This document shows, in pieces, positions 1 to 64,000 of a stretch of DNA of 64,000 nt. The DNA is taken from NCBI GenBank assembly GCA_016937695.1, contig JAFGWC010000016.1, forward strand, positions 1 to 64,000, read 5' to 3'. The notes below the pieces were generated by a model, which did no database searches, had not been told where the DNA came from, and was given only the letters and a program-made list of their open reading frames with translations. The translations under genes and the position numbers were made by a program. The stretch is from Bacteroidales bacterium. GTDB lineage: Bacteria; Bacteroidota; Bacteroidia; Bacteroidales; NBLH01. The number at the start of each line of letters is the position of its first letter. Positions within the stretch are counted from its first letter, which is position 1.

Positions 1-1443
1 AATAATATTATCAAAACTATTTATTGCTGATGTTATTTCCATTATACTATTTACCTGCTCACTGTTGGCAACATTATTTTCATTCATTAGTTCAGAAACT
101 TTTGAAATATTATTAACTAAAGTTTTTAATCTATTGCTTGCTGTGGCAGCAACTTTAATACTATCATTTGATATATTATTTATTACAATTGAAGCATTTT
201 TACTTTTTTCTGCAAGTTTTTTAACTTCTCTTGCTACTACTACAAATCCTTTACCTGCATTTCCAGCTCTTGCTGCTTCTACAGATGCGTTTAAAGCTAA
301 TAAATTTGTTTGAAATGCTAATTCTTCAATTATTATTATTTTATTAATAATTTCGTTCATTACTTCTATAACATTTTCTACAACAATACTGGTTTCTGAA
401 GCATTATTAGATGCGGTTACAGATATTTCATTTGTTTTATTGGCATTTTCTGCAGATTGTTTTATCTGAGATTCAATTTCCAACATTGTTGATGATACTT
501 CTTCGGTTGTTGCCGCTTGTTGCACAGCACCTTGTGTCATTAATTCAACAGTTTTATTAACTTCAGCGCTATTTATTGCTACTGTATTACTTGTATGTTT
601 AACTGAAATCACTACACTTTTCAGTTTTTTTATCATTTTCGCTAAAGAAATATTTAATAAGCCGATTTCGTCATCATAAATTTCATTTATGGTTACATTT
701 AAATTTCCTTTTGAAACTTCGTCTGTTGTATATATTGCTTTATTTAGTGGAATAATAATGCTTTTCCATAGATATATGCTTAAAGGTAAAACTATAATTA
801 AAAGTATTAGAAAGATTATTATTATCTTGAATAACATTTCTTGGGTAATTTTATTAACGTCATTCATTAAATTATCTTGAGTTTCTTTAATATTATCGAG
901 ATAAACACCAGAGGCAATCCAATAATTTGTGTTTGGAATAGCCTCTGCATAAACAATTTTTGGTTGATCACCTTTTCCTGGTTTATTAAATATTAAATAA
1001 TTAAATCCTCCACCATTTAGTGTGTTTTTAAAAGCATCTTGTATAAAATAAGTATTATTTATATCTTTTAAATCTTTTAAGTCTTTATCATGATATTGAT
1101 GCGATGGATGAGCTATATTTACTGTGCCTTCGTACACAAAATAATAACCTGACGAATCTGCTTCATATCTAATATTATCAATAACTTTTCGTATTACTTT
1201 TATTTTTTCACTTTTTAATTCAATGTCTTCTAACATTTCACTTAAGGCAATCGATACAGTATGAGTTCCAATTTTTATCTTATCCTTTTGTGTTTCAGTA
1301 AATTCGTTTTGTAATTGTTCTGTATAATAAGTTTTGATTTTTTCAATACCAAAATAAAAACTGATAATTGTTAAAATTATAAATGCGATCATAAATAATA
1401 TTAGGAATGCAATTCTATAAGATATTTTTATTTTTCTAAGCAT
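1..1443 (-). CDS. Methyl-accepting chemotaxis protein (partial, C-terminus off the left edge)
   Basis: A transmembrane chemoreceptor that would pass a periplasmic signal to CheA/CheW. The frame is open from the ATG at 1443 to base 1, giving 481 codons without a stop. TM1 is at about residues 8-28. A Cache-type extracellular domain follows (about 35-185; it contains [15 protein letters not shown] and [12 protein letters not shown]). TM2 is at about 202-225, then a HAMP region, then the signalling helix with the family hallmark [18 protein letters not shown] and [16 protein letters not shown] at about 375-415. The end of the coiled coil and any methylation sites beyond it are missing. No che genes are nearby, so it is probably an orphan receptor. 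The ligand cannot be told from the sequence. Confidence 0.93.
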
Positions 1444-1473
1444 TTTTTTTAGTTTTTTATTTCAGTTATTCTT

Positions 1474-2805
1474 TTAATTAGAAAAAATACTCATTGCTGC
1501 ACCAGACATAGCTTTTATCCCAGTTTTCATTGTTTTTTCAACATCTGGAGAAAAATATGGAGAATGTAAGCTAGGAAGCATTTTATTATTTTTCTCATAT
1601 TCAGCAATTTTTTTTTCAGACACAGCACCTAACCAAAACATACAAATTGGAACTTTTTCTTTTGTATTTCCATATATTGAAAAGTCTTCTCCAGCCATTG
1701 TTGGCTGGACTTCTATAATATTATCTTCACCTAAAATTTTTTCAAAAGCTGTTTTTACTTTCTTTGTTAATTCAACATCATTTAAAACAGGAGGTGCATT
1801 TTCATCTCTAACAAATACTATTGGATATTTGTCTTCTTCAAGTCCAGCAGATATAGCGATACCTTTACTTATTCTTTTCAGACTTTCAATAATTTTGTTT
1901 CGCAAATCATTTGAATAAGTTCTGATTGTAAGTTGCATTTTTACCTTATCAGGGATAATATTGTGTTTTGTTCCTCCATTAATTGAACCAACTGTAACAA
2001 CTGCTGTTTCTAAGGGTGCTACTTCTCTGCTTACTATCGTTTGAAAAGCAAGTACCATTCTCGCTGCAAGAACAATTGGATCAACTGTTTTATCAGGAAT
2101 TGCACCATGACCACCTAATCCAAACACTGTAATGTCAAGCATATCAACGCTTGCAAAAAAAGGACCTGAGTTTAATCCAACTTTACCCGATTCTATATTT
2201 GGATTAACATGTAGCGCTAAACAATAATCAGGGATAGGGAATTTTTCAAATAATCCGGCTTTTAACATCGCTTTGGCGCCTTTGCTGACTTCTTCTGCTG
2301 GTTGAGCTATTAAAATTAATGTTCCTTTCCAGTGCTTTTGCATTTCAAAAAGAGTAGTTGCTGTTCCTATAAAAACTGTCATATGCATATCATGACCACA
2401 TGCGTGCATTATAGGCGTTTTTACACCTTCATTATCTTTTGTAATTTTTGTACTAGCATAGTCCAAATTTGTTTTTTCTTCTATTGGCAGAGCATCCATA
2501 TCTGTTCTTATTAGCAAAGTCGGACCTTTACCATTTTTCAATATTCCAACCACTCCATAACCGCCAAAATTATCTGTAACATTATAGCCTATTTCTTTCA
2601 ATTTTGTTGCTATTTTTTTAGATGTTTCTTGTTCATACAATGATAATTCTGGGTTTTGATGTAAATCTTTGTAAAATTCGTAATAACTTTTATAATTTGT
2701 ATCAATTATCTTTTCAATATCAGGTAAAAGATGGTTAGATTGAGATATCATATATGTTGGAATAAATAATATTGACAAGAATATGGTTATAAACTTAAAT
2801 TTCAT
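1474..2805 (-). CDS. Secreted M20D-family amidohydrolase (N-acyl amino acid / hippurate hydrolase type)
   Basis: A zinc-dependent amidohydrolase that would release amino acids from N-acyl or peptide-like substrates. 443 aa, with a signal peptide of about 20 residues ending near ISQ, so it is exported. Metal and catalytic motifs are present: DMDALPI at 102-108, HACGHDMH at 134-141, AQPAEE at 168-173 and a C-terminal AGEDFS. Length is normal for the family. It starts 17 nt after the stop of the tricorn-type protease on the same strand, so the two are probably co-transcribed and work in extracytoplasmic peptide breakdown. The exact substrate is unknown. Confidence 0.9.
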   Translation of the reverse strand: MKFKFITIFLSILFIPTYMISQSNHLLPDIEKIIDTNYKSYYEFYKDLHQNPELSLYEQETSKKIATKLKEIGYNVTDNFGGYGVVGILKNGKGPTLLIRTDMDALPIEEKTNLDYASTKITKDNEGVKTPIMHACGHDMHMTVFIGTATTLFEMQKHWKGTLILIAQPAEEVSKGAKAMLKAGLFEKFPIPDYCLALHVNPNIESGKVGLNSGPFFASVDMLDITVFGLGGHGAIPDKTVDPIVLAARMVLAFQTIVSREVAPLETAVVTVGSINGGTKHNIIPDKVKMQLTIRTYSNDLRNKIIESLKRISKGIAISAGLEEDKYPIVFVRDENAPPVLNDVELTKKVKTAFEKILGEDNIIEVQPTMAGEDFSIYGNTKEKVPICMFWLGAVSEKKIAEYEKNNKMLPSLHSPYFSPDVEKTMKTGIKAMSGAAMSIFSN

Positions 2806-2822
2806 GGTTTTTAGAGTTAAAT

Positions 2823-5800
2823 TTATTTTTTATTTAATAGCAATTCTACTGCTTTTTCTATTTGTTCATCTCTTCCTTGACTTAGAATTGAATATTCGTT
2901 AACTATAAGATAATCAGGTTCTAACACTTTGTTTTCAAGAAATTCTCCTTCTAAATTTTGAGTTCCAACTTGTGGAATTCCAAATACCATATCATTACCT
3001 AAAAGTGCTTCCCACCATACTGCTGTCATTGTTCCTGCTACAGGAGTACCAACTAGTTTGCCTATTCCAAGTTTTTTGTATGTGTAAGGAAATCCGTTTG
3101 CATCTGAATAGTTATCTTCACTCATCAAAACAATAGATTCTTTAGTCCATTTCGACATTGGTTCGTGACCAAACTTAATGCCTCTTATATTAAAATTAAG
3201 ATAAATTTCACCATTAAGAAGATTAGCCAAATCATCATGTAACCATCCTCCACCGTTAAATCTAGTATCTATAATAATTGCATCTTTATCTTTATTTAAA
3301 CCAAAAATATCAGAATATACTTCTCGTAAACTTTCATCACTCATATCTCTAACATGAACATAGCCAATTCTTCCATTAGATAATTTCTCTGTTTCTTCCC
3401 TTCTTTGTTTTAGCCATCTTGAATAAAGTAATTCTTGTTCTTCTCTTATTGATATTGGTTTTATCGTTTCATCCCATCTTTTTTTTGTTTTTGTGTTAAA
3501 AAATGAAACTAATGTTAATTTGTTAGTTTTATGATTTAATAATTGATATATAACATTGGTACTTGTTATTTTTTCATTGTTGATTTTTTCAATTATAATA
3601 CCTTTTTCAACTTGTGAATTTTTAACATCAAAAGGTCCATTTTCAATTACTTCTGTAACTTCAAATATATTATCTTTACTAGAATAATTATAAAATAATC
3701 CTAATCTTGCAGTTTCATCAGCGCCTTTACTATCAGGATAGTATCTACAACCTGTATGCGAACCATTTAGTTCGCCCAGCATCTCGCTTAGCATTTCAGA
3801 AAAATCAAATCCATTATTAATATATGGTAAAAATTTGTGATATTCTGTTTTGTAAAAATCCCAATCTAAATTGTGTAAACTTTTTGTATAAAACTTCTTT
3901 TTAACTTGACGCCAAACATGTTCAAAAAGGTATTCTCTTTCACCAATTTTATCAATTTGCATTTCTACATCATAATTAACAGAGGTTTTTTTGTAATCAT
4001 TTATCGAAACTTTATAGATTTGACCTCTTATAAAAACATAAATGTTACCATTCAGTTCATCTGAATATATTTTTGTTCCATCACTTTTATTCTTCCATAA
4101 ACTCCTGTTATTTCCACTATTTGGAAAACTAACAGCCAAACTTGTTTGATTTTCTCTTAACTGCTTCATCCATAAATCATAACCTTTTGGTGTTCTGCTC
4201 AAATAGAATAATTTACTGCCATCTTTTGTAATTATATGATCTGTAATTACTAATGAAGATTCGGTTAATTTTATTTTTCTGTTAAAGGAGTTTTCAATAT
4301 CAAAATCTGAATCGTTATATTTATATCTGGTTTCATCTAATAAATTAAAATCTTCTTCAGATAGCTTAAATTGTTCAAATGCTTGTTTACTAAAGAACAT
4401 AGCATAAACATCAGACTGGGAACCCCACCAAACAGCTTGTTTTCTCATGGCTTCTTTATCTGAAGTCCAAATTATCATTTCACCGTTCATTCCCCATTTA
4501 GGATTTGTGTCGTTATATCCACTTTTGCTTAGATTTATTGGTACTTTTTTTCCTGAAGCATCAATTAAAAAAATATCGCTTAAAAACAGATTGTTTTCTG
4601 ATGAAAATAATAACCATTTACCATTTGGTGACCATTCAAATTTTTGATCGCCATCGGCATATGAATATTTATTTGTTCCGTCAAAAACTACTCTGGTTTT
4701 ATTTGTTTCTAAATTTAAAATTTTTAATGTCGTTCTTTCTTCTAAATAAGCTATTTCTTTGCCATCCGGTGAAAACTTTGGCTGAAATTCTTCTTTTATA
4801 CTCTCAATTAAAGGAGTTTCTTTTAATACTGTTGAATATGTAAATGATTTTTCGTTGTTCTGAATTAAATTTGATTTATATATATTCCAGCTACCATTTC
4901 GCTCTGAAGCATATATTATTGATTTTCCATCAGGACTAAAGCTTACTGTCCTTTCTTGTTCAGGGCTATTGGTAATTTGTTTAGTTGTGCTGTATTTTAC
5001 TGAGCTTACAAATACTTCTCCTCGATATATAAAAGCTATTTCGTTTCCATCTGGTGAAATATCCATTTCTGAAGCTCTTGAAGATGAGTTAATTAACTCA
5101 AAATTATTTGTTTCATCTTCATAATTAATATTAATATTTACTTTTTCAGGATTACTATTTTCTTTTTTTATGAAAATTTCACCATTATACGAGTAGCACA
5201 ATTTTTCATCTTTTGAAATAGACAAAGATCTTACGGGATGACTTTTATGAAATGTAATTTGCTTTATTTCATTTGGGTTTTGTTTTGACAATTTACATAC
5301 ATTAAAAGAACCAAATTGTTCACTTAAATAGTATATTGATTGTTCGTCTGAACTGTAAACAGGCTCTCTGTCTTCACCTTTAAAAGCTGTTAATTTTATT
5401 TGCTTGTTATTCGAATACATCCAAATATCTCTTGCTACTGGGGAAATATGATGTTTTCTCCAATTATCTTCATATCCTTTATAATCATGATAAATTAATT
5501 CAGTTTTTGATTTGTTGTACTTTGCATCTATTGCTGGTGTTGTTAATATTTGAGATATTTGTCCATCTTCAACAGAAACTTGATATAATTCTGTAAATCT
5601 TGTATCTGGAAATTGTGCTGATTTATCATTATCCATAACCAAAGCGGAGAATAAAATATATTTATTGTCAGGAGAAAAGCTTGTTGGGTATTCATTCCCT
5701 GAATGAAAAGTTAATCTTTTTGCTTGTCCACCGTTAGAAGAAATCACATAAATATCAAAATTACCATATCTCTCAGATGCAAAAGCAATGTTTTTTCCAT

Positions 5801-6020
5801 CTGATGACCAAACTGGTTTGTAATCGTAAGCAGGATGTATTGTTATAGCTTTTGCTTCGCCACCGCTTGATGAAACAGTAAATATGTTTCCTTTATAGGA
5901 AAATGCTATTGTTTTTCCATCTGGCGAAATTGAAGGATATCGCATCCATAAGGGATTGGTTTGAGAATTACTTTCAATAGAAAAAATAAGTATTAAAAAA
6001 AGTGTAAATATTTTTCTCAT
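2823..6020 (-). CDS. Tricorn-type S41 protease with TolB/WD40-like beta-propellers
   Basis: A very large serine protease, here exported (signal peptide MRKIFTLFLILIFSIESNSQ). The N-terminal two thirds hold repeated beta-propeller blades with the SPDGK signature (for example SISPDGKTIAFSY, ISPDGNEIAFIY, SFSPDGKSIIYAS), and a PDZ-like segment plus an S41 catalytic domain follow. Catalytic elements match archaeal tricorn: GSHTG at about residue 752 (Ser-His pair), NYSDANGFPY at about 970 (nucleophile Ser with oxyanion Asp) and a C-terminal LEPDYLIVNE segment. 1065 aa is the usual length for tricorn. It shares a likely transcript with the M20 amidohydrolase downstream. Confidence 0.92.
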   Translation of the reverse strand: MRKIFTLFLILIFSIESNSQTNPLWMRYPSISPDGKTIAFSYKGNIFTVSSSGGEAKAITIHPAYDYKPVWSSDGKNIAFASERYGNFDIYVISSNGGQAKRLTFHSGNEYPTSFSPDNKYILFSALVMDNDKSAQFPDTRFTELYQVSVEDGQISQILTTPAIDAKYNKSKTELIYHDYKGYEDNWRKHHISPVARDIWMYSNNKQIKLTAFKGEDREPVYSSDEQSIYYLSEQFGSFNVCKLSKQNPNEIKQITFHKSHPVRSLSISKDEKLCYSYNGEIFIKKENSNPEKVNININYEDETNNFELINSSSRASEMDISPDGNEIAFIYRGEVFVSSVKYSTTKQITNSPEQERTVSFSPDGKSIIYASERNGSWNIYKSNLIQNNEKSFTYSTVLKETPLIESIKEEFQPKFSPDGKEIAYLEERTTLKILNLETNKTRVVFDGTNKYSYADGDQKFEWSPNGKWLLFSSENNLFLSDIFLIDASGKKVPINLSKSGYNDTNPKWGMNGEMIIWTSDKEAMRKQAVWWGSQSDVYAMFFSKQAFEQFKLSEEDFNLLDETRYKYNDSDFDIENSFNRKIKLTESSLVITDHIITKDGSKLFYLSRTPKGYDLWMKQLRENQTSLAVSFPNSGNNRSLWKNKSDGTKIYSDELNGNIYVFIRGQIYKVSINDYKKTSVNYDVEMQIDKIGEREYLFEHVWRQVKKKFYTKSLHNLDWDFYKTEYHKFLPYINNGFDFSEMLSEMLGELNGSHTGCRYYPDSKGADETARLGLFYNYSSKDNIFEVTEVIENGPFDVKNSQVEKGIIIEKINNEKITSTNVIYQLLNHKTNKLTLVSFFNTKTKKRWDETIKPISIREEQELLYSRWLKQRREETEKLSNGRIGYVHVRDMSDESLREVYSDIFGLNKDKDAIIIDTRFNGGGWLHDDLANLLNGEIYLNFNIRGIKFGHEPMSKWTKESIVLMSEDNYSDANGFPYTYKKLGIGKLVGTPVAGTMTAVWWEALLGNDMVFGIPQVGTQNLEGEFLENKVLEPDYLIVNEYSILSQGRDEQIEKAVELLLNKK

Positions 6021-6144
6021 AATTTAATAATTATAAATTAATTCTTAAAAGGATAATAAATTCTGTTTGCAAATAATACATTAGGGATGATAAAGATTTT
6101 ATTTGTATATTCTTATGTAAATATATTAATCATTTCAAATTTCA

Positions 6145-6175
6145 CAAAAATAATTAACAAAAAAAAGCCACTCAA
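6145..6175 (-). promoter_or_regulatory. Candidate Bacteroidota promoter for the tricorn-type protease
   Basis: Read on the minus strand, TATTTTTG (6152-6145) fits the -7 consensus TAnnTTTG, with TTG (6175-6173) 20 nt upstream as the -33 element. It leaves a leader of roughly 115 nt before the ATG at 6020. It overlaps the terminator of the gld operon. Sequence match only. Confidence 0.35.
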
Positions 6176-6192
6176 TAAAATGAATGGCTTTT
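6161..6192 (-). terminator. Intrinsic terminator of the porP-gldKLMN operon
   Basis: Minus-strand RNA forms a 12-bp stem (AAAAGCCATTCA pairing with TGAGTGGCTTTT, one G-U pair) with loop TTTTAT, followed directly by a run of eight T. It lies about 25 nt after the gldN stop codon. The arms are nearly symmetric, so it may also work on the other strand. Confidence 0.85.
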
Positions 6193-6216
6193 AGGGGACT
6201 ATGCTTTAAGCAATAT

Positions 6217-7095
6217 TTAATATTCCCAAAGATCTTGTTCAAAATTAAAAATGCTTTCTTTTATTCTGTCTGCTTCTAAAAGAGCTTCCATGCCAACTGT
6301 ATATTCTTCAATTAATCTATCGTTATATGCATTCGATTCTTGAACTATATAACTGGAAAATAATCTTTTGAAGAAGATATCATCGTATGATTTTCTTTCA
6401 GCATCATTAAATGGGTTAAAAACCTCATTGTTCGCAAATATTTTCCTTGCTTCTGGAAAATATACCCAGAAAAGTTTTTTCTTTTCAATGGCTTCTTCAC
6501 CTCCGTCATCACCTTCTTCATTTGTTCTTGTACTAAATAATATTGGGCATAAGCCAATAATTCTTACTTCAAGAACAGAGCGTTGTTTATCAAAAAACCA
6601 TAACTCTTTTACAAGATATTGTTTAACATCAGATGTGTTGTAAGAACCTTCAATTGTTTTTTCAATCATTGGGCCGTCAGGATTTTCAACATCTTCTACC
6701 ATAACTACTTCATCTTTTGCTCCAAAACGCTCTTCTATCTCTTTCATGGTCATTACCGTAGCAAATTCATCATATGTAGAATAATTATATGCTGTTAAAC
6801 CTTGGTTTTGTATTGCCCACATTAAAAGCGAAATCAAACTTTTTCTTTCCCCAATTGGTTCTTCTGGGTAATATAAAGAGTGATTCATTTTTTCTTTTAA
6901 TTCAATAACTCGCCAAATTGTTTTCGACCACATAACATCCGATTCCCTTAAATATTGATAAGGAATAGGTTTTCTATCTTTGACATGTTCTTTTACATAC
7001 ACGCCATTTAGAACATCTTGTGCTTTTAATCCGGTTATATTAAATGCAAAAATACTAAGCAGAATGATAGCTGTTAACAATCCTTTTGTTTTCAT
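6217..7095 (-). CDS. gldN: Type IX secretion / gliding motility protein GldN (PorN)
   Basis: Periplasmic component that forms the ring-like PorK-PorN complex under the outer membrane in the type IX secretion system. 292 aa with a signal peptide ending at about LKAQ. The body carries the family's typical segments, such as RPIPYQYLRESDVMWSKTIWR and GLCPIL; length is normal. It is the last gene of the porP-gldK-gldL-gldM-gldN run, 6 nt after gldM, and is followed by a strong terminator. Confidence 0.96.
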   Translation of the reverse strand: MKTKGLLTAIILLSIFAFNITGLKAQDVLNGVYVKEHVKDRKPIPYQYLRESDVMWSKTIWRVIELKEKMNHSLYYPEEPIGERKSLISLLMWAIQNQGLTAYNYSTYDEFATVMTMKEIEERFGAKDEVVMVEDVENPDGPMIEKTIEGSYNTSDVKQYLVKELWFFDKQRSVLEVRIIGLCPILFSTRTNEEGDDGGEEAIEKKKLFWVYFPEARKIFANNEVFNPFNDAERKSYDDIFFKRLFSSYIVQESNAYNDRLIEEYTVGMEALLEADRIKESIFNFEQDLWEY

Positions 7096-7101
7096 CTATT
7101 T

Positions 7102-8658
7102 TTAATTTAATTTAAATACTATACTTCCAATATTTCTTCTAGTTCCATCCGGTCCAACAGCCATAACATCTTCAATATATATTTTTTGTCTAGAAGGTAT
7201 TTTTTGGATTAAAGATTTTTGTGCGCTTGTAAACCCAGGACCGCTTGATTTAGCATCTTCAACATAGCCTTTAATTGTAGCCGAAACGTTGAAACTTACA
7301 ACATTAAATCTTAAATCAAAATAAAAATCTTCTAAAACAGCAGCAACACCTGTTTGGGCTGTTAACCAGTTTTTTGATACGTCACCACTGTTTTTACCGC
7401 CAATTTTAGGTACAGGGTTTGGCACTTTTTTTACTCTAAATTCTTTAGAACCCATATTTTTAGATCCACCTTCAATATCGGCAGAAGCACTAATATTTAC
7501 TGTTCCTAATTGTTTCACTCTTACTACATATCCTTTTCCTGATTTAACAATACTACCATTAGATATTCTTGGATGTATTTTATTTTCAGGTACTCCTGGA
7601 ACAGACACATCTACAGGATTATCTACGCCAATAAAAAGCACATTCATTTTTGTTGGTGATACAACAAGGCTGGCTTCGCCAACCTGATATTCGCTTTGAA
7701 ATTTGTATTGTAACATTTCACCGGTAGCAGGAGATTTCAATTCAATAACACCACCCCATGTTTTAATACCTGGTGATCCGGTAGCACCAACGTAAATACC
7801 TTTACCATTTTTTACAGGAAGAGGAGTAGGGCTGCCATTTATTTTAATAACAGGGTCAACAGTAGAATCAGAAGCTGCTATAAAAACTTCAGCTTCATAT
7901 GGTTGTCCTTTCAAAACATAATTTGTAGGTGAACTAACAATTGCTTCTATGTTATTAAATTTAAAAGAACCAGCATCAATTTGTCCAAATAAATAACCTA
8001 ACATGTCAGATTCAGAATTTCTAATGTCTGCTTGCATTTTAGACATTAAGGTTATAACTCCAACAAGAGGCATGTGTTCAAAATTAGAAACAAGCCAAGT
8101 TTTTTTTCCGCCTTCAGATCCGATTATATCAGCAGTACTAAGGTTATCTTCTATACTTTTAACTAATTCTTTATATTTAACTTTATCAGCAATTAATGAA
8201 ATTAGAAATTCCTTATATTTATCGATATATTCTTTTAAAATATCCCCTCTATATTTCCCGTCTACTTTTTCTAATAGTAAAATTTGTCCCGGCACATTAA
8301 GGTCATCTTTGCTACTTATGTTAGTTGGATCTCCTTCTGGTCCATCTGCTGTTTTAACTATTTTGAGCTTAAGAGTATCTATATAGTCAATAAGTTCTTT
8401 AGATTTAATCCTAATTTTGTCTGCATTATCCTTATAAGGTTTAACTTTTCCAGGATTTTCATTATAAGCAGCTTCAAAAGAAGTATAAATTACATCATTT
8501 TTTGTAACGGCATTATCGGTAGTCTTTCTTAAACTGTTGTCAATTAAGACAAAAGCATTAAGTACTTCTGCTGCAACATTTAATGCAAGAAGAGCAGTCA
8601 GTACAAGATACATCATACCAATCATTTTCTGCCGTGGGGTTTCTTTTCCGTGTCCCAT
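7102..8658 (-). CDS. gldM: Type IX secretion / gliding motility protein GldM (PorM)
   Basis: Inner-membrane-anchored periplasmic shaft of the T9SS motor; with GldL it converts proton-motive force to rotation. 518 aa. The N-terminus MGHGKETPRQKMIGMMYLV followed by a single TM helix (about 15-35) is diagnostic. The rest is periplasmic, helical first and then beta-rich (D1-D4 in known structures). It lies 41 nt downstream of gldL and 6 nt upstream of gldN in one operon. Confidence 0.97.
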   Translation of the reverse strand: MGHGKETPRQKMIGMMYLVLTALLALNVAAEVLNAFVLIDNSLRKTTDNAVTKNDVIYTSFEAAYNENPGKVKPYKDNADKIRIKSKELIDYIDTLKLKIVKTADGPEGDPTNISSKDDLNVPGQILLLEKVDGKYRGDILKEYIDKYKEFLISLIADKVKYKELVKSIEDNLSTADIIGSEGGKKTWLVSNFEHMPLVGVITLMSKMQADIRNSESDMLGYLFGQIDAGSFKFNNIEAIVSSPTNYVLKGQPYEAEVFIAASDSTVDPVIKINGSPTPLPVKNGKGIYVGATGSPGIKTWGGVIELKSPATGEMLQYKFQSEYQVGEASLVVSPTKMNVLFIGVDNPVDVSVPGVPENKIHPRISNGSIVKSGKGYVVRVKQLGTVNISASADIEGGSKNMGSKEFRVKKVPNPVPKIGGKNSGDVSKNWLTAQTGVAAVLEDFYFDLRFNVVSFNVSATIKGYVEDAKSSGPGFTSAQKSLIQKIPSRQKIYIEDVMAVGPDGTRRNIGSIVFKLN

Positions 8659-8699
8659 AATAATATGATTTTAATTATAATCAGTAAAAATTAAATAAA

Positions 8700-9650
8700 T
8701 TATTCGCCAACATTAATATTCATGGCAGCTAGCATATTGCCATAAACGTTATTTAAAGATTCTAGGCGTTTACCTAATTTTTTGATTTCAGTATGATATT
8801 TTCTAGACTGTTCAACAGAACCGTTAAGATCTTCCATCATTTTATCTAAATCAGCTTCATTAAGTTGAAGTTCAAATATTGCATTTAGTGCAGTTAAATT
8901 TTTATTTAAAATACCAACTTGTGCTCCGTATTTAGAGTTTCCGTCTTTAAGTGCAGAGAAATCAACTTCCATAGATTCTGTAAGTCTTTCGTAAGCTGCA
9001 ATAAAGTTTCCACCTTTTTCAGTAACATTCTGAGCAGATTTTGTATAAGCATCAGAAAGGTTTTCAACAGAATAATTTAGTGATTCTGCAGATTGTTTGT
9101 AAGCTTCTGAAAGGTTATTAACAGAGAGACTTACTTCAGCAGCAGAACTTTTATAAGCAGTTGATAGTTCATTTACTGAATTTGATGCATTTTTAACATT
9201 ATCAGTAAATTCATTAGTAGCAAGAGCTGCATCTGATATATTATTCAGGTCTTTAACCCTATCATTTAGAGTTTCTATACCATTTCCAAGTTTATCAAAT
9301 AAGTTTGCTCCACCTGCTTTATCTAACATTTCATCGAATTTAGCAAGTGCTTCACCAGAGTTTGAAGATCCTGTATTATTTGGTAAGATTTCAATTTCGT
9401 CATCTTCAACTAATCCGGATAATTGAGGATAAACTAATGTCCAGTCAATTTCTTCATGAAGAGGTTCGAATGCAGAAAAGAAGAAAATAATTGCTTCTGT
9501 TCCAAGTCCGGCTATAAGCATTGGTCCGGCAAAAGGCCAGTGCATGATTTTAAAAAGTGCACCAATAATAACTACAGACGCGCCGATGCCATAAAGTTTT
9601 GCCATGAAATTTTTCCAAGCATGTGATTGAGTTAATTTAGCAAGTCCCAT
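8700..9650 (-). CDS. gldL: Type IX secretion motor protein GldL (PorL)
   Basis: Inner-membrane ion-conducting partner of GldM. 316 aa. Two TM helices lie at about 18-36 and 40-62 (GASVVIIGALFKIMHWPF, then AGLGTEAIIFFFSAFEP). Glu52 and Glu62 have the ten-residue spacing of the functionally important glutamates of Flavobacterium GldL. The cytoplasmic tail is a long predicted coiled coil. It contains imperfect ~18-residue repeats (NELSTAYKSSA, NLSEAYKQSA, NLSDAYTKSA) between about 160 and 220. Fourth gene from the end of the operon. Confidence 0.97.
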   Translation of the reverse strand: MGLAKLTQSHAWKNFMAKLYGIGASVVIIGALFKIMHWPFAGPMLIAGLGTEAIIFFFSAFEPLHEEIDWTLVYPQLSGLVEDDEIEILPNNTGSSNSGEALAKFDEMLDKAGGANLFDKLGNGIETLNDRVKDLNNISDAALATNEFTDNVKNASNSVNELSTAYKSSAAEVSLSVNNLSEAYKQSAESLNYSVENLSDAYTKSAQNVTEKGGNFIAAYERLTESMEVDFSALKDGNSKYGAQVGILNKNLTALNAIFELQLNEADLDKMMEDLNGSVEQSRKYHTEIKKLGKRLESLNNVYGNMLAAMNINVGE

Positions 9651-9742
9651 ATTGAAATTTTATTAAGTTAGTAAATTAATGAATTGATTTTGAAGCTAAA
9701 TATACTTAAAAAGAATTAATTATAAAAATATTTGTTGTTTTG

Positions 9743-11152
9743 TTAATTAAACTTACTGAAATCCCATTCAGAAGTTGCATTACCAAGAAACGATCTTACA
9801 CATCTAAAACCTATATATGATTTTGCTGTATCTTGGTATTCATATGTTCTAGTTCCAACTTGTAAATAATATCCTATATCTTTCCATGATCCACCTCTGA
9901 TAACTTTTCTTTTAAGAGCAGGCGGATCACTTGCTAGGGCATTATATACATAGTCTGGATTTAAATCATGTGTGAAACTGTAAGCCGATTCATCAAAAGC
10001 ATTAGATGTCCATTCTGCAACATTTCCAGCCATGTCATATAAACCCCATTCGTTAGGATTATTATAAGCAGCTACTTGAAGTGTTTCATTTGCGCCATCA
10101 TCTCCATATATACCTCGTAGAGGTTTAAAATTTGCAATAAAACATCCTGTATTGTTTCTTGTATATGGTCCACCCCAAGGATAAACAGAAAGCATTAAGC
10201 CGCCTCTAGCTGCATATTCCCATTCAGCTTCTGTAGGTAATCTGTAATCTTGAAAAGGCACTTGACCTTTTTTTGTTAGATAATTTCTCATAAGTTGAGT
10301 ACGCCATATTGTAAAAGCATTAGCTTGTTTCCATGTAACTCCTACTACTGGATAGTTGTCGAAAGCAGGATGCCAAAAATAGCTTTTTGCATAAGGTTCG
10401 TTGTAAGAATATGTATAATCTGACATCCAAACTAAAGTATCTGGGTAAACATTTATTTTTGCTGACATGATAAATGAAGAACGGTCTTTTATTGGCACTT
10501 TTTCTCCTTTACTGTTAATGATTTCACCTTTATATTGACCACCAGAATAATCTTCATTGAAGTTATATCTGTTTGATTTTTTAGCCGCTTGTTTTAAATC
10601 AACCCAGTAATATTCATAGATAAGTTTTCTTGAATCAACTTCTTTTTTTCTGTAGAATCTTTCATGCTGTTCTAAAAACAGTTTTTTCAGAGCATCTTGA
10701 TATTCTTCGTCTTCGCTACTCCAGTTAATTTCTGTTTCCCAGTTTAAGAAACATGTATTTGCATCGTCATGGTCATAGCCATCGTATGAAATTTCTTCAT
10801 TTATTTCGGCTTTGTAGCCTTCAATGTCATTTTGAACAAGAAGCCTTCTTGCTATAGAATCTCTAACCCAATTTACAAACTGACGATATTCGTTGTTTGT
10901 AATTTCAGTAACATCCATCCAAAAAGGATCGATAGAAACTGTTTTTGCTTGAGCTGTTAAAGCGAATGGAACGTCTTCATCGTTTGGTCCCATTGTATAT
11001 GATCCCATAGGTATTAGAGTCATCCCAAAAGGGTCGTCTTCCCAAAATTCTTTTCTGTCAGGAACACCAACTAATTCGCCACTCGGACCATTATTTCTAC
11101 AACCGCTTATAATTAATACCGCGAATAAACTTAAAAGAATAATTTTTTTCAT
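9743..11152 (-). CDS. gldK: Type IX secretion / gliding lipoprotein GldK (PorK)
   Basis: Outer-membrane lipoprotein that pairs with GldN in the T9SS periplasmic ring. I take the ATG at 11152 (MKKIILLSLF) because it gives a clean lipoprotein signal with Cys18 (AVLIISGC). The in-frame ATG at 11179 would only add nine polar residues. The rest is a formylglycine-generating-enzyme-like (FGE-sulfatase) fold with RLPTEAEWEYAARGG, WGLYDMAGNVAEWTSNAF, VIRGGSWKD and GFRCVRS. FGE-type oxidase activity is not expected for this family. Confidence 0.95.
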   Translation of the reverse strand: MKKIILLSLFAVLIISGCRNNGPSGELVGVPDRKEFWEDDPFGMTLIPMGSYTMGPNDEDVPFALTAQAKTVSIDPFWMDVTEITNNEYRQFVNWVRDSIARRLLVQNDIEGYKAEINEEISYDGYDHDDANTCFLNWETEINWSSEDEEYQDALKKLFLEQHERFYRKKEVDSRKLIYEYYWVDLKQAAKKSNRYNFNEDYSGGQYKGEIINSKGEKVPIKDRSSFIMSAKINVYPDTLVWMSDYTYSYNEPYAKSYFWHPAFDNYPVVGVTWKQANAFTIWRTQLMRNYLTKKGQVPFQDYRLPTEAEWEYAARGGLMLSVYPWGGPYTRNNTGCFIANFKPLRGIYGDDGANETLQVAAYNNPNEWGLYDMAGNVAEWTSNAFDESAYSFTHDLNPDYVYNALASDPPALKRKVIRGGSWKDIGYYLQVGTRTYEYQDTAKSYIGFRCVRSFLGNATSEWDFSKFN

Positions 11153-11196
11153 ATCAACAAACCTTAATTTAATTGCCAATGTTGTTTAATTATATA

Positions 11197-12129
11197 TTAT
11201 AAAAATCTAACACTTCTATATTTTTGTGGTGCTTTGTCTATGCTTAGGTTAAAACAATAACCTAACATTAATTCATGACTACCACTATTTGTTCTTATTA
11301 TTTCAGATATATTTAATCCATAAGAGTAACCAATTCTTATGCCATTTAATAATTCTACACCAATTTTTATATCTATTCCATTCACTGTTCTATATGAAAC
11401 GCCGCCCCAGAATTTTTTATTGTATAAAACATCTACATTAATTAACATTTGTGAGGAGCTTCCGTCTGAATTAAGCATTACGTTTGGTTTTAATTCGATT
11501 AAACTGTTTGGTATTTCATATATATATCCTGAAATAAGATAATAATGTCTTTTTAAAAAAGGGAGTTTTGCATTTGTGAAATTATAACTTGGTTGAGTTA
11601 AGTGGGTTGAAGATAATCCGACATAAAGATTACCAATATTATATGCAATTCCGAATCCCATATCAAAAACAAGGTTATGATCATTTTCTGCAGGAATAGC
11701 AGGATCTGCATTGGCTGAAATTTCAGGTGTAGTCCATGTGCCCTCAAAAGCTTTATTGTTTATACCAAGCTGAGCGCCAAAACTTAATATTCCTTCACCA
11801 AGCATATGGTGATATGAGTAATCAATCATTCCTGTGAAGTTTTTTTCCAAACCTAATTTGTCGTCAAGTAGTGAAATTCCAATACCACTTTTTGTACCAA
11901 AAATATTAATAGGCGAATTTAAATTTAATATCGTTGTTTTTGGTGCGCCTTCAAGGCCAAACCATTGTTGGCGGTTAATTAAATTTGCACAAATTTCACC
12001 TTGTGTTCCTGCAAAAGCGGGGTTTATAAATGTTTTATTATCAAAGACATGACTTATTAAAGGATCTTGCTGCGATTTAGCAGTATAGATACTTGAAATA
12101 AGAATTATTATGTAAATAATTTGCTTCAT
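11197..12129 (-). CDS. porP: PorP/SprF family type IX secretion outer-membrane protein
   Basis: Beta-barrel of the PorP/SprF family, which in T9SS species associates with the PorK/N ring or with SprB-type adhesins. 310 aa, signal peptide ending TAKSQ, then the family opening QQDPLISHVFDNKTFINPAFAGTQG and alternating beta-barrel strands to the C-terminus. It sits upstream of gldK with a 44-nt gap, the usual order. The sprF-versus-porP subtype was not resolved; the gldK neighbourhood favours porP. Confidence 0.93.
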   Translation of the reverse strand: MKQIIYIIILISSIYTAKSQQDPLISHVFDNKTFINPAFAGTQGEICANLINRQQWFGLEGAPKTTILNLNSPINIFGTKSGIGISLLDDKLGLEKNFTGMIDYSYHHMLGEGILSFGAQLGINNKAFEGTWTTPEISANADPAIPAENDHNLVFDMGFGIAYNIGNLYVGLSSTHLTQPSYNFTNAKLPFLKRHYYLISGYIYEIPNSLIELKPNVMLNSDGSSSQMLINVDVLYNKKFWGGVSYRTVNGIDIKIGVELLNGIRIGYSYGLNISEIIRTNSGSHELMLGYCFNLSIDKAPQKYRSVRFL

Positions 12130-12189
12130 GTTTAAATTTGTATTCTTATTTTTTACAAATGCTAGTTTAATCTTTTAATATAAAATAAG

Positions 12190-12219
12190 CAAAGTAAATA
12201 ATTTTTTTAATGATAACAA
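12190..12219 (-). promoter_or_regulatory. Candidate promoter of the porP-gldKLMN operon
   Basis: On the minus strand TTACTTTG (12197-12190) matches seven of eight positions of TAnnTTTG, and TTG (12219-12217) lies 19 nt upstream as a -33 element. This gives a leader of about 55 nt before the porP ATG. No terminator-like hairpin separates it from the operon. Sequence match only. Confidence 0.4.
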
Positions 12220-12398
12220 AAATCTTAATGTTTTAATAAATTTTTATAACTATATCAAGATATGTGCCATTATCTTTTTTAAGCAAATTTAAAGTTATAA
12301 TACATTAATGTATTCTTTTATACGAATATTTAAAAGAAAAGTTTCAAAATGTTATAAAATATTACATTTTTTTAAGATATTGACATTTATATATTTGT

Positions 12399-13559
12399 TT
12401 AATTAATTTTTTGAATTGTATTAAGCCATCTTTCAGGAATTTCTTGAGAGCAAGCTAATTTATAGTCTTCATAAGAACATGCGATTATGTATTTTTCAAT
12501 TGAGTTATTTAGTATGCCGATTTCCATCCACCATCTATTATCAAAATTATTTTTATAAAAAATTATGTTTTTATTATTTTTTTCAAAGTTAACAATAAAC
12601 TTAGTATATTCATTTGGATTAATTTTAGGGTTATTTATTTTTCTGGTTGTTAAAGCATCAATAAAATACCATATAATTTGAGCTGCAAGATTTATTGTTT
12701 GATTGTTATTGTCAAAATCAGGATTAATATCGTAAATTCCAAAAGAGCTGAGCTTATCGCTAAGTCCTGCATATTTTGCCAATTGACAAACTTCTTCGCC
12801 ATAAAAGCCATTTGTTGAAGGCATAAAATGTGCAGGTGCGTCTGATTGTTTTATTGAACTTATGTCTATGCTCAATAAATCGGCATCTCGAATAATTGGT
12901 TCGGCTTCTTTTAAATCAAATCTTAATTTTCCAAGTCTTACTGTATCGAAATTCAGTTTATTCAAAAAAGTTATTTCTTCTTTGTTTGTGTAATATGATT
13001 GGTATCCGAGATTTGTAAAGTTAAAAAGGGTATCTCTATTATTTAGAATTATTTGGCCTAAATAGCTTGTTGAGTCGAAATCGTTTTTTAAATATCCGAG
13101 ATCAAATTTAGGATCTATGCATACAAGGTTTGTTTTTAGCTTAAGCTTTTCATATGCTAAAAAATTTCCGTAAGTTAAATCCTGACTTCCTCCAATAATT
13201 ATAGGGATTACTGATTTTGATATTAAAATTTGACAAATATCACTAATTGCAAAATATGTATCTTTTAGTGTATTCCCGATTTTAATATTTCCTAAATCAA
13301 TAATTTTAATATTTGATGGAATATTTAATTGATATAAGCTTTCTCTTATTTTATCGGGTGCTTTTGCAGTTCCTTTATTTTTAGAATTTCTTTCTTCAGG
13401 AATTCCAATTATAGCAGCTTTGTATTGTTCTAAATTTTTAAATTTAAAATTAAAAGTATTTTTATCTATATTGAAAAATGCAAATTTATTTTTTTTAAAA
13501 CTTGAATCTATTTGAAATTTTTCTGTTTCTATTTTATCAAAGTAATATAGCAAGTCCAT
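12399..13559 (-). CDS. Arginase/formimidoylglutamase-fold protein without the manganese ligands
   Basis: Ureohydrolase-fold protein, 386 aa, no signal peptide, so cytoplasmic. The fold motifs are recognisable but the metal ligands are changed. GGDH reads GGSQD (123-127), DAHxD reads DPKFD (149-153), and DxDxxDP reads DISSIKQSD (232-240). So His becomes Gln, His becomes Lys, and the second Asp of DxD becomes Ser. Similar degenerate members occur in Bacteroidota and are often labelled formimidoylglutamase, but a binuclear Mn site cannot form as usual. It stands alone, and no histidine-degradation genes are nearby. Function unknown. Confidence 0.8.
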   Translation of the reverse strand: MDLLYYFDKIETEKFQIDSSFKKNKFAFFNIDKNTFNFKFKNLEQYKAAIIGIPEERNSKNKGTAKAPDKIRESLYQLNIPSNIKIIDLGNIKIGNTLKDTYFAISDICQILISKSVIPIIIGGSQDLTYGNFLAYEKLKLKTNLVCIDPKFDLGYLKNDFDSTSYLGQIILNNRDTLFNFTNLGYQSYYTNKEEITFLNKLNFDTVRLGKLRFDLKEAEPIIRDADLLSIDISSIKQSDAPAHFMPSTNGFYGEEVCQLAKYAGLSDKLSSFGIYDINPDFDNNNQTINLAAQIIWYFIDALTTRKINNPKINPNEYTKFIVNFEKNNKNIIFYKNNFDNRWWMEIGILNNSIEKYIIACSYEDYKLACSQEIPERWLNTIQKIN

Positions 13560-13584
13560 TTAATTTTTTTTAATAAATATTTAA

Positions 13585-13615
13585 CAAATATAAAGTTTAC
13601 CATACAAAAACACAA
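13585..13615 (-). promoter_or_regulatory. Candidate promoter of the arginase-fold gene
   Basis: Minus-strand TATATTTG (13592-13585) is an exact TAnnTTTG -7 element with TTG (13615-13613) 20 nt upstream. Transcription would begin about 20 nt before the ATG at 13559. Confidence 0.5.
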
Positions 13616-13865
13616 GTAAAATAAGCCTTGTTTATCAACATTTATTTTTAATATTATGAAATTAAGACTGATTTTTTCTAGTTGTTTTCACAGCAAATTA
13701 ACAATAATTGTTAAAATTAAAATTATAAAAATTAATTGGAATTTAATTTTAAAGATGTGAAAAATCAAAATATTGCATAGTAAGATACTTATAATTAGAT
13801 ATTTGTGAAAAGCTCTAATTCTTACAAGTTTATTATTAGGGTAATTGTAAAATGTGAATTAAATT

Positions 13866-13905
13866 CTCATATCACTTTTTGAATTAGTTTCAAAAGTGAT
13901 ATGAG
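13866..13905 (-). terminator. Terminator-like hairpin downstream of topA
   Basis: A perfect 14-bp inverted repeat, CTCATATCACTTTT (13866-13879) and AAAAGTGATATGAG (13892-13905), lies about 50 nt after the topA stop. The following minus-strand sequence is only AATTTAATT, so the U-tract is poor. Termination is likely but not certain; a 3' stabilising stem is the alternative. Confidence 0.55.
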
Positions 13906-13952
13906 ATGCAAATTATTTAGATTTTATTTATTAATAAAAAAGGATTTTAAAT

Positions 13953-16526
13953 TTATTTTTTTGTTGGTTTTTTAATTTTGGTATTTGTTTTAGCTTTTGT
14001 TTTAACTGTTTTTTTTACTGTTTTTTTACTGTTTTTTTCAGCAGGTAAAAGTTCAATACATTTTTCTAGAGTTAAATTTTCCGGAACGATATCTTTTGGG
14101 AGTCTATAGTATTTAGTTTTAAATTTAATTGTAGGATTTCCCCATCTATCTTTTACAACAATTATATCTTTATTTTCGGGAAACTCTTTAATTAACTTTT
14201 TATTGTCTGATTCTCTTTTTGCTTCAATTAATTCAATTGCTCTTTCAAGATTTATTGTTAATGGGTCGTCTTCTTTTTTTAATGAAGTAAATTTAGATTT
14301 GTGTTTTATATATGGTCCAAATCTTCCAATTCCAATAACAACAGTTTTTGATTCATAATCTCCAATTGTGCGTGGAAATTTAAAAAGTTCCAGTGCTTCT
14401 CCAAAAGTAATTGTATTAATATTTTGAGTAGCTAAAAGGCTTGCAAAACTGGGTTTTTCTTCGTCATCAGATTCGCCAATTTGAACCATTGGACCAAATC
14501 TGCCAACTCGAGCAAATATAGGTCTCCCATTTTCCGGATGTATTCCTAATTTTCTACCGTCTTTATTTTCTTTTAAAAGTTTAAGAGCTTGTTCTAGGTT
14601 AATTGTTTCAATTAATTGATCTTGAGTAAGGCTTGCAAATACAAGTTTATCGCCTTTTTCTGCATCACCTAATTGTACAATTGGCCCAAATCTTCCAATT
14701 CTTGCAAGAACAAGTTTATTTGTTTCGGGATCATTTCCTAAAATTCTTTCACCACTGTTATGTTCTGATTCTAAAAGAGTTTTCTCAACTTTTTCATGAA
14801 ATGGATGATAGAATTTATCTATCATATTTGTCCATTTTAGTTTTCCAATCGCAATTTGGTCAAATTGTTTTTCAACATCAGCAGTGAAATTAAAATCTAA
14901 TATGTTTTCAAAATACTTAATTAAAAAATCATTAACAACCATGCCTATATTTGTAGGAAAAAGTTTAGATTTTTCTTTAGCAAAAACTTCTGTACTTAAT
15001 TGATGTGAAATAATATTATTTTTTAAAATAAATTGATTAAAATTTCTTTCTTTTCCTTCTCTGTCTTCTTTAATCACATAACCTCTTTTTTGTATTGTAG
15101 AAATTGTAGGAGCATAAGTAGATGGTCTGCCAATACCAAGTTCTTCTAATTTTTTCACTAAACTGGCTTCTGTAAAACGAGGTGGATTTTTCGAAAACCG
15201 CTCTATTGCGTTGATTAGCTTTAAGTTAAGCGGAGTGTTTTTAGAAATTATTGGGAGTAAAGTTGATTTTGTTTTTTCGCCATTTTCATCATCGGTTGAT
15301 TCAGTATATACTCTTAAAAAACCATCAAATTTAATTTGTTCGCCACTTGCAATAAATTTTTGAGGACAAATAGAACAATTAATAATAATATTTGTTTTTT
15401 CAATATTTGCATCGCTCATTTGAGATGCAAGAGTTCTTTTCCAAATTAGTTCGTAAAGTCTTTGCTCTTGATAAGTCCCGCTAACACTATTATTTTCCAT
15501 ATAAGCCGGTCTAATAGCTTCGTGTGCTTCTTGTGCGCCTTTGGTTTTTGTTTTGTACAGTCTATGTTTGTAATATTTTTCTCCAAATTCAGAAATTATT
15601 TGCTCTTTTATTGCATTCATTGCAGAATCAGATAAATTTACAGAATCTGTTCTCATGTATGTAATTTTTCCTGATTCGTACAAAGATTGAGCAACTCTCA
15701 TTGTTTGAGAAACTGAAAAACCAAGTTTTCTGCTTGCTTCTTGTTGAAGAGTTGATGTTGTAAAAGGAGCTGTAGGTGATTTTTTTGATGGCTTTTTTTC
15801 TATTTCATCAATTTTATAATTTGCTTTTTTGCAATTATTTAAAAAATCATTAACCTCTTCTTTAGTTTTAAATCTAGTTTGAAGTTCTGCATCTAAGTCA
15901 ACTTTTTTCCCTTTTTCGTCAGTTATTTCAAATTTAGCCGTAACTTTATAATAAGACTCATATGTAAAATTAATAATTTCTCTTTCTCTTTCAACGATTA
16001 ATCTTACTGCTACAGATTGAACTCTTCCTGCTGATAATGAGGGCTTTACTTTACGCCAAAGCAAAGGTGAAAGTTCAAATCCAACTAATCGATCTAAAAT
16101 TCTTCTGGCCTGTTGGGCAGAAACTAAATCATCATCAATATCTCTCGGATTTTTTACTGCATTTTGTATTGCCTCTTTAGTAATTTCGTGAAAGACAATT
16201 CTTTTAGTATTTTCTTTTTTTAAACCAAGTGCTTCAAATAAATGCCATGCAATTGCTTCTCCTTCTCTATCTTCATCAGATGCAAGCCAAACAGTTGTTG
16301 AGTTTTTAGCAATTTTTTTGAGTTCTGCTACCATTTTCTTCTTATCGGCAGAAATTTCGTAATTTGGGGCAAAGTTATTTTTTATATCAATCCCGAAATC
16401 TTTTTTAGAAAGATCCCTTATATGACCATTGCTTGATTTAACATTGAAAGTTTTTCCTAGAAATTTTTCAATTGTTTTAGCTTTAGCCGGTGACTCTACT
16501 ATTACTAAATTTGATTCCATATGCAA
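13953..16526 (-). CDS. topA: DNA topoisomerase I (type IA)
   Basis: Relaxes negatively supercoiled DNA by transient single-strand cleavage. 857 aa. Toprim motifs VIVESPAKAKTIEKFLG at the N-terminus and ASDEDREGEAIAWHL at about 80; the active-site Tyr is in ITYMRTDSVNLS; QRGYV-type and GRPSTYAPTI segments follow. The C-terminus has three Cys-free repeats (LVLARIGRFGPIVQLG, IFARVGRFGPMVQIG, VVIGIGRFGPYIKH) instead of zinc ribbons, then a Lys-rich tail. Met1 and Met3 (16520) are equally plausible starts. Single-gene unit. Confidence 0.97.
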   Translation of the reverse strand: MHMESNLVIVESPAKAKTIEKFLGKTFNVKSSNGHIRDLSKKDFGIDIKNNFAPNYEISADKKKMVAELKKIAKNSTTVWLASDEDREGEAIAWHLFEALGLKKENTKRIVFHEITKEAIQNAVKNPRDIDDDLVSAQQARRILDRLVGFELSPLLWRKVKPSLSAGRVQSVAVRLIVEREREIINFTYESYYKVTAKFEITDEKGKKVDLDAELQTRFKTKEEVNDFLNNCKKANYKIDEIEKKPSKKSPTAPFTTSTLQQEASRKLGFSVSQTMRVAQSLYESGKITYMRTDSVNLSDSAMNAIKEQIISEFGEKYYKHRLYKTKTKGAQEAHEAIRPAYMENNSVSGTYQEQRLYELIWKRTLASQMSDANIEKTNIIINCSICPQKFIASGEQIKFDGFLRVYTESTDDENGEKTKSTLLPIISKNTPLNLKLINAIERFSKNPPRFTEASLVKKLEELGIGRPSTYAPTISTIQKRGYVIKEDREGKERNFNQFILKNNIISHQLSTEVFAKEKSKLFPTNIGMVVNDFLIKYFENILDFNFTADVEKQFDQIAIGKLKWTNMIDKFYHPFHEKVEKTLLESEHNSGERILGNDPETNKLVLARIGRFGPIVQLGDAEKGDKLVFASLTQDQLIETINLEQALKLLKENKDGRKLGIHPENGRPIFARVGRFGPMVQIGESDDEEKPSFASLLATQNINTITFGEALELFKFPRTIGDYESKTVVIGIGRFGPYIKHKSKFTSLKKEDDPLTINLERAIELIEAKRESDNKKLIKEFPENKDIIVVKDRWGNPTIKFKTKYYRLPKDIVPENLTLEKCIELLPAEKNSKKTVKKTVKTKAKTNTKIKKPTKK

Positions 16527-16567
16527 TATAAACTTTAAAAACTGTTTTTTTTAATAAGAAAATCGCA

Positions 16568-16598
16568 CAAAATAAAGAAAATAGTAGGCTAAGTTCAA
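16568..16598 (-). promoter_or_regulatory. Candidate promoter of topA
   Basis: Minus-strand TTATTTTG (16575-16568) matches seven of eight positions of TAnnTTTG, with TTG (16598-16596) 20 nt upstream; the leader would be about 40 nt. An exact -7 match, TAAATTTG (16603-16596), overlaps the -33 but has no TTG of its own. Confidence 0.3.
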
Positions 16599-16780
16599 AT
16601 TTATTTATTAAATTAATTTTGACTAATGCCACTAATGTTCATATAATGAGTACTTTAAGTCACAATATTTTATTCGTTTTATTTATTAACAATGCAAGTT
16701 TGATATCAGAAACTATCGGATGTATATCGAAACCAAATTAATAAAGCTAATATTTTAAAAAAGTTATAATAATTCGATTA

Positions 16781-17653
16781 TTAATTATTTGTTTGCGTCA
16801 TATTTTCGGGAACAGCGATAATATAATTAGCTTTATCAAGATTTTCATCATCAAGTTTGTCTATATTTTTTTGATAAACAGTGCTTAAAGTAATAATTTT
16901 CAAATCAGGATTTAATTTTTTTATCCACCAAACTATTCCTTCAAAATTATCTGAATGATATGAGCCATTGAAATGAAGAAAAAGTTTTCCTTTTGACCAA
17001 TTTTTTAAAATAAAATGTGCCATTGTTGCATCTTTTGATGCTTGAGATTTAGCAAGATTGTCGGTTTGATGTTCATCCATTCCTTCAATGTTAGACATGC
17101 TTTTATAGCATTCAACATCAGAATTATATAAGTGCTCTAAATCAGGACTGATATACTTTTTAGCCTCATCGCTTAATTCTATTATTGCTTCAAACCCTTT
17201 TTTATATATCATTGATGCGTATCTACGCGGGATATTAGTTGCAATATATCTTAGTTTATTTTCAAGTGCAAATTTTAATACCGGTTTATAATCGGTTTGA
17301 TAATTAGGCCACAAACGAGCATCTGCTTCAAATTTTTTATCTCCAAAAGCGCTGTCCAGATATTCGTTTAAAATTAATTGATTATCAGACTCAAACATTT
17401 CTGCGCCAATAATAAGATTATTCTTTACTATTTCATAAAGATCTTTTGTTATTTCATATTGCATCCAATGCGAAATTGGGTCGTTGTGCGATTCACCAAA
17501 AAATACAATATCTGCCGATTGCAATTCAGAAATCATTTTTGAATATTTTATTTCTTTGCCTTTTTGGTTAAATAAATTTTTTGCAGGTTTATCGTTAGTA
17601 TATGCAACACTTAAAACGCTGATAAAAAATACTGAAATAAATATTTTTCTCAT
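16781..17653 (-). CDS. ChaN-family haem-binding / Tiki-like domain protein
   Basis: Exported protein of the ChaN family, whose studied members bind haem and take part in iron uptake. I use the ATG at 17653 (MRKIFISVFFISVLSVAYT), which starts a normal signal peptide. An upstream in-frame ATG at 17716 would put 21 residues before it. The opening catalytic-like motif ADIVFFGESHNDPISHW and later LHFNGSYHSDNFEGI are family landmarks. No lipobox Cys is visible. About 290 aa, normal length. Neighbours give no iron-uptake context; the nearest operon is respiratory. Confidence 0.82.
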   Translation of the reverse strand: MRKIFISVFFISVLSVAYTNDKPAKNLFNQKGKEIKYSKMISELQSADIVFFGESHNDPISHWMQYEITKDLYEIVKNNLIIGAEMFESDNQLILNEYLDSAFGDKKFEADARLWPNYQTDYKPVLKFALENKLRYIATNIPRRYASMIYKKGFEAIIELSDEAKKYISPDLEHLYNSDVECYKSMSNIEGMDEHQTDNLAKSQASKDATMAHFILKNWSKGKLFLHFNGSYHSDNFEGIVWWIKKLNPDLKIITLSTVYQKNIDKLDDENLDKANYIIAVPENMTQTNN

Positions 17654-17830
17654 TTTAAATAAATTTATTATGTAAGGTAAAATTTGTTTTTTTTTGTAAA
17701 GATAAAAAGCTTGCATTAAAACACAATAAATTATTTAAATAACGGAATAAATTTACATTTTAAGATAATTTAGAATTATATATAAGTTATTGATTTATAT
17801 TTATTTGAAATATTTTAATTCTCTAAAAAT

Positions 17831-17867
17831 AAAAAAACTGTCTCCATAATTTCTTTATTGGAGACAG
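17831..17867 (-). terminator. Intrinsic terminator of the 4Fe-4S/NrfD/cytochrome operon
   Basis: Nine-bp perfect stem CTGTCTCCA/TGGAGACAG (17838-17846 and 17859-17867). It is followed on the minus strand by seven T (17837-17831), about 30 nt past the stop of the monohaem cytochrome. Confidence 0.88.
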
Positions 17868-17897
17868 CTAATAGTTTAAGATTTAATAAGTTAACTG

Positions 17898-18314
17898 TTA
17901 TTTTAATGTTCTCATATAGTTAACAATAAACCATCTGTCATCGACAGAAGTGATTTTTTTCTCAAAATTAGGCATTTCATCTCTTCCTATAAAACTTTTG
18001 TAATAAAGTTCGCCATCGGTTTGAGCCAAAACTTCTTTTGATGTTAAATCTCTCATTTCGGTATCAAGTTGGCTTGCTTTTTTACCATCGCCATAACCTT
18101 CTGCACCATGGCATGATGCACAATGTTGATCAAACAATGTTTTACCTACTTTTTTAGCATCAGCTTTGCCAGCCATTGGGTTTTTCATGTTTTTAAATTC
18201 AGCAGGTACAGGCCATTCGTCTTGAGTATCATTTGTTGATGATTGTAAAATTAAACCACCAAAAACAAACAATAAGCTCAAAAATAAAAATTTCATTTTT
18301 TTTAGAATTTCCAT
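17898..18314 (-). CDS. Secreted monohaem class I cytochrome c
   Basis: Periplasmic electron carrier with one haem: CASCHG at about 65-70 and a distal Met in GRDEMPNFEKK. 138 aa; signal peptide near the N-terminus. Translation may start at Met1 or, more like a signal peptide, at the ATG at 18296 (MKFLFLSLLFVFGG). Last gene of the operon that begins with the 4Fe-4S protein at 21686, with a terminator right after it. It probably accepts electrons from the NrfD/4Fe-4S module or passes them on to the multihaem proteins. That role is inferred. Confidence 0.9.
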   Translation of the reverse strand: MEILKKMKFLFLSLLFVFGGLILQSSTNDTQDEWPVPAEFKNMKNPMAGKADAKKVGKTLFDQHCASCHGAEGYGDGKKASQLDTEMRDLTSKEVLAQTDGELYYKSFIGRDEMPNFEKKITSVDDRWFIVNYMRTLK

Positions 18315-18434
18315 AGCATTTGTTTTTAAGTTATTAATATATAAAACGTAATATAAAAATGATAATTGCGTATATAAAATGTCATTAAATAGATTAACTA
18401 TTTATACATTATCATTTTATGATTTGTGCAGTTT

Positions 18435-19304
18435 TTAGGCTACTTTTTTTATTTTACTGACTTTATAAATGGCTAAACCAAAATTAAACCATGCACCTAA
18501 AAGGATTATTGCAACAGCAATTAACATCCATAAAGGCGCCTCGCCTGCGCTAGCCCATAAAGCTCTTAAATGTTGATCATCTGAATAAGATACTACTGTT
18601 CCCCACTGAATATTTTGAGATTTTTCAATCGTTCCATATTCATCATTATCAAGAAGTTTAACAATTACTGTCAAATTCCCAGTAGAGTCACCTGGCATAT
18701 CCATCGGAAACTTTACTTGAAGTTGTCCATTTTCATCAGTACTCCCTTTTTCTACTGTAAATAGACTGTATAATCTTTTCACATATACATAAACATCAGT
18801 ATTTTCAACAGGTATAGTTTCGCCTTCATTATTTAAAGTGGTAATTTTCACATCTACCATTTTTAAAGAGTCTACTATATTTAGTAAAAAATTGAGCTCG
18901 GCATCTTTAATTTCGACCGATTTTTTAGCGCTTTTAAACTTTTCGCTTTTTTTCAGTTTTGCAGTAAAAATTGTAAATCCATTTTCGTTTAATGGAAATT
19001 TAAAATCATTTACAATATGCAATATTGCATAGCCTTCTTTGTCAGATTTTATAGTTCCGAGAATTAATTCAGATGAGTCGCTTTCAGCTGTAAATGTAAC
19101 ATTCTGATCAATTACTGGCATAAAATTTTTGTTCTCTTTGTAATATAATTTTGAGGACAATACTTTAGTCCCATCATTTAATTTCAGATATTGTAATTTT
19201 AATATGACTTTTTTAGGCTCATTGTTTTCATCTTGTGCAACAGCCAAAGTATTTATTAAAAACAGAATAAATGAAACACTGATTAATATATTTTTGATTT
19301 TCAT
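18435..19304 (-). CDS. Exported, membrane-anchored protein of unknown function in a respiratory operon
   Basis: I do not recognise a named family. 289 aa. Signal peptide (ILFLINTLAVAQ), then a beta-rich periplasmic part of roughly 220 residues that looks like two Ig-like domains (around 30-140 and 145-240, with DENGQLQVKFP in the second). A single C-terminal TM helix follows (about 257-280, LWMLIAVAIILLGAWFNFGLA) with a short basic tail. It lies between the NrfD-type gene and the cytochrome c gene on the same strand. An assembly or docking subunit of that complex is the obvious guess. No Cys or haem motif is present. Confidence 0.75.
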   Translation of the reverse strand: MKIKNILISVSFILFLINTLAVAQDENNEPKKVILKLQYLKLNDGTKVLSSKLYYKENKNFMPVIDQNVTFTAESDSSELILGTIKSDKEGYAILHIVNDFKFPLNENGFTIFTAKLKKSEKFKSAKKSVEIKDAELNFLLNIVDSLKMVDVKITTLNNEGETIPVENTDVYVYVKRLYSLFTVEKGSTDENGQLQVKFPMDMPGDSTGNLTVIVKLLDNDEYGTIEKSQNIQWGTVVSYSDDQHLRALWASAGEAPLWMLIAVAIILLGAWFNFGLAIYKVSKIKKVA

Positions 19305-19359
19305 GTGTTTATATTTTAATATTTTCTAATAATAATATAAATTTTTACTCCCTTGTTTT

Positions 19360-20685
19360 TTAGAAAAACCTAATTCCCCTAGCTTTTTCTTCCATTTCAG
19401 AAACAGGAATAATTGGGGCAAGTTTTGACATTATTACAAATACTAAAACAAAAAAGGCAACTCCAGCTAAAGTTACTAACCACTCAACCCATGTGGCAGA
19501 ATAGTGTACCCATTCCATTCTGGTATCCTGAATAGGAATATAAGGGGTTTCAAGAGAAGGAACTACAATTAAATATCTTTTAAACCATAAAGCTATTAAA
19601 ATTAGGGCAGAAGTGATAGTTATAGAATTTATTGATCTAAACTTTGGAAACGCTATAATTATAATTGGAATAATAGCAGCAAAAACATTAGAGAATATAA
19701 ACATTGTTCCATATTCAGAAAAATCCCAGAACTTAGATAATAGGATGCTTTCTGTTTTTTGAGAGTTGTACCACGATGTAATATATTCGCTAAACGAAAA
19801 ATAGCCGTAGAAAAGAGAAAGGATTAGCAATGTAAATCCCAAATAATTAAAATGCTCTTTAGTGATATATTTTTCAAGTTTGAAATATTTCCTGTAATAC
19901 CACATAATTAGTATTAAAATTGCAATACCAGAATAAACAGCCGTAAGTACAAAATAGGGTGCAAAAATGCTATTGTGCCATCCCACACGCTGATTCATAC
20001 CAAAAAGCCATGCTAATAAAGAATAGGCTATGATTGATGTTGGAATAATTATCGCAGCCATTATATTAAGTGCCTGATTTAGTAATTTTTCCTGAGCTTT
20101 GGTATTATTATATCCCCATGAAAAAATTGTATAAAGTTTTTTTCGCCAATTGGAAACTTTTAATTCAGAACAGTCGCGTAGTTTTGCAAAATCTTTAATA
20201 TATGTGAAATTTAGATACACAATACAAAAAAACAAATCAGATACAATTGCAATAACATCCCAAATAAGAGGCGACTGTATTCTAGCATATAAAAACATAT
20301 ATAAAAATCGTTCAGGCCGACCAATGCACACTAAAATAAAAATGGGACCAACAATTAAAGAGGTAAGAGTAACTATTTCAAGCATTCTAAGTAGTGGACG
20401 CCCCCAATTTATTCCTGCTAAATGAAATACGCCTGCAATTAAAGCGCCGGCATAACTTAAGCCGATGAAAAATATAAAATTTACTATGTAAACCGCCAAA
20501 ACAACATGGTCGCGCATTCCGGTTACAACCTGTCCCTCAATAACTTGATAAACAAAAGCAAGTAAACCAATTCCTATTATCATTAATAAAACGATAATTG
20601 TTGTAATCCATTTTCTGTCAGGTTTCCCAAGACTAGGAAGGAAATCTCCTAATATTTCTTTATATTCTTTGTTTACTGTGTTCAT
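19360..20685 (-). CDS. NrfD/PsrC-type quinol-interacting membrane subunit
   Basis: Polytopic membrane protein that moves electrons between menaquinol and a periplasmic 4Fe-4S partner. 441 aa with about ten hydrophobic segments, so of the larger HybB/DsrP-like type. Landmarks are YAGALIAGVFHLAGINWGRPLLRMLE and CIGRPERFLYM. It starts 11 nt after the 4Fe-4S subunit stop, so the two are translationally close partners. No catalytic molybdopterin or NrfA-like subunit is next to them. It may instead serve the multihaem cytochromes. Confidence 0.92.
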   Translation of the reverse strand: MNTVNKEYKEILGDFLPSLGKPDRKWITTIIVLLMIIGIGLLAFVYQVIEGQVVTGMRDHVVLAVYIVNFIFFIGLSYAGALIAGVFHLAGINWGRPLLRMLEIVTLTSLIVGPIFILVCIGRPERFLYMFLYARIQSPLIWDVIAIVSDLFFCIVYLNFTYIKDFAKLRDCSELKVSNWRKKLYTIFSWGYNNTKAQEKLLNQALNIMAAIIIPTSIIAYSLLAWLFGMNQRVGWHNSIFAPYFVLTAVYSGIAILILIMWYYRKYFKLEKYITKEHFNYLGFTLLILSLFYGYFSFSEYITSWYNSQKTESILLSKFWDFSEYGTMFIFSNVFAAIIPIIIIAFPKFRSINSITITSALILIALWFKRYLIVVPSLETPYIPIQDTRMEWVHYSATWVEWLVTLAGVAFFVLVFVIMSKLAPIIPVSEMEEKARGIRFF

Positions 20686-20696
20686 TTTTACACCTT

Positions 20697-21686
20697 TTAC
20701 GATTTATCTAAAATATTTTTGTATTTTAACTTTTGTTCATCAGTAAGATCTTTTAATCCAACCTCATAAGGGAAACTTTTGTTAACCGGAGGTAAATAGT
20801 AAACTCTTGGCTGTGTTCCCAGTTCTTCCAGATATCTATATCCTGCTTTTTCCTTAAGGGTTTGTTTAAACCTTAATGTTTCTGTTCCGTTTGATATAGC
20901 ATCTTCATTTTCATCGCCAAAGTATATTGCACCCATAGGACATCCTGTAACGCAATATGGCAATTTACCTTGTCTACTCATGTCAGGACAAAAATCACAT
21001 TTAGTAACGGTTCCCATTTGGGCAGGAAGACTTGTTTCAGGTGAAAATTGCTTTTTATCTTCATCTTCAGCATTTTCTGCTTTAAGTTCATTGATTCTTT
21101 CTTTCCAATTAAATATTCTTGCTGAATATGGGCAAGCTGAAATACAAAATTTGCACCCAATACATCTATCAACATCAATTAAAACGCATCCATCTGACCT
21201 TTTGAAAGTGGCACCAACAGGGCAAACTTTCACACAAGAAGGATTATCGCAGTGATAGCAGTTTTTGGGGAACCAATATGGATCATTGTATTTATGGTCT
21301 TTCATTAAATGAACACTCATATATTCTTGTCCGGGATCAAGTTTATGACCACTTTGACAATTAGAAGTGCATTTACCGGCATTGGCACATCTTGAAAGAT
21401 CAATTACCATAACAAATTTTCTTCCAGGAATCCCTTTTCTTGCTTCATCTCCAACTGTAGGTTCACTTGGAGTAACAGGATAAGTTTTTGTTTTTTCTAC
21501 TTCAACTATTCTGCCGTCTGTAGTTAGCAGTTTGATCATTTCTGTTTTTTTTTCTTCTGTTATATTGCTAGCTTTTGAGCAAGACGATAATAATCCACCA
21601 CCAATAAAAGTACCTGCACCTACTGCAAGTCCTGATTTTAGGAATTTTCTTCGTGAAAATTCTTTACTTTTTTCATCTTTTGGCAT
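20697..21686 (-). CDS. Tat-exported 4Fe-4S cluster electron-transfer subunit (NrfC/DsrO/PsrB type)
   Basis: Periplasmic iron-sulfur subunit. 329 aa with a twin-arginine signal (FSRRKFLKSGLAVGAG). Four Cys groups for up to four [4Fe-4S] clusters follow: CANAGKCTSNC, CYHCDNPSCVKVCP, CIGCKFCISACP and CDFCPDMSRQGKLPYCVTGCP. It opens the operon with the NrfD-type protein. A candidate sigma54 promoter (about 21790) and a paired palindrome (21903-21936) lie upstream. It probably passes quinol electrons to periplasmic cytochromes or the reverse. The terminal partner is not encoded beside it. Confidence 0.93.
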   Translation of the reverse strand: MPKDEKSKEFSRRKFLKSGLAVGAGTFIGGGLLSSCSKASNITEEKKTEMIKLLTTDGRIVEVEKTKTYPVTPSEPTVGDEARKGIPGRKFVMVIDLSRCANAGKCTSNCQSGHKLDPGQEYMSVHLMKDHKYNDPYWFPKNCYHCDNPSCVKVCPVGATFKRSDGCVLIDVDRCIGCKFCISACPYSARIFNWKERINELKAENAEDEDKKQFSPETSLPAQMGTVTKCDFCPDMSRQGKLPYCVTGCPMGAIYFGDENEDAISNGTETLRFKQTLKEKAGYRYLEELGTQPRVYYLPPVNKSFPYEVGLKDLTDEQKLKYKNILDKS

Positions 21687-21777
21687 AATTCTATTCGATT
21701 TTTAAGGTAGTATTAAGGTTTATTTTATATTTACTTCATATTTTTATTGAAAATTTTGCTTTTTGAAATCGGGTAAA

Positions 21778-21793
21778 GTCAAATACTATACCT
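21778..21793 (-). promoter_or_regulatory. Candidate sigma54 promoter of the 4Fe-4S/NrfD operon
   Basis: On the minus strand AGGTATAGTATTTGA has GG at -24 and TTG at -12 with sigma54 spacing. It shares GGTAT and TTTG with the element before the 4-haem cytochrome (34231-34246). It differs from the classical TGGCAC-N5-TTGC at several positions, so support is modest. It lies about 100 nt before the ATG. Confidence 0.3.
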
Positions 21794-21902
21794 GTAATTT
21801 GAATTTTTAATATAAGTGGCTATAGAGCCCATTTATATTAGTAAAATGATTTTAATAAAAATTTAGTGAAATAATAATTGGGTTTTTAAAATGTTTTTTG
21901 CT

Positions 21903-21936
21903 GGGTTATATGAACCAATAAATGGGGCAAATAACC
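21903..21936. promoter_or_regulatory. Paired palindromic motif, possible enhancer-binding-protein site
   Basis: GGGTTATATGAACC (21903-21916) and GGGGCAAATAACC (21924-21936) are two imperfect copies of a GGGTTATTTAACCC-like palindrome, 21 nt centre to centre. They lie 217-250 nt upstream of the 4Fe-4S gene. The same motif family appears upstream of the 4-haem and 12-site cytochrome genes. The rest of the 349-nt gap between the divergent genes holds no visible gene. Confidence 0.4.
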
Positions 21937-22035
21937 TAATATCTTTGACGCTTTTTTTCTTTAAAATAATACAAGAAGTAATTTAGATTCTAACGAATTT
22001 TATTTTAATTTTAGACTTTGTTATTAATCATTAAA

Positions 22036-22746
22036 ATGAAAAATATGAGACTAATATTTATACAAATTGTTGTTATAGCGCTAATATCAAGTTGTCAAGG
22101 ACAAAACAATGAACAATCAAAAACAAATAGTTCAGATATACATAAAACTGTTGTTCAAGAAGTTATACAAACAAGTTCATATACTTATTTAAGAGTAACA
22201 GAAGATAATTTAGAGAACTGGTTGGCCGTTCCTAAAATGGCTGCAGAACTTGGGAAAACATATTATTATAAAGGTGGAATGGAAATGAAAAATTTTCAAA
22301 GTAAAGAGTTAGGAAGATCTTTTGAAACAGTTTATTTTCTTGAGAAGGTTGTAGTTAATCTTGATGATTTAAAAGAAATTCCTGCTATTACATCATCGCA
22401 TCAAAAAGCAGTTCAACCAACTATTGTGAAAAGCGAAGTTAATGTTGAAGCTGTTGATGGAGGAATTACTATTGCACAGTTATTTGCGGATAAAGAAAAG
22501 TATGCCGGAAAAATTGTAAAAATTAGAGGTAAGGTTACTAAATTTAACGCTGCAATTATGAAAAAAAACTGGATACATATTCAGGATGGAACAGAAAATG
22601 ATGGAAAATTTGATTTAGTTGCTACTTCGCAAATGGATTGTAAAGTAGGTGATATTATAACTGTAGAAGGGAAAATTGAATTAAATAAAGATTTTGGTTA
22701 TGGCTATTCTTATGAGGTTTTAATGGAAGATGCTGTTGCAAAATAA
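22036..22746 (+). CDS. OB-fold-containing lipoprotein
   Basis: Lipoprotein of about 236 aa. I use the ATG at 22036 (MKNMRLIFIQIVVIALISSC); the frame also allows a TTG at 22018. Cys20 is the lipidation site. The N-terminal half (SYTYLRVTEDNLENWLAVPK, YYKGGMEMKNFQSKELGRSF) resembles a small domain often found near cytochrome genes. The C-terminal half (about 145-236) looks like an OB-fold: GKIVKIRGKVTKFN, NWIHIQDGT, VGDIITVEGKI. It is divergent from the 4Fe-4S operon and convergent with ccsBA, which suggests a role in respiratory biogenesis. Function is not established. Confidence 0.78.
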   Translation: MKNMRLIFIQIVVIALISSCQGQNNEQSKTNSSDIHKTVVQEVIQTSSYTYLRVTEDNLENWLAVPKMAAELGKTYYYKGGMEMKNFQSKELGRSFETVYFLEKVVVNLDDLKEIPAITSSHQKAVQPTIVKSEVNVEAVDGGITIAQLFADKEKYAGKIVKIRGKVTKFNAAIMKKNWIHIQDGTENDGKFDLVATSQMDCKVGDIITVEGKIELNKDFGYGYSYEVLMEDAVAK

Positions 22747-22798
22747 ATTTAATTTAAATATTTCTAAATTTTAACAGTTTAGCAATATAATAATTTAA

Positions 22799-22827
22799 CC
22801 TTTTTGAATTTTCATAATTCAAAAAGG
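22799..22827. terminator. Bidirectional terminator-like hairpin between convergent genes
   Basis: A perfect 12-bp inverted repeat (CCTTTTTGAATT and AATTCAAAAAGG, 5-nt loop) sits between the OB-fold lipoprotein (+) and ccsBA (-). U-tracts outside the stem are weak, but the T-rich arm itself is typical. Confidence 0.7.
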
Positions 22828-22858
22828 CTATTTAAATTATCTTTTTATTGCATCAACC

Positions 22859-25800
22859 TTAGGTTATTATATCCTCAATTTGTTTTTTATCTTTTGAATT
22901 TTGGATAAATGCAATTATAGAAACCACTACAATAATACATAAGGTAACATAAACAAAATTTGGTATTGGAACAGCATCGCCTGAAGCGTAGGAGTGAAGT
23001 CCTGACAAATAGTAGTTTACACCAAAATATGTCATTAAAACAGATGAAAAACTCAATAAAGACAATAAATTGAATGCGTAATTATTATTTAAAGATTTAA
23101 TTAATCTTGTATGAGTTACAAATGAATAAATAATTATGGAAATCAAAGCCCATGTTTCTTTTGGATCCCAACCCCAATATCTTCCCCATGATTCGTTTGC
23201 CCATATTCCGCCTAAAAAAGTACCTATTGTTAACATGTATAATCCGGCTATCAAAGCTAAATGATTAACATTTGTTATTTCAGATATTGTTAAATTTATA
23301 TTTTCTGAATTTCTTTTGTTTTTTAATATCATTAAAATTAAACTTAAAAAACCTAATAATGCACTTAATGCCAAAAAACCATAGCTGGCAGTTATTACAG
23401 AAACGTGAATTGTTAACCAGTAAGATTTTAAAACCGGAACCAGATTTGTTATTTGAGGATCCATCCAGCTTAAATGTGCTACCATTAATGTAATTGATGC
23501 TAATAATGCTGTCGCTGCTAATGTAATAGGCGATTTTTTAACAAACATAAAGCCTGCAAGCATAGTTGCCCATGCTATATATATCATAGATTCATAACCA
23601 TTACTCCATGGTGCATGTTCTGATACGTACCAACGCAAACCAAGTCCATAAGTGTGTAATAAGAAAAGAATGCTAAGAAGTATAATTGCTATAATTGTTA
23701 TTTTTTTAACTTCCATTTTAGGTTTTAGGATACCAACAAATAGAACAATAAGAAATATTAAGCCAACAATTCCGTAATACTTATAAATTCTATTAAAGAT
23801 ATCAGCATTTGTATAATGTATTTCCATGTTCAGTTTTGTTTCTGAAGGAATAATTTCAGATGCATATTTTGTTTGAAGTTCACTTATTTGCTGTATAATT
23901 TCATTTGGTTTTGTCCAGTCTCCACTTGTTTCTGATTTTATCAATTCATTATAGTATGATGAAAAAATATTTGCAACAAACAGTTGGTAAATACTATCTT
24001 TAATTTGTTTGTTTTCAGCCGGACTAAGCCATTTTTTATTTATATCACCAATTACAGGAAATACATTAAGATATGTACCGGAATATATCTGATAAGAAAT
24101 ATTAAGTCTTTCATCTACTGCAATAACATCTTTGTCGAATTTATTTCTTTGAGAAGGGTCTTTTTTAAAGGCTTCATCAATATAAAATTTTAATTTATAT
24201 TCGTTTTTTTCAAGATTAACCAGATCATTAAATGAAAAATATGATCCTTCAACTCCTAATAAATTTTTCAATTCAGGATTACTAACTTTTATCATTTTTA
24301 CATCTTTCCAGAATTCAGAATTAAAAACCATTCCTAAAAAAACTTGATTTGAGTTTAATCCAAGAAAATTATCTTTTCTTGATATTTTTCGAAGCAGTTC
24401 GTTTGTTAAAGTATTATATGGCTTAGTACGGCTGCTGTTATCCTGAACAAATAATTTACTAAATACTTTTGAATGAGATAAATCAACATGCTGCCTTGTA
24501 TTTTGAGAATATATGTTTTGAGAACCGAATAATAACAGAATTAGAAGAATTTTACTTATATTTTTTCTTTTATTTCTTATTTCTGATGTCTTTTTTACAA
24601 TTTCAAGGAAATAACTATTTTTGTTAAAGATTGATAAAAACATACCAAGAGATAAAAGAAAGTATCCGATGTATGTAATTATTGTTCCGGTTTTATCTTT
24701 ATTTACCGATAAAATTGTTCCTTTTTCATCTTTATCGTATGATGACTGAAAAAATCTGTAACCTTTATAGTCGAGAACATTATTCATGAAAATGCGATAA
24801 TCCATTTCAATATTGTTGCTTTTATCCAATAATTTTACTTCACTGGCATATGAAGATGGGCTTTCGGAACCAGGATATCTATCTATAAGAAAATCTCTAA
24901 GTTTTAATTCAAAAGGTAATTTAATTTCTGCTGCACCATAATTAAACTTGATGTTAATTCCATTAATATCAGAATATACCGGAATTCCAACAGAACCAAA
25001 TGAGCTTAATAGTTCAATTTTTTTTGTAATATCATTACTTTTTATTTCAAATTCTAAAGCAAAAAATTGAATGCCATTTTTAATATCGCCGGGCACATAC
25101 GATATTCTTGCTTTTTCATATATCTTTTTAACAATAATCTTCTCATTTTCAATTGAATACAGCTTGTTTAATTGAATTTCGTGCTTAACATTTGGCTGTA
25201 AAACACTATCTGTGCTGCCTGTCATGGAAAGTGTATATAATTTATATGGTGATTCTATAAAGAGTTTGCCTTTTTGTGTGAAAAGATTAATGTTTTGTGC
25301 TGAGTTTTCATTGTTTAATGAGAAAACCAATTCGCAAATGCTTAAAGTTGATTTATCTTCTAAAAAATAATTCACCATTCTGCCATGTGTTGGCGAAACA
25401 ATTTCGACTATTGATTTACCTCCAATCACTTCAACAATAGTTTGTTTAGGGTTTGGAATAATATTTAATAATTTCGTTTCAATTTTTTCCCCTTCTAAAG
25501 TAAAAATTTCTTTAAAATCTGATTTTAATTTTGGCGATATAAAAATTTCTTTTTTTAAATGTACTGTTTTGTTATTTTTAGATAAATCAATTTGTAGAAA
25601 GGAATTACCTGAAAGGATTTTATTGTTGGTTTCGCCCTCGCGAATATGCATAAATCCTTCAAAACTAATGTAACGAGTTATACCTGCGCCAATCAATATA
25701 ATTATAAAAGCTAAATGAAAAGTTAGAATACTTAGTTTTTGTTTTTTATACAATTTATATTTGAAGATATTGCCTATCATATTAACTGCAAGTAAAAATT

Positions 25801-25960
25801 GTATTAATTCAAACCACCAAGCATTATATACAAAGTGTTTTGCAACCGCAGCGCCATAATCATTTTCAATAAATGTTGCCGCGCCCATTGCAAAGGCGTA
25901 TAAAATAAGTAATACTGACATTAAATGTATAGAAATAAGTGCTTTGTAAAGTCGTTTCAT
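22859..25960 (-). CDS. ccsBA: Fused cytochrome c synthase CcsBA (ResB-CcsA, system II)
   Basis: Exports haem and attaches it to CxxCH motifs of apocytochromes in the periplasm. 1033 aa. The N-terminal ResB/CcsB half has three early TM helices (about 5-95), a large periplasmic part and a TM at about 430-455. A further periplasmic region follows. The CcsA half, with many TMs, starts near 750 and contains the haem-handling WWD motif WGRYWGWDPKETW at 925-937 and conserved His in VTHTRL and GLHSYASG. It lies directly downstream of the multihaem cytochromes, which need it. A 16-mer also found before the gene at 40669 lies 58 nt upstream of the ATG. Confidence 0.95.
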   Translation of the reverse strand: MKRLYKALISIHLMSVLLILYAFAMGAATFIENDYGAAVAKHFVYNAWWFELIQFLLAVNMIGNIFKYKLYKKQKLSILTFHLAFIIILIGAGITRYISFEGFMHIREGETNNKILSGNSFLQIDLSKNNKTVHLKKEIFISPKLKSDFKEIFTLEGEKIETKLLNIIPNPKQTIVEVIGGKSIVEIVSPTHGRMVNYFLEDKSTLSICELVFSLNNENSAQNINLFTQKGKLFIESPYKLYTLSMTGSTDSVLQPNVKHEIQLNKLYSIENEKIIVKKIYEKARISYVPGDIKNGIQFFALEFEIKSNDITKKIELLSSFGSVGIPVYSDINGINIKFNYGAAEIKLPFELKLRDFLIDRYPGSESPSSYASEVKLLDKSNNIEMDYRIFMNNVLDYKGYRFFQSSYDKDEKGTILSVNKDKTGTIITYIGYFLLSLGMFLSIFNKNSYFLEIVKKTSEIRNKRKNISKILLILLLFGSQNIYSQNTRQHVDLSHSKVFSKLFVQDNSSRTKPYNTLTNELLRKISRKDNFLGLNSNQVFLGMVFNSEFWKDVKMIKVSNPELKNLLGVEGSYFSFNDLVNLEKNEYKLKFYIDEAFKKDPSQRNKFDKDVIAVDERLNISYQIYSGTYLNVFPVIGDINKKWLSPAENKQIKDSIYQLFVANIFSSYYNELIKSETSGDWTKPNEIIQQISELQTKYASEIIPSETKLNMEIHYTNADIFNRIYKYYGIVGLIFLIVLFVGILKPKMEVKKITIIAIILLSILFLLHTYGLGLRWYVSEHAPWSNGYESMIYIAWATMLAGFMFVKKSPITLAATALLASITLMVAHLSWMDPQITNLVPVLKSYWLTIHVSVITASYGFLALSALLGFLSLILMILKNKRNSENINLTISEITNVNHLALIAGLYMLTIGTFLGGIWANESWGRYWGWDPKETWALISIIIYSFVTHTRLIKSLNNNYAFNLLSLLSFSSVLMTYFGVNYYLSGLHSYASGDAVPIPNFVYVTLCIIVVVSIIAFIQNSKDKKQIEDIIT

Positions 25961-26014
25961 ATGTTTTATTGTAAATAATTATTTTATCTGTAAATATAAA
26001 TATCATAAATTATA

Positions 26015-26035
26015 AGCAAAAAACATCGTTGTTAA
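26015..26035 (-). promoter_or_regulatory. Shared 16-mer with downstream TATAA, upstream of ccsBA
   Basis: AAAACATCGTTGTTAA (plus-strand reading) is identical to 40708-40723, before the NHL gene. Its core AACATCGTTGTT is an imperfect palindrome (AACA..CG..TGTT). In minus-strand reading both copies are followed at the same distance by TATAA. It is either an operator for a dimeric regulator or part of a promoter. Confidence 0.45.
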
Positions 26036-26067
26036 AGTGCTATATTTTAGATATATAAAATTAAAAA

Positions 26068-27162
26068 CTAGTTAACTAGTTTAATTTCTACTCGTCGGTT
26101 TTTTGCTCTGTTATTTTCATCATCGTTTGATGCTATTGGGTTTGATTTACCATAACCTATTGTATACAAACGATAATGGTTAATGCCTTGACTAATAATA
26201 ATTTGCTTGATTTTTTCAGCTCTTTTTTGCGATAATTCACTATTAATCGAATTTTCGCCAACATTATCGGTATATCCTTGTATTTCAACTTTACAATTTG
26301 GGTATTTTTTCATAAAATTAATCACATTTATTAAATTTTTATCTGTATTTTCTATTATTTCTGTTGATGCAAATACAAATTTAATGTCAGTAAATTCCAG
26401 GCTGTTAAATTCATCCAATCGCTGTTTGTAATTAATCCATGAAGGATTTATATCATAATTAAATTTAATATTATTTTTATACGACAAATTTTCGGTAATA
26501 GTATCTTTTTTTGGGACTCCAAATCTATCGTATTTTTTTTCTGAATGACATCCTGGAAAACATGAAGCTCCATTTTCTGTTTTTACATAGTTAATTGGCA
26601 TTTCCCAATGTCCAAATTGAATTTTTTCGTTTATATGAAAATTATTTGGAGAACCATGTACATTGTGGCATACACTACAGTTTCTGCTCTTTTTTCTGTT
26701 AACATGTAAATAATGTAAATTTTCATTTCCGATTCTAAAATTTGTAGCTGAATTTGTATTTACTTCTGCAAATAATTTACTGTCATGGCAACTAAAACAT
26801 AAAGCAAAACTATCGATGCTGGCGTTTAAATATGCTTCGTGACCGGGAAAATTCTTAACCAAGTGCAAAATATTATTTGATCCATGTGGACTATGACAAA
26901 TAACGCATCCACTATCAATAGCTCTGTGTATAAAATTTCCGGTTTGTAACAGTTTTTTTATATTTTTCACTTTAATATCACCAAATATAATTGTTTTATC
27001 ATGACAATTTAAACACAAAGCTTTTTCTTCTGTTAATAATAGTTTTGAATGTTCTGATTGATGCGGATTATGACAAGCTAAGCAATTACCATCGGTTGCC
27101 GGTTTATGCAAAACTTTTTGTTTATCCATAAAATTATGACATGTATAGCAATGTGTTGACAT
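26068..27162 (-). CDS. Multihaem cytochrome c fused to an OmpA peptidoglycan-binding domain (main open part; 5' end frameshifted)
   Basis: The open part has seven haem sites: CYTCH, CLACH, CLNCH, CVICH, CFSCH, CSVCH and an unusual CFPGCH. A C-terminal OmpA-like domain follows (about 265-364: VEIQGYTDNVGENSIN, LSQKRAEKIKQ, NRRVEIKLVN) that should bind peptidoglycan. The ATG at 27162 is internal. In the same frame upstream, two more sites (CIECH, CAECH) and a signal peptide (FFIIIGLLVLYTSTLSQ) are readable. They connect to an ATG at 27385 only if one T is removed from the nine-T run at 27364-27372. The intended product therefore has nine haem sites. It is paralogous to the C-terminus of the 26-site protein upstream. 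It could be a haem wire tethered to the cell wall. Confidence 0.85.
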   Translation of the reverse strand: MSTHCYTCHNFMDKQKVLHKPATDGNCLACHNPHQSEHSKLLLTEEKALCLNCHDKTIIFGDIKVKNIKKLLQTGNFIHRAIDSGCVICHSPHGSNNILHLVKNFPGHEAYLNASIDSFALCFSCHDSKLFAEVNTNSATNFRIGNENLHYLHVNRKKSRNCSVCHNVHGSPNNFHINEKIQFGHWEMPINYVKTENGASCFPGCHSEKKYDRFGVPKKDTITENLSYKNNIKFNYDINPSWINYKQRLDEFNSLEFTDIKFVFASTEIIENTDKNLINVINFMKKYPNCKVEIQGYTDNVGENSINSELSQKRAEKIKQIIISQGINHYRLYTIGYGKSNPIASNDDENNRAKNRRVEIKLVN

Positions 27163-27385
27163 ATTATCTGATAAAAAAAATCCTTTCTCTTTTTTGTCGT
27201 GTGGATGTTTTTTACCGTTTGGAAGATGGCATTCTGCACAATTCTCCCTTATCGGGTGAATTACATTACTTGTAAATAGTTTAGTATGGCATTCAATACA
27301 TTGTTCACTATTCTTATTTTGACTTAAAGTGGAAGTATATAAAACTAAAAGTCCGATAATTATAAAAAAAAATAAACTTTTTCAT
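27163..27385 (-). pseudogene. 5' part of the cytochrome-OmpA gene, out of frame by one base
   Basis: ATG at 27385 starts MKKFIFF and then meets a run of nine T (27372-27364). As written the frame is lost and stops 23 codons in. With eight T the product continues as a textbook signal peptide ending TLSQ and runs into the frame of 26068-27162 with two extra CxxCH sites. The run is in the signal peptide, a common place for on/off switching by slippage. Sequence error is the other reading. Confidence 0.75.
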
Positions 27386-27434
27386 ATACGAGATTGTTAA
27401 TTTTTTGTAAAATAGAGCTTGTTTTGATTTCAGT

Positions 27435-29624
27435 TTATTGTATAGTTCTGTCATATTTTTTCTCTGAATGACAACCAGGGAAACAGGAGCCTCCGTTTTC
27501 CTGATTAATAAATTTAATTGGCATTTCCCAATTACCATAATTTGCTTTATCTTCTATAAGGTGTTCATTTTTAGATGAATGCATGTCATGACAGGTTATG
27601 CAATTTCTCCCTCTGTTTCCGTTAGTATGTAAAAAATGTAAATTTTGATCGCCATCTCTAAAGTTTGTTGCTGTTTTGCTATTTTTTTGTTCAATAAGTT
27701 CGCTAGTATGACAATTAAAACAGAGAGCGAAATTTTCTTTTGTTACAGGGGCATATGACCCAACAGGAAAATTGTCAATCAATAAATATTGATTGTTAGC
27801 CGCATGAGGGTTATGACACATTGAACATCCTTCATTTACTGGTCCGTGAATGTACACACTCGTTTCTAATTGCTTTTTAATATTTATTACGTTGCCTGTT
27901 TTTGATTTATACGTTTTGTTATGACAATTTAGGCATAAATCTTTTTCTTTTAATTTTAGGAAATTTGCCTCGCTTGATCCATGAGGCGAATGACAAGTTG
28001 TACATGATTTTTTATCATTAAGTGCCTTATGTCCAAATTGATAGCTATTAATTCTATTTATTAAGTCATCATGACAATCATAACATAAGCTTGGATTAGT
28101 TTTTGGAACTAAAAAACTCTCTTTTGCACTATGAGCATCATGACATTTAAAGCAATTTTCTTTTGCTGGCGCATGAACATATTTTGATATAATTGCCGTA
28201 CCTACATTATCGTGGCAGCCAAAGCATAATTCCGGCATTTTATTCTTTAAATATGAATCAAAATCCGATTGATGAGAATCGTGGCATTTATGACATCTTC
28301 CACTCTGAACAGGATTATGCACATTATCTCCTTCATTAATTTTTAAATCGTGATATTCTTTACATAGTTTTTCAGTACTTTTTTGAGTTAGTAAACTTTT
28401 ATTTTTAGAACCATGAGTAGCATGACACTTAATGCATTGTCCATCACCGGCTGGTTTATGAATATTTTTTTTAGTGTTAAAATCTTTATGGCAAGAATAG
28501 CACAAATTTGGAACTGTACCTGGTAATAAATAACTTTTTTTTGCACTATGCGGATTGTGGCATTTAAAGCAATTTTCTTTTGCCGGAGTATGAGTTTGTT
28601 TTAATTTCATTTCTTCGCTAACCGCGTCATGACAATTAAAACATAATTCCGGCATTTCTTGTTTCAAAAATGAATTATAGTCAGATTGATGCGGATCGTG
28701 GCATTTATTACATCTTCCGCCTTGAACAGGATTATGCACAATATCTTCTTCATCAATTTTTAAATCGTGGCATTCATTACATAAAGCAGCAGCCTTTTTC
28801 TGTTTAAGTAAATTTTTGTTATTAGAACCATGAGTTGTGTGGCATTTACTGCATTGTCCATCACCGGTTGGTTTGTGAATATTTTTTTTAGTGTTAAAAT
28901 CCTTATGGCAAGAAAAGCATAAATTTGGAACAGTATCCGGCAGCAAATAACTTTTTTTTGCACTATGCGGATTATGGCATTTAAAGCAATTTTCTTTAGC
29001 CGGAGTATGAGTTTGTTTTAATTTCATTTCTTCGCTAACAGTTTCATGACAATTAAAACATAATTCCGGCATATCTTGTTTCAAAAATGAATTATAGTCA
29101 GATTGATGTGGATTGTGGCATTTATGACAACTTCCGCTCTGAACAGGATTGTGCACAATATCTTCTTCATTAATTTTTAAATCATGACATTTATTACATA
29201 AAACTATAGTTTTTTTCTCATGTAATAATTTTCTGTTTTTCGAACTGTGTGGCGAATGACAGTCAATACATTTCCCTTCTTTTGATGGCTGATGCAGATT
29301 TTTTTTATTGTTTAAGTTATCATGGCAAGTATAACATAGTTCCGGCACTTTTTCTGTTAAAGAAAATCCTCCTATTCCTTTTTGAGGATGTTCATTTCCG
29401 TTAGCTTTATGGCATTTATTACATTCCTCTTCTGAAGGTTTGTGTTTATTTTTATTATTCATTAATTCACCATGGCATTGCAGACAGCTTTCATCAGCCA
29501 TGTTATTTATTGATAAATAATAATTAGAATCTAAAGATTTTATTTCATCAACTTTATTTTGATTTACAAAATTTAGATTAAAACTTGAAATCCATATTAA
29601 TATTGAAAATAGAGATATATCCAT
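27435..29624 (-). CDS. 26-site multihaem cytochrome c with three tandem six-site units
   Basis: 729 aa and almost nothing but haem sites: 25 CxxCH, one CxxxCH (CFPGCH, ten residues before the end) and one decayed site (CKEYH at 421-425). It has three 139-143-residue units. Units 1 and 2 (143-281 and 282-420) are nearly identical and have six sites each; unit 3 (from 421) is more diverged and starts with the lost site. Many sites are followed by NPH, a doubled-CxxCH-type pattern. The N-terminus (MDISLFSILIWISSFNLNF) is hydrophobic but lacks basic residues. It starts 9 nt after the beta-barrel gene's stop. It was probably made to span a long distance for electrons. Confidence 0.9.
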   Translation of the reverse strand: MDISLFSILIWISSFNLNFVNQNKVDEIKSLDSNYYLSINNMADESCLQCHGELMNNKNKHKPSEEECNKCHKANGNEHPQKGIGGFSLTEKVPELCYTCHDNLNNKKNLHQPSKEGKCIDCHSPHSSKNRKLLHEKKTIVLCNKCHDLKINEEDIVHNPVQSGSCHKCHNPHQSDYNSFLKQDMPELCFNCHETVSEEMKLKQTHTPAKENCFKCHNPHSAKKSYLLPDTVPNLCFSCHKDFNTKKNIHKPTGDGQCSKCHTTHGSNNKNLLKQKKAAALCNECHDLKIDEEDIVHNPVQGGRCNKCHDPHQSDYNSFLKQEMPELCFNCHDAVSEEMKLKQTHTPAKENCFKCHNPHSAKKSYLLPGTVPNLCYSCHKDFNTKKNIHKPAGDGQCIKCHATHGSKNKSLLTQKSTEKLCKEYHDLKINEGDNVHNPVQSGRCHKCHDSHQSDFDSYLKNKMPELCFGCHDNVGTAIISKYVHAPAKENCFKCHDAHSAKESFLVPKTNPSLCYDCHDDLINRINSYQFGHKALNDKKSCTTCHSPHGSSEANFLKLKEKDLCLNCHNKTYKSKTGNVINIKKQLETSVYIHGPVNEGCSMCHNPHAANNQYLLIDNFPVGSYAPVTKENFALCFNCHTSELIEQKNSKTATNFRDGDQNLHFLHTNGNRGRNCITCHDMHSSKNEHLIEDKANYGNWEMPIKFINQENGGSCFPGCHSEKKYDRTIQ
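27936..29198 (-). repeat. Three tandem ~417-bp coding repeats inside the 26-site cytochrome gene
   Basis: Unit 1 is 29198-28782, unit 2 is 28781-28365 and unit 3 is 28364-27936. Units 1 and 2 are very similar at DNA level (for example the coding of SDYNSFLKQ and KKSYLLP), so that duplication looks recent. Unit 3 is older by divergence. Recombination between copies would add or remove six haems at a time. Confidence 0.85.
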
Positions 29625-29632
29625 AGTAGAAG

Positions 29633-31594
29633 TTATAATTTAAATTTTCTGATAATTTTGCCGTAAACACTATTGAAATTTATTTTATCACCAAGGCGTG
29701 TTCGTCTGTAAACATCAATTCCAATTTCAAATGTCATTTGCCGATAACTGGTTTTAAATTCTCCTCGTCCTGTAATTAAGTCTAAATCAATTCCATCGCC
29801 TTGCTGATTTCTATATCCCATTTCAAAAGAAATTCCTGTTCGTAATCTGTGATTATAAGCTATCTTTCCTGTAACATCTGTATATTGTTGAGGTATTTTA
29901 TCAACAGTTTTTTCATAGTTTCTAATATTCCCATTTAATGAACATATTAGCTTTTTAAAAAATATTTTTTGAAAATTTGCATAATATCTTACCATTTGAT
30001 AAGGTATTATATTGCTGTTATAGTTATCATATTCTACTCCAATTCTGGCAAAGCCAAAGTCAAGTTTAGAGCCAATTAAAGTTTGAGTATATTTATTCAG
30101 AGTTATATCTTCAATATTAATAAAATTTACATAATCTTGTTTTGATGTATGAAAATAGAGTTCAAGCAATCTACCAAAAAGTACAATATTTGCATGAAAA
30201 GAATTATTGTTTGCATCGTACTGATATGAGCCAATTTGCATTGCAGTATAATCGATATAAACTGTTTCATTATTTTGAATTTGTCCGCCGGGAATACGTT
30301 GAATTTCGATAAATCCGTTTCTTTCAATGATAATATAATCAAAATCAAGCTGATAAATTATTGTAGATGAAATATCTTTTACAATAATTGTTGAAGGATC
30401 GATATTTTGCCTGTTTAATATTTCAATTTGTCCATTTGATAATACATGTTCTTCATTTAATTCGCTTACAAAATTATCTTGTGCATTCATAGTTTGATGA
30501 TGCCTGTAATATTTGTAAGAAAAAGAAAATCTTCCGGTGTGTATTTTTTTTGTATAATTAATATCCAAACCTGCTTTATTATTATACTCATCGTATACCG
30601 AATGATTGAGCTTATAGTATTCGTAATATATATTTGTTTTTAAACTTAAAAAAAGTTTATGCCGAATAGAAGCTTTAATTCTGTTCTGATTTAATTTTTG
30701 AGTTTCCTGATGTGTACTATTAAATTGATAATTGGCTAAAAATGTTAGTTTTAGCGGCAACTTCATTGATAATAGCTCATTAACCTGAAATCTTTGTAAT
30801 TTATTATTTCCTTCTTGATTAAAATTAGTAATTATAGATCTGAAATTATATTCTTTTTTTGTATCAAAATAAAAGTTATTTTTTAATGATAAATTATCAA
30901 TATTATTTTCAATTGGCAATAAATCGGCATCTTGCCTTATATAAATATCATGAGAGTAATTTAATTCATTAAAATCAAAATCAGTAAAGGATTTTGAAGC
31001 TTTTGCAAGTAAGTTTTTTTGATCCATTTTAAATACACGGACTGTAGTTACTTCTTCTTGTTCCCAAGAGTTTTGAGCATAGCTTACAGAGAATGGAAGA
31101 ATATCATTTTTATATGACATTCGGCCACCAAATCTGTTATAATTAGATATAATGTTGGTTGGCATTTCTCTATTATTGATGCTTTGATTGAAATTGGCAA
31201 ATGCATTTAAATTAATGTTTTTATTTTTAAAGAAAGTAGTACTTATATCAAGCTTTTTTAACGTTCTCATTTCTGAACGATTAGGAATTGCAAGATATTG
31301 GTCGGTTTTTGTTTCTGGACTATATTCAACATTTAAATCTAAAATCATAAATTTTGGATCCCAAAAATAACTTTTGGTTTTTAAGCTAATTCCTCCCAAA
31401 AAATAAGTGCTTTCATTAAATTCATTAAACTGATTAAACGTGGTTTCGTTTCCTCTGTAGTAAGTACTGAAATTTATGTCTCCATTTAAATTTGTCAGAT
31501 TCCAAAGACCTGCTGATATAATAGGTTCTTGAGCAAAAATGCTTGTTTTTAATATTAAAAATAAAACGATATATGTAAATTTATTTGTTTTCAA
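29633..31594 (-). CDS. Outer-membrane beta-barrel, probable porin of a porin-cytochrome conduit
   Basis: 653 aa, signal peptide ending SIFAQ. The rest has no TM helix or Cys. It consists of alternating aromatic/polar strands (INFSTYYRGNETTF, FSFSYKYYRHHQT, LKLTFLANYQFNST, GISFEMGYRNQQGD) and ends KIIRKFKL, as in large outer-membrane barrels. It lies between a 9-haem lipoprotein and a 26-site cytochrome with gaps of under 10 nt. That is the arrangement of porin-cytochrome conduits (for example MtrB-type systems) that let cytochromes meet through the outer membrane. I see no direct sequence match to MtrB, so the role rests on context. Confidence 0.75.
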   Translation of the reverse strand: MKTNKFTYIVLFLILKTSIFAQEPIISAGLWNLTNLNGDINFSTYYRGNETTFNQFNEFNESTYFLGGISLKTKSYFWDPKFMILDLNVEYSPETKTDQYLAIPNRSEMRTLKKLDISTTFFKNKNINLNAFANFNQSINNREMPTNIISNYNRFGGRMSYKNDILPFSVSYAQNSWEQEEVTTVRVFKMDQKNLLAKASKSFTDFDFNELNYSHDIYIRQDADLLPIENNIDNLSLKNNFYFDTKKEYNFRSIITNFNQEGNNKLQRFQVNELLSMKLPLKLTFLANYQFNSTHQETQKLNQNRIKASIRHKLFLSLKTNIYYEYYKLNHSVYDEYNNKAGLDINYTKKIHTGRFSFSYKYYRHHQTMNAQDNFVSELNEEHVLSNGQIEILNRQNIDPSTIIVKDISSTIIYQLDFDYIIIERNGFIEIQRIPGGQIQNNETVYIDYTAMQIGSYQYDANNNSFHANIVLFGRLLELYFHTSKQDYVNFINIEDITLNKYTQTLIGSKLDFGFARIGVEYDNYNSNIIPYQMVRYYANFQKIFFKKLICSLNGNIRNYEKTVDKIPQQYTDVTGKIAYNHRLRTGISFEMGYRNQQGDGIDLDLITGRGEFKTSYRQMTFEIGIDVYRRTRLGDKINFNSVYGKIIRKFKL

Positions 31595-31599
31595 TAGTA

Positions 31600-32088
31600 T
31601 TATTTTATTTTAATAAACATTTTATTATTTCCGCCATGCGGATTGTGACATTCCGTACAATTTATTTCCTTATTTTTATGATAATCATTTTCAAAAATCA
31701 ATGCTTCATCATGACAATTGAAGCATAGTTTCTGTCCTTCGAATAATAGTAAATTTTTAGTTTGTTTTATATGCGGACTGTGACATGCTGTGCAATGGCC
31801 GCCTGCAACAGGGCCATGTACAAATTCATCAATATTATTAAAATTTTCATGGCATTTATAGCAAGAAGCTATTTTTGCAAGATATCGGTTTTCGCCACCG
31901 TGTGGGTCATGACATTCGGTGCAATTTGTTATATTAATGTTTAAATGATATTTATTTCTAAAAACTAAAACTGAATCATGACATTGAATACACAATTGTT
32001 GAGATTGACGAATTAGTAAATTTTTTGATTTTGATTTATGCGGGTTATGACAAGATGTACAGAATCCACCACCAACAGGCCCATGCAC
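31600..32088 (-). CDS. C-terminal part of a 9-haem lipoprotein cytochrome (frameshift fragment)
   Basis: Seven CxxCH sites in 162 aa: CTSCH, CIQCH, CTECH, CYKCH, CTACH, CFNCH and CTECH, most followed by NPH or DPHGG. The open frame begins with a GTG at 32088, but the same frame is readable further upstream and includes one more site (CYNCH). It joins the N-terminal lipoprotein fragment (32154-32441) if one A is added in the AAA at 32164-32166. Intended product: about 280 aa, nine haems. It ends 6 nt before the beta-barrel gene, so the two probably act together. Confidence 0.82.
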   Translation of the reverse strand: MHGPVGGGFCTSCHNPHKSKSKNLLIRQSQQLCIQCHDSVLVFRNKYHLNINITNCTECHDPHGGENRYLAKIASCYKCHENFNNIDEFVHGPVAGGHCTACHSPHIKQTKNLLLFEGQKLCFNCHDEALIFENDYHKNKEINCTECHNPHGGNNKMFIKIK

Positions 32089-32153
32089 ATATGAGAAATT
32101 ATCGTTAAAATTTTCATGGCAATTATAACAAAGTTTTGGTTGTGGCTCAATAG

Positions 32154-32441
32154 TTAACCCATCTTTCGTTGATCATGGCAACTCTCGCAATTTCTTTTTT
32201 GATATGGTGAATGAAAAACAAATTGAGGCTCAGTTGCTTTTGTGGATAAGTTTAAATCCGAATTAAAGTCAACTAATTTACTTGTGTTTTTTGTAAGTAC
32301 TGTGTTTTCATTTGATACTTCTGGAACACCATCAAAAATAAATGATAATACTTTATAACTTTTTTGAGGCGTGCAAGCTATTAAATAAATAGTAATTATT
32401 ACTAAAAAAAGTAACAGATATTTTTTTCGGTTTAAAAGCAT
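32154..32441 (-). CDS. N-terminal part of the 9-haem lipoprotein cytochrome (frameshift fragment)
   Basis: 95 codons. Lipoprotein signal (KYLLLFLVIITIYLIAC, lipid Cys at 23), a polar linker and one haem site, CESCH, then a premature stop 6 codons later. Inserting one base at 32164-32166 reads on as QRKDGLTIEPQPKLCYNCH into the downstream fragment. The lipid anchor places the intended protein on a membrane, most likely the outer membrane beside the beta-barrel. It starts 6 nt after the NHL-repeat gene stop. Confidence 0.8.
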   Translation of the reverse strand: MLLNRKKYLLLFLVIITIYLIACTPQKSYKVLSFIFDGVPEVSNENTVLTKNTSKLVDFNSDLNLSTKATEPQFVFHSPYQKRNCESCHDQRKMG

Positions 32442-32446
32442 TTATT

Positions 32447-33514
32447 TTATTGTTGTATTTTTTTAGGTTCTACATAACCATAAATGCTTAATTTATTATC
32501 ACCATAAATATTTGTAACAAGAATTAAATATTTAAGATTATATCTTTTGTCTACATATTTTTCAAAATATTTAATGTTTTCATAATCAATATCTACTTTT
32601 GCAGGCAAAGCCATACTGCCCGCGCCATTATATGCACCTCCAAAAAACATTAATAGTTGTTTGTTTTTATTAAATATTTGAATATTTTGAAATGCAGCGT
32701 CAACTACATACAAATTTGATTCTTTATCAAGAGAAATTCCTTTTGGTCTTACAAATTGTCCAATATTTTTGCCGTAACTACCAACAAAACCGGTATAAGT
32801 TCCGTCATGATTGTATATTTTTACATTAAAACTGCCAAAATCAGTAACATATACTTTATCATCTGTAACACTTATGTTAGATGGCTGATTTAAATAAGCT
32901 TCAGAATCGTTTTCTACATTTGGGAATTGATATAAAGCTTTGAAAGTTGAATCATTTTCATAAACATTTATTTTATGATTTTTTAAATTTGCAACCCAAA
33001 TTTTATTGTTTTTCACAAAAATATCAGTTGGCTTAAAGTTTTCAATATCGCCAAAAGCGTTGATATAATTGCCAGCTTTATCAAACACAACAATTTGTTG
33101 ACGATTTCCATCTGCTACATATAAATATTCTTTTTCGTCAACAAAACAACTTAAAGGAAGCTTTAATTGGCCTCTGCCTTTTGGAATGAAGTAGTCAAAA
33201 TTACTATTTATCAAATCTATAATTACAATTCCTTTTATTCCGGTGTCGCAAATGTAAATTTTGCCATTATTAATTTTTATACCATAAGGTTTAAGAAATG
33301 ATTTTGGCTTGTCTTCTCCAAATATAAATTTATTAAGTGCTGATTGATTTCCTTCGATATCAAGAGAGCTGTTTATACTTGTAAGAAATTGAATACGTGC
33401 AGTATCCGGAGGTGAAGGGAAAAAAGTGTATTCTCTTTCAATTGCATGTTTTGTTGTTTGTCTTGAGCATGACAAACAAAATATTAAAAGAGTAACCGTT
33501 AGGATAAATAACAA
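32447..33514 (-). CDS. NHL-repeat (six-bladed propeller) lipoprotein; start region frameshifted
   Basis: A 6-bladed beta-propeller: repeats include IKINNGKIYICDTGIKGIVI, YLYVADGNRQQIVVFD, GSFNVKIYNHDG and NLYVVDAAFQNIQIFN. The mature start FFPSPPDTARIQFLTS is a signature often seen in propeller proteins encoded with multihaem cytochromes. The frame's first usable codon is a TTG at 33514. The natural ATG at 33528 is followed by eight A; nine A would give MKKKSLLFILTVTLLIFCLSC, a proper lipoprotein signal. Function is unknown; it may bind or shield a partner of the conduit. Confidence 0.82.
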   Translation of the reverse strand: MLFILTVTLLIFCLSCSRQTTKHAIEREYTFFPSPPDTARIQFLTSINSSLDIEGNQSALNKFIFGEDKPKSFLKPYGIKINNGKIYICDTGIKGIVIIDLINSNFDYFIPKGRGQLKLPLSCFVDEKEYLYVADGNRQQIVVFDKAGNYINAFGDIENFKPTDIFVKNNKIWVANLKNHKINVYENDSTFKALYQFPNVENDSEAYLNQPSNISVTDDKVYVTDFGSFNVKIYNHDGTYTGFVGSYGKNIGQFVRPKGISLDKESNLYVVDAAFQNIQIFNKNKQLLMFFGGAYNGAGSMALPAKVDIDYENIKYFEKYVDKRYNLKYLILVTNIYGDNKLSIYGYVEPKKIQQ

Positions 33515-33528
33515 AGATTTTTTTTCAT
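33515..33528 (-). pseudogene. Poly-A start segment of the NHL lipoprotein, out of frame by one base
   Basis: ATG (33528-33526) followed by A8 (33525-33518). As written this frame stops after nine codons (MKKNLCYLS). One extra A restores the lipoprotein signal of the gene below. Translation from the downstream TTG would give a signal peptide without basic residues, so the ATG is the more natural start. Confidence 0.6.
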
Positions 33529-33550
33529 TTCGAATAATTTATTTCAACAA

Positions 33551-33574
33551 GAAAGGCGATTTTAAATCGCCCTT
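33551..33574 (-). terminator. Terminator/attenuator after the 4-haem cytochrome gene
   Basis: Minus-strand GGGCGATTT-AA-AATCGCCTTTCTTG forms a stable GC-containing stem followed by a short T-rich tail. It lies about 27 nt past the stop of the 4-haem cytochrome and 23 nt before the ATG of the NHL gene. It would cap the abundant short transcript and let some read through into the conduit genes. Confidence 0.6.
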
Positions 33575-33600
33575 CGAAAATTGTATCAACTTTATGTTTA

Positions 33601-34185
33601 CTATTTATCGTGGCAAGTTAAACATAGTGCACTACCAGCATTCGGCATTCTTAAGAAATGGCCGTGAGTATTGTCATGAACATTGTGGCAAGAGGCGCAT
33701 TCCATTCTTCCTGCAAACAAAAGGGCGGCTGGAGGGGCATTTAATCCGCCGTCTGCTGTAACCAGCGCAGCGTCATATGTAAACCCAATTGGATGATCAT
33801 TGCTTAAATTAATACCTAAATTAGCTCCACCTGGAATATAATTTGTGCCATTATCAACACCACCAAAATTTTCAAGAGCAATTGTACCATCATGGCAGCT
33901 TAGGCATAATAAGGAGTTTGCAGCTGGTTGTCCAGTAGTAGCATTAAATGTGCTGCTAGTTGTGTTATCATATAATGTATATGTGGCAGTAGTTATTTCG
34001 TGGTTCCATAAAGGAGCCTGATCAGAGGCTATACCATTGTGAGGAGTGTGGCATACGATACAAATTTCACCATTTGCCCATGCGTTACCCGAAAAATCAT
34101 GACCAGTGCCTGTAATCTGTCCTATACTTAGATTTGCAAAAGTAAATACAAGAAATAATGTAAGAAATAAGTTTAACTTTTTCAT
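33601..34185 (-). CDS. Secreted 4-haem cytochrome c
   Basis: 194 aa, signal peptide ending LSIGQ. Four CxxCH: CIVCHTPH, CLSCHDGT, CASCHNVH and CLTCHDK at the very C-terminus. The pattern CxxCHTPH...APLWNHE...YTLYDN...CLSCHDGT...DHPIGF matches the first half of the 12-site cytochrome at 37653-39311, so the two are related. It has its own long upstream region with a paired palindrome (34467-34500) and a candidate sigma54 promoter. It is probably a periplasmic shuttle feeding the conduit. Confidence 0.92.
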   Translation of the reverse strand: MKKLNLFLTLFLVFTFANLSIGQITGTGHDFSGNAWANGEICIVCHTPHNGIASDQAPLWNHEITTATYTLYDNTTSSTFNATTGQPAANSLLCLSCHDGTIALENFGGVDNGTNYIPGGANLGINLSNDHPIGFTYDAALVTADGGLNAPPAALLFAGRMECASCHNVHDNTHGHFLRMPNAGSALCLTCHDK

Positions 34186-34230
34186 AAGTATGAGTTTAAA
34201 ATTGGTTTAAATTTAAAGTATAAAAATAAA

Positions 34231-34246
34231 ACCAAACAACATACCA
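34231..34246 (-). promoter_or_regulatory. Candidate sigma54 promoter of the 4-haem cytochrome gene
   Basis: Minus-strand TGGTATGTTGTTTGG matches TGGCACG-N4-TTGC at 8 of 11 fixed positions with correct -24/-12 spacing. The ATG would be about 45 nt downstream of the start site. The adjacent regulator is a sigma54-type NtrC protein, which makes the reading plausible. Confidence 0.4.
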
Positions 34247-34466
34247 AATAAGCTAATTGTTTGAATATGAGGAATTAATGCTAATTTATTTTATTATTGA
34301 TAAATTATAGAAATATAATATAATCTAACAAAACAGCATCAGTAAATACCGGTTTTTAGTATAATAATATAAAGTTACATGTAAAGTGTTAAATATCAGG
34401 CATGTTAGATAACATTTTTTTAAATGATTGAGAAAATATTTATAAAATTTGACATTGTTTTAGCGT

Positions 34467-34500
34467 GGGTTATTTGACTCAAATATGCGTTATATAACCC
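34467..34500. promoter_or_regulatory. Paired palindromic motif, possible enhancer site for the adjacent NtrC regulator
   Basis: GGGTTATTTGACTC (34467-34480) and GCGTTATATAACCC (34487-34500) are two copies of a GGGTTATTTAACCC-like site, 20 nt centre to centre. The pair as a whole is also an inverted repeat. It lies about 225-255 nt upstream of the candidate -24 box, between the NtrC gene and the 4-haem cytochrome. The rest of this 324-nt gap shows no gene. Confidence 0.45.
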
Positions 34501-34509
34501 TATTCTGGA

Positions 34510-35883
34510 TTAAAGCTTATATTTTTTTTGTTTATATCTTAATGTATCTCTTGAAATTCCTAATAGTTTTGATGCTTTAGTCTGGTTATTATCAGATTTT
34601 TGTAAAGCTTTTATTATAAGCTGTTTTTCTAATTCATAAAGTGAAATACCTTCGTTTGGTAATTCAAAATTATATTTATTATGAACAATAGTAGATGTTT
34701 GTTTTACATTACTAATTTCTCCCGGCAGATCGTTTAAATACAAAGTGTTATTTGTTTCCAAGATTATAGCGCGTTCAATAACATTTCGCAATTCTCTTAT
34801 ATTTCCAGGCCAATTATATTGCATTAATGCTTTTTTAGCTTCAGGCTCAATACTTTTTACCTTTTTACCAAACTGGGAATTAAAAAGCTCTATAAAATAA
34901 TCAATTAAAAGCGGAACATCTTCTTTTCTTTCTCTTAAAGGTGGTAAAGTTATTTGAAATACTTTAAGTCGATAATAAAGATCTTCTCTAAATGTTTTAT
35001 CTGCAATTGATTTTAATATATCTTTATTTGTAGCTGCGATAATTCTTACATTTACAGGAATGTCAACCGTTCCACCTAAACGTCGCACATATCTATTTTC
35101 AAGAACACCAAGTAATTTAACTTGTGTAGAAATATTTATTTCACCAATTTCATCTAAAAAAACTGTGCCGTTTTCAGCAATTTCAAAAAGGCCTTTTTTT
35201 AGTTTTTTTGCATCTGTAAATGCTCCTTTTTCATATCCGAATAATTCACTTTCTAATAGTGTTTCTGGTAATGAAGAACAATTTATTGTAACAAATGGTT
35301 TTTCATTTCTGTTGCTTTCATTATGAATTGATCTTGCAAATACGTCTTTACCACTTAGGCTTTCACCAAGAAGAAGAATTGTTGTAGATTCTGTTTTTGC
35401 AATTTTTTTTGATAAATTTATTATGTCTTTTATTTTTTTTGATTGGCATACAATATCTTTAAAAGTTAATTTGTCATTCTGTTGGCGTTTTAGAATTTGA
35501 ATTTCTTTATTTATATTTATTTTATTTTTAATATTATCGATAATAATATTAATTTCTTCAAATGAAAAAGGTTTATTAATGTATTCAAAAGCACCAAGTT
35601 TCATAGCTTCTACAGCCATTTCAATTGATCCATAGGCTGTCATGAAAACAATAATAATTTCATCATCAATTGATTTAATTTTAGAAATTACTTCTAATTC
35701 TTGCATTTTAGGCAGCCTGTTATCCACAAAAATAACATCCGGATAATGAAGTTCAAATAATTTTAACCCTTCTTCACCGGTTTCTGCTGTAAATACTTTA
35801 TGTCCTTTTGAGCTTAATTGTTTTTCAAAAGACCATCGTATTAGTTTTTCATCATCAATAAATAAAATTCTCAAAGGTTTCAT
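34510..35883 (-). CDS. Sigma54-dependent NtrC-family response regulator
   Basis: 457 aa. Receiver domain with acidic Asp10/Asp11 and phospho-acceptor Asp54 (VIFVDNRLP). The AAA+ domain has Walker A GESLSGKD (about 173-180), the sigma54-contact loop GAFTDAKK (about 218-225) and Walker B with FLDEIGEI. The C-terminal Fis-type HTH is NQTKASKLLGISRDTLRYK. With the haem-sensing kinase upstream it forms a two-component pair. Likely targets are the flanking cytochrome genes and the 4Fe-4S/NrfD operon, which carry similar upstream palindromes. Confidence 0.94.
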   Translation of the reverse strand: MKPLRILFIDDEKLIRWSFEKQLSSKGHKVFTAETGEEGLKLFELHYPDVIFVDNRLPKMQELEVISKIKSIDDEIIIVFMTAYGSIEMAVEAMKLGAFEYINKPFSFEEINIIIDNIKNKININKEIQILKRQQNDKLTFKDIVCQSKKIKDIINLSKKIAKTESTTILLLGESLSGKDVFARSIHNESNRNEKPFVTINCSSLPETLLESELFGYEKGAFTDAKKLKKGLFEIAENGTVFLDEIGEINISTQVKLLGVLENRYVRRLGGTVDIPVNVRIIAATNKDILKSIADKTFREDLYYRLKVFQITLPPLRERKEDVPLLIDYFIELFNSQFGKKVKSIEPEAKKALMQYNWPGNIRELRNVIERAIILETNNTLYLNDLPGEISNVKQTSTIVHNKYNFELPNEGISLYELEKQLIIKALQKSDNNQTKASKLLGISRDTLRYKQKKYKL

Positions 35884-35906
35884 GTATTAATTTTAAATTG
35901 TTTCAT

Positions 35907-35920
35907 GTGTTATTTAACTT
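35907..35920. promoter_or_regulatory. Weak copy of the GGGTTATTTAACCC-like motif
   Basis: GTGTTATTTAACTT matches 11 of 14 positions and lies just upstream of the NtrC start codon (24 nt), next to the fold-back element. It could mediate autoregulation. A chance match in AT-rich DNA is possible. Confidence 0.25.
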
Positions 35921-36092
35921 GGCTCTGGTTTAAATATTCGGTGCTTTTTTGGTTTAACATTGTTTTGATTATTTGTATATCCGTTTATTTGATGATTTTA
36001 TTATTATCGAATAAACAAATAAACACACCATCAATATACAAATAATTAAATCTAAACCAGTTAAGAAATTATTGAATACCTAAACCAGAGCC
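35921..36092. repeat. 172-nt imperfect fold-back (long inverted repeat) element
   Basis: Outer arms GGCTCTGGTTTAAATATTC (35921-35939) and GAATACCTAAACCAGAGCC (36074-36092) pair at 17 of 19 positions. Inner pairs continue towards the centre: GGTTTA/TCTAAACC, ATTATTTGTATAT (35968-35980) with ATATACAAATAAT (36034-36046), and GTTTATTTG with CAAATAAAC. Almost the whole element folds on itself. It has no coding capacity. It resembles a MITE, or a large RNA hairpin in the kinase-regulator mRNA. No obvious target-site duplication. Confidence 0.75.
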
Positions 36093-36129
36093 TTTAATTT
36101 ATATATCTTATTTAAAATGAAACATTTAG

Positions 36130-36876
36130 TTAAAGATAAGTTTTATTTTTTTCTGTTGGTAATGAAATGTTAAATATACTTCCTTTTTCAATATTTTTTT
36201 TAACCCATATTTCTCCATAATGTTTTTCAATAATATCTTTAACTATTGCCAAACCTAATCCTGTTCCTTCTGTTTTAGTTGTAAAGAAGGGTTTGAAAAT
36301 ATTTGGTAAAATTTCTTTTGAAATTCCAATTCCTGTGTCTTCTATTTTAATTATTACTTTTTTCTTAATTGGGTCATATTTAGTAATATATGTAATACTT
36401 CCCGATTCTGTAATTGACTGGATTGCATTTAAACCAAGGTTTAATAGTGCATTTTCAATTTTTTCATGGTCAAAATTAAATAAAGGAATACTTGAATCAA
36501 ATTTTGTTTGGAAAATAATTTCCTTTTGATGATTTTGATTTTCTAAGAAGAAAACTAGCGATTTTATAAGCTCATTTATATTATTTTCGGATAGATTTAA
36601 TGCTTTTGAGCGAGAATATATAAGTAAATTTGAAACAGCATCATTAACTCTGTTCGCTTGTCTTTTAATTTCTTCTAAAATTGGTTTATTTTGTTCTTCA
36701 TGCATTTCATCAGCAATAATTTCTATTGCATTTGCAATTCCTGTAATCGGATTTCTTATTTCATGTGCTAAACGAGCAGCCATTTCTCCAATTGTAGCTA
36801 GTTTTTTATTATTTCGTAACTCTTTTTTATGACAAGTCATTAACTTTTTTTGTGTTTTTTGGAAATTGTCCAACAT
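36130..36876 (-). CDS. Kinase part of a haem-sensing histidine kinase (frameshift fragment)
   Basis: NtrB-type transmitter: H-box GEMAARLAHEIRNPITG (His38 of this fragment), N-box NALLNLGLNAIQSI, G1 IEDTGIGIS and G2 TGLGLAIVKDII. The same frame is readable about 80 nt upstream of the ATG at 36876 and encodes the HAMP remainder (KINKGDLDERIEI...LWQLREDFNEM). It joins the sensor fragment 36939-37607 if one A is added to the seven-A run near 36957-36963. As written the kinase is cut from its sensor. It pairs with the NtrC gene downstream. Confidence 0.85.
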   Translation of the reverse strand: MLDNFQKTQKKLMTCHKKELRNNKKLATIGEMAARLAHEIRNPITGIANAIEIIADEMHEEQNKPILEEIKRQANRVNDAVSNLLIYSRSKALNLSENNINELIKSLVFFLENQNHQKEIIFQTKFDSSIPLFNFDHEKIENALLNLGLNAIQSITESGSITYITKYDPIKKKVIIKIEDTGIGISKEILPNIFKPFFTTKTEGTGLGLAIVKDIIEKHYGEIWVKKNIEKGSIFNISLPTEKNKTYL

Positions 36877-36938
36877 TTCGTTAAAATCTTCTCTTAATTG
36901 CCATAATTCTTTAGATTCAAGAATTTCAATACGCTCAT

Positions 36939-37607
36939 CTAAATCACCCTTATTAATTTTTTTATTTTATTTTGGAAATGAATTAATGATTTTTTCACAA
37001 ATTTATAATGCATTACACTTATTACAAAAACTAGAATTAATACCAAAAGAAAGGTATAAAGTAAACTGAATTGAAGAGTAAAAACTTTACTTTTTTCAGC
37101 TTCTCTCATAGATATATCGTAAACCATGTATCCAATAGTTTTAATATTTGAATTATGGCATTGATTACAATTAGGTGAATTTTGCATTTTAAGATAAATG
37201 CGTGTATAAGGATTTGAGCCGTTTGTATGAGATTCTAATGTAACTTCTTGATTTAGAGCTGCAAGTTTTGTCGGATTTAATATATCATAAAGATTTATAT
37301 TTTTTTCAGGATAAACTATAATACTATCTGCATTTACTAAATAAGTATTTAATACCCAACTGTGCTCTTCCATTTTTTTCATTAGTGCAATTGAGCTTTT
37401 TTTATCATGCTTTATATTATAATATTGGTCTTTAAATAGATGTAAAATACTAACGACATTTTCTTCGGCACTACTGTATATTTTTTTTGTAAGATAATGA
37501 TTGTAAATAGAAAAGGAAATCAATGATATTGAAATAATTACAATAATTAGAATTAAAATAATTTTTGATTTAAAAGTGTAAATTTTTTTCATATAATATT
37601 TTTTCAA
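36939..37607 (-). CDS. Periplasmic haem-binding sensor part of the same histidine kinase (frameshift fragment)
   Basis: 222 codons. TM1 at about 15-34, a periplasmic domain of the DUF3365/Tll0287-like type with a c-type haem site CNQCH at 147-151, and TM2 at about 180-200. It runs into the start of a HAMP domain (SLIHFQNKIKK) and stops. The CxxCH implies a covalently bound haem sensing redox state or a diatomic gas; such domains are known in bacterial kinases and chemoreceptors. Start may be Met1 or Met6 (37592). A one-base frameshift separates it from the transmitter. Confidence 0.84.
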   Translation of the reverse strand: MKKYYMKKIYTFKSKIILILIIVIISISLISFSIYNHYLTKKIYSSAEENVVSILHLFKDQYYNIKHDKKSSIALMKKMEEHSWVLNTYLVNADSIIVYPEKNINLYDILNPTKLAALNQEVTLESHTNGSNPYTRIYLKMQNSPNCNQCHNSNIKTIGYMVYDISMREAEKSKVFTLQFSLLYTFLLVLILVFVISVMHYKFVKKSLIHFQNKIKKLIRVI

Positions 37608-37652
37608 CTACAATTAATTTCTGATAATTTATAGCTAACAATTTAAAAATTA

Positions 37653-39311
37653 CTAATATCTCATACCTGTGGCATGCGATCTCCCATGGCAAATTAACAA
37701 ACAATACCCACTATTGTCGCCCAAATCAACAAATTGTATTACGCCTAAGCGAGGTGTCACCACATCGGTGGCAAAATTTATTAAACTGCTACCTGTAGCT
37801 CCGTGAGGATCGTGGCAAATTCTGCATGGAGTGTTTTTTCCATTAATATGATAATGCACACCAGAGGACTCTGCACTTAGAATTGTAGTGCGTTCGTGAC
37901 AAGAATAGCAAAGCTCATAGGCTTCCGGAGATTCCGGAGTATAGTCTTCTGTGCTGTAATTGTATTTCAATATATTGGAATAAATAGAGCCATGTAGTCC
38001 TTTTGGCGAATCACTACCATCGCTTGAATGACAATCTGTACAGTAAATAACACTAGATTCAGTAAGTGGCGAAATTAAACCTGGAACATCAGTATTTTTT
38101 CCAGGTCCAACAACTGGATGATATGATGGATTCGATAAATCAAATTCTAAGCGAGTATTAGATTGAATTGTATTCCTTGGAATAATACTTACTTCTACAG
38201 GATTATCGGCATGGCATCTATAACATAATTCATTTTCATATTGAATAGTATTTACAGCATTTCCACTTTGATCCATTCCTTTAACTCCAGCAAGAAATCC
38301 GTTAGCATAAGGCGCATTTGCTGTTGTATTATTTGCTGCATGCGGATTATGGCAATCTTCGCATTCAACGTGTGCAATAGTTGGATTTGTATTTTCTAAC
38401 GGATCGTGTAAGTTGTTGTAAACGAATACATTATGACGATAACTTTTATTCATTTCAATTTCAATATTTTTTGAAGCTACATTTCCATTATGGCAATCAA
38501 GACAATTATTTTCTTCAAACTCAGATTTCATTAAACGAGCTTTTCCATTTGCACTATGTGGATTATGGCAGTTTTGACAAGCATTTTCTGCAACACTTGG
38601 ATATGGTGATTCTATGTGTTCCCATGGATTTATTCCATTTCCATTCCAGCTGGCTGTTGAGCTTTGATGACTTGAACCAGACCAATAATTTCTGTCATGA
38701 CATCTGAAACATAATTCTGAAAATTGATTTGATGAAACAAGCATCTTTTGATAATTGTTGCTATGTGGATCATGACAAGAAGTACATTGAAGTTTACTAT
38801 TGTTGTCGAGTTTAACAGGATAAGTAGGTGGAAAAATCAATTGTCCATCTGTTGCTGATATAGTTGAATTATAAACGAAAGAAACAGGATGATCATCTGA
38901 TAAATCGGTTGTTAAATTGTTTATGCCCTGCATTGTGCTATAACTGCCGGCCAAATTAATTTCTGCGCTTCTGCTTATTACATTTCCTAAGGCAATAGTT
39001 CCATCATGACAAGAAAGGCATAAAACTGATGAGCCATCAGGTTGTCCAGGTGTAGATTGGAAAGTATTACTTATTGAATTATCATATAAAATGTAAGTTG
39101 AGCCGGGATCATTTCTGTTCCATAGAGGGCCAATCGGATTTGTGCTATGAGTTGTATGACAGAATATACAAACTTCAGATTCTGAAGTAGCAATAACTGT
39201 TCCTGCACCACTTAAAGAAAGGTTGTGTAAACTATTAACAACAGACTGTGCGTTTATAAAACCTGAAAACAAGAATAAGATAAAAAGTATACTAAATATT
39301 TCTTTTTTCAT
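37653..39311 (-). CDS. Secreted 12-site multihaem cytochrome c
   Basis: 552 aa, signal peptide ending FINAQ. Eleven CxxCH (CIFCH, CLSCH, CTSCH, CFRCH, CQNCH, CLDCH, CEDCH, CYRCH, CTDCH, CYSCH, CRICH) plus a C-terminal CLLICHGRSH (CxxxCH). The first ~200 residues are homologous to the 4-haem cytochrome (PLWN, YDN, CLSCHDGT, DHPVSF). It lies upstream of the sensor kinase on the same strand, with a candidate sigma54 promoter and a palindrome upstream. Secreted or periplasmic electron carrier, possibly an extracellular terminal cytochrome; location beyond the inner membrane is not shown. Confidence 0.92.
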   Translation of the reverse strand: MKKEIFSILFILFLFSGFINAQSVVNSLHNLSLSGAGTVIATSESEVCIFCHTTHSTNPIGPLWNRNDPGSTYILYDNSISNTFQSTPGQPDGSSVLCLSCHDGTIALGNVISRSAEINLAGSYSTMQGINNLTTDLSDDHPVSFVYNSTISATDGQLIFPPTYPVKLDNNSKLQCTSCHDPHSNNYQKMLVSSNQFSELCFRCHDRNYWSGSSHQSSTASWNGNGINPWEHIESPYPSVAENACQNCHNPHSANGKARLMKSEFEENNCLDCHNGNVASKNIEIEMNKSYRHNVFVYNNLHDPLENTNPTIAHVECEDCHNPHAANNTTANAPYANGFLAGVKGMDQSGNAVNTIQYENELCYRCHADNPVEVSIIPRNTIQSNTRLEFDLSNPSYHPVVGPGKNTDVPGLISPLTESSVIYCTDCHSSDGSDSPKGLHGSIYSNILKYNYSTEDYTPESPEAYELCYSCHERTTILSAESSGVHYHINGKNTPCRICHDPHGATGSSLINFATDVVTPRLGVIQFVDLGDNSGYCLLICHGRSHATGMRY

Positions 39312-39360
39312 TTTTTATATCAATTTAATATGACTTTTTTTTATAAATCTTTTTACTCAC

Positions 39361-39376
39361 CACATATATAATGCCT
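39361..39376 (-). promoter_or_regulatory. Weak candidate sigma54 promoter of the 12-site cytochrome gene
   Basis: Minus-strand AGGCATTATATATGT has GGCA at -24 and TG at -12 with correct spacing, about 55 nt before the ATG. Matches are partial. Listed because its position parallels the elements at 34231-34246 and 21778-21793. Confidence 0.22.
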
Positions 39377-39540
39377 AATAAATGAATATTGATAAATGTC
39401 ATGAAATAAATATTTGTTAATAAATTAAACAATAATTAAATAGCTCTATTTAAGTGTTTACGATATAAATCTTATACTTAAATAGAATTTGTATATAAGA
39501 AAGATTAAAGTGGAATTTATAAGATGGGAGAATTTTCAAT

Positions 39541-39565
39541 AAAAAAATGGGTTATTTAACCCATT
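39541..39565 (-). terminator. Terminator of the upstream NHL gene; contains a perfect GGGTTATTTAACCC palindrome
   Basis: AATGGGTT-ATTT-AACCCATT (39546-39565) is an 8-bp perfect stem followed on the minus strand by a run of A/T that begins with seven T. It would end the NHL gene about 75 nt after its stop. The core GGGTTATTTAACCC (39549-39562) is also the best copy of the palindrome found upstream of the other regulated genes, and lies 238 nt upstream of the 12-site cytochrome ATG. It may serve both purposes. The rest of the 329-nt gap holds no visible gene. Confidence 0.7.
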
Positions 39566-39640
39566 CAATTTAAAAGCTAAAAAAAACAATAATTTGCTTT
39601 TTCAAATCAGTATTCAATTTAAGTTATTCGTTAGTGAATT

Positions 39641-40669
39641 TCATTTCATGAGCTTAAAAATTTGTATTCTTGAATTATAACTATCGGCAACATAAATGTA
39701 ATTATTATCGTCAATAAAAATACCTGAAGGCATCCAAAATTGACCATTTTCATGTCCTTGTTCTCCAAATTTATATAGGAAGTTTCCTTTTTTATCAAAA
39801 ATTTGGATAACATGAAATAAAGCATCTGCAATGTAAATATTTCCAAAAGAATCGGTTGCAATACCTTTAGGTCTTGCAAAATATCCGGTTGCATCTCCAA
39901 TTTCGCCGAAAGTTGAAACAAAATCGCCATTTTTATTAAATATCTGAATTCTAAAATTCATTGAATCAACTACGTAGATATTCCCAATCTTATCAATCCA
40001 TATAAATGTAGGAAAATTAAATTCGGCATTTTTATTTCCTCTTTTCCCAATTCTCTTTTTAATATTTCCATTTTTATCTAGTACTGATAATCTGTGTGTA
40101 TTGGTTTCTACAACCCAAATTTCATCTGTAATTTTTGAATATGCAATACCTGTTGGTTGATTTAATATTAGTGAATCATTTAGTGTAACTACTTCTTTAT
40201 CAGCTAAATCAATTAAAAATATTTGATTTAATCGGGAGTCGGTAAATAATAAAATGTCATTATTTACATAACAAATACCAACTAAAGATGAAAAACCATT
40301 TAATGATTTGTTCAAAAATCTTGGTAACACAGCCGAATTATGATTAATATTAATAATTTTTCCACTGCCTTGATCCAAAATCCAAAAAAAATCAGGATTT
40401 TGGGCTAAAATGTTTAGAGGTTTATTAATTATTATAGGGCTTTTACCAAAAATAAAATTTGCCAGTCTTTTTTTTAAGCCGTTGTTTTTATTCTTTTTTT
40501 CGGATAAAGGATAAGAGCTAATCCATTTTATATATTGATTTTCAGTACTTCTATTTATTTGTTGTGTTTTATCTTGCGACCATGCAATATCGAAACTTTG
40601 CATAAGTAAAAATAATGCAATAATTATCTTAATTACTCTAATTCGATGCAATAAAAATATAATTTGCAT
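39641..40669 (-). CDS. Exported NHL-repeat (six-bladed propeller) protein
   Basis: 342 aa, signal peptide ending DIAWSQ. It has propeller blades with the NHL consensus: GIAYSKITDEIWVVETNTHRL, IGNIYVVDSMNFRIQIFNKNG, FARPKGIATDSFGNIYIADAL and MPSGIFIDDNNYIYVADSYNSRIQIF. It is related to the NHL lipoprotein at 32447-33514. NHL proteins of this kind recur beside multihaem cytochromes. Partner unknown. The upstream region carries the 16-mer shared with ccsBA and a sigma54-like element. Confidence 0.88.
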   Translation of the reverse strand: MQIIFLLHRIRVIKIIIALFLLMQSFDIAWSQDKTQQINRSTENQYIKWISSYPLSEKKNKNNGLKKRLANFIFGKSPIIINKPLNILAQNPDFFWILDQGSGKIININHNSAVLPRFLNKSLNGFSSLVGICYVNNDILLFTDSRLNQIFLIDLADKEVVTLNDSLILNQPTGIAYSKITDEIWVVETNTHRLSVLDKNGNIKKRIGKRGNKNAEFNFPTFIWIDKIGNIYVVDSMNFRIQIFNKNGDFVSTFGEIGDATGYFARPKGIATDSFGNIYIADALFHVIQIFDKKGNFLYKFGEQGHENGQFWMPSGIFIDDNNYIYVADSYNSRIQIFKLMK

Positions 40670-40702
40670 ATCACTTTAAGTTTTATTAAAAGGCGATTTA
40701 TA

Positions 40703-40723
40703 CAGAGAAAACATCGTTGTTAA
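40703..40723 (-). promoter_or_regulatory. Shared 16-mer upstream of the NHL gene
   Basis: AAAACATCGTTGTTAA (40708-40723) is identical to 26020-26035 before ccsBA. In minus-strand reading it is followed by TATAA at the same distance. It lies 39 nt before the ATG at 40669. Confidence 0.45.
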
Positions 40724-40745
40724 TATACTTGCTATCAGCAGATTA

Positions 40746-40760
40746 GCAGCAGTGTTGCCC
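40746..40760 (-). promoter_or_regulatory. Candidate sigma54 promoter of the NHL gene
   Basis: Minus-strand GGGCAACACTGCTGC has GGCA at -24 and TGC at -12 with exact GG-N10-GC spacing. It is the best -24/-12 match I see in the window. It lies about 77 nt before the ATG. No GGGTTA-type palindrome lies upstream of it. Confidence 0.35.
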
Positions 40761-40838
40761 TTTTGAAAAAAATGTGTAACAAAAAATCAAACAGATATTA
40801 TATTAAACTCTACCTTTTTTATAATCTAAGATTTAATC

Positions 40839-42626
40839 TTAATCATCTAATTTAATTATTAATATTTGTTTCTCACCATCACGCAGCACATCAACAGTAA
40901 TAGTTTGGCCGGCTTTAAGTTTTCCCATTTGAGCCATGTATTCATAAATGTTAGAAATTTTACTTCCGGCTACTGATGTAATAATATCTCCTTTTTTCAT
41001 TCCTCCTTTAAATGCTGCACCATCAGGTTTAACTGCATCAACTCTTAATCCGTTATTATCAGATTTTCCAAAGTTTGGCATTATACCTAATTTCACAGCA
41101 CCACCTCTCGATGATTTCATTTCTTCTTTTTTCCCTGATTCTTTAAAAACAAGGTTTTTGTCCTTATTTATTAATAAAAATGATAAATCGTAGATATAAT
41201 CAGAAAGCAATTTTAGTCCGTCGAAGTTAATTTTTTCAACAACATCAAGTGGTGTGTGATAATCTTCGTGAGCTCCGGTTGTAAAGAAAAAGACAGGAAT
41301 ATTTTTTATATAAAAAGAAGTATGATCTGAAGGCCCAAATCCATCAAATGATTTTGATATAATAAGTTTCTGATTTTTAGCTAAACTGTCAATAATTGCC
41401 TCACTTTCAGAAGAAGTGCCTAAACCACCAATACTTAATTCGTTATTTGGTTTTAAACGGCCAACCATGTCTATATTTACCATAGCTTTTATTAGCTTGA
41501 TATCAACTAAAGGGCTGGATGTGAAATATTTAGAGCCGATTAAACCAATTTCTTCTGCACCAAAAGCTATAAAAATAATGCTCCTTTTTAAATCAGATTT
41601 ATGAGCAGCTAATTTTTCAGCAATTTCAAGCATCGAAGCTACACCTGATGCATTATCGTCTGCACCAAAATGAACAGCAATAGAATCGGGCATTCTCGAA
41701 GAGCTTGAAAATCCACCAAAACCTAAATGATCGTAATGCCCGCCGATTACAATAAATTCTTTTTTCATGTTAGGATTATTACTCTCTAAAATCCCTATTA
41801 TGTTTTGAGTTTCAATTTTATTGTATTCGATTTCTGTTTTTGCATCTATTTTTATTTTGCAATCAAATGAGTTTGGCTTTTTGCTATTAATAATTGCTGT
41901 TTCCAAATCTTCAATATTATTTTTAGTTGTTTCTAATATTTTATTTGCGATATTTCTTTTTATATGAATTACCGGAATTCCAAGATTTGCTTGAGTTTGA
42001 TCTGTTTTAAGTTTTATTAAATTATCTTTTTTATCCAGTTCATTTCCTGAAACAAAAAGTACTCCTGCAGCACCTTTTTCTTTAGCTGTTATAACTTTTG
42101 ATTTTTCATTTGAATATGGAATAAACTTACTATCCGGATTTTCCAGTTCAGGATCTGCTCTTAAAACTAAAACCCATTTGTTTTTAACATCAACATTAGA
42201 ATAATCATTCCAGGTAATATCCTCATTATCAATGTCAAAACCAAAACCTACAAAAACAACATCAGAATTTAATGTGCTGTTAATAGAAAAACTATACGGT
42301 GTAAAATCTTTGTTCAATTCAGCATTAAAATTCTCAATTTTCAAGTAATTATTTTTACTTGCTTTAGTTTCAGTAATAACAAAGAATTTTTGAAAGTAAT
42401 TATCGCCAATAGGCTTTATTCCGTTTTTTTTGAAATTATCAGCAATGTATTTTGCAGCTATTAAATCTTCAGGAGTTCCAGGTTTTCTGCCTTTTAATGA
42501 ATCTGATGCCAGAAAAGAAATCTGCTCGTGCAGTTCGTTTTTTGTTATATCAGGATTGTCAATTTTATTTTGGCTTAAAGCTAATTTTAAACTTGCAAGG
42601 AAAATAATTAATAAAAGTGATTTCAT
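40839..42626 (-). CDS. Exported M28 family metallopeptidase with PA and PDZ domains
   Basis: Zinc aminopeptidase of the M28 family. 595 aa, signal peptide ending KLALSQ. A PA domain insert lies at about 110-240. Zinc ligands are in GGHYDHLGFG, GADDNASGV, AFGAEEIGL, NIDMVGRL and GAHEDYHTPLD. A C-terminal PDZ-like domain follows (about 505-595, KLGIMPNFG...LRVDAVKPDGAAFKGGMKKGDII). Full length and all ligands intact. It would digest peptides in the periplasm. No operon partner: ruvC is 170 nt away. Confidence 0.93.
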   Translation of the reverse strand: MKSLLLIIFLASLKLALSQNKIDNPDITKNELHEQISFLASDSLKGRKPGTPEDLIAAKYIADNFKKNGIKPIGDNYFQKFFVITETKASKNNYLKIENFNAELNKDFTPYSFSINSTLNSDVVFVGFGFDIDNEDITWNDYSNVDVKNKWVLVLRADPELENPDSKFIPYSNEKSKVITAKEKGAAGVLFVSGNELDKKDNLIKLKTDQTQANLGIPVIHIKRNIANKILETTKNNIEDLETAIINSKKPNSFDCKIKIDAKTEIEYNKIETQNIIGILESNNPNMKKEFIVIGGHYDHLGFGGFSSSSRMPDSIAVHFGADDNASGVASMLEIAEKLAAHKSDLKRSIIFIAFGAEEIGLIGSKYFTSSPLVDIKLIKAMVNIDMVGRLKPNNELSIGGLGTSSESEAIIDSLAKNQKLIISKSFDGFGPSDHTSFYIKNIPVFFFTTGAHEDYHTPLDVVEKINFDGLKLLSDYIYDLSFLLINKDKNLVFKESGKKEEMKSSRGGAVKLGIMPNFGKSDNNGLRVDAVKPDGAAFKGGMKKGDIITSVAGSKISNIYEYMAQMGKLKAGQTITVDVLRDGEKQILIIKLDD

Positions 42627-42796
42627 TCTTTGGAATTTTAATAAAAGTTAGTAATAATTTATTAAAGCAAATTTAATAAAAAACTAATAAACTGAGTTTG
42701 ATTTAAAATTTAGTTTATTTATATTATATCGAACTTAGCTTATTAATTAACTTTTATTTTCAATAAATTGATGTAAATAGTAATCTAGATTTTAAT

Positions 42797-43348
42797 TTAA
42801 CCAACTCTATCCGGATTTTTAGAAATAAAATCTTTCCAACTTTTTGGACCGTTATTATTTGATAATGAGGCGTTTTGATAGAAATGACAAACAGCAGCGG
42901 CTAATCCGTCTGTTGCATCCAGTAAAGCCGGGAGTTCTTTAATTTTAAACATGCCTTTTAGCAATAAAGCAACTTGTTCTTTTGATGCTGCACCATTTCC
43001 GGTAATTGCAATTTTAATTTTTCTGGGTGCATATTCAAAAATTGGTATTGAACGATATAATGCAGCTGACATAGCAACACCTTGAGCTCTTCCTAATTTC
43101 AACATCGATTGAACATTTTTTCCAAAAAAAGGCGCTTCTATAGCTAATTCATCAGGATGATATTCATCAATTAATTGAAGTGTGCGTGTGAATATTTTTT
43201 GAAGTTTTAGGTAATGATCTTTTAGTTTTCTCATATCTAAAATGCCCATTGTAATCATTTCAGGATTTTTCCCAACTGCTTTTATTAATCCATAACCCAT
43301 AATGCTTGTTCCGGGATCTATTCCTAAAATAATTTTTTCAGTGTTCAT
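42797..43348 (-). CDS. ruvC: Crossover junction endodeoxyribonuclease RuvC
   Basis: Resolves Holliday junctions by symmetric cleavage. 183 aa, normal length. Acidic catalytic residues in [12 protein letters not shown] (Asp near 11), [11 protein letters not shown] (Glu) and [12 protein letters not shown] (two Asp). Its start overlaps the end of the DMT transporter gene by 11 nt, so the two are co-transcribed. ruvA is in the window at 60577, not beside it; ruvB is not seen. Confidence 0.96.
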
Positions 43349-44240
43349 TTATTTTATGTGTATTTGCTCTTTTTTTTAATTGTTGAATAAAAATTCCAGA
43401 AATAATAAAAATAAGGCCTAAAATAGTTGTTAAATAAATATTCTCACCTAAAATTAAATGAATCCAAATTAGTGAAAAGAAAGGTGAAATAAAAACTAAA
43501 TTACTTATTTTTTCTACTTTGCTGGTCAATTGTAAGGCTTTTAGCCAAAGAATAAATGTAAATCCCATTTCGAAGAAACCTACATAAACAGATGCCAATA
43601 GACCTTTATAATTTGGTATTTCAAATTCTGTGAAAAAAAGAATGGTAATTGAAATAAATACTATTGAAAAAAAGAAACTTAATGTTAATTTTATAATCTC
43701 TTCTCTATTATCTTTTACATTAAAAATCCAAAAAAGAGCCCAAACAACAGCGCTACTTGAAGCAAGAAAAACACCAAATGGCTGATCAATTTTAAGTAAA
43801 AAAGGATTTCCTTTTGATGAGATAAGGATTACTCCAAAAAAACTGATAATTATAGCAATTATGCTTTTATTACTTAATTTTTGTTTTAATAATGGCACAG
43901 AAAAAACTACTAATAATATTGGCCATGTGTAATTTAATGGTTGGGCAATTTGAGCTGGCAAAATTGAGTAAGCTTTAAGCAGAATCATATAATATGCAAA
44001 AGGATTTAAAAAGCCTAAAAATGCTGAATATAAATATTGTGTGGGTTTAAAATGAAATAGCGTTAAAAATTCTTTTTTAATTATCAATATAGAAATTAGA
44101 ATAGAAAATGACGTGATTGCTGAGAAAAAAAGGAGATGGATAAAATCCATATATTTGAGCGCAATTTTAAATGCAACAGCAGCAGTAGACCAAAACATAA
44201 TTGCTGAAATTGCATAAAAATAAGCAAGCTTATTGTTCAT
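43338..44240 (-). CDS. EamA/DMT-superfamily transporter
   Basis: Inner-membrane protein of 300 aa with about ten TM helices in two EamA halves (first from about 5-135, second from about 148-285). Landmarks are [16 protein letters not shown] at the start and [18 protein letters not shown]. Family members usually export amino acids or other metabolites; the substrate cannot be told. Overlaps ruvC by 11 nt downstream. Confidence 0.88.
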
Positions 44241-44284
44241 TAAAATTTTTGAAGTTTAAATATTAATTGATGTAGATAGTTGGT

Positions 44285-44689
44285 TTAGTTGTAATTTTTA
44301 GTCTCAAAATCAATATTTGAGTAGTCGCTCTCAATAAAATTGAAATTGATACCTGATAATTCTTCAAAGTCTTGACCATGTTCTAGAATATCTTCATCAA
44401 AATAATACCAATTTACAATAAGCTCAAAATTTTCAGATTTACTTAAACCTACTAATTTATTGATTATTCTCATCAGGGCTTTGGTTGTACTTGAATTGAA
44501 ATATTCAAAATGGAAATTGACAATGGTACTTGCATTAGGTTCCTCAAGATATTTTTCTATCCAACTAAAAACAGGCAAATAAACTTTATCTGTATCCTCA
44601 GGAGTTGATCTTCCTTTAATTTCGATAAGGCCATTATCTAAATGAATAATAGGTGTTTTTTGAGTTGCACTAATAACAATCTTTTCCAT
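44285..44689 (-). CDS. SiaC-family (DUF1987) regulatory phosphoprotein, copy 2
   Basis: 134 aa, no signal peptide. Family core YFNSSTTKALMRI at about 65-77, with the Ser/Thr cluster that is phosphorylated in Pseudomonas SiaC. Opening block LDNGLIEIKGRSTPEDT and C-terminal YFDEDILEHGQDFEELSGINFNFI. Tandem paralogue of the gene just upstream (12-nt gap). No SiaB kinase, SiaA phosphatase or SiaD cyclase is nearby, so partners must be elsewhere. Possible partner-switch role is by homology. Confidence 0.85.
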   Translation of the reverse strand: MEKIVISATQKTPIIHLDNGLIEIKGRSTPEDTDKVYLPVFSWIEKYLEEPNASTIVNFHFEYFNSSTTKALMRIINKLVGLSKSENFELIVNWYYFDEDILEHGQDFEELSGINFNFIESDYSNIDFETKNYN

Positions 44690-44701
44690 TATATAAATCG
44701 A

Positions 44702-45088
44702 TTAGTGATATTTTTTTTCAATAAAATTAAAATTAATTTCGGTTACATCAGCAAAATCATGACCATAATCCAAAATATTTTCATCATCATAAAAATAATT
44801 TACAAATAAATTATTTTCTGATATTAATTCCTTTGCTAAAAATAAAAATCTAATTAAAGCCTTGGCTGTACTTGAATTAAAATATTCCAAGGCAATTTCA
44901 ATTGTGATTTTTTTATTTATTATTATTTTCGAATATTCTTCAAGCCATTCATTCATTTGATCAAACACGATCTCAGCAAATTCTAATATAGATTTACCTT
45001 TTATCGACAAAACTCCTGTATTTACCGAAAAATCAACATTTGGTTTTGAATTGCTTCCTTTAATTTTTAAATCTGTCATTAAATCCAA
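44702..45088 (-). CDS. SiaC-family (DUF1987) regulatory phosphoprotein, copy 1
   Basis: 128 aa. Same family as its neighbour: VNTGVLSIKGKSILEFAEIV, the conserved YFNSSTAKALIRFL, and YFYDDENILDYGHDFADVTEINFNFIEK. The putative acceptor region keeps the SST sequence. Start chosen at the ATG at 45088; a shorter start at residue 4 (45079) is possible. The pair is probably one transcript and may form heteromers or respond to different kinases. Confidence 0.85.
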   Translation of the reverse strand: MDLMTDLKIKGSNSKPNVDFSVNTGVLSIKGKSILEFAEIVFDQMNEWLEEYSKIIINKKITIEIALEYFNSSTAKALIRFLFLAKELISENNLFVNYFYDDENILDYGHDFADVTEINFNFIEKKYH

Positions 45089-45237
45089 TTAAAAAAATAT
45101 AATCATGAATGCCAGCCAAAGATATAAAAAAATTAATTGTCTTATAATAAATTTTTTCTTGATTTATTAATAATATATCTAATCATATGGTATAATGTGC
45201 TGATTATAAGATTTTTATTGTCTGTTTTTTAAAATTA

Positions 45238-46836
45238 TTAAATTCCGTTTATTATTTCATTTCTTGGATATTCGATTGAAAATTTTAAAGGAATTTCGAT
45301 TATTTTCCCTGCTTCAATTTCATAATTCCATTCAATTACTTTTAATTCATTTATTTTTAGTTCGTTCGTGTCTTCCTTATATTTAGGGTTAAGTAATTCT
45401 ATTTTAATATCAATATGTTGTGAAATAGGTATTTGGTCTTGTATTTTAATTTTTATAGAATTTGTTTTGTTGTTTTTTAAAATAATTTTGTATTCATGAG
45501 TAATTTTATTCTTTTTACTGAAAATTCCTTCGTCTTTTCCAAGTATATTTATTAGTTTCTGTTCAACACTAATTCCTTCATCTATTCCAAGCGAGCTTTG
45601 GAATTCTTCTTGTGGTGAAACCAACTGTAAATTTGTGTTTGTTACATAGTTATTGTCTAAAAAAATATTTGCTTTTCCTGAAAGCAATGGATAATCTGAA
45701 TTGTTTTTTACTTTAATGGTTAAATATGCAAAAGGTGAAATTTTTGGAACTGTAATATATTGAAATTCAGCATCAAAAATAAAACTTGTTATACCTACTT
45801 TATGCTCTTGGTTATTGTCAATTATCGAATTAATTCCTGGAATTGCAAAAATTACTGATGTTGCTCCACTTTCAACTTTAGCAACCGGTTTTTCAAGTAA
45901 ATTCATTGAACCAAAACCTTCTTTTCCGCTAGCCATAATTTTAGGTGACGGACTTGCTGATCTTTTTTTTGATTTATAGTCTATTTCTTCATTATTTTCT
46001 TCTGCCATATAAACATCTGCAACAGGAACATGAAAACTAAGATACCATGGAGGTAAATCCGGCTTAATTGCCGAAATGTGTGGTTTGGCTGTTGATAATT
46101 TTAACTCTGTATCATTCCATTCTTCGCCTGTATTTTGTTGTATAACAGCATCATACGATATTTTAATTTTTTTTGTTTCAGTGTCTGCTCTTAAATCATA
46201 TGCAGGTCGCCACGATGCGCCAAATACAATGTATGAGAAACTTATATTAAGTTCTGCTTTTTTGGGTACATATATTCTTAGCTCAACTTGATTTTTAGTT
46301 TTTAATTGATTTTGATTAAAATTTTTTAATTCAATTTCAATTTTTTTTAAACGTTCTTCAACTTTAATGTATTCGTAATTAAAATTCCTGATTTCAGAAT
46401 CTAAATAATCTAAACGTTTTCTATAGTAATCAAGCATTTCTGTTAGTTTTTCGCTAACTAAAAAACTAAGCATAGATTTTTTTGGCGATTCTGCTGTTTT
46501 TTGTGCAATATTTTGTAAAAAATCTTTTTCTTTATTTGTATTTGAAATATTATCATTTATTTCTGCAATTAATACTTCGATTTCTTTTTTTTCATCAACC
46601 AATATTTTCTTTTTCTCATCAGGAATTTCTTTATGATAATTTTTTTTTAATTTTACATCATAAAGAATAAGTCCTTCACTTCCAGAAACTTGAACAGTAT
46701 TTTCATCAATCGAAAGAGGCAGATTTTCAAAGATTAATTGATGTTCGCCTTCATTTAAACTTACCAGAGAATGTCTTTTAACTAAAGCCCTGTCATTATA
46801 AATTGTTACAGAATATATTTTTGAATCTAATAGCAT
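45238..46836 (-). CDS. MuiA-family (DUF4139/DUF4140) protein
   Basis: 532 aa without a signal peptide. N-terminal DUF4140 (about 8-105, SVTIYNDRALVKRHSLVSL, ending in a coiled coil up to about 180) and C-terminal DUF4139 (about 195-530; ISFSYIVFGASWRPAYDLRADTE is the typical block). The family takes its name from a mucoidy-inhibitor protein; molecular function is unknown. Length is normal. It is divergent from rnr; no operon partner. Confidence 0.88.
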   Translation of the reverse strand: MLLDSKIYSVTIYNDRALVKRHSLVSLNEGEHQLIFENLPLSIDENTVQVSGSEGLILYDVKLKKNYHKEIPDEKKKILVDEKKEIEVLIAEINDNISNTNKEKDFLQNIAQKTAESPKKSMLSFLVSEKLTEMLDYYRKRLDYLDSEIRNFNYEYIKVEERLKKIEIELKNFNQNQLKTKNQVELRIYVPKKAELNISFSYIVFGASWRPAYDLRADTETKKIKISYDAVIQQNTGEEWNDTELKLSTAKPHISAIKPDLPPWYLSFHVPVADVYMAEENNEEIDYKSKKRSASPSPKIMASGKEGFGSMNLLEKPVAKVESGATSVIFAIPGINSIIDNNQEHKVGITSFIFDAEFQYITVPKISPFAYLTIKVKNNSDYPLLSGKANIFLDNNYVTNTNLQLVSPQEEFQSSLGIDEGISVEQKLINILGKDEGIFSKKNKITHEYKIILKNNKTNSIKIKIQDQIPISQHIDIKIELLNPKYKEDTNELKINELKVIEWNYEIEAGKIIEIPLKFSIEYPRNEIINGI

Positions 46837-46910
46837 AAGGTCTGATATTTAATAGTTTCAGGCAATTTAATTAAAAATAATTATTTATCAATAAGTTATT
46901 TGATATTTTT

Positions 46911-46937
46911 TTGCATTTAAGTTTTATAGTATCTTTG
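46911..46937 (+). promoter_or_regulatory. Promoter of rnr
   Basis: TATCTTTG (46930-46937) is an exact TAnnTTTG, with TTG (46911-46913) 16 nt upstream as the -33 element. Transcription would start around 46944, only about 12 nt before the ATG at 46956. This excludes the earlier in-frame ATG at 46911, which lies inside the promoter. Confidence 0.6.
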
Positions 46938-46955
46938 GGTTTAAAATATTTGTGT

Positions 46956-49118
46956 ATGGGACATAAAAAAAAGGATAAGAAAAAAAACTTACCATCGTAT
47001 AATAGAATAACTTTAAAAAAGTTTATTCTTGATATATTCAGAAATAATCCAACAATGCTTTATAATTATAAGCAAATATCAAAAATTTTGGATATTACTG
47101 ACAATGAAACTAAAAAATTAATAACAAGGGTTTTTTATGATTTAGTTGAAAGTGGAAACGTTGAAGAACTTTACACAGGCAAATTTAAGTTTATTTCAAG
47201 TGGTTCGTATATTACCGGCATTGTTGATATGACTAGGAGAGGAACAGCTTACATTATTTCAGATGAAATAAGCGAAGATGTTTTTATTTCGCAAAACAAT
47301 TTAATTCATGCACTTCATGGCGATGAAGTAAAAGTTTCTTTATATGCAAGAAGAAAAAAACATAATTTAGAAGGCGAAGTAGTTGAAATATTAAATCATG
47401 CAAAAACAACTTTTGTTGGAATTGTTGATTTATCAAAAAATTTCGCATTTCTTATAGTTGAGAGTAAAAATATGCCTTATGATATTTTTATACCAATTAC
47501 AAAATTAAACGGCGCAAAAAATGGCGAAAAAGCTATTGCAAAAATAACAGAATGGCCTAAAAATGCAAAAAATCCTTTTGGTGAAATTGTTGAAGTGCTT
47601 GGTAAACCCGGAAATAATGATGTTGAAATGCATGCAATTCTTGCTGAATTTGAATTGCCTTTTAAATTTCCGGAATTTATTAACTCCGAAGCTGAAAAAA
47701 TTGAAGATAAAATTTCTGATGAAGAAATAAAAAAACGTAGAGATTTTAGAGATATAATTACTTTCACCATCGACCCAAAAGATGCAAAAGATTTTGATGA
47801 TGCTTTATCGATAACAAAATTAGAAAATGATAATTATGAAATTGGAGTTCATATTGCTGATGTTAGCCATTATGTTACTCCAAATTCCATTATTGATGAA
47901 GAAGCTTTTCAAAGAGGAACATCTGTGTATCTTGTTGATAGAGTGGTTCCTATGTTACCAGAAAAACTTTCAAATCTTGTTTGTTCTTTAAGACCGGATG
48001 AAGAAAAACTTTGTTTTTCAACAGTAATTGAAATGGACGAAAATGCAAATGTTATAAAATATTGGATTGGCAAAACTATTATTAAATCTGATAAAAGATT
48101 TACATATGAAGAAGCTCAGGAAATAATTGAAAATAAAAATGGAGAACTTGCCTCTGAAATTCTTAAATTAGACGAATTAGCTAAAAAACTTAGAGCTAAA
48201 AGATATATAAAAGGCTCAATATCTTTCGATAAAATTGAGATTAAATTTGAAGTTGATGAAGAAGGAAAACCTATTGACGTTTATTTTAAAGAATCTAAAG
48301 ATTCTAATAAACTGATAGAAGAATTTATGCTTTTAGCTAATAAAAAAGTAGCAGAAGAAATTGGTAATGAAAAACCAAAAAAAGAAGCTAAAACTTTTGT
48401 TTACAGAATTCACGACGAACCAGATTTGGAAAAACTAAACAATTTCTCTAGTTTTATTAAAAGATATGGATATAATATTAGTTTAAAAAGCAATAAAGAA
48501 ATTGCAAGCTCACTTAATGATTTATTAACAGAAGTTAAAGGAAAAGCAGAACAGAATGTAATTGAAAATCTGGCAATTAGATCAATGGCTAAAGCCGAAT
48601 ACTCAACCAATAATATCGGACATTATGGATTAGCTTTCGATTTTTATTCTCATTTTACTTCACCAATTAGAAGATATCCTGATTTAATGGTTCATAGATT
48701 ATTAGAATCTTACTTAATAAAGAAAGAAAAATCAGCAAATAAAAGTGAATATGAAAAAATGTGTAAACACAGTTCTGATATGGAACGTAGAGCAGCAATG
48801 GCTGAAAGAGCTTCTATAAAATATAAGCAAGTTGAGTTTATGCAAGATAAAATCGGGCAAGTTTTCGAAGGTGTTATTTCTAGCGTAACTGAATGGGGGA
48901 TGTATGTTGAGCTTAAAAAAACAAGAATTGAAGGAATGGTTGCTTTAAAAGATATGGACGATGATTTTTATGAATTTAATGAAAAAAGCTTCAGTATTAT
49001 TGGAAAAGTAAAAAAGAAAAAATATCAGTTAGGCGATGATGTTAAAGTTCAAATTATTAGAACTAATCTTCAGAGAAAACAATTGGATATGTTATTGGTG
49101 GAAGAAAAATCATTATAA
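46956..49118 (+). CDS. rnr: Ribonuclease R (RNB-domain 3'-5' exoribonuclease)
   Basis: Degrades structured RNA. About 720 aa from the ATG at 46956 (MGHKKKDKKKNLPSYN). Winged-helix domain at about 15-75, two cold-shock domains, then the RNB catalytic core with TIDPKDAKDFDDALSI (active-site Asp cluster), HYGLAFDFYSHFTSPIRRYPDLMVHR and a C-terminal S1 domain (GQVFEGVISSVTEWGMYVEL). A basic stretch precedes the first domain. Monocistronic; nothing unusual. Confidence 0.96.
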   Translation: MGHKKKDKKKNLPSYNRITLKKFILDIFRNNPTMLYNYKQISKILDITDNETKKLITRVFYDLVESGNVEELYTGKFKFISSGSYITGIVDMTRRGTAYIISDEISEDVFISQNNLIHALHGDEVKVSLYARRKKHNLEGEVVEILNHAKTTFVGIVDLSKNFAFLIVESKNMPYDIFIPITKLNGAKNGEKAIAKITEWPKNAKNPFGEIVEVLGKPGNNDVEMHAILAEFELPFKFPEFINSEAEKIEDKISDEEIKKRRDFRDIITFTIDPKDAKDFDDALSITKLENDNYEIGVHIADVSHYVTPNSIIDEEAFQRGTSVYLVDRVVPMLPEKLSNLVCSLRPDEEKLCFSTVIEMDENANVIKYWIGKTIIKSDKRFTYEEAQEIIENKNGELASEILKLDELAKKLRAKRYIKGSISFDKIEIKFEVDEEGKPIDVYFKESKDSNKLIEEFMLLANKKVAEEIGNEKPKKEAKTFVYRIHDEPDLEKLNNFSSFIKRYGYNISLKSNKEIASSLNDLLTEVKGKAEQNVIENLAIRSMAKAEYSTNNIGHYGLAFDFYSHFTSPIRRYPDLMVHRLLESYLIKKEKSANKSEYEKMCKHSSDMERRAAMAERASIKYKQVEFMQDKIGQVFEGVISSVTEWGMYVELKKTRIEGMVALKDMDDDFYEFNEKSFSIIGKVKKKKYQLGDDVKVQIIRTNLQRKQLDMLLVEEKSL

Positions 49119-49205
49119 ATTTAAATGATTAAAGAGCCTTTTTAATTTATATTGATTTTAACATTCCTTAAAATATGGAAATTAAATAAATTTGAGATTT
49201 ATTTT

Positions 49206-49213
49206 TATCTTTG
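49206..49213 (+). promoter_or_regulatory. Candidate -7 element before the PBP1A gene
   Basis: TATCTTTG, exact TAnnTTTG, 61 nt upstream of the ATG. No -33 TTG at proper spacing (nearest TTG is 11 nt away). Confidence 0.4.
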
Positions 49214-49273
49214 TGGTAAGTATGCGTTACATTTATCTCATATTTTTAAACAACAATTAAGCTATAAGCAGTT

Positions 49274-51664
49274 ATGAGTGAGGAAGTTACAAGAAGAAAT
49301 ATAAAAACAATTAAAATTTTTTGGATAATACTTTTAGTACCTGTATTATTTATATTTATTTTATTTACATTAATTTCAACAGGAAATTTAGGCTTTATGC
49401 CTTCTTTTGAAGAGTTGGAAAACCCAAATAGTAATCTATCTTCAGAAATTTTCACTGCAGATCAGCAATTATTAGGAAAATATTATCGACAAAACAGAAC
49501 TGTTGTTCAGTTTGATAATCTACCTCAAAACCTTGTAAATGCACTTGTTGCCACCGAGGATATTCGGTTCAGTGAACATTCAGGAATCGACCCTAGAGGT
49601 TTAGGAAGAGTTCTTTTTAAAACTATTTTGATGGGTAAAAAAAGAAGTGGTGGAGGCAGCACAATAACTCAACAGCTTGCTAAAAACTTGTTCCCTAGAG
49701 ATACTGTAGAAAACAGATCAAAAATTTCATATGTTGCAAATATGGCGATTACTAAATTTAAAGAATGGGTAATTGCTGTTAAACTTGAAAGAAATTATAC
49801 AAAAGAAGAAATTCTGGCAATGTATTTCAATACAGTTCCTTTTGGTAGTCAGGCATACGGAATAAAGGCAGCTTCAAGAACATTTTTTAATTTACCACCA
49901 GATTCTTTAAATCTTGAACAATCAGCTCTTTTAGTTGGAATTGTTAATGCACCAACTTTATATAGTCCGGTTAGAAATCCAAAAAATTCTTTAAACAGAA
50001 GAAATAAAGTTGTTCTATATCAAATGTATAAATACGGATATATTACAAAAGAAGTATATGATTCGGTAAAAACAATTCCATTAAACTTAAATTACAGTGT
50101 TCAATCTCACAAACAAGGATATGGAACATATTTTAGAGAATATTTAAGAACAGCATTAACAAGGCATAAACCAGAAAGAGAAAACTATGCCTCTTACGCT
50201 TACAGCAAATTTCAAGAAGATTCAATTGAATGGATGGAAAACCCATTATATGGATGGTGTAATAAAAATAATAAACCAAATGGAAAACCATATGATATTT
50301 ATAGTGATGGGTTAAAAATCTATACAACAATCAATTACGATATGCAGCGATATGCCGAAGAAGCTGTAAAAGAGCATATGGGCGGATATCTTCAACCTCT
50401 TTTTTTTAAAATGAAAAAAGGAAAAAGCAGAGCACCGTTTGATTGGAGAGTTACTAAACAAGAGGTTAATAAAATTATGTATTTGGCAATGATAAGAAGC
50501 GAAAGATATCGTGTTTTGAAAAAAGAGGCTAAACTAGATTCTGCACAAATTGCAAAAAATTTTAGAACCCCAACTAGAATGACTGTTTTTTCATGGAATG
50601 GAGATATTGATACTGTTATGTCGCCAATGGATTCTATTTTATATTATAAACATTTTTTGCATGCCGGCGTAATGTCATTTGAACCTCAAACCGGATACGT
50701 TAGAGCTTATGTTGGAGATATTGAATATGAGCACTTTAAATTCGATAATGTTATGCTTGCCAGAAGACAAGTAGGATCTACATTTAAACCAATTATTTAC
50801 ACAATGGCTATGATGCCTGACGGTTTTTCTCCATGTCATCAAGTACCAAATATTCCTGTAACTTTTGAAATGCCTGAAGGACAAGATGATTATACACCAA
50901 AGTTTTCGACAGGTGGTGGTTTAACAAAGTATGAAGGTAAAATGGTAAGTTTGAAATTTGGTTTAGCTCAATCAATGAATCAAATATCAGCATGGGTTTT
51001 AAAACAATATAATCCGCATACAGCAGTTCAACTTGCAAAAAAAATGGGAATTAAAAGTGAAATTCCCGAAGTTCCTTCAATTTGCGTTGGTGCAGCAGAA
51101 GTAAAACTTTCTGAAATGGTTGGAGCATATGGTACTTTTATTAATAAAGGTGTTTATGTTGAGCCAATTTTTGTAACAAGAATTGAAGATAAAAATGGCA
51201 ATATTATTTCAACTTTTAAACCAAAAAAGAATGAAGTTATTAGCGAAGGCACAGCTTTTAGAATGATAACTTTAATGCAAGGCGTTGTTGATGGCGGAAC
51301 AAGTGTTAGATTGAGATATCAGTATGGATTTAAAAATGAAATTGCAGGAAAAACTGGAACTACTAATGATAATTCTGATGGTTGGTTTATGGGTATTGTA
51401 CCAAATCTAGTTACTGGAGTTTGGGTTGGTGGCGAAGAAAGAAGTATTAGATTTGCAAGTGGCACTTATGGACAAGGTGCAAGTATGGCTCTTCCTATTT
51501 GGGCTTTATATATGCAAAATGTTTATGCTAATGAAAAATTAGGAATTAGCAAAGCTAATTTTGAAAGACCTGAATTTGATGATGGAGTTGAAACTGATTG
51601 TGATAAGTATTATAAAGAACATGGTGTTTCTCAGGATGTTGTTCGCGACGTAGATATTTATTAA
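49274..51664 (+). CDS. mrcA: Class A penicillin-binding protein 1A (transglycosylase/transpeptidase)
   Basis: Builds and crosslinks peptidoglycan in the periplasm. 796 aa. N-terminal TM (about 15-37), glycosyltransferase 51 domain with EDIRFSEHSGIDPRGL, GGSTITQQLAKNL, and NYTKEEILAMYFNTVPFG. The transpeptidase domain has SxxK in GSTFKPIIY, SxN in SMNQISAW and KTGT in AGKTGTTNDNSDGWFMG. All catalytic residues intact; normal length for Bacteroidota. Followed 48 nt later by a small exported protein gene. Confidence 0.97.
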   Translation: MSEEVTRRNIKTIKIFWIILLVPVLFIFILFTLISTGNLGFMPSFEELENPNSNLSSEIFTADQQLLGKYYRQNRTVVQFDNLPQNLVNALVATEDIRFSEHSGIDPRGLGRVLFKTILMGKKRSGGGSTITQQLAKNLFPRDTVENRSKISYVANMAITKFKEWVIAVKLERNYTKEEILAMYFNTVPFGSQAYGIKAASRTFFNLPPDSLNLEQSALLVGIVNAPTLYSPVRNPKNSLNRRNKVVLYQMYKYGYITKEVYDSVKTIPLNLNYSVQSHKQGYGTYFREYLRTALTRHKPERENYASYAYSKFQEDSIEWMENPLYGWCNKNNKPNGKPYDIYSDGLKIYTTINYDMQRYAEEAVKEHMGGYLQPLFFKMKKGKSRAPFDWRVTKQEVNKIMYLAMIRSERYRVLKKEAKLDSAQIAKNFRTPTRMTVFSWNGDIDTVMSPMDSILYYKHFLHAGVMSFEPQTGYVRAYVGDIEYEHFKFDNVMLARRQVGSTFKPIIYTMAMMPDGFSPCHQVPNIPVTFEMPEGQDDYTPKFSTGGGLTKYEGKMVSLKFGLAQSMNQISAWVLKQYNPHTAVQLAKKMGIKSEIPEVPSICVGAAEVKLSEMVGAYGTFINKGVYVEPIFVTRIEDKNGNIISTFKPKKNEVISEGTAFRMITLMQGVVDGGTSVRLRYQYGFKNEIAGKTGTTNDNSDGWFMGIVPNLVTGVWVGGEERSIRFASGTYGQGASMALPIWALYMQNVYANEKLGISKANFERPEFDDGVETDCDKYYKEHGVSQDVVRDVDIY

Positions 51665-51711
51665 TTTAATATTAATAACAATATTCTTTATAAATTCTGA
51701 TTTCTATATTA

Positions 51712-52254
51712 ATGTTTAAATTATTATCTCTTATTTTGAGTATTAATTTGTTTTCTTTTGCTTATATGGCTGATAATAAAGAAATTACTGAACCTACTGC
51801 TGCGCAAAACAATTTTTATTTTAAGCTTATTATTTTTAATAAAGAAAAGAGTAAAGATTGTAATAGTAAAAAAACATATATTTTAATTGAAAATGATATT
51901 GTTTTAGTCGAAAATAATTATGGTGGTTTTAAAGCAAGAACAAATTCATCAGCAAAATATAATATAAGTAATGAAAATAAAGAAAAATTAATTAATTACT
52001 TGACTGAAAATAAGCTTAATACAAGTTTAAAGCTTAAAAATGAAAAAGTAAATATTGGTATTCATACAGACATAAATTGTCAATTACAAATAAAAGGAAA
52101 AGTTTCAAATATTGAAGTATTTGGAATGGTTAATGATTGGTCTGATAGAAAAGAAAATAAAAAGAAAACCGAGATTGTTTTATATCATGAAAAATTTAAT
52201 TCTTTATTAGTATTTATGAAATTAAACTTGGGTTTTTCTTTAATTGAGTTATAA
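51712..52254 (+). CDS. Small exported protein of unknown function
   Basis: 180 aa. Signal peptide MFKLLSLILSINLFSFAYM, then a polar, Lys/Asn-rich mature part with predicted beta strands (FYFKLIIFNKEK, TYILIENDIVLVENN, VNIGIHTDINCQLQIKG). No domain recognised. Two Cys in the mature part (C50 and C121 region) could form a disulfide. Probably read through from the PBP1A gene and convergent with the response-regulator gene (13-nt gap). The family is not known to me. Confidence 0.7.
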   Translation: MFKLLSLILSINLFSFAYMADNKEITEPTAAQNNFYFKLIIFNKEKSKDCNSKKTYILIENDIVLVENNYGGFKARTNSSAKYNISNENKEKLINYLTENKLNTSLKLKNEKVNIGIHTDINCQLQIKGKVSNIEVFGMVNDWSDRKENKKKTEIVLYHEKFNSLLVFMKLNLGFSLIEL

Positions 52255-52267
52255 TATTAAAAAAAAA

Positions 52268-52963
52268 CTAGCTTACAAATTTATAGCCAACACCTTTTAC
52301 TGTTTGAATAAATTCATCACCAATTTTTTCGCGAAGTTTTCTTATGTGCACATCAATTGTTCTGTCGCCAACAATTATATCATTTCCCCAAATTTTTTCA
52401 AAAATCTCTTCTCTTGTAAAAACTTTATGAGTTTTTGATACTAATAATAATAAAAGCGAAAATTCTTTTTTTGGTAAATTAATCTCGGAATTATTTTTAT
52501 AAACCAAATGTTTTTCTTTGTCGATTCGAAAATTGCCAAATTCAATTATAATCTCTTCATTTTCATGTGAATCTATTTTTGAATTATGCCTTTTTAAAAG
52601 TGCTTTTATTCTGCTTATTAAAACTTTAGGTTTAATTGGTTTTGTAATGTAATCATCAGCTCCTGCATCAAAACCAGCTATTTGCGAATAATCTTCACCT
52701 CTTGCTGTTAAAAAAGCAATTAAAGTATTTTTTAATTCAGGAATCAATCTTATTTGTTCGCATGCTTCAATACCGTCTAGTTCCGGCATCATTACATCCA
52801 TTAATATTAAATGTGGAATTGTGTTTTTTGCTGTCTTAATGGCTTCTTTACCGTTTTTTGCTTCATAAACAGTGAAATTCTCTTTTCTTAAATTATATCC
52901 GATAAATTCAAGAATATCAGTTTCATCATCTACAATTAGGATTCTAAAATTTTTATTATTCAT
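52268..52963 (-). CDS. OmpR/PhoB-family response regulator
   Basis: 231 aa. Receiver domain with acidic pocket (VDDETD) and phospho-Asp in LILMDVMMPELDG (about 52), conserved Thr in FLTARG and Lys in YITKPIKPK. The winged-helix output domain (about 135-231) carries the typical RTIDVHIRKLREKIG and VKGVGYKFV ending. Encoded 77 nt after its cognate histidine kinase. Targets are not visible in the sequence; Bacteroidota homologues are usually called PhoB-like. Confidence 0.93.
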   Translation of the reverse strand: MNNKNFRILIVDDETDILEFIGYNLRKENFTVYEAKNGKEAIKTAKNTIPHLILMDVMMPELDGIEACEQIRLIPELKNTLIAFLTARGEDYSQIAGFDAGADDYITKPIKPKVLISRIKALLKRHNSKIDSHENEEIIIEFGNFRIDKEKHLVYKNNSEINLPKKEFSLLLLLVSKTHKVFTREEIFEKIWGNDIIVGDRTIDVHIRKLREKIGDEFIQTVKGVGYKFVS

Positions 52964-53040
52964 TTTTAATATGAATTTGATATATAATTTTTACAAAACT
53001 AGTTATAATAATGTTAACAGAATATTAAGTTTTTGTTAAT

Positions 53041-54081
53041 TTAAACTTGATTTAAGGAAAAGCTAAAAGAACTTCCTTCACCAAATTTACTTTTAACCGT
53101 TATTTTTTGTTTATGAACTTCAAGCATATGTTTTACAATGGATAAACCTAGTCCTGTTCCGCCTTGAATTTTTGAACGGCTTGTATCAACTCTGTAAAAT
53201 CTTTCAAATATTCTTTGTAAGTTATTTTCGGATATTCCAATTCCATCGTCTTCTATTTGAATTAAAACGGTTTTGTTTTTTTCTTCTATTTTAATAATAG
53301 TTTTTCCGTTTTCTTTTCCGTAAATAATTGAATTAATTACCAAATTGCTTATTACATCGAAAATCCCTTTTTTATCTGCTTTTACAAATACAGGTTTTTT
53401 GTATTTTTCGTAAAAATTTAATTTTATATTTTTTTTATTTGCTCTAATCTCCTGCATTTCAAATACTTCCAATATTAATTTAATAATATCAAAAGTTTCT
53501 ATATTTAATTGAATTTCACCTGATTCTAATTTCGAAATAGTTTCTAAATCTTCTACAACAGAAATAAGTCTGTTTATATTTTTTTCTGTTCTTTCAAGAT
53601 ATTTAATGTTAATTTTTTTATCATGAATTCCGCCGTCAAGCAATGTTAAAATATAGCCTTGAATATTAAATAAAGGTGTTTTTAGTTCGTGAGATACATT
53701 TCCTAAAAATTCTTTTCTGTATTTTTCGTTTGCTTTTAAAAATGCAATTTCATCAATTTTGCTTTTTGACCAAATCATTACTTTTTTTTCAATATTTTCT
53801 AAAAGTTCGCCATCATCTATATTTTTTTGAATGTCATCACTTGTTAATTGCAGCGAACTAACTGTGTCAAACAATGGCTTTATCTTGTTGATTATCAATG
53901 CATTAAATGTGTAGTATAAAGCAACATATAATATTAAAAAACTTAATAATACAGAAAAAATTGTATAAGCAACAAAATCTGTTTTATCGGTTAATTTTGT
54001 TATAAATATCAAAATTCCCGTAATAATTGAAAATAGAAGCGCTAATATTAATGATAAACGTGGTGTTGAACTTATTTTCAT
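53041..54081 (-). CDS. Sensor histidine kinase (PhoR-like)
   Basis: 346 aa. Two TM helices close together at the N-terminus (about 9-27 and 36-62) with almost no periplasmic loop, so a classical periplasmic sensor is absent. H-box LGNVSHELKTPLFNIQG (His near 130), N-box DVISNLVINSIIYG, G1 IEDDGIGISENN, F-box RFYRVDTSRS and G2 GGTGLGLSIVKHM are all intact. Pairs with the regulator downstream and is preceded by the Mur ligase gene (11-nt gap), so all three may be one transcript. Confidence 0.93.
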   Translation of the reverse strand: MKISSTPRLSLILALLFSIITGILIFITKLTDKTDFVAYTIFSVLLSFLILYVALYYTFNALIINKIKPLFDTVSSLQLTSDDIQKNIDDGELLENIEKKVMIWSKSKIDEIAFLKANEKYRKEFLGNVSHELKTPLFNIQGYILTLLDGGIHDKKINIKYLERTEKNINRLISVVEDLETISKLESGEIQLNIETFDIIKLILEVFEMQEIRANKKNIKLNFYEKYKKPVFVKADKKGIFDVISNLVINSIIYGKENGKTIIKIEEKNKTVLIQIEDDGIGISENNLQRIFERFYRVDTSRSKIQGGTGLGLSIVKHMLEVHKQKITVKSKFGEGSSFSFSLNQV

Positions 54082-54092
54082 TTTCTTATGTG

Positions 54093-55478
54093 TTATTGCG
54101 TAAATAGCTTATTATTAACTAGTTGTGTAAAATCTTCTAACGAAGGATCTCGTGCGCCCATTAATAAAATTGTATCGCCTGTTTTTATATTTTGTTTTAA
54201 AATCGGAATAAAATCATTTCTGTTTTCAATAAAAAAAGCTTTTTTATTTTTGATTTTTATTCCATTTATTAAATCCAATGCCGAAATATCTTTATTAGCA
54301 GTTCCGCCTGCATAATATATCTCGCTCATCCAAATTTGGTCTTGTTCTCTTAATGTGTTAGATATTTTTTCTATAAATTCATTTTTTAAAAATCTGGTTG
54401 GGCCAAAACCATGTGGCTGAAACCAAGCAATAACACGATTATCATTTTGCTGACAAGCTTTTATCGCAGCTTCAATTTTTACAGGATTATGTGCATAATC
54501 GTCAATTAATGTAATATTTTCATTTTGACTAATTATCTGCATTCGCCTATAAATTCCTTCATATGTTTTTAATGCATCAGCACATTTTTTTAATGATATT
54601 CCATTCAAATTTGCAATAGAAATTGCAGCAAGTGCATTTTCCATATTATGCATTCCTATTGTCGAAATTTCAAATTTTTCATTATTTAAATTAAAAAATA
54701 TTTTATATCCTTTTTGTTTAAAATTAATTGCATTGTACTTACAATCAACATCATAACCAAAATCAAAATTTCTATTTTCCGAAAATTTTGATGCTCTTTT
54801 ATTTGATTGATTTACAGAAAACATGTTTTTTGTAGTTTTTTTAAATGTTCCGAATATTTCTTCTAATTCCTCAAGTTCTTTATGGTCTTTTTCAATGTTT
54901 AAAATTACGCCTGTATCTGCTTTATATTTAACCAAAGTTCCGTCAGATTCATCAGCTTCAATAATTAAATATTTTCCTTTGCCGGCAACAGCATTTCCAA
55001 TTTTTCCTTTTTTTATTAGCTTACTTAAACCAGCGCCTGTAATAAGCGATGGATTGTAATTTGCGTATTCCATAATCTGATAAAGCATTGCAACGGTTGT
55101 CGATTTTCCTGAAGTTCCTGCAATTGCAATCGTTTTTTTAGTTTCTGATATGGCAGCCAGTAAATCTGCACGATGAACTATTTTTAGATTTCTTCTTATA
55201 ACTTCTTGATATTCAATGTTCTGCTCTTCAACAGCTGTAGATACAACAACAATTTCAATAAAATCACTTATTGCACTTCCGTCTTGCGGATATGTTTTAA
55301 TATCTGCTTTTTCTAATTGAATCCTTATTTTACTCGAATTATCTGTTGTAAAATATCTGTCAGAACCCGAAACTTTTTTTCCAATTCCCGATAAATATTG
55401 TGCAATAGCACTCATTCCTGCTCCTGCAACGCCTATAAAAAAATAATTGTCAATTTTGTTTATATCTATCTGATTCAT
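54093..55478 (-). CDS. Mur ligase family protein, MurC-like (possible Mpl)
   Basis: 461 aa. N-terminal Rossmann domain (YFFIGVAGAGMSAIAQYL, SGSDRY), ATP-binding GTSGKSTT (about 120-127, where MurC usually has GTHGKTTT), EADESDGTL and the C-terminal DDYAHNPVKIEA and GARDPSL. This would ligate an amino acid or peptide to UDP-MurNAc. The changed P-loop and the lack of a dcw cluster around it point to Mpl or a specialised MurC paralogue. It shares a probable transcript with the two-component genes. Substrate specificity not resolved. Confidence 0.82.
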   Translation of the reverse strand: MNQIDINKIDNYFFIGVAGAGMSAIAQYLSGIGKKVSGSDRYFTTDNSSKIRIQLEKADIKTYPQDGSAISDFIEIVVVSTAVEEQNIEYQEVIRRNLKIVHRADLLAAISETKKTIAIAGTSGKSTTVAMLYQIMEYANYNPSLITGAGLSKLIKKGKIGNAVAGKGKYLIIEADESDGTLVKYKADTGVILNIEKDHKELEELEEIFGTFKKTTKNMFSVNQSNKRASKFSENRNFDFGYDVDCKYNAINFKQKGYKIFFNLNNEKFEISTIGMHNMENALAAISIANLNGISLKKCADALKTYEGIYRRMQIISQNENITLIDDYAHNPVKIEAAIKACQQNDNRVIAWFQPHGFGPTRFLKNEFIEKISNTLREQDQIWMSEIYYAGGTANKDISALDLINGIKIKNKKAFFIENRNDFIPILKQNIKTGDTILLMGARDPSLEDFTQLVNNKLFTQ

Positions 55479-55523
55479 ATTTAGTTAATAAATAATATTA
55501 TTGATTTTTTACACTTTAATTTT

Positions 55524-55712
55524 TCAATCATATCTTTTTTTTTCATAAGGATTTCCGCCTCTTTCAATAATTTTTTTATAAATTTCTTCTCTCTCTTTTT
55601 CCGAGTAATTTATCCAATTTATTATTTCTTCTTTTGTTCTGTAACAGCCTGTGCATAAGTCTTTTTCGTTATATTTGCATATCAGTTTACACGGATTTTT
55701 ATATTTTGTCAT
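55524..55712 (-). CDS. DUF1289 domain protein
   Basis: 62 aa. Cys-rich start NPCKLICKYNEKDLCTGC followed by YRTKEEIINWINYSEKE, the complete DUF1289 pattern, with three Cys plus one likely metal-binding partner. Function unknown. Located 45 nt upstream of the MurC-like gene on the same strand. Confidence 0.85.
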   Translation of the reverse strand: MTKYKNPCKLICKYNEKDLCTGCYRTKEEIINWINYSEKEREEIYKKIIERGGNPYEKKRYD

Positions 55713-55749
55713 TATTCCAAGTTTTCAGCAAAATTAAATTAAAATATTA

Positions 55750-55944
55750 TTAACCCGCATTATTCATGGGTTTTTCTACACATGAACCTTTAGCTCGGCG
55801 TAAGCCAATCTAAATGAGGGAAACCCCGATTTAGTGAAGCTTAATTTTGGGCTAGCAAAATTTAGCTGAACTTAATCGCAATCGTAAATTGGAAAAATTC
55901 AATGAACGGCGAAAGCCCTCACCGAAGGTAATTTTTCGGGTTAA
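55750..55944 (+). ncRNA. GC-richer structured element, candidate non-coding RNA or folded mobile-element remnant
   Basis: Clearly richer in GC than its surroundings. TTAACCCG (55750-55757) pairs perfectly with CGGGTTAA (55937-55944) and closes the whole element. Inside are GGC-GTAA-GCC (55797-55806), CTAAAT...ATTTAG with an inner GGGAAACCC (55810-55834), GAAAAATT/AATTTTTC (55892-55899 and 55930-55937) enclosing GGC-GAAA-GCC (55908-55917) and ACC-GAA-GGT. GNRA loops appear only in plus-strand reading. I do not recognise tmRNA, RNase P, 4.5S, 6S or a known riboswitch. The terminal inverted repeat would also fit an IS/MITE relic. Confidence 0.5.
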
Positions 55945-55986
55945 GCAAATTAATTAATATTTAAAAAAGGATATTTAAAAAAATTT

Positions 55987-55994
55987 TAACTTTG
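55987..55994 (+). promoter_or_regulatory. Candidate -7 element before the M24 aminopeptidase gene
   Basis: TAACTTTG, exact TAnnTTTG, 36 nt upstream of the ATG. No TTG at -33. It lies just outside the structured element, so the element would not be in the M24 mRNA unless transcribed from further upstream. Confidence 0.5.
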
Positions 55995-56029
55995 ATAATT
56001 ATAAATTATAACACAAATTCAATTTCGAT

Positions 56030-57817
56030 ATGAATTCAAAAGAAAAATTATCAGCATTAAGAAAATTAATGAATAAGCACAATATAGATGCTTACATAAT
56101 ACCAATGACAGATGCACATTTAAGCGAATATGTAGCCAATCATTGGCGCGTAATAAACTGGATTTCAGGATTTTCTGGTTCTGCCGGAACAATTGTAGTT
56201 ACACAAAATTTTGCGGGATTATGGACAGATTCAAGATATTTTATTCAGGCCGAAAATCAGCTTAAAAATTCCGGATTTGAATTAGTGAAATTGAAAATTC
56301 CGCACACACCTGAATATATTGAATGGCTTAATAAAGAATTGAAAGTTGGCGAAACTGTAGCTTTTGATGCAAAAGTTTTTCCTGTTGGATTAATTCAAAT
56401 TATGGAATCTGTTTTTAACAGAAAATCAATAAAAATTAATGGAAGTCTTGATTTTATTGAAACACTTTGGACAGACAGACCTGAAATACCAAAAAATAAA
56501 ATCTTTATTCACGATATTAAATATGCCGGAAAATCATCAAACGAAAAAATAAAAGAATTAAATGAAAAAATGAACGAGCAAAGTATTGATTATCACATAC
56601 TTTCATCGCTAGACGACATTGCTTGGCTTTTTAACATAAGAGGAAATGATATTGATTATAATCCACTTGCAATTTCATATGCACTAGTTTCTTCAGATAA
56701 AGCAACTTTATATATCGATAAAGAAAAACTAACAGAAAGTGTTAATAAAGAGCTTATTACTAATAATATTTCTATAAAACCATATACTCAGATTTATTCT
56801 GATTTATCCAATTTGGAAAACGGCAAAACTGTTTTTACCCAATTGTCTAAAACTAATTATGCTCTTTATAATTCTATTCCTAAGGAATGTTTTATAATTG
56901 ATGATATTAATATCACCTCAATTATGAAAGCCGAAAAAAATCAAACCGAAATTTCTCATATTCGCGAAACAATGATTAAAGATGGCGCTGCAATGGTTAA
57001 ATTTCTTTATTGGATTGAAAAAAATGTAGGGAAAGAAAAAATTACCGAAATTTCAGCATCTGAAAAACTAAGAAATTTTAGAGCAGAGCAAGAAGGTTTT
57101 TTTGGCGAAAGTTTCGGTACAATTTCAGCATATAAGTCTCATGGTGCAATGCCTCATTACAGTGCTACAAAAGAATCCGATGTAGAATTAAAACCCGAAG
57201 GTTTATATCTGGTTGATTCAGGCGGACAGTATTTTGGAGGAACTACTGATATAACCAGAACTGTTACATTAGGTAAATTAACTGATGAAGAAAAGCGCGA
57301 TTTTACTCTTGCCTTAAAAGGAACTATTAATTTGGCAATGGCTGTTTTTCCTTATGGAACTAAAGGTGTACAATTAGATGCTTTTGCTCGTAAACCTTTG
57401 TGGGACAATCATATGAATTACGGGCACGGAACCGGACACGGAGTTGGATTTTTCCTGAATGTGCACGAGGGACCTCAATCAATAAGTACAAATTCTACTA
57501 TTAATAAAGCAACAGTTTTACAAGTTGGAATGCTTACTTCAGACGAACCCGCTTTTTACAGAAAAGATAAACACGGTATAAGAATTGAAAATTTGATTCT
57601 GGTTGTAGAAGATAAGGAAAATGAGTTTGGAAAGTTTTTAAAATTTGAAACTGTAACTCTGTGCCCGATAGATACAAAACCGGTTGATGTTAATTTGTTG
57701 ACATTTGAAGAAAAAAAGTGGTTAAATGATTATCACAAAGATGTTTACGATAAAATTTCACCTTTTTTAGATGAAGAATATAAAAAATTGCTCAAAGAGA
57801 AAACTAAGTTTGTGTAG
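56030..57817 (+). CDS. Xaa-Pro aminopeptidase (M24B family, aminopeptidase P type)
   Basis: Removes N-terminal residues before proline. 595 aa, cytoplasmic. Two creatinase-like N-terminal domains (about 5-310), then the pita-bread catalytic domain. Metal ligands: Asp in LVDSGGQYFGGTTDITRTV (two Asp), His in GHGTGHGVGFFLNVHEGP, Glu near SDEPAFY and Glu in FETVTLCPID. Length fits the eukaryote-like APP class. Ends at a bidirectional terminator. Confidence 0.95.
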   Translation: MNSKEKLSALRKLMNKHNIDAYIIPMTDAHLSEYVANHWRVINWISGFSGSAGTIVVTQNFAGLWTDSRYFIQAENQLKNSGFELVKLKIPHTPEYIEWLNKELKVGETVAFDAKVFPVGLIQIMESVFNRKSIKINGSLDFIETLWTDRPEIPKNKIFIHDIKYAGKSSNEKIKELNEKMNEQSIDYHILSSLDDIAWLFNIRGNDIDYNPLAISYALVSSDKATLYIDKEKLTESVNKELITNNISIKPYTQIYSDLSNLENGKTVFTQLSKTNYALYNSIPKECFIIDDINITSIMKAEKNQTEISHIRETMIKDGAAMVKFLYWIEKNVGKEKITEISASEKLRNFRAEQEGFFGESFGTISAYKSHGAMPHYSATKESDVELKPEGLYLVDSGGQYFGGTTDITRTVTLGKLTDEEKRDFTLALKGTINLAMAVFPYGTKGVQLDAFARKPLWDNHMNYGHGTGHGVGFFLNVHEGPQSISTNSTINKATVLQVGMLTSDEPAFYRKDKHGIRIENLILVVEDKENEFGKFLKFETVTLCPIDTKPVDVNLLTFEEKKWLNDYHKDVYDKISPFLDEEYKKLLKEKTKFV

Positions 57818-57828
57818 AAAGTTTAAAT

Positions 57829-57867
57829 AAAAAAGAGGCTGTTATTAAATTAACAGCCTCTTTTTTT
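57829..57867. terminator. Bidirectional terminator between M24 peptidase and hppA
   Basis: AAAAGAGGCTGTTA and TAACAGCCTCTTTT form a perfect stem of at least 14 bp. It is flanked by A-runs on the left and T-runs on the right, so it acts on both converging transcripts. Confidence 0.92.
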
Positions 57868-57884
57868 ATTAAATTAATTCAGCT

Positions 57885-60278
57885 TTATTGATTAATTCTC
57901 ATTTTATAAAATGATCTGTAAACAAAATACAAAGCCACAGCTAAAAATGCCAAACCAATATATGTAGAAACTGCTCTAAATTGAGGAGCAATTGCAATTT
58001 CCATTGCAAGTAAACCAAATAAAGTAGTAAACTTTATAACAGGATTTAATGCAACTGAAGAAGTGTCTTTAAAAGGATCGCCAACAGTATCGCCAACAAC
58101 AGAAGCATCATGTAAAGGAGTTCCTTTTTCCTGCATATCAACTTCAATTACTTTTTTTGCATTATCCCAAGATCCACCGGCATTAGCCATAAATATTGCT
58201 TGAAATAAACCAAAAAATGCGATAGAAATCAAATAACTAACAAACAATGCTACAGGAGCATTTGTATCGCCAGGAGAAGAAATAAATGCAAATGCAAGAG
58301 CAAAACTAAATATAGCAATAAAAATATTCCACATTCCTTTTTGAGCATAAACAGTACAAATTTGAACAACTTCTTTTGATTTTTCAAGATCTGCTTTTTT
58401 AGGAGCATCAGGATCAAGGTTAATATTGAGTTTTATATACTCAACAGCTCTAGCAGCACCAGTTGTAACAGCTTGTATTGAAGCACCTGTAAACCAGTAT
58501 ATTACAGCACCGCCCAAAAGAAATCCCATTATTGTATAAGGATTTAATAGATTTAAAATCTCTGCAGGCTCAACTCCAAGAGTGTGCTTAATAACAAGTA
58601 TAAGAGAGAAAATCATGGTTGTTGCACCAACAACAGCTGTACCAATTAATACAGGTTTTGCTGTAGCTTTAAAAGTATTTCCGGCACCATCATTTGCTTC
58701 AAGATAATATTTAGATTTTTCAAAATCAGGTTTAAAACCAAAATCTTTTTCAATTTCAGCTGATATACCTTCAGTTTCTTCAATTAATGAAAGTTCATAA
58801 ATTGATTGAGCATTGTCTGTTACAGGTCCATAACTGTCAACAGCAATAGTAACAGGTCCCATTCCTAACATACCAAATGCAACCAATCCAAAAGCAAAAA
58901 TTGAAGGATAAATCATAAATTCATCAAGTCCGTATGTGCTTGTATAATAGGCAATAAACATTAAAAAGAAGAATACCATGCCATTCCAAAATGCACTAAA
59001 GTTTCCGGAAACTAATCCAGAAAGTATATTTAATGAAGCACCGCCTTGTTTTGAAGCCTCTACAACTTCTTGTACATGTGTAGATTTTGGACTTGTAAAT
59101 AATTTTGTAAACTCAGGAATAAGGGCTGCACCAAGTGTTCCTGCACTAATAATTACTGAAAGACTTATCCACAAATTATTTGGTAAATCTTTTATTAATA
59201 AGTAGCTAACTGCAAAAGTTACTAAGATTGATAAAATTGATGTTATCCAAACTAGTGTAGTTAATGGTTTTTCAAAATCAAGTTCATCAGCATTTTGATA
59301 TTTAGCTTTTGTTATCGCACCATTAATCCAAAAAGAAACAATTGAAGTAATAATCATCATAATTCTCATTACAAATATCCATGCAAGTAATTCTACTTGA
59401 TAAGCAACGTCAGTAACAGCAAGTAGGATAAAAGAGATTAAAGCAACACCTGTTACACCATAAGTTTCAAAACCATCTGCTGTAGGGCCAACACTATCAC
59501 CGGCATTATCACCAACACAATCAGCAATAGTTCCAGGATTACGAGGGTCGTCTTCTCCAATTTTAAAAATGACTTTCATTAAATCAGAACCAATATCTGC
59601 AATCTTTGTAAAAATACCGCCTGCAATTCTTAAAGCAGAAGCTCCTAAAGATTCACCTATTGCAAAACCAATAAAACTTGCTCCAGCATATTCGCCTGGG
59701 ACAAATAATAAAATGATAAGCATCATCATTAATTCTAGAGAGATTAAAACTACTCCAATACTCATTCCTGCATTTAATGGAATATTAAGTAATTTAATAG
59801 GTTTTCTTTCAAGCGATGCAAAAGCCATTCTTGAATTTGCAAGTGTATTCATTCTAATTCCGAACCATGCAACACTGTAAGAACCAAGAATTCCCAAAAT
59901 CGTCCATCCAAGAATCATAAATACGCCACCTACGCCAAAATTTGCATCAGATAAATATCCGAAATAAAAAGCAACAACAGTTCCAATAAAAAGGAAAAGA
60001 ATTCCTAAAAATTTTCCTTGTTGAATTAGATAAATCTTTCCTGTTTCATAGATTACATTGGCAACATCCAACATTGACTGATGAGCTTTTATCTTTTTTA
60101 CTTTCATAAATTGGTATAATCCGAATAAAAATCCGGTGAAAGTAATAAGAAAGCCCCAATACAAGATTGTTTGAGTCTTTACTCCTTCAGGAATTACTAA
60201 ATCGGCTTCGCTAGCAAACGTTTGCAGTGGAAGCACAAGCAGTAATATTAAACTGCTGATAAATAATTTCAACTTCAT
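57885..60278 (-). CDS. hppA: Membrane-bound proton/sodium-pumping pyrophosphatase
   Basis: Couples PPi hydrolysis to ion pumping. 797 aa with about 16 TM helices. Active-site Asp-rich blocks are present but divergent: DIGSDLMKVIFKIGEDDPRNP and IADCVGDNAGDSVGPTADGFETY, versus the usual DVGADLVGKVE and GDNVGDCAGMAADLFE. DNAGGSWDNAKK-type C-terminal block reads ANAGGSWDNAKKVIE. The K+-dependence position is GNTFKAT, with Lys, so K+-independent. This fits a divergent H+-pumping subfamily. Preceded by a signal-like N-terminal TM. Confidence 0.95.
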   Translation of the reverse strand: MKLKLFISSLILLLVLPLQTFASEADLVIPEGVKTQTILYWGFLITFTGFLFGLYQFMKVKKIKAHQSMLDVANVIYETGKIYLIQQGKFLGILFLFIGTVVAFYFGYLSDANFGVGGVFMILGWTILGILGSYSVAWFGIRMNTLANSRMAFASLERKPIKLLNIPLNAGMSIGVVLISLELMMMLIILLFVPGEYAGASFIGFAIGESLGASALRIAGGIFTKIADIGSDLMKVIFKIGEDDPRNPGTIADCVGDNAGDSVGPTADGFETYGVTGVALISFILLAVTDVAYQVELLAWIFVMRIMMIITSIVSFWINGAITKAKYQNADELDFEKPLTTLVWITSILSILVTFAVSYLLIKDLPNNLWISLSVIISAGTLGAALIPEFTKLFTSPKSTHVQEVVEASKQGGASLNILSGLVSGNFSAFWNGMVFFFLMFIAYYTSTYGLDEFMIYPSIFAFGLVAFGMLGMGPVTIAVDSYGPVTDNAQSIYELSLIEETEGISAEIEKDFGFKPDFEKSKYYLEANDGAGNTFKATAKPVLIGTAVVGATTMIFSLILVIKHTLGVEPAEILNLLNPYTIMGFLLGGAVIYWFTGASIQAVTTGAARAVEYIKLNINLDPDAPKKADLEKSKEVVQICTVYAQKGMWNIFIAIFSFALAFAFISSPGDTNAPVALFVSYLISIAFFGLFQAIFMANAGGSWDNAKKVIEVDMQEKGTPLHDASVVGDTVGDPFKDTSSVALNPVIKFTTLFGLLAMEIAIAPQFRAVSTYIGLAFLAVALYFVYRSFYKMRINQ

Positions 60279-60576
60279 AATTAATTTATTTGTTTGATTA
60301 GGTTTTTAAAATTGCACGAAAATAGAAAAAAATATTGACATGCATAATATTTAAAAAATTAGCAATCTATATTTTTCATTGATATTCTGTTGATTGTGTT
60401 TTTTATTTACATCGAAAACGCTCGTAAATAATTGAAAATTAACAAATAAAACAAGTAATATATGTACATGTGAGTTTGATGAAATTATTGATATTTTTGT
60501 TTAAATTTTTATTTTTAAATTTACTGAGATAATTTTTAATTACTTTCGTTGAATAAATTTTATTAAAAAATAATTT
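60279..60576. other. Divergent intergenic region hppA / ruvA
   Basis: 298 nt, very AT-rich. TAnnTTyG-like elements face each way: TATTTTCG (60324-60317, minus) before hppA and TACTTTCG (60541-60548, plus) 28 nt before the ruvA ATG. Nothing else is visible. Confidence 0.4.
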
Positions 60577-61155
60577 ATGTTTGAATATATTAAAGGAATT
60601 ATTATTGAATCAACACCTACATATGTAGTTATTGAAAATTCAGGAATTGCATATTTTGTTAATATTTCATTAAACACCTATTCTCAAATTAAAGAAAATG
60701 ATGAAAAAAAATTCTTTATTCATCAAGTAATTAGAGAAGACGCTAATTTGCTTTTTGGATTTATTGAAAAGTCTGAAAGAGAGCTTTTTAGAATGTTAAT
60801 TACTGTTTCGGGAGTTGGAGCTAATACTGCCAGAATGATGTTATCTTCAATAAGTACTAATGAAATTAAAAATGCAATTATTCAAGGAAAAGTAAATACT
60901 TTACAAAGTATTAAAGGTATTGGAATAAAAACTGCACAAAGAATTATTATTGATTTAAAAGATAAAATTGTTAAAGTTTCTGAGAGTAATATTATGGTTC
61001 CTGAATTAAATATTAATAGAGAAGAAGCTTTATCAGCACTTATTATGCTTGGCTTTAATAAAGCAGCTGTTGAAAAAAATCTTGATAAAATACTAAATCA
61101 AAATCAAAATTTAAAAGTAGAAGAAATTATTAAAATTGCACTAAAACAACTTTAA
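60577..61155 (+). CDS. ruvA: Holliday junction branch migration protein RuvA
   Basis: Binds four-way junctions as a tetramer and loads the RuvB motor. 192 aa, normal length. OB domain at the start (MFEYIKGIIIESTPTYVVIEN), helix-hairpin-helix motifs VSGVGANTARMMLS and IKGIGIKTAQRIIIDLKDK, and the RuvB-binding C-terminal domain (REEALSALIMLGFNKAAVEK). Upstream of sprA, as is common in Bacteroidota. Confidence 0.97.
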   Translation: MFEYIKGIIIESTPTYVVIENSGIAYFVNISLNTYSQIKENDEKKFFIHQVIREDANLLFGFIEKSERELFRMLITVSGVGANTARMMLSSISTNEIKNAIIQGKVNTLQSIKGIGIKTAQRIIIDLKDKIVKVSESNIMVPELNINREEALSALIMLGFNKAAVEKNLDKILNQNQNLKVEEIIKIALKQL

Positions 61156-61214
61156 TTACGTTTAATCATAGTTTAATATTATTAATTAAATTTTAAGCAA
61201 ATGAAATGATTTTC

Positions 61215-61222
61215 TATTTTTG
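61215..61222 (+). promoter_or_regulatory. Promoter -7 element of sprA
   Basis: TATTTTTG, exact TAnnTTTG, between ruvA and sprA. Transcription would start near 61229, with about 45 nt of leader to the proposed TTG start. No clear -33 TTG. Confidence 0.45.
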
Positions 61223-61272
61223 CAACATATTAAATTGAAATACAGAAAATAAACTTAAATACTAAACCTAAA

Positions 61273-64000
61273 TTGCTTCTAAACAACCTGAAAAATATAA
61301 AGAAAAATATTTTTCCTGCTATCATTATTATGTTTAGCAGCATTTTTATTTTTGGATTTAATGATATTGGATTTCATAATAATATAAGAACAAATTCTTT
61401 ATTAAAATTTGATTGGCTTGGAATAAATGATACTATTGTAAACGATACAATTGTTAGCGACACATCAAAACTAAGATATCCGTTTAACGACTATAAAGAT
61501 TCATATTCAAAACAAAATCAAAATTCGGCTCTTTATTTAAAAAACCCTTCAAATATTAAAACTGAAGTTGATTATAATCCTTCAACCGGTGAATTTTTAG
61601 TAACAGATAAAATTGGCGATTATAATTACAGAAGCTCAGATTTAATGTCTTTTAATGAATTTAGAGATTTTTCACGCAGAAATTCTATTTCAGATTATTG
61701 GATAGAACAAAGAAGACTAAATTCAGGACAAGGCGGACAATCTTTTTTAGATAAATATCTAAATCCAAAACTTAATGTCAATATTAAAGGATTTGATAGA
61801 ATTTTTGGCTCTAATGTTATTGATATAAAACCTCAAGGAACTGCAGAACTTATTTTTGGTGTTAATATTTCAAAAATTGAAAATCCAACATTGCCAATTA
61901 ATTTACAAAGAAGTACAACTTTTGATTTTGATATGAAAATTCAAATGGCTGTTACAGGTAATATTGGCGAAAAAATGAAAGTTGGCATTACATATAATAC
62001 TGAAGCCACTTTTGACTTTGAAAATCAAACTACAATTTCATATACCGGAAACGAAGATGAAATTATTCAAAGTATTGAAGCCGGAAATGTTTCTTTGCCT
62101 TTAACAGGAACTCTTATTACAGGAAATCAAAGTTTATTTGGGTTAAAAACCGCTCTTCAATTCGGAAAATTAAGAGTAACATCAATTTTTTCGCAACAAA
62201 AATCTGAAACTTCTGTTATTGAAGTTGAAGGAGGCGCTCAAAAAAGCGATTTTGAATTTAAAGCTGAAGAGTATGAAGCTAACAGACATTTCTTTATTTC
62301 TCAATATTTTAAAGATAATTACGATAAAGCTTTAAAAAATTTACCAATAATTAATTCGGCTGTAATTATTACTAGAATTGAAGTTTGGGTTACAAACAAA
62401 ACCGGTAATTTTGAAAATTCTAGAAATATTGTGGGATTTATGGATTTGGCTGAAAATGAGACCAATACATATCAGCAAGCTCTATTTGCTCCTTATGGTT
62501 CAGGTTTATATCCAAGTAATGATTTGAATAATCTGTATCAGTTAATGAATACTACTTATTCGCCAATTAGAAACATAAATCAAGTAACATCAACTTTAGC
62601 TGGAATTCCTGATTTTGCGCCAATTATCGATTATGCAAAAGTTGAAAATGCAAGACTTCTTTCACCAAATGAATATGACATTAACAATAAATTAGGATAT
62701 ATTTCATTAAAATCACCTTTAAACGACGATGAGGTTCTTGCTGTTGCATTTGAATATACAATTAGCGGAAAAGTTTATAAAGTTGGTGAGTTTTCAAATA
62801 GTGGTATTAATGCTCCTTCGTGTTTAATTCTGAAATTATTGAAAAGTCAGGCACAAATTCCTAATATTCCTACATGGGATTTAATGATGAAAAATGTGTA
62901 TTCAATTGGTTCATACCAAGTTAATAGTGAGGATTTTAGATTAGATGTTTATTATAACGACGATAAAACAGGAACTCTTATAAATTATATTGATGCTGGA
63001 AGTATTGCCGGAAAGCCTTTATTAAAAGTTATGGGGCTGGATCAGGTTAATAATCAGTTAGATCCACAACCTGACGGTTTTTTTGATTATATAGAACGGA
63101 TTACAATTAACTCATCAAATGGACGAATATTTTTTCCTGAGAGAGAACCTTTTGGCTCGTATTTAAGAACCCAAATTAATAATGATATTGCTGATGAATA
63201 TGTGTTTGAAGAACTTTACGATTCTACGCAAAGTAAAGCCAGACAGGTTGCCGAAAAAAGCAAATTTCTTATTAAAGGAAGTTTTAAATCTACAGGTGGT
63301 GCTGAGATTTTATTAAATGCAATTAATATTCCGGAAGGTTCTGTAAAAGTATCAGCAAATGGAGTTGAATTAACTGAAGGTAATGATTTTCTTGTAGATT
63401 ACAATTTAGGTAGAGTTACAATTTTAAATCAGGCTTTATTAGAATCAGGAACGCCTATAAAGATTTCTTTGGAAAGTAATAGTATGTTTAATATCAACAG
63501 AAAAACTTTATTAGGTACTCACCTTGATTATATTATTTCAGATAATTTTACTTTGGGAGGAACAATATTGCATCTTAGCGAAAAACCTCTTACTAACAAA
63601 GTAAATATTGGTAATGAACCAATTTCAAACACCATTTGGGGATTAGACGGCACATATACAACAGAATTTCCTTTTTTAACAAGATTAATAGATAAAATTC
63701 CATTTATTGAAACAAAAGAAATGTCAACTGTTGAAATAAGTGGTGAATTTGCTCAATTAATTCCTGGGCATTCAAAAACAATTGGAGACCAAGGCAATGC
63801 ATATATTGATGATTTTGAGGGGGCAAAAACAACTATTGATTTAAAATCTCAGTATTCGTGGGTTATTGCAAGTACACCTAAAGGGCAGAATGATTTATTT
63901 CCTGAAGGTGAATTAATTAATAATCTTCAAAATGGGTTTAACAGAGCAAAATTTGCATGGTATAATGTTAATTCTGATTTATTAAGAAATACAACCGCAA
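61273..64000 (+). CDS. sprA: T9SS outer-membrane translocon protein SprA (partial, N-terminal ~909 codons)
   Basis: SprA is the giant outer-membrane barrel through which T9SS cargo leaves the cell. The frame is open to the right edge. Diagnostic segments include INLQRSTTFDFDMKIQMAV, NIGEKMKVGITYNTEATFDFE, TGNQSLFGLKTALQFGKL and IDDFEGAKTTIDLKSQYSW. The first ATG (61330) falls inside the signal peptide. A TTG at 61273 gives the complete one (NNLKNIKKNIFPAIIIMFSS), so I use that; the start is uncertain. Works with the porP-gldKLMN products encoded 50 kb away. Confidence 0.94.
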   Translation, partial: MLLNNLKNIKKNIFPAIIIMFSSIFIFGFNDIGFHNNIRTNSLLKFDWLGINDTIVNDTIVSDTSKLRYPFNDYKDSYSKQNQNSALYLKNPSNIKTEVDYNPSTGEFLVTDKIGDYNYRSSDLMSFNEFRDFSRRNSISDYWIEQRRLNSGQGGQSFLDKYLNPKLNVNIKGFDRIFGSNVIDIKPQGTAELIFGVNISKIENPTLPINLQRSTTFDFDMKIQMAVTGNIGEKMKVGITYNTEATFDFENQTTISYTGNEDEIIQSIEAGNVSLPLTGTLITGNQSLFGLKTALQFGKLRVTSIFSQQKSETSVIEVEGGAQKSDFEFKAEEYEANRHFFISQYFKDNYDKALKNLPIINSAVIITRIEVWVTNKTGNFENSRNIVGFMDLAENETNTYQQALFAPYGSGLYPSNDLNNLYQLMNTTYSPIRNINQVTSTLAGIPDFAPIIDYAKVENARLLSPNEYDINNKLGYISLKSPLNDDEVLAVAFEYTISGKVYKVGEFSNSGINAPSCLILKLLKSQAQIPNIPTWDLMMKNVYSIGSYQVNSEDFRLDVYYNDDKTGTLINYIDAGSIAGKPLLKVMGLDQVNNQLDPQPDGFFDYIERITINSSNGRIFFPEREPFGSYLRTQINNDIADEYVFEELYDSTQSKARQVAEKSKFLIKGSFKSTGGAEILLNAINIPEGSVKVSANGVELTEGNDFLVDYNLGRVTILNQALLESGTPIKISLESNSMFNINRKTLLGTHLDYIISDNFTLGGTILHLSEKPLTNKVNIGNEPISNTIWGLDGTYTTEFPFLTRLIDKIPFIETKEMSTVEISGEFAQLIPGHSKTIGDQGNAYIDDFEGAKTTIDLKSQYSWVIASTPKGQNDLFPEGELINNLQNGFNRAKFAWYNVNSDLLRNTTA

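Follow-up and report, generated by a model that had tools for sequence, protein, structure and literature searches.

A candidate quinol:cytochrome c oxidoreductase module of Bacteroidota, related to alternative complex III

Which reaction could an iron-sulfur protein and an NrfD-family membrane protein support if no catalytic subunit is encoded with them? This question is raised by a four-gene operon in a 64,000-nucleotide stretch of a Bacteroidales genome (hereafter the window, meaning that stretch at its full length), in which these two proteins (FeS and NrfD) are encoded together with an Ig-like, membrane-anchored protein (Ig-TM) and a c-type cytochrome. A first-pass annotation had proposed that this module is the inner-membrane quinol oxidase of a nearby porin-cytochrome conduit, analogous to CymA or CbcL. 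Our comparison of gene content, homology, site residues and gene linkage indicates that the module, which is widespread and seems not to have been described, is related to alternative complex III (ACIII) and most likely passes electrons from the quinone pool to a cytochrome.

Operon layout and distribution

All four open reading frames were confirmed at 17898-21686 on the minus strand, in the order FeS, NrfD, Ig-TM and cytochrome c, with intergenic gaps of 11, 55 and 120 bases (Table 1). Place and strand agree with the first-pass annotation, and the operon indeed encodes neither a molybdopterin enzyme nor NrfA. Because the FeS-NrfD-Ig order recurs in relatives, the operon appears to be more than a chance arrangement. 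The terminator hairpin was not listed by a separate scan that gave promoter candidates, and the promoter scan was barely above shuffled sequence (36 found versus 28.6 expected, sd 5.7). The ccsBA and multihaem genes that had been linked to the operon do lie nearby, but they are not part of the same unit, as a plus-strand gene intervenes.

Table 1. Features of the operon and its surroundings in the window
Feature	Position	Strand	Details
Probable transcription terminator, operon end	17831..17867	-	hairpin and T-run, -15.9 kcal/mol, z -5.4
Monohaem class I cytochrome c, 138 aa (CASCH)	17898..18314	-	Pfam Cytochrom_C 41 bits (cut-off 21.3)
Ig-like/TM subunit, 289 aa	18435..19304	-	signal peptide, beta-sandwich domains 33-133 and 135-232, C-terminal TM helix 258-288
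NrfD-family (ActC-type) membrane subunit, 441 aa	19360..20685	-	Pfam NrfD 100 bits (cut-off 25.8)
FeS subunit, 329 aa	20697..21686	-	Tat signal RRKFLKSG, four ferredoxin motifs
Lipoprotein-like gene, divergent, weak OB-fold match	22018..22746	+	context gene
ccsBA, cytochrome c maturation protein	22859..25960	-	context gene
Multihaem/porin-cytochrome conduit	26068..34185	-	separate unit, outside module

The module is found across Bacteroidota in two lineages, A and B, with a constant operon composition. An unbiased sample of 149 genomes of the order yielded the module NrfD in 36, one of which (G116) has a fragment at a contig end. A wider locus sample, which comprises the best 80 of at least 570 matches, is biased toward lineage A, the lineage of the window module; the range of the module may exceed Bacteroidota. 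Lutibacter and Maribacter are among the carriers of lineage A. Lineage assignment of genomes drew in part on a quick tree, which places one locus labelled A (L057) in lineage B. Open reading frame picking kept the longest frame, and some genes were lost, such as NrfD in L050 and L110. All counts of neighbours are lower bounds, with many contigs ending inside the 8 kb considered. Within this distance, ccsBA was found beside 11/99 lineage-A modules; genes of the type that intervenes in the window recur near 5/99, and once near a conduit (L093).

Subunits of the module

The membrane subunit is homologous to ActC of ACIII over its full length (6f0k_C, E 6.8e-85, 288.7 bits). Two further ActC structures, 6lod_C and 6btm_C, also match it (all three E 1e-82 to 1e-85), while PsrC was below significance (not within E 0.001). 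In genome searches, ActC scored 266-302 bits versus ~460 to 675 bits for (nearly) full-length module NrfD genes. Ser138, Asp143 and Arg370 of the subunit correspond to ActC Ser164, Asp169 and Arg395; the first two are conserved in 144/144 module NrfD rows, and the Arg in 139 of the 142 non-gap rows. The assignment of this subunit as a putative quinol-facing, ActC-type membrane protein is supported.

Compared with the quinol-site set of ACIII (His139, Ser164, Asp169, Asp253), the module keeps the Ser and Asp169. The His139 position is occupied by Cys120 (Cys in 83/102 lineage-A rows), and the Asp253 position by Leu227; these two replacements count against the function favored below. In the NrfD-family members listed in PMC8076601, the His139 position is an acid or His, or Ser in SreC, with ActF excepted.

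The FeS subunit matches Fer4_11 in Pfam, and its TAT signal is just below threshold (22.5 versus a cut-off of 22.7 bits). It contains Fer4 domains only, with no molybdoenzyme-like B1 domain. The FeS gene lies directly upstream of the NrfD gene in 143/144 cases of the wider set. Motif I reads C100-x5-C106-x3-C110-x3-H114, replacing CxxCxxCxxxC, and this form is shared by 140/143 FeS genes, the remaining three being fragments of 104-192 aa; ActB and PsrB retain the usual motif I. In molybdoenzymes, the far Fe-S cluster faces the catalytic subunit.

The AlphaFold model of the Ig-TM protein consists of two beta-sandwich domains and one C-terminal helix (mean pLDDT 92). A specific redox fold was considered and rejected: Foldseek returned generic Ig-like folds only, with query-normalised TM no higher than 0.32 among the 50 matches listed. 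Pfam Big_1 was found only below threshold (23.8 versus 34.9 bits), and matches to intimin-type Ig domains in the sequence search were no better than E 1e-4. The earlier suggestion of a new subunit is supported by sequence and context, in that the protein is a constant, unnamed member of the module in relatives. Its gene is directly followed by the monohaem cytochrome gene in 62 of the 102 lineage-A modules. In lineage B, the first Ig domain is replaced by a cytochrome domain, which is fused to the Ig-TM part.

Neighbours and candidate electron acceptors

The window genome contains two PF00384 genes, each with its own FeS protein and membrane anchor: one belongs to PsrABC on contig C22, which also carries a PsrC-like gene, the genome's one PF03916 member besides the module NrfD, and the other is DmsA-like and lies near a DmsB-DmsC fusion on contig C107. 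As both have their own anchors, we ruled out that the module is the orphan feed of a distant molybdoenzyme. Molybdopterin genes were found within 8 kb of 0/99 lineage-A modules and 1/32 lineage-B modules (L089, same genus). A lone cytochrome-Ig gene (L055) also adjoins a molybdopterin gene; these two loci count against a reading without a catalytic subunit.

Lineage B adjoins caa3 or cbb3 oxidases, and a heme-copper oxidase lies within 8 kb of 11/30 B-side modules of the order sample. Among genomes with a caa3-type Cox1, module B is present in 13 of the 14 that lack ACIII and in 2 of the 18 that have it (Fisher p 5e-6, in tests that ignore kinship between genomes); B-side modules with a separate Ig protein (G022, G067 and G131) were kept apart in this count. 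By this distribution, module B looks like a stand-in for complex III. Electrons might also run in reverse, from an extracellular or periplasmic donor to the quinone pool through a Qrc-like cytochrome c:quinone reductase. NrfD/FeS pairs are described as running both ways, with Qrc as the example (PMC13059093, in excerpt), and CbcL/MtoC homologues are thought to be bidirectional (PMC6295460, in excerpt). However, the nearest solved family is ActC and not QrcD, which matches the NrfD subunit at 45 bits against a cut-off of 570, and the position of lineage B beside terminal oxidases requires quinol-to-cytochrome flow. We thus consider the reverse direction very unlikely.

In lineage A, multihaem cytochrome genes lie within 8 kb of 48/99 modules and DUF5777 genes within 8 kb of 61/99. 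Cytochrome b561 and CymA-like genes are also found with this lineage, and these could represent an alternative quinol oxidase of the same pathway. The commonest partner block consists of a Crp regulator, a hexahaem lipoprotein, a small cytochrome (cyt119) and a DUF5777 barrel, a family for which we found no mention in the literature searched. In the window organism, contig C71 carries this block but no module. The hexahaem lipoprotein has six CXXCH motifs and six further invariant His, plus a collagen-like linker and a lipoprotein Cys, which suggest a surface position. Its model matches OcwA (Z 14.2) and NrfA (Z 12.6), nearly tied. Given the NrfA match, the lipoprotein's occurrence within 8 kb of 35 of the 99 modules and its place on C71 among the same neighbours, the module could be an NrfCD-like feed, with the C71 lipoprotein as its catalytic subunit for a soluble acceptor. 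We regard this as doubtful: the lipoprotein is absent near the other 64 modules (many on contigs cut short), the six CXXCH and six invariant His could leave no open haem, the linker and lipoprotein Cys point to the surface, and lineage B is without such a partner.

The conduit genes of the window encode an OmpA-cytochrome, a 25-haem protein, a 653-aa barrel, a 7-haem protein, an NHL protein and a 4-haem protein, and start 4.4 kb from the FeS gene. A conduit occurs in 3/13 lineage-A genomes versus 3/136 others (p 0.009, kinship ignored). In the window genome, there is no COX1 (heme-copper oxidase), no ActB at E 1e-30, and no NapC/NirT/CymA protein (PF03264) over the cut-off (best 18.5 versus 24.1 bits), in a search for alternatives that comprised these three families. 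All of this is consistent with the original proposal of a quinol oxidase for the conduit, taken here as a dedicated one that evolved with it. However, the conduit is kept as a block in L090-L097 with the module in 0/8 of these neighbourhoods (L095-L097 being contigs of only ~6 kb, all <6.5 kb), and 3/9 conduit-bearing genomes have no module (G099, G125 and G151, two of which have ACIII). Conversely, the conduit is missing from 10 of the order sample's 13 lineage-A genomes, including the same-genus G062 with its three modules, and it is another partner block that recurs. A dedicated partnership therefore appears improbable. Even so, the conduit may receive electrons from the module, as all three of the alternatives searched for are absent from the window genome. 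The first-pass annotation had held that its proposal would fall with consistent linkage to a distant catalytic gene instead of the conduit. Half of that was found: there is a recurrent partner other than the conduit, but it is a surface-type multihaem cytochrome and not a molybdoenzyme.

Proposed function and known relatives

Judging from sequence, we favor a quinol:cytochrome c oxidoreductase as the product of the operon, one that would need no further catalytic subunit. Quinol oxidation with cytochrome c reduction is the most likely activity because the neighbours are oxidases and multihaem cytochromes, and never a molybdoenzyme beside lineage A. We infer each step and its direction as follows. 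The ActC-type NrfD would oxidize menaquinol at its periplasmic face, as the conserved site residues suggest, and the Tat-exported FeS subunit would carry the electrons through its four clusters. The far cluster, with its altered ligands and putative three-Cys/one-His ligation, is the likely exit, from which electrons would reach the monohaem cytochrome c. This cytochrome may be held in place by the Ig-TM protein, since lineage B fuses a cytochrome to the same Ig-TM part. The acceptors would be caa3 or cbb3 oxidases in lineage B and outer-membrane multihaem cytochromes in lineage A; in the window organism, they would probably be the C71 hexahaem lipoprotein/DUF5777 system and possibly the adjacent conduit.

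Like ACIII (ActABCDEF), the module combines an ActC-type quinol-site protein, an Fe-S wire and a monohaem cytochrome c without a molybdenum cofactor, and lineage B shares the gene linkage to caa3 oxidases. Unlike ACIII, the operon is without pentahaem ActA, the molybdoenzyme-like B1 domain, ActD and ActF, and has its own Ig-TM subunit; the altered Fe-S site is the far cluster (motif I), whereas in ActB it is the near cluster (CIGT, motif III). A degenerate ACIII was ruled out because too many subunits are missing and a different cluster is altered. The best NCBIfam matches of the FeS and NrfD subunits, DsrO (157 bits, cut-off 200) and DsrP (75 bits, cut-off 350), are both below cut-off, and the operon lacks the DsrMK and trihaem DsrJ of DsrMKJOP. 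Psr, Dms and Ttr have a molybdopterin subunit in the cluster, which the module does not, and in comparison with NrfABCD, the operon is without NrfA and its FeS subunit scores 115 bits against NrfC (cut-off 377.6), while the hexahaem lipoprotein of NrfA/OcwA fold recurs beside related modules and is present on C71.

By description, the module also resembles SirCD of Shewanella and Cbc4 (CbcSTU) of Geobacter, which have FeS and NrfD proteins without a molybdenum subunit, with Cbc4 adding a cytochrome c. Both are described as oxidizing quinol toward periplasmic cytochromes (PMC11434368, in excerpt), and SirCD partly replaces CymA (PMC11434368 and PMC8524038, in excerpt); neither an Ig-TM subunit nor an ActC-type affiliation is reported in the excerpt of PMC11434368. 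The Melioribacter roseus NrfCD (Mros1571-1572), which has no molybdopterin subunit, was proposed to feed multihaem cytochromes in Fe(III) reduction (PMC3534657, in excerpt), and it too is likened by description; that excerpt speaks of neither an Ig subunit nor a cytochrome subunit. With CymA and CbcL, the module shares the proposed role of oxidizing quinol at the membrane and supplying electrons to outer-membrane multihaem systems, so the suggested analogy stands for the proposed working but not for homology: the proteins are unrelated, and the module has neither a NapC/NirT domain nor a multihaem-b561 fusion. We found no earlier description of the module in the literature searched, from which subscription journals are mostly missing.

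More tentatively, the module may represent a Bacteroidota-wide class of quinol:cytochrome c oxidoreductases apart from bc1 and ACIII, with a stripped-down ActC/FeS core, a far cluster ligated by three Cys and one His, and an Ig-TM protein as anchor of the cytochrome. Lineage B would then be the missing complex III of caa3 strains without ACIII, and lineage A the inner-membrane start of an outer-membrane multihaem respiration that ends at a surface lipoprotein of the NrfA/OcwA fold, re-used beside the conduit in the window organism. Some Bacteroidota have a cytochrome c oxidase without ACIII, and module B is a specific, testable candidate for this gap. The extracellular electron transfer of Bacteroidota is poorly known; in a 2018 survey (PMC6295460, in excerpt), they account for five homologues of CbcL/MtoC/MtrH, one of ImcH and none of CymA. 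Lineage A is a concrete candidate for the route from quinol to surface multihaem cytochromes in this phylum.

Composition of the module and its predicted quinone site

The four-gene module described in the first-pass annotation is present as described, with all four genes in that order on the minus strand and a hairpin and T-run directly behind the cytochrome c gene. In Pfam searches, the Fe-S protein, which starts with a Tat motif, matched Fer4_11 (74 bits), the NrfD protein matched PF03916 (100 bits), and the cytochrome matched PF00034 (41 bits); the match of the Ig protein to Big_1 was weak. The nearest NCBIfam families, both below cut-off, were DsrO for the Fe-S protein (157 bits) and DsrP for NrfD (75 bits).

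Features of the module, its candidate partners, and the conduit
Feature	Location	Strand	Remark
Fe-S gene	window 20697-21686	-	first of four
NrfD gene	window 19360-20685	-	second, after Fe-S
Ig-TM gene	window 18435-19304	-	third, after NrfD
Cytochrome c gene	window 17898-18314	-	last of four
Lipoprotein-like OB-fold gene	window 22018-22746	+	weak OB-fold match
Conduit barrel	window 29633-31594		653 aa
Hexahaem lipoprotein block	contig C71, 14701-18473		locus L193
Hexahaem lipoprotein	contig C71, 15648-16748
Heptahaem protein/cytochrome b561 genes	L036, 4079-6583		with DUF5777 barrel
Seven-haem NapC/NirT-like gene	L036, 1238-2740
Cytochrome-Ig-TM/molybdopterin genes	L055, 7855-11571

Motif I of the Fe-S subunit reads C-x5-C-x3-C-x3-H in 140 of 143 genes, the three exceptions being fragments. 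This differs from PsrB and from ActB of alternative complex III (ACIII), which both have CxxCxxCxxxC; ActB has instead lost a Cys from motif III. In this family, the cluster bound by motif I lies farthest from the membrane and faces the molybdenum subunit, and the altered form of the motif would fit a new electron partner. In the Fe-S alignment, most rows of lineage B (Ig protein fused to cytochrome c; lineage A is the window's type) also lack the second Cys of motif IV.

A profile built from 32 module NrfD proteins (alignment A1) and run against solved structures matched the ActC subunits of ACIII over their full length (6f0k_C, E 6.8e-85) and ActF weakly, with no match to PsrC at E 0.001. 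In the profile-structure alignment, window Ser138, Asp143, and Arg370 correspond to ActC Ser164, Asp169, and Arg395, whereas ActC His139 and Asp253 are replaced by Cys120 and Leu227. Excerpts of PMC8076601 name a quinone-site role for these aligned residues and place the Ser in all NrfD proteins except ActF; in excerpts of PMC5928083, the ActC site consists of His139, Asp169, and Asp253, 10-12 Å from the first ActB cluster. Across 144 modules, Ser138 and Asp143 are invariant and Arg370 is retained in 139 of the 142 rows having a residue there. At position 120, lineage A mostly has Cys (83 of 102 rows; Asp in 16) and lineage B mostly Asp (24 of 32 rows).

The Ig subunit was modeled (AlphaFold on 69 sequences; mean pLDDT 92) as two beta-sandwich domains plus a C-terminal TM helix, for which Foldseek returned generic Ig-like folds and nothing more specific. 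Because lineage B has a cytochrome c domain in place of the first Ig domain, keeping the second domain and the helix, the simplest reading is that the Ig-TM protein would serve to anchor or dock the cytochrome. At L055 and L089, a cytochrome-Ig-TM protein directly adjoins a molybdopterin oxidoreductase, and the anchor seems to have been re-used there by another complex.

Distribution and neighborhoods of the two lineages

Within the order, the Ig protein was matched in 35 of 149 genomes and the module NrfD in 36, one of these being a gene fragment where the contig stops. When 84,980 species genomes were scanned, at least 570 stretches matched; the best 80 come from Bacteroidota (Flavobacteriaceae, Chitinophagaceae, Cyclobacteriaceae, Bacteroidales, and others), with one record labelled Alphaproteobacteria. 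The NrfD tree (131 rows) has two sides, 90 lineage A rows (support 99) versus 40 rows that hold all of lineage B and 13 A-labelled rows. The window NrfD lies inside an 11-row lineage A clade (support 100), beside same-genus G150 (69% identity).

With duplicates removed, there were 99 lineage A modules, 32 of lineage B, and 10 that were unassigned, 141 in all. Within 8 kb of the 99 lineage A modules, we found a DUF5777 barrel (61), the small cytochrome cyt119 (59), the hexahaem lipoprotein (35), cytochrome b561 (27), a heptahaem protein (26), and ccsBA (11), with any multihaem gene near 48. A heme-copper oxidase occurs within this distance of one (L057, a B-side row) and a molybdopterin gene of none (0/99), which bears out the earlier claim that a molybdopterin catalytic subunit is absent. 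The 32 lineage B modules have, within 8 kb, an oxidase (10), ActB (1), or a molybdopterin gene (1, L089). In the order sample, the neighborhoods of the 16 A-side modules include DUF5777 in 9 and multihaem genes in 11, with no oxidase and no molybdopterin gene; those of the 30 B-side modules include an oxidase in 11 and DUF5777 in one. Pfam matches among B-side neighbors are SCO1 (just below cut-off), COX1, COX3, COX4_pro, COX2 with cytochrome, and UbiA, and some other B-side neighborhoods have CcoNO and CcoP.

In L036, L042, L120, and others, the DUF5777 barrel is followed by the heptahaem protein, with a C-terminal TM helix, and cytochrome b561, a possible second quinol-interacting pair in the module's operon. 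Also recurrent beside lineage A modules (L036, L037, L039, L042, L046, L117, L122) are proteins of ~500 aa that combine N-terminal TM helices with a NapC/NirT-like part and carry seven haem motifs. In Lutibacter litoralis (L149), opposite-strand genes after the lineage A module and hexahaem lipoprotein block look, by eye from their first residues, like haem biosynthesis.

Thirty-two order genomes have a caa3-type Cox1 (match over 400 bits), 18 with ACIII and 14 without. Module B occurs in 13 of the 14 without ACIII versus 2 of the 18 with it (Fisher p 5.3e-6; 8.1e-5 with three B-side orphan-module genomes counted as B; kinship ignored in both), in a comparison that scored ACIII and the module as quinol:cytochrome c oxidoreductases. 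Module B is a putative stand-in for complex III.

Candidate partners of lineage A: hexahaem lipoprotein and conduit

On contig C71 of the window organism, a regulator-like gene (226 aa, in the place of relatives' Crp-like regulator) is grouped with the hexahaem lipoprotein, cyt119, and a DUF5777 barrel. No module follows this block; in relatives (e.g., L115, L117, L149), it runs directly into FeS-NrfD-Ig. In same-genus G062 (L033), two module copies, cyt119, DUF5777, the OB-fold gene, the hexahaem lipoprotein, and ccsBA lie together, and the window module with ccsBA and the OB-fold gene looks like a split-off part of such a cluster. The C71 block, lineage A's most frequent partner in relatives, is recurrent in Bacteroidota, and DUF5777 is named in no paper of the literature searched. 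The OB-fold gene recurs beside modules, hexahaem lipoproteins, and ccsBA, and once near a conduit (L093).

The hexahaem lipoprotein carries, besides its lipoprotein Cys, a linker of collagen-like type. Structural searches with its model (mean pLDDT 80) gave matches to OcwA (Foldseek E 4.4e-4; VIA Z 14.2), to an S-layer undecahaem cytochrome (Z 13.9), and to NrfA (Z 12.6). Excerpts of PMC6703420 place OcwA in the NrfA group and describe it as the proposed terminal reductase at the surface of Thermincola potens. Given the lipoprotein features and the likeness to a proposed surface reductase, the most likely end point of the lineage A path is a multihaem protein at the surface or in the outer membrane. 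Less probably, the lipoprotein could instead reduce a soluble substrate.

The first-pass annotation had also tentatively linked the module to the multihaem conduit. The window barrel, which has no Pfam match, occurs in 6/149 order genomes and 4/7 genus genomes, nine in total. Six of the nine have a module (G039 lineage B only); G099, G125, and G151 do not, and the latter two have ACIII. All eight conduit neighborhoods outside the window share the same block (barrel, cytochromes, NHL protein), and none includes the module, three being ~6-kb contigs. In the order sample, the conduit is in 3/13 lineage A genomes versus 3/136 others (p 0.009), slightly above expectation. The closeness of module and conduit seen in the window is thus not kept in relatives, although a loose association remains. 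The blocks in the eight other genomes (L090-L097) also carry a sigma-54 regulator and are partial on short contigs.

Known relatives and the window organism

FeS-NrfD pairs that lack a molybdenum subunit have precedents. Excerpts of PMC11434368 and PMC8524038 describe SirCD, which can partly replace CymA, and Geobacter Cbc4, of the general FeS-NrfD type, both like the module in this respect, and excerpts of PMC3534657 propose that an NrfCD pair of Melioribacter roseus feeds multihaem cytochromes. In the literature searched, no description was found of the ActC-type core and its Ig anchor, of the altered far cluster, of the division into two lineages, or of the complementary occurrence of module and ACIII. 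The initial interpretation is supported in part.

The window organism's genome is 99.6% complete. Its contig C22 (L001, L099) carries a PsrABC-like operon and then two membrane proteins, which we take to be YeeE/YedE-like; this set is possibly thiosulfate-related. As no COX1, ActB, or NapC/NirT protein over cut-off was found in this genome, and its two molybdopterin enzymes each have their own anchor, the module would be the only candidate quinol:cytochrome c oxidoreductase of the organism among these systems.

Follow-up and report, generated by a model that had tools for sequence, protein, structure and literature searches.

A multihaem c-type cytochrome joined to a complete OmpA-family domain is encoded on the minus strand of the 64,000-nucleotide stretch of Bacteroidales DNA analysed here (hereafter the window), and the fusion is a recurrent variant, not a product of chance or of a join between unrelated sequences. 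It lies in a conserved cluster of cytochrome genes that includes a homologue of the filament subunit OmcE, and we discuss below what a cytochrome that would hold on to the cell wall may be doing in such a place.

A cytochrome and an OmpA domain in one frame

Frame analysis gives a single open frame on the minus strand, running from 27381 to a stop at 26068 (437 codons), with the following features.

26068..27381, minus: fused multihaem cytochrome-OmpA open frame, without a normal start; first in-frame ATG at 27162
27364..27385, minus: out-of-frame ATG (27385..27383) and nine-T run (27372..27364), the signal peptide being shifted by one base
26545..27300, minus: nine haem-binding motifs (eight CxxCH and CFPGCH)
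26380..26544, minus: linker that joins the two parts; its length varies from relative to relative (alignment)
26095..26379, minus: OmpA-family (PF00691) domain with conserved Asp and Arg (Pfam and alignment)

The haem motifs of the protein (P0001, window:26068-27363:-) are CIECH, CAECH, CYTCH, CLACH, CLNCH, CVICH, CFSCH, CSVCH and CFPGCH, with start residues from 22 to 268. The sequence-only reading had described a nine-site cytochrome carrying an OmpA domain; motif count and Pfam do place both in one frame, and the number nine stands, but not all the sites are CxxCH, the ninth being CX3CH. With its several paired motifs the cytochrome part matches Paired_CXXCH_1 (PF09699), the doubled-CXXCH multihaem family, at 1.5e-27 (95.4 bits against a cut-off of 20.6). 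The OmpA match (residues 329-423, 2.4e-18, 66.7 bits against a curated cut-off of 27.2) covers positions 2-98 of the 98 in the profile, that is, the full domain, and neither match can be due to chance. The motifs GYTDNVG, LSQKRAEKI and NRRVEI, by which the domain had been recognised, all fall within this frame. The gene span first proposed, 26068..27385, has to be given up, as it comprises 1318 bases, which is not a multiple of three, and the ATG at 27385 lies in another frame. A single-sequence AlphaFold model of the fusion reached a pLDDT of 34 and was left unused.

In OmpA of A. baumannii an Asp and an Arg contact diaminopimelate (PMC5974059). Alignment places the equivalents of both residues, in GYTD and LSxxRA, in the window's domain and in those of its relatives (four of four aligned fusions). 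The G001 and G176 proteins begin with a signal peptide of the cleavable type and have no lipobox; these signal peptides, together with the OmpA domain, suggest that the fused protein is periplasmic, and it would be bound to peptidoglycan at the end of a linker that varies between about 50 and about 170 residues.

Recurrence of the fusion and state of the window's copy

Fusions with both Pfam domains in one frame are found in the window and, intact, in G001, G176, G291, G799 and G804. These six genomes (the window's and five others) represent three families of one order, and all have the same conserved locus. The G001 protein, from the same genus as the window's genome, is 60% identical to the window's over its whole length; that of G176, which belongs to another family and has a 612-aa frame with 14+1 haem motifs, and that of G291 are 39-41% identical to it. 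The frames of G291, G799 and G804 are 724, 668 and 751 aa long, and the fused cytochromes as a group have 9 to 15 haem motifs. Two further genomes (G208 and G005) carry the gene on contigs that stop before the OmpA part. The sequence-only reading had proposed a domain search for fusions of multihaem CxxCH proteins with OmpA, and searches of relatives recovered such fusions in these five genomes. The core of that reading is supported: a multihaem cytochrome with an OmpA-type domain, which has the peptidoglycan contact residues and is encoded near a putative barrel, recurs in several genomes. One might still suspect an artefact of assembly or binning, given that the window's gene is frameshifted at its start and that its genome is in 159 contigs; we consider this very improbable, however, because the architecture recurs in five other genomes, in the same kind of locus and at the identities just given for G001, G176 and G291. 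An assembly join, in particular, is ruled out by the five intact fusions elsewhere.

The cytochrome without the OmpA domain is present in many genomes of the order and in some of the class and phylum. Since the majority of its relatives do without this domain, the OmpA part is not essential to the conduit. Sampling of the class and phylum gave unfused homologues or OmpA-only matches and no fusion, the counts being lower bounds, as few candidates were scored per genome; searches of genome contigs and plasmids brought no further fusion. In a tree of the cytochrome module the fused state needs four changes, at least two of which are forced by well-supported branches, and a single clade of fused cytochromes is borderline (AU p 0.058). 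Among the OmpA domains, those of G000 and G001 have vWA-OmpA proteins as their nearest neighbours, and those of G291, G799 and G804 group apart, again with borderline significance (AU p 0.070). More than one fusion event appears to be the better reading of these phylogenies, though not a proven one. A different kind of C-terminal extension is seen in L072 (1261..2820, minus), where a distant homologue of the cytochrome has a repeated DDKGNKGDVVVQPKLEKL tail at the site that OmpA takes in the fusions.

The window's own copy has lost its normal start. The frame of the ATG at 27385 reads MKKFIFFYNYRTF... and differs from that of the cytochrome, which opens after a TGA just inside this ATG and reads KSLFFFIIIGLLVLYTSTLSQ before the first haem site. 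A protein begun at the first in-frame ATG would lack haem sites one and two as well as the signal peptide. Were the nine-T run one T shorter or two longer, the ATG at 27385 would run into a normal signal peptide. In the assembly the export signal of the window's cytochrome is therefore out of frame, as is the normal start codon, and the protein may not be produced from this copy. We do not favour the idea that the T run is a phase-variable switch, because the relatives have no such run at their 5' ends: the start of the G001 gene (MMNKLFISILSVFLLSGISVFGQ) and that of the partial G005 gene (MNRYIFLLIISGFSILNLLGQ) are both ordinary.

One-base shifts affect four genes of the cluster, namely the fused gene, the lipoprotein cytochrome, the NHL lipoprotein and the sensor kinase (minus strand; in this order, at 27364..27385 in the nine-T run, about 32158 at GGG, 33518..33528 in an eight-A run and about 36957..36963 in a seven-A run). 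With similar lesions in three other cluster genes, the window's copy may be decaying or mis-assembled. That the whole cluster is a decaying remnant here, and the fused gene a recent pseudogene without function in this genome, we regard as possible but on the doubtful side. A 473-kb sample of this genome, with 360 genes of 100 aa or more, has about one clear split gene that does not belong to the cluster, and neighbouring genes of the fusion show a lost haem site and an altered ATPase loop, both described below. Against decay, internal stop codons are absent and the long frames are otherwise intact; three of the four lesions fall in single-base runs, as is typical of read error; and the same 473 kb contain some 15 late-start genes, probably with GTG or TTG starts, so that the contrast in lesions may be overstated. 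Local decay seems to us about as probable as read error.

The surrounding gene cluster

The fused gene is part of a cluster on the minus strand, of which the main members are listed here; the genes from 27435 onwards lie upstream of it.

22859..25960, minus: ResB-ResC type cytochrome c assembly protein, adjoining the fusion; a relative is in the same locus of G001
27435..29624, minus: 729-aa multihaem cytochrome (25 CxxCH and one CX3CH)
29633..31594, minus: 653-aa putative outer-membrane beta-barrel
31600..32441, minus: lipoprotein multihaem cytochrome with a LIAC lipobox (YKVLSFIFDGVP) and a break between two frames near 32158
32447..33528, minus: NHL beta-propeller lipoprotein; the eight-A run after ATG 33528 puts the start out of frame
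33601..34185, minus: 194-aa tetrahaem protein, homologue of the OmcE filament subunit (structure-database sequence match)
34510..35883, minus: response regulator with AAA+ and helix-turn-helix parts (by sequence)
36130..37607, minus: sensor histidine kinase that contains one CxxCH and is broken into two frames by the seven-A run
37653..39311, minus: 552-aa cytochrome with an OmcE-like N-terminal domain and further haem motifs
39641..40669, minus: second NHL beta-propeller protein

This arrangement is shared wholly or partly by L030, L031, L063, L064 and L065, and in part by L029. In G176 the fusion follows the barrel immediately, and in the window, G291, G799 and G804 a paralogous cytochrome stands between the two; in each case it occupies the slot that an unfused cytochrome has in relatives. 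In the window the paralogue is the 729-aa cytochrome, whose C-terminal part is related to the fused cytochrome and in which one further haem site has been lost (it now reads CKEYH). The regulator reads GESLSGKD in its ATPase loop where a relative has GESGTGKD, a change that fits relaxed selection on the window's locus. In the sensor kinase, the part encoded at 36939..37607 (minus) carries an extracytoplasmic-type CxxCH (NCNQCH), which is kept in the relatives' loci; control of the cluster through haem is possible.

The criteria for a porin-cytochrome conduit are a periplasmic cytochrome, an integral outer-membrane barrel and a surface lipoprotein (PMC6148476). The lipoprotein cytochrome, with its LIAC lipobox and nine haem motifs, spread over two frames in the window and in a single intact frame in L031, L063 and L064, corresponds to an outer-membrane lipoprotein with redox cofactors. 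The exported 653-aa protein gave no Pfam or PDB match; its size, its strands and the C-terminal Phe of its relatives (...RLIRKF) suggest that it is the barrel.

The 194-aa protein matches PDB 7TFS, the OmcE tetrahaem cytochrome filament of Geobacter sulfurreducens (PMC12954529), at 4e-28, in two segments (residues 3-150 and 158-194 out of 194) that extend to its last residue, and it also matches PDB 9yuq over residues 7-194. With four CxxCH and homology to OmcE over its whole length, it is a candidate cytochrome filament of Bacteroidota, and its gene is in every fuller copy of the locus. An OmcE-like domain also makes up residues 18-206 of the 552-aa cytochrome, which is possibly a cap or base subunit of the filament. 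Because the OmcE homologue stands together with NHL propellers, barrel, lipoprotein cytochrome and 26-motif cytochrome, the locus is best read as an OmcE-type filament and porin-cytochrome cluster, which probably builds cytochrome filaments that carry electricity.

In the f104 genomes, genes of cytochrome b561-type and NapC-type multihaem proteins come next after the fused gene, and these proteins are likely quinol-side partners; large cytochrome b561-multihaem and NapC-type proteins are encoded directly beyond it in L064 (1917..8713, minus), L099 and L100. The 925-aa cytochrome b-multihaem protein of G291 has no match in the window's genome. A row of genes for cytochrome c, NrfD-type and 4Fe-4S proteins lies at 17898..21686 (minus) in the window and is possibly a quinol-side complex for the cluster. 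Type IX secretion genes are also present in this genome (PorP/SprF at 11197..12129, and an SprA-like frame in L032), a sign that it belongs to Bacteroidota.

Proposed role and known systems

We think, with slightly more than even confidence, that the fused protein is the periplasmic partner cytochrome of this OmcE-type filament and porin-cytochrome locus, tethered to the wall and serving extracellular electron transfer. Its haem chain would pass electrons between cytochromes of the periplasm or the inner membrane and the barrel-lipoprotein conduit of the outer membrane, while the flexible linker and the C-terminal OmpA domain would tie it to peptidoglycan, the base of the conduit or filament thereby being held in place under the outer membrane; both the contact with the barrel and the direction of electron flow are deductions of ours. 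The sequence-only reading had seen in the fusion a wire bridging the periplasm. Nine haems alone are unlikely to span that space, and for a long reach across it the 26-motif neighbour might be the better candidate; the OmcE-type filament gene in the locus shifts the likely role of the fused protein to the base of the filament or conduit.

It could also be argued that mechanical anchoring is the chief task of the OmpA domain, which would brace the outer-membrane complex that OmcE-like filaments issue from, in the way that other envelope machines are braced by wall-binding domains, and that the haems matter little for reach across the periplasm. A filament gene is in the same locus, and the spread of motif numbers and linker lengths among the fusions looks as if a tether had been selected rather than an exact reach. 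The fused protein nevertheless keeps all its haem sites, which suggests that conduction matters too, and we find the mainly mechanical view rather unlikely. Returning to the wall-tethered partner cytochrome, a broader and more tentative suggestion, to which we give somewhat less than even credence, is that filament machines of Bacteroidota have recruited OmpA domains, probably repeatedly, pinning the periplasmic base of an OmcE-type nanowire or porin conduit to the wall, an arrangement that would be previously undescribed. A natural fusion of a periplasmic cytochrome with a wall-binding domain makes it possible to test how the envelope positions and holds outer-membrane electron conduits and cytochrome filaments, and the locus suggests that uncultured Bacteroidota may export electrons by way of clusters of the OmcE filament type.

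Several known systems can be compared with this locus. In the published model of OetABI from Desulfobacterota, a porin-cytochrome system is paired with filament cytochromes (PMC10553843); it has a barrel, a periplasmic cytochrome, a surface lipoprotein cytochrome and a filament-type cytochrome gene, for each of which the window's locus has a candidate, whereas the portion of that account available to us mentions no OmpA domain, and the likeness is one of layout. The genes Ga0056053_02426-02431 of Geoalkalibacter ferrihydriticus form one locus, in which an OmcE homologue is accompanied by two NHL-repeat proteins, by several multihaem cytochromes and by a cytochrome on the quinol side (PMC12016550). 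The window's locus brings together a similar set, but the functions of the Geoalkalibacter genes are only guessed and no OmpA fusion is reported for them. Compared with OmcE itself (7TFS), the 194-aa neighbour can be aligned from one end to the other, keeps each of the four CxxCH and ends alike at the C terminus; it comes from a different phylum, is known here from its sequence, and is the OmcE relative of the locus, which the fused protein is not. Finally, the window's OmpA domain is full-length and has the conserved Asp and Arg, as in the wall-binding domains of OmpA (C-terminal domain), Pal, MotB and PA0833, but the protein that carries it is a multihaem cytochrome and not a barrel, a lipoprotein or a stator; its nearest counterparts in other proteins are the domains of vWA-OmpA proteins. 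Both halves of the protein and the type of cluster are already known. The earlier statement that no example of the arrangement had been described agrees with the one literature collection searched, in which no description of a multihaem-OmpA fusion was found, and what is new relative to that collection is a cytochrome of a filament and conduit locus with a wall-binding domain of its own.
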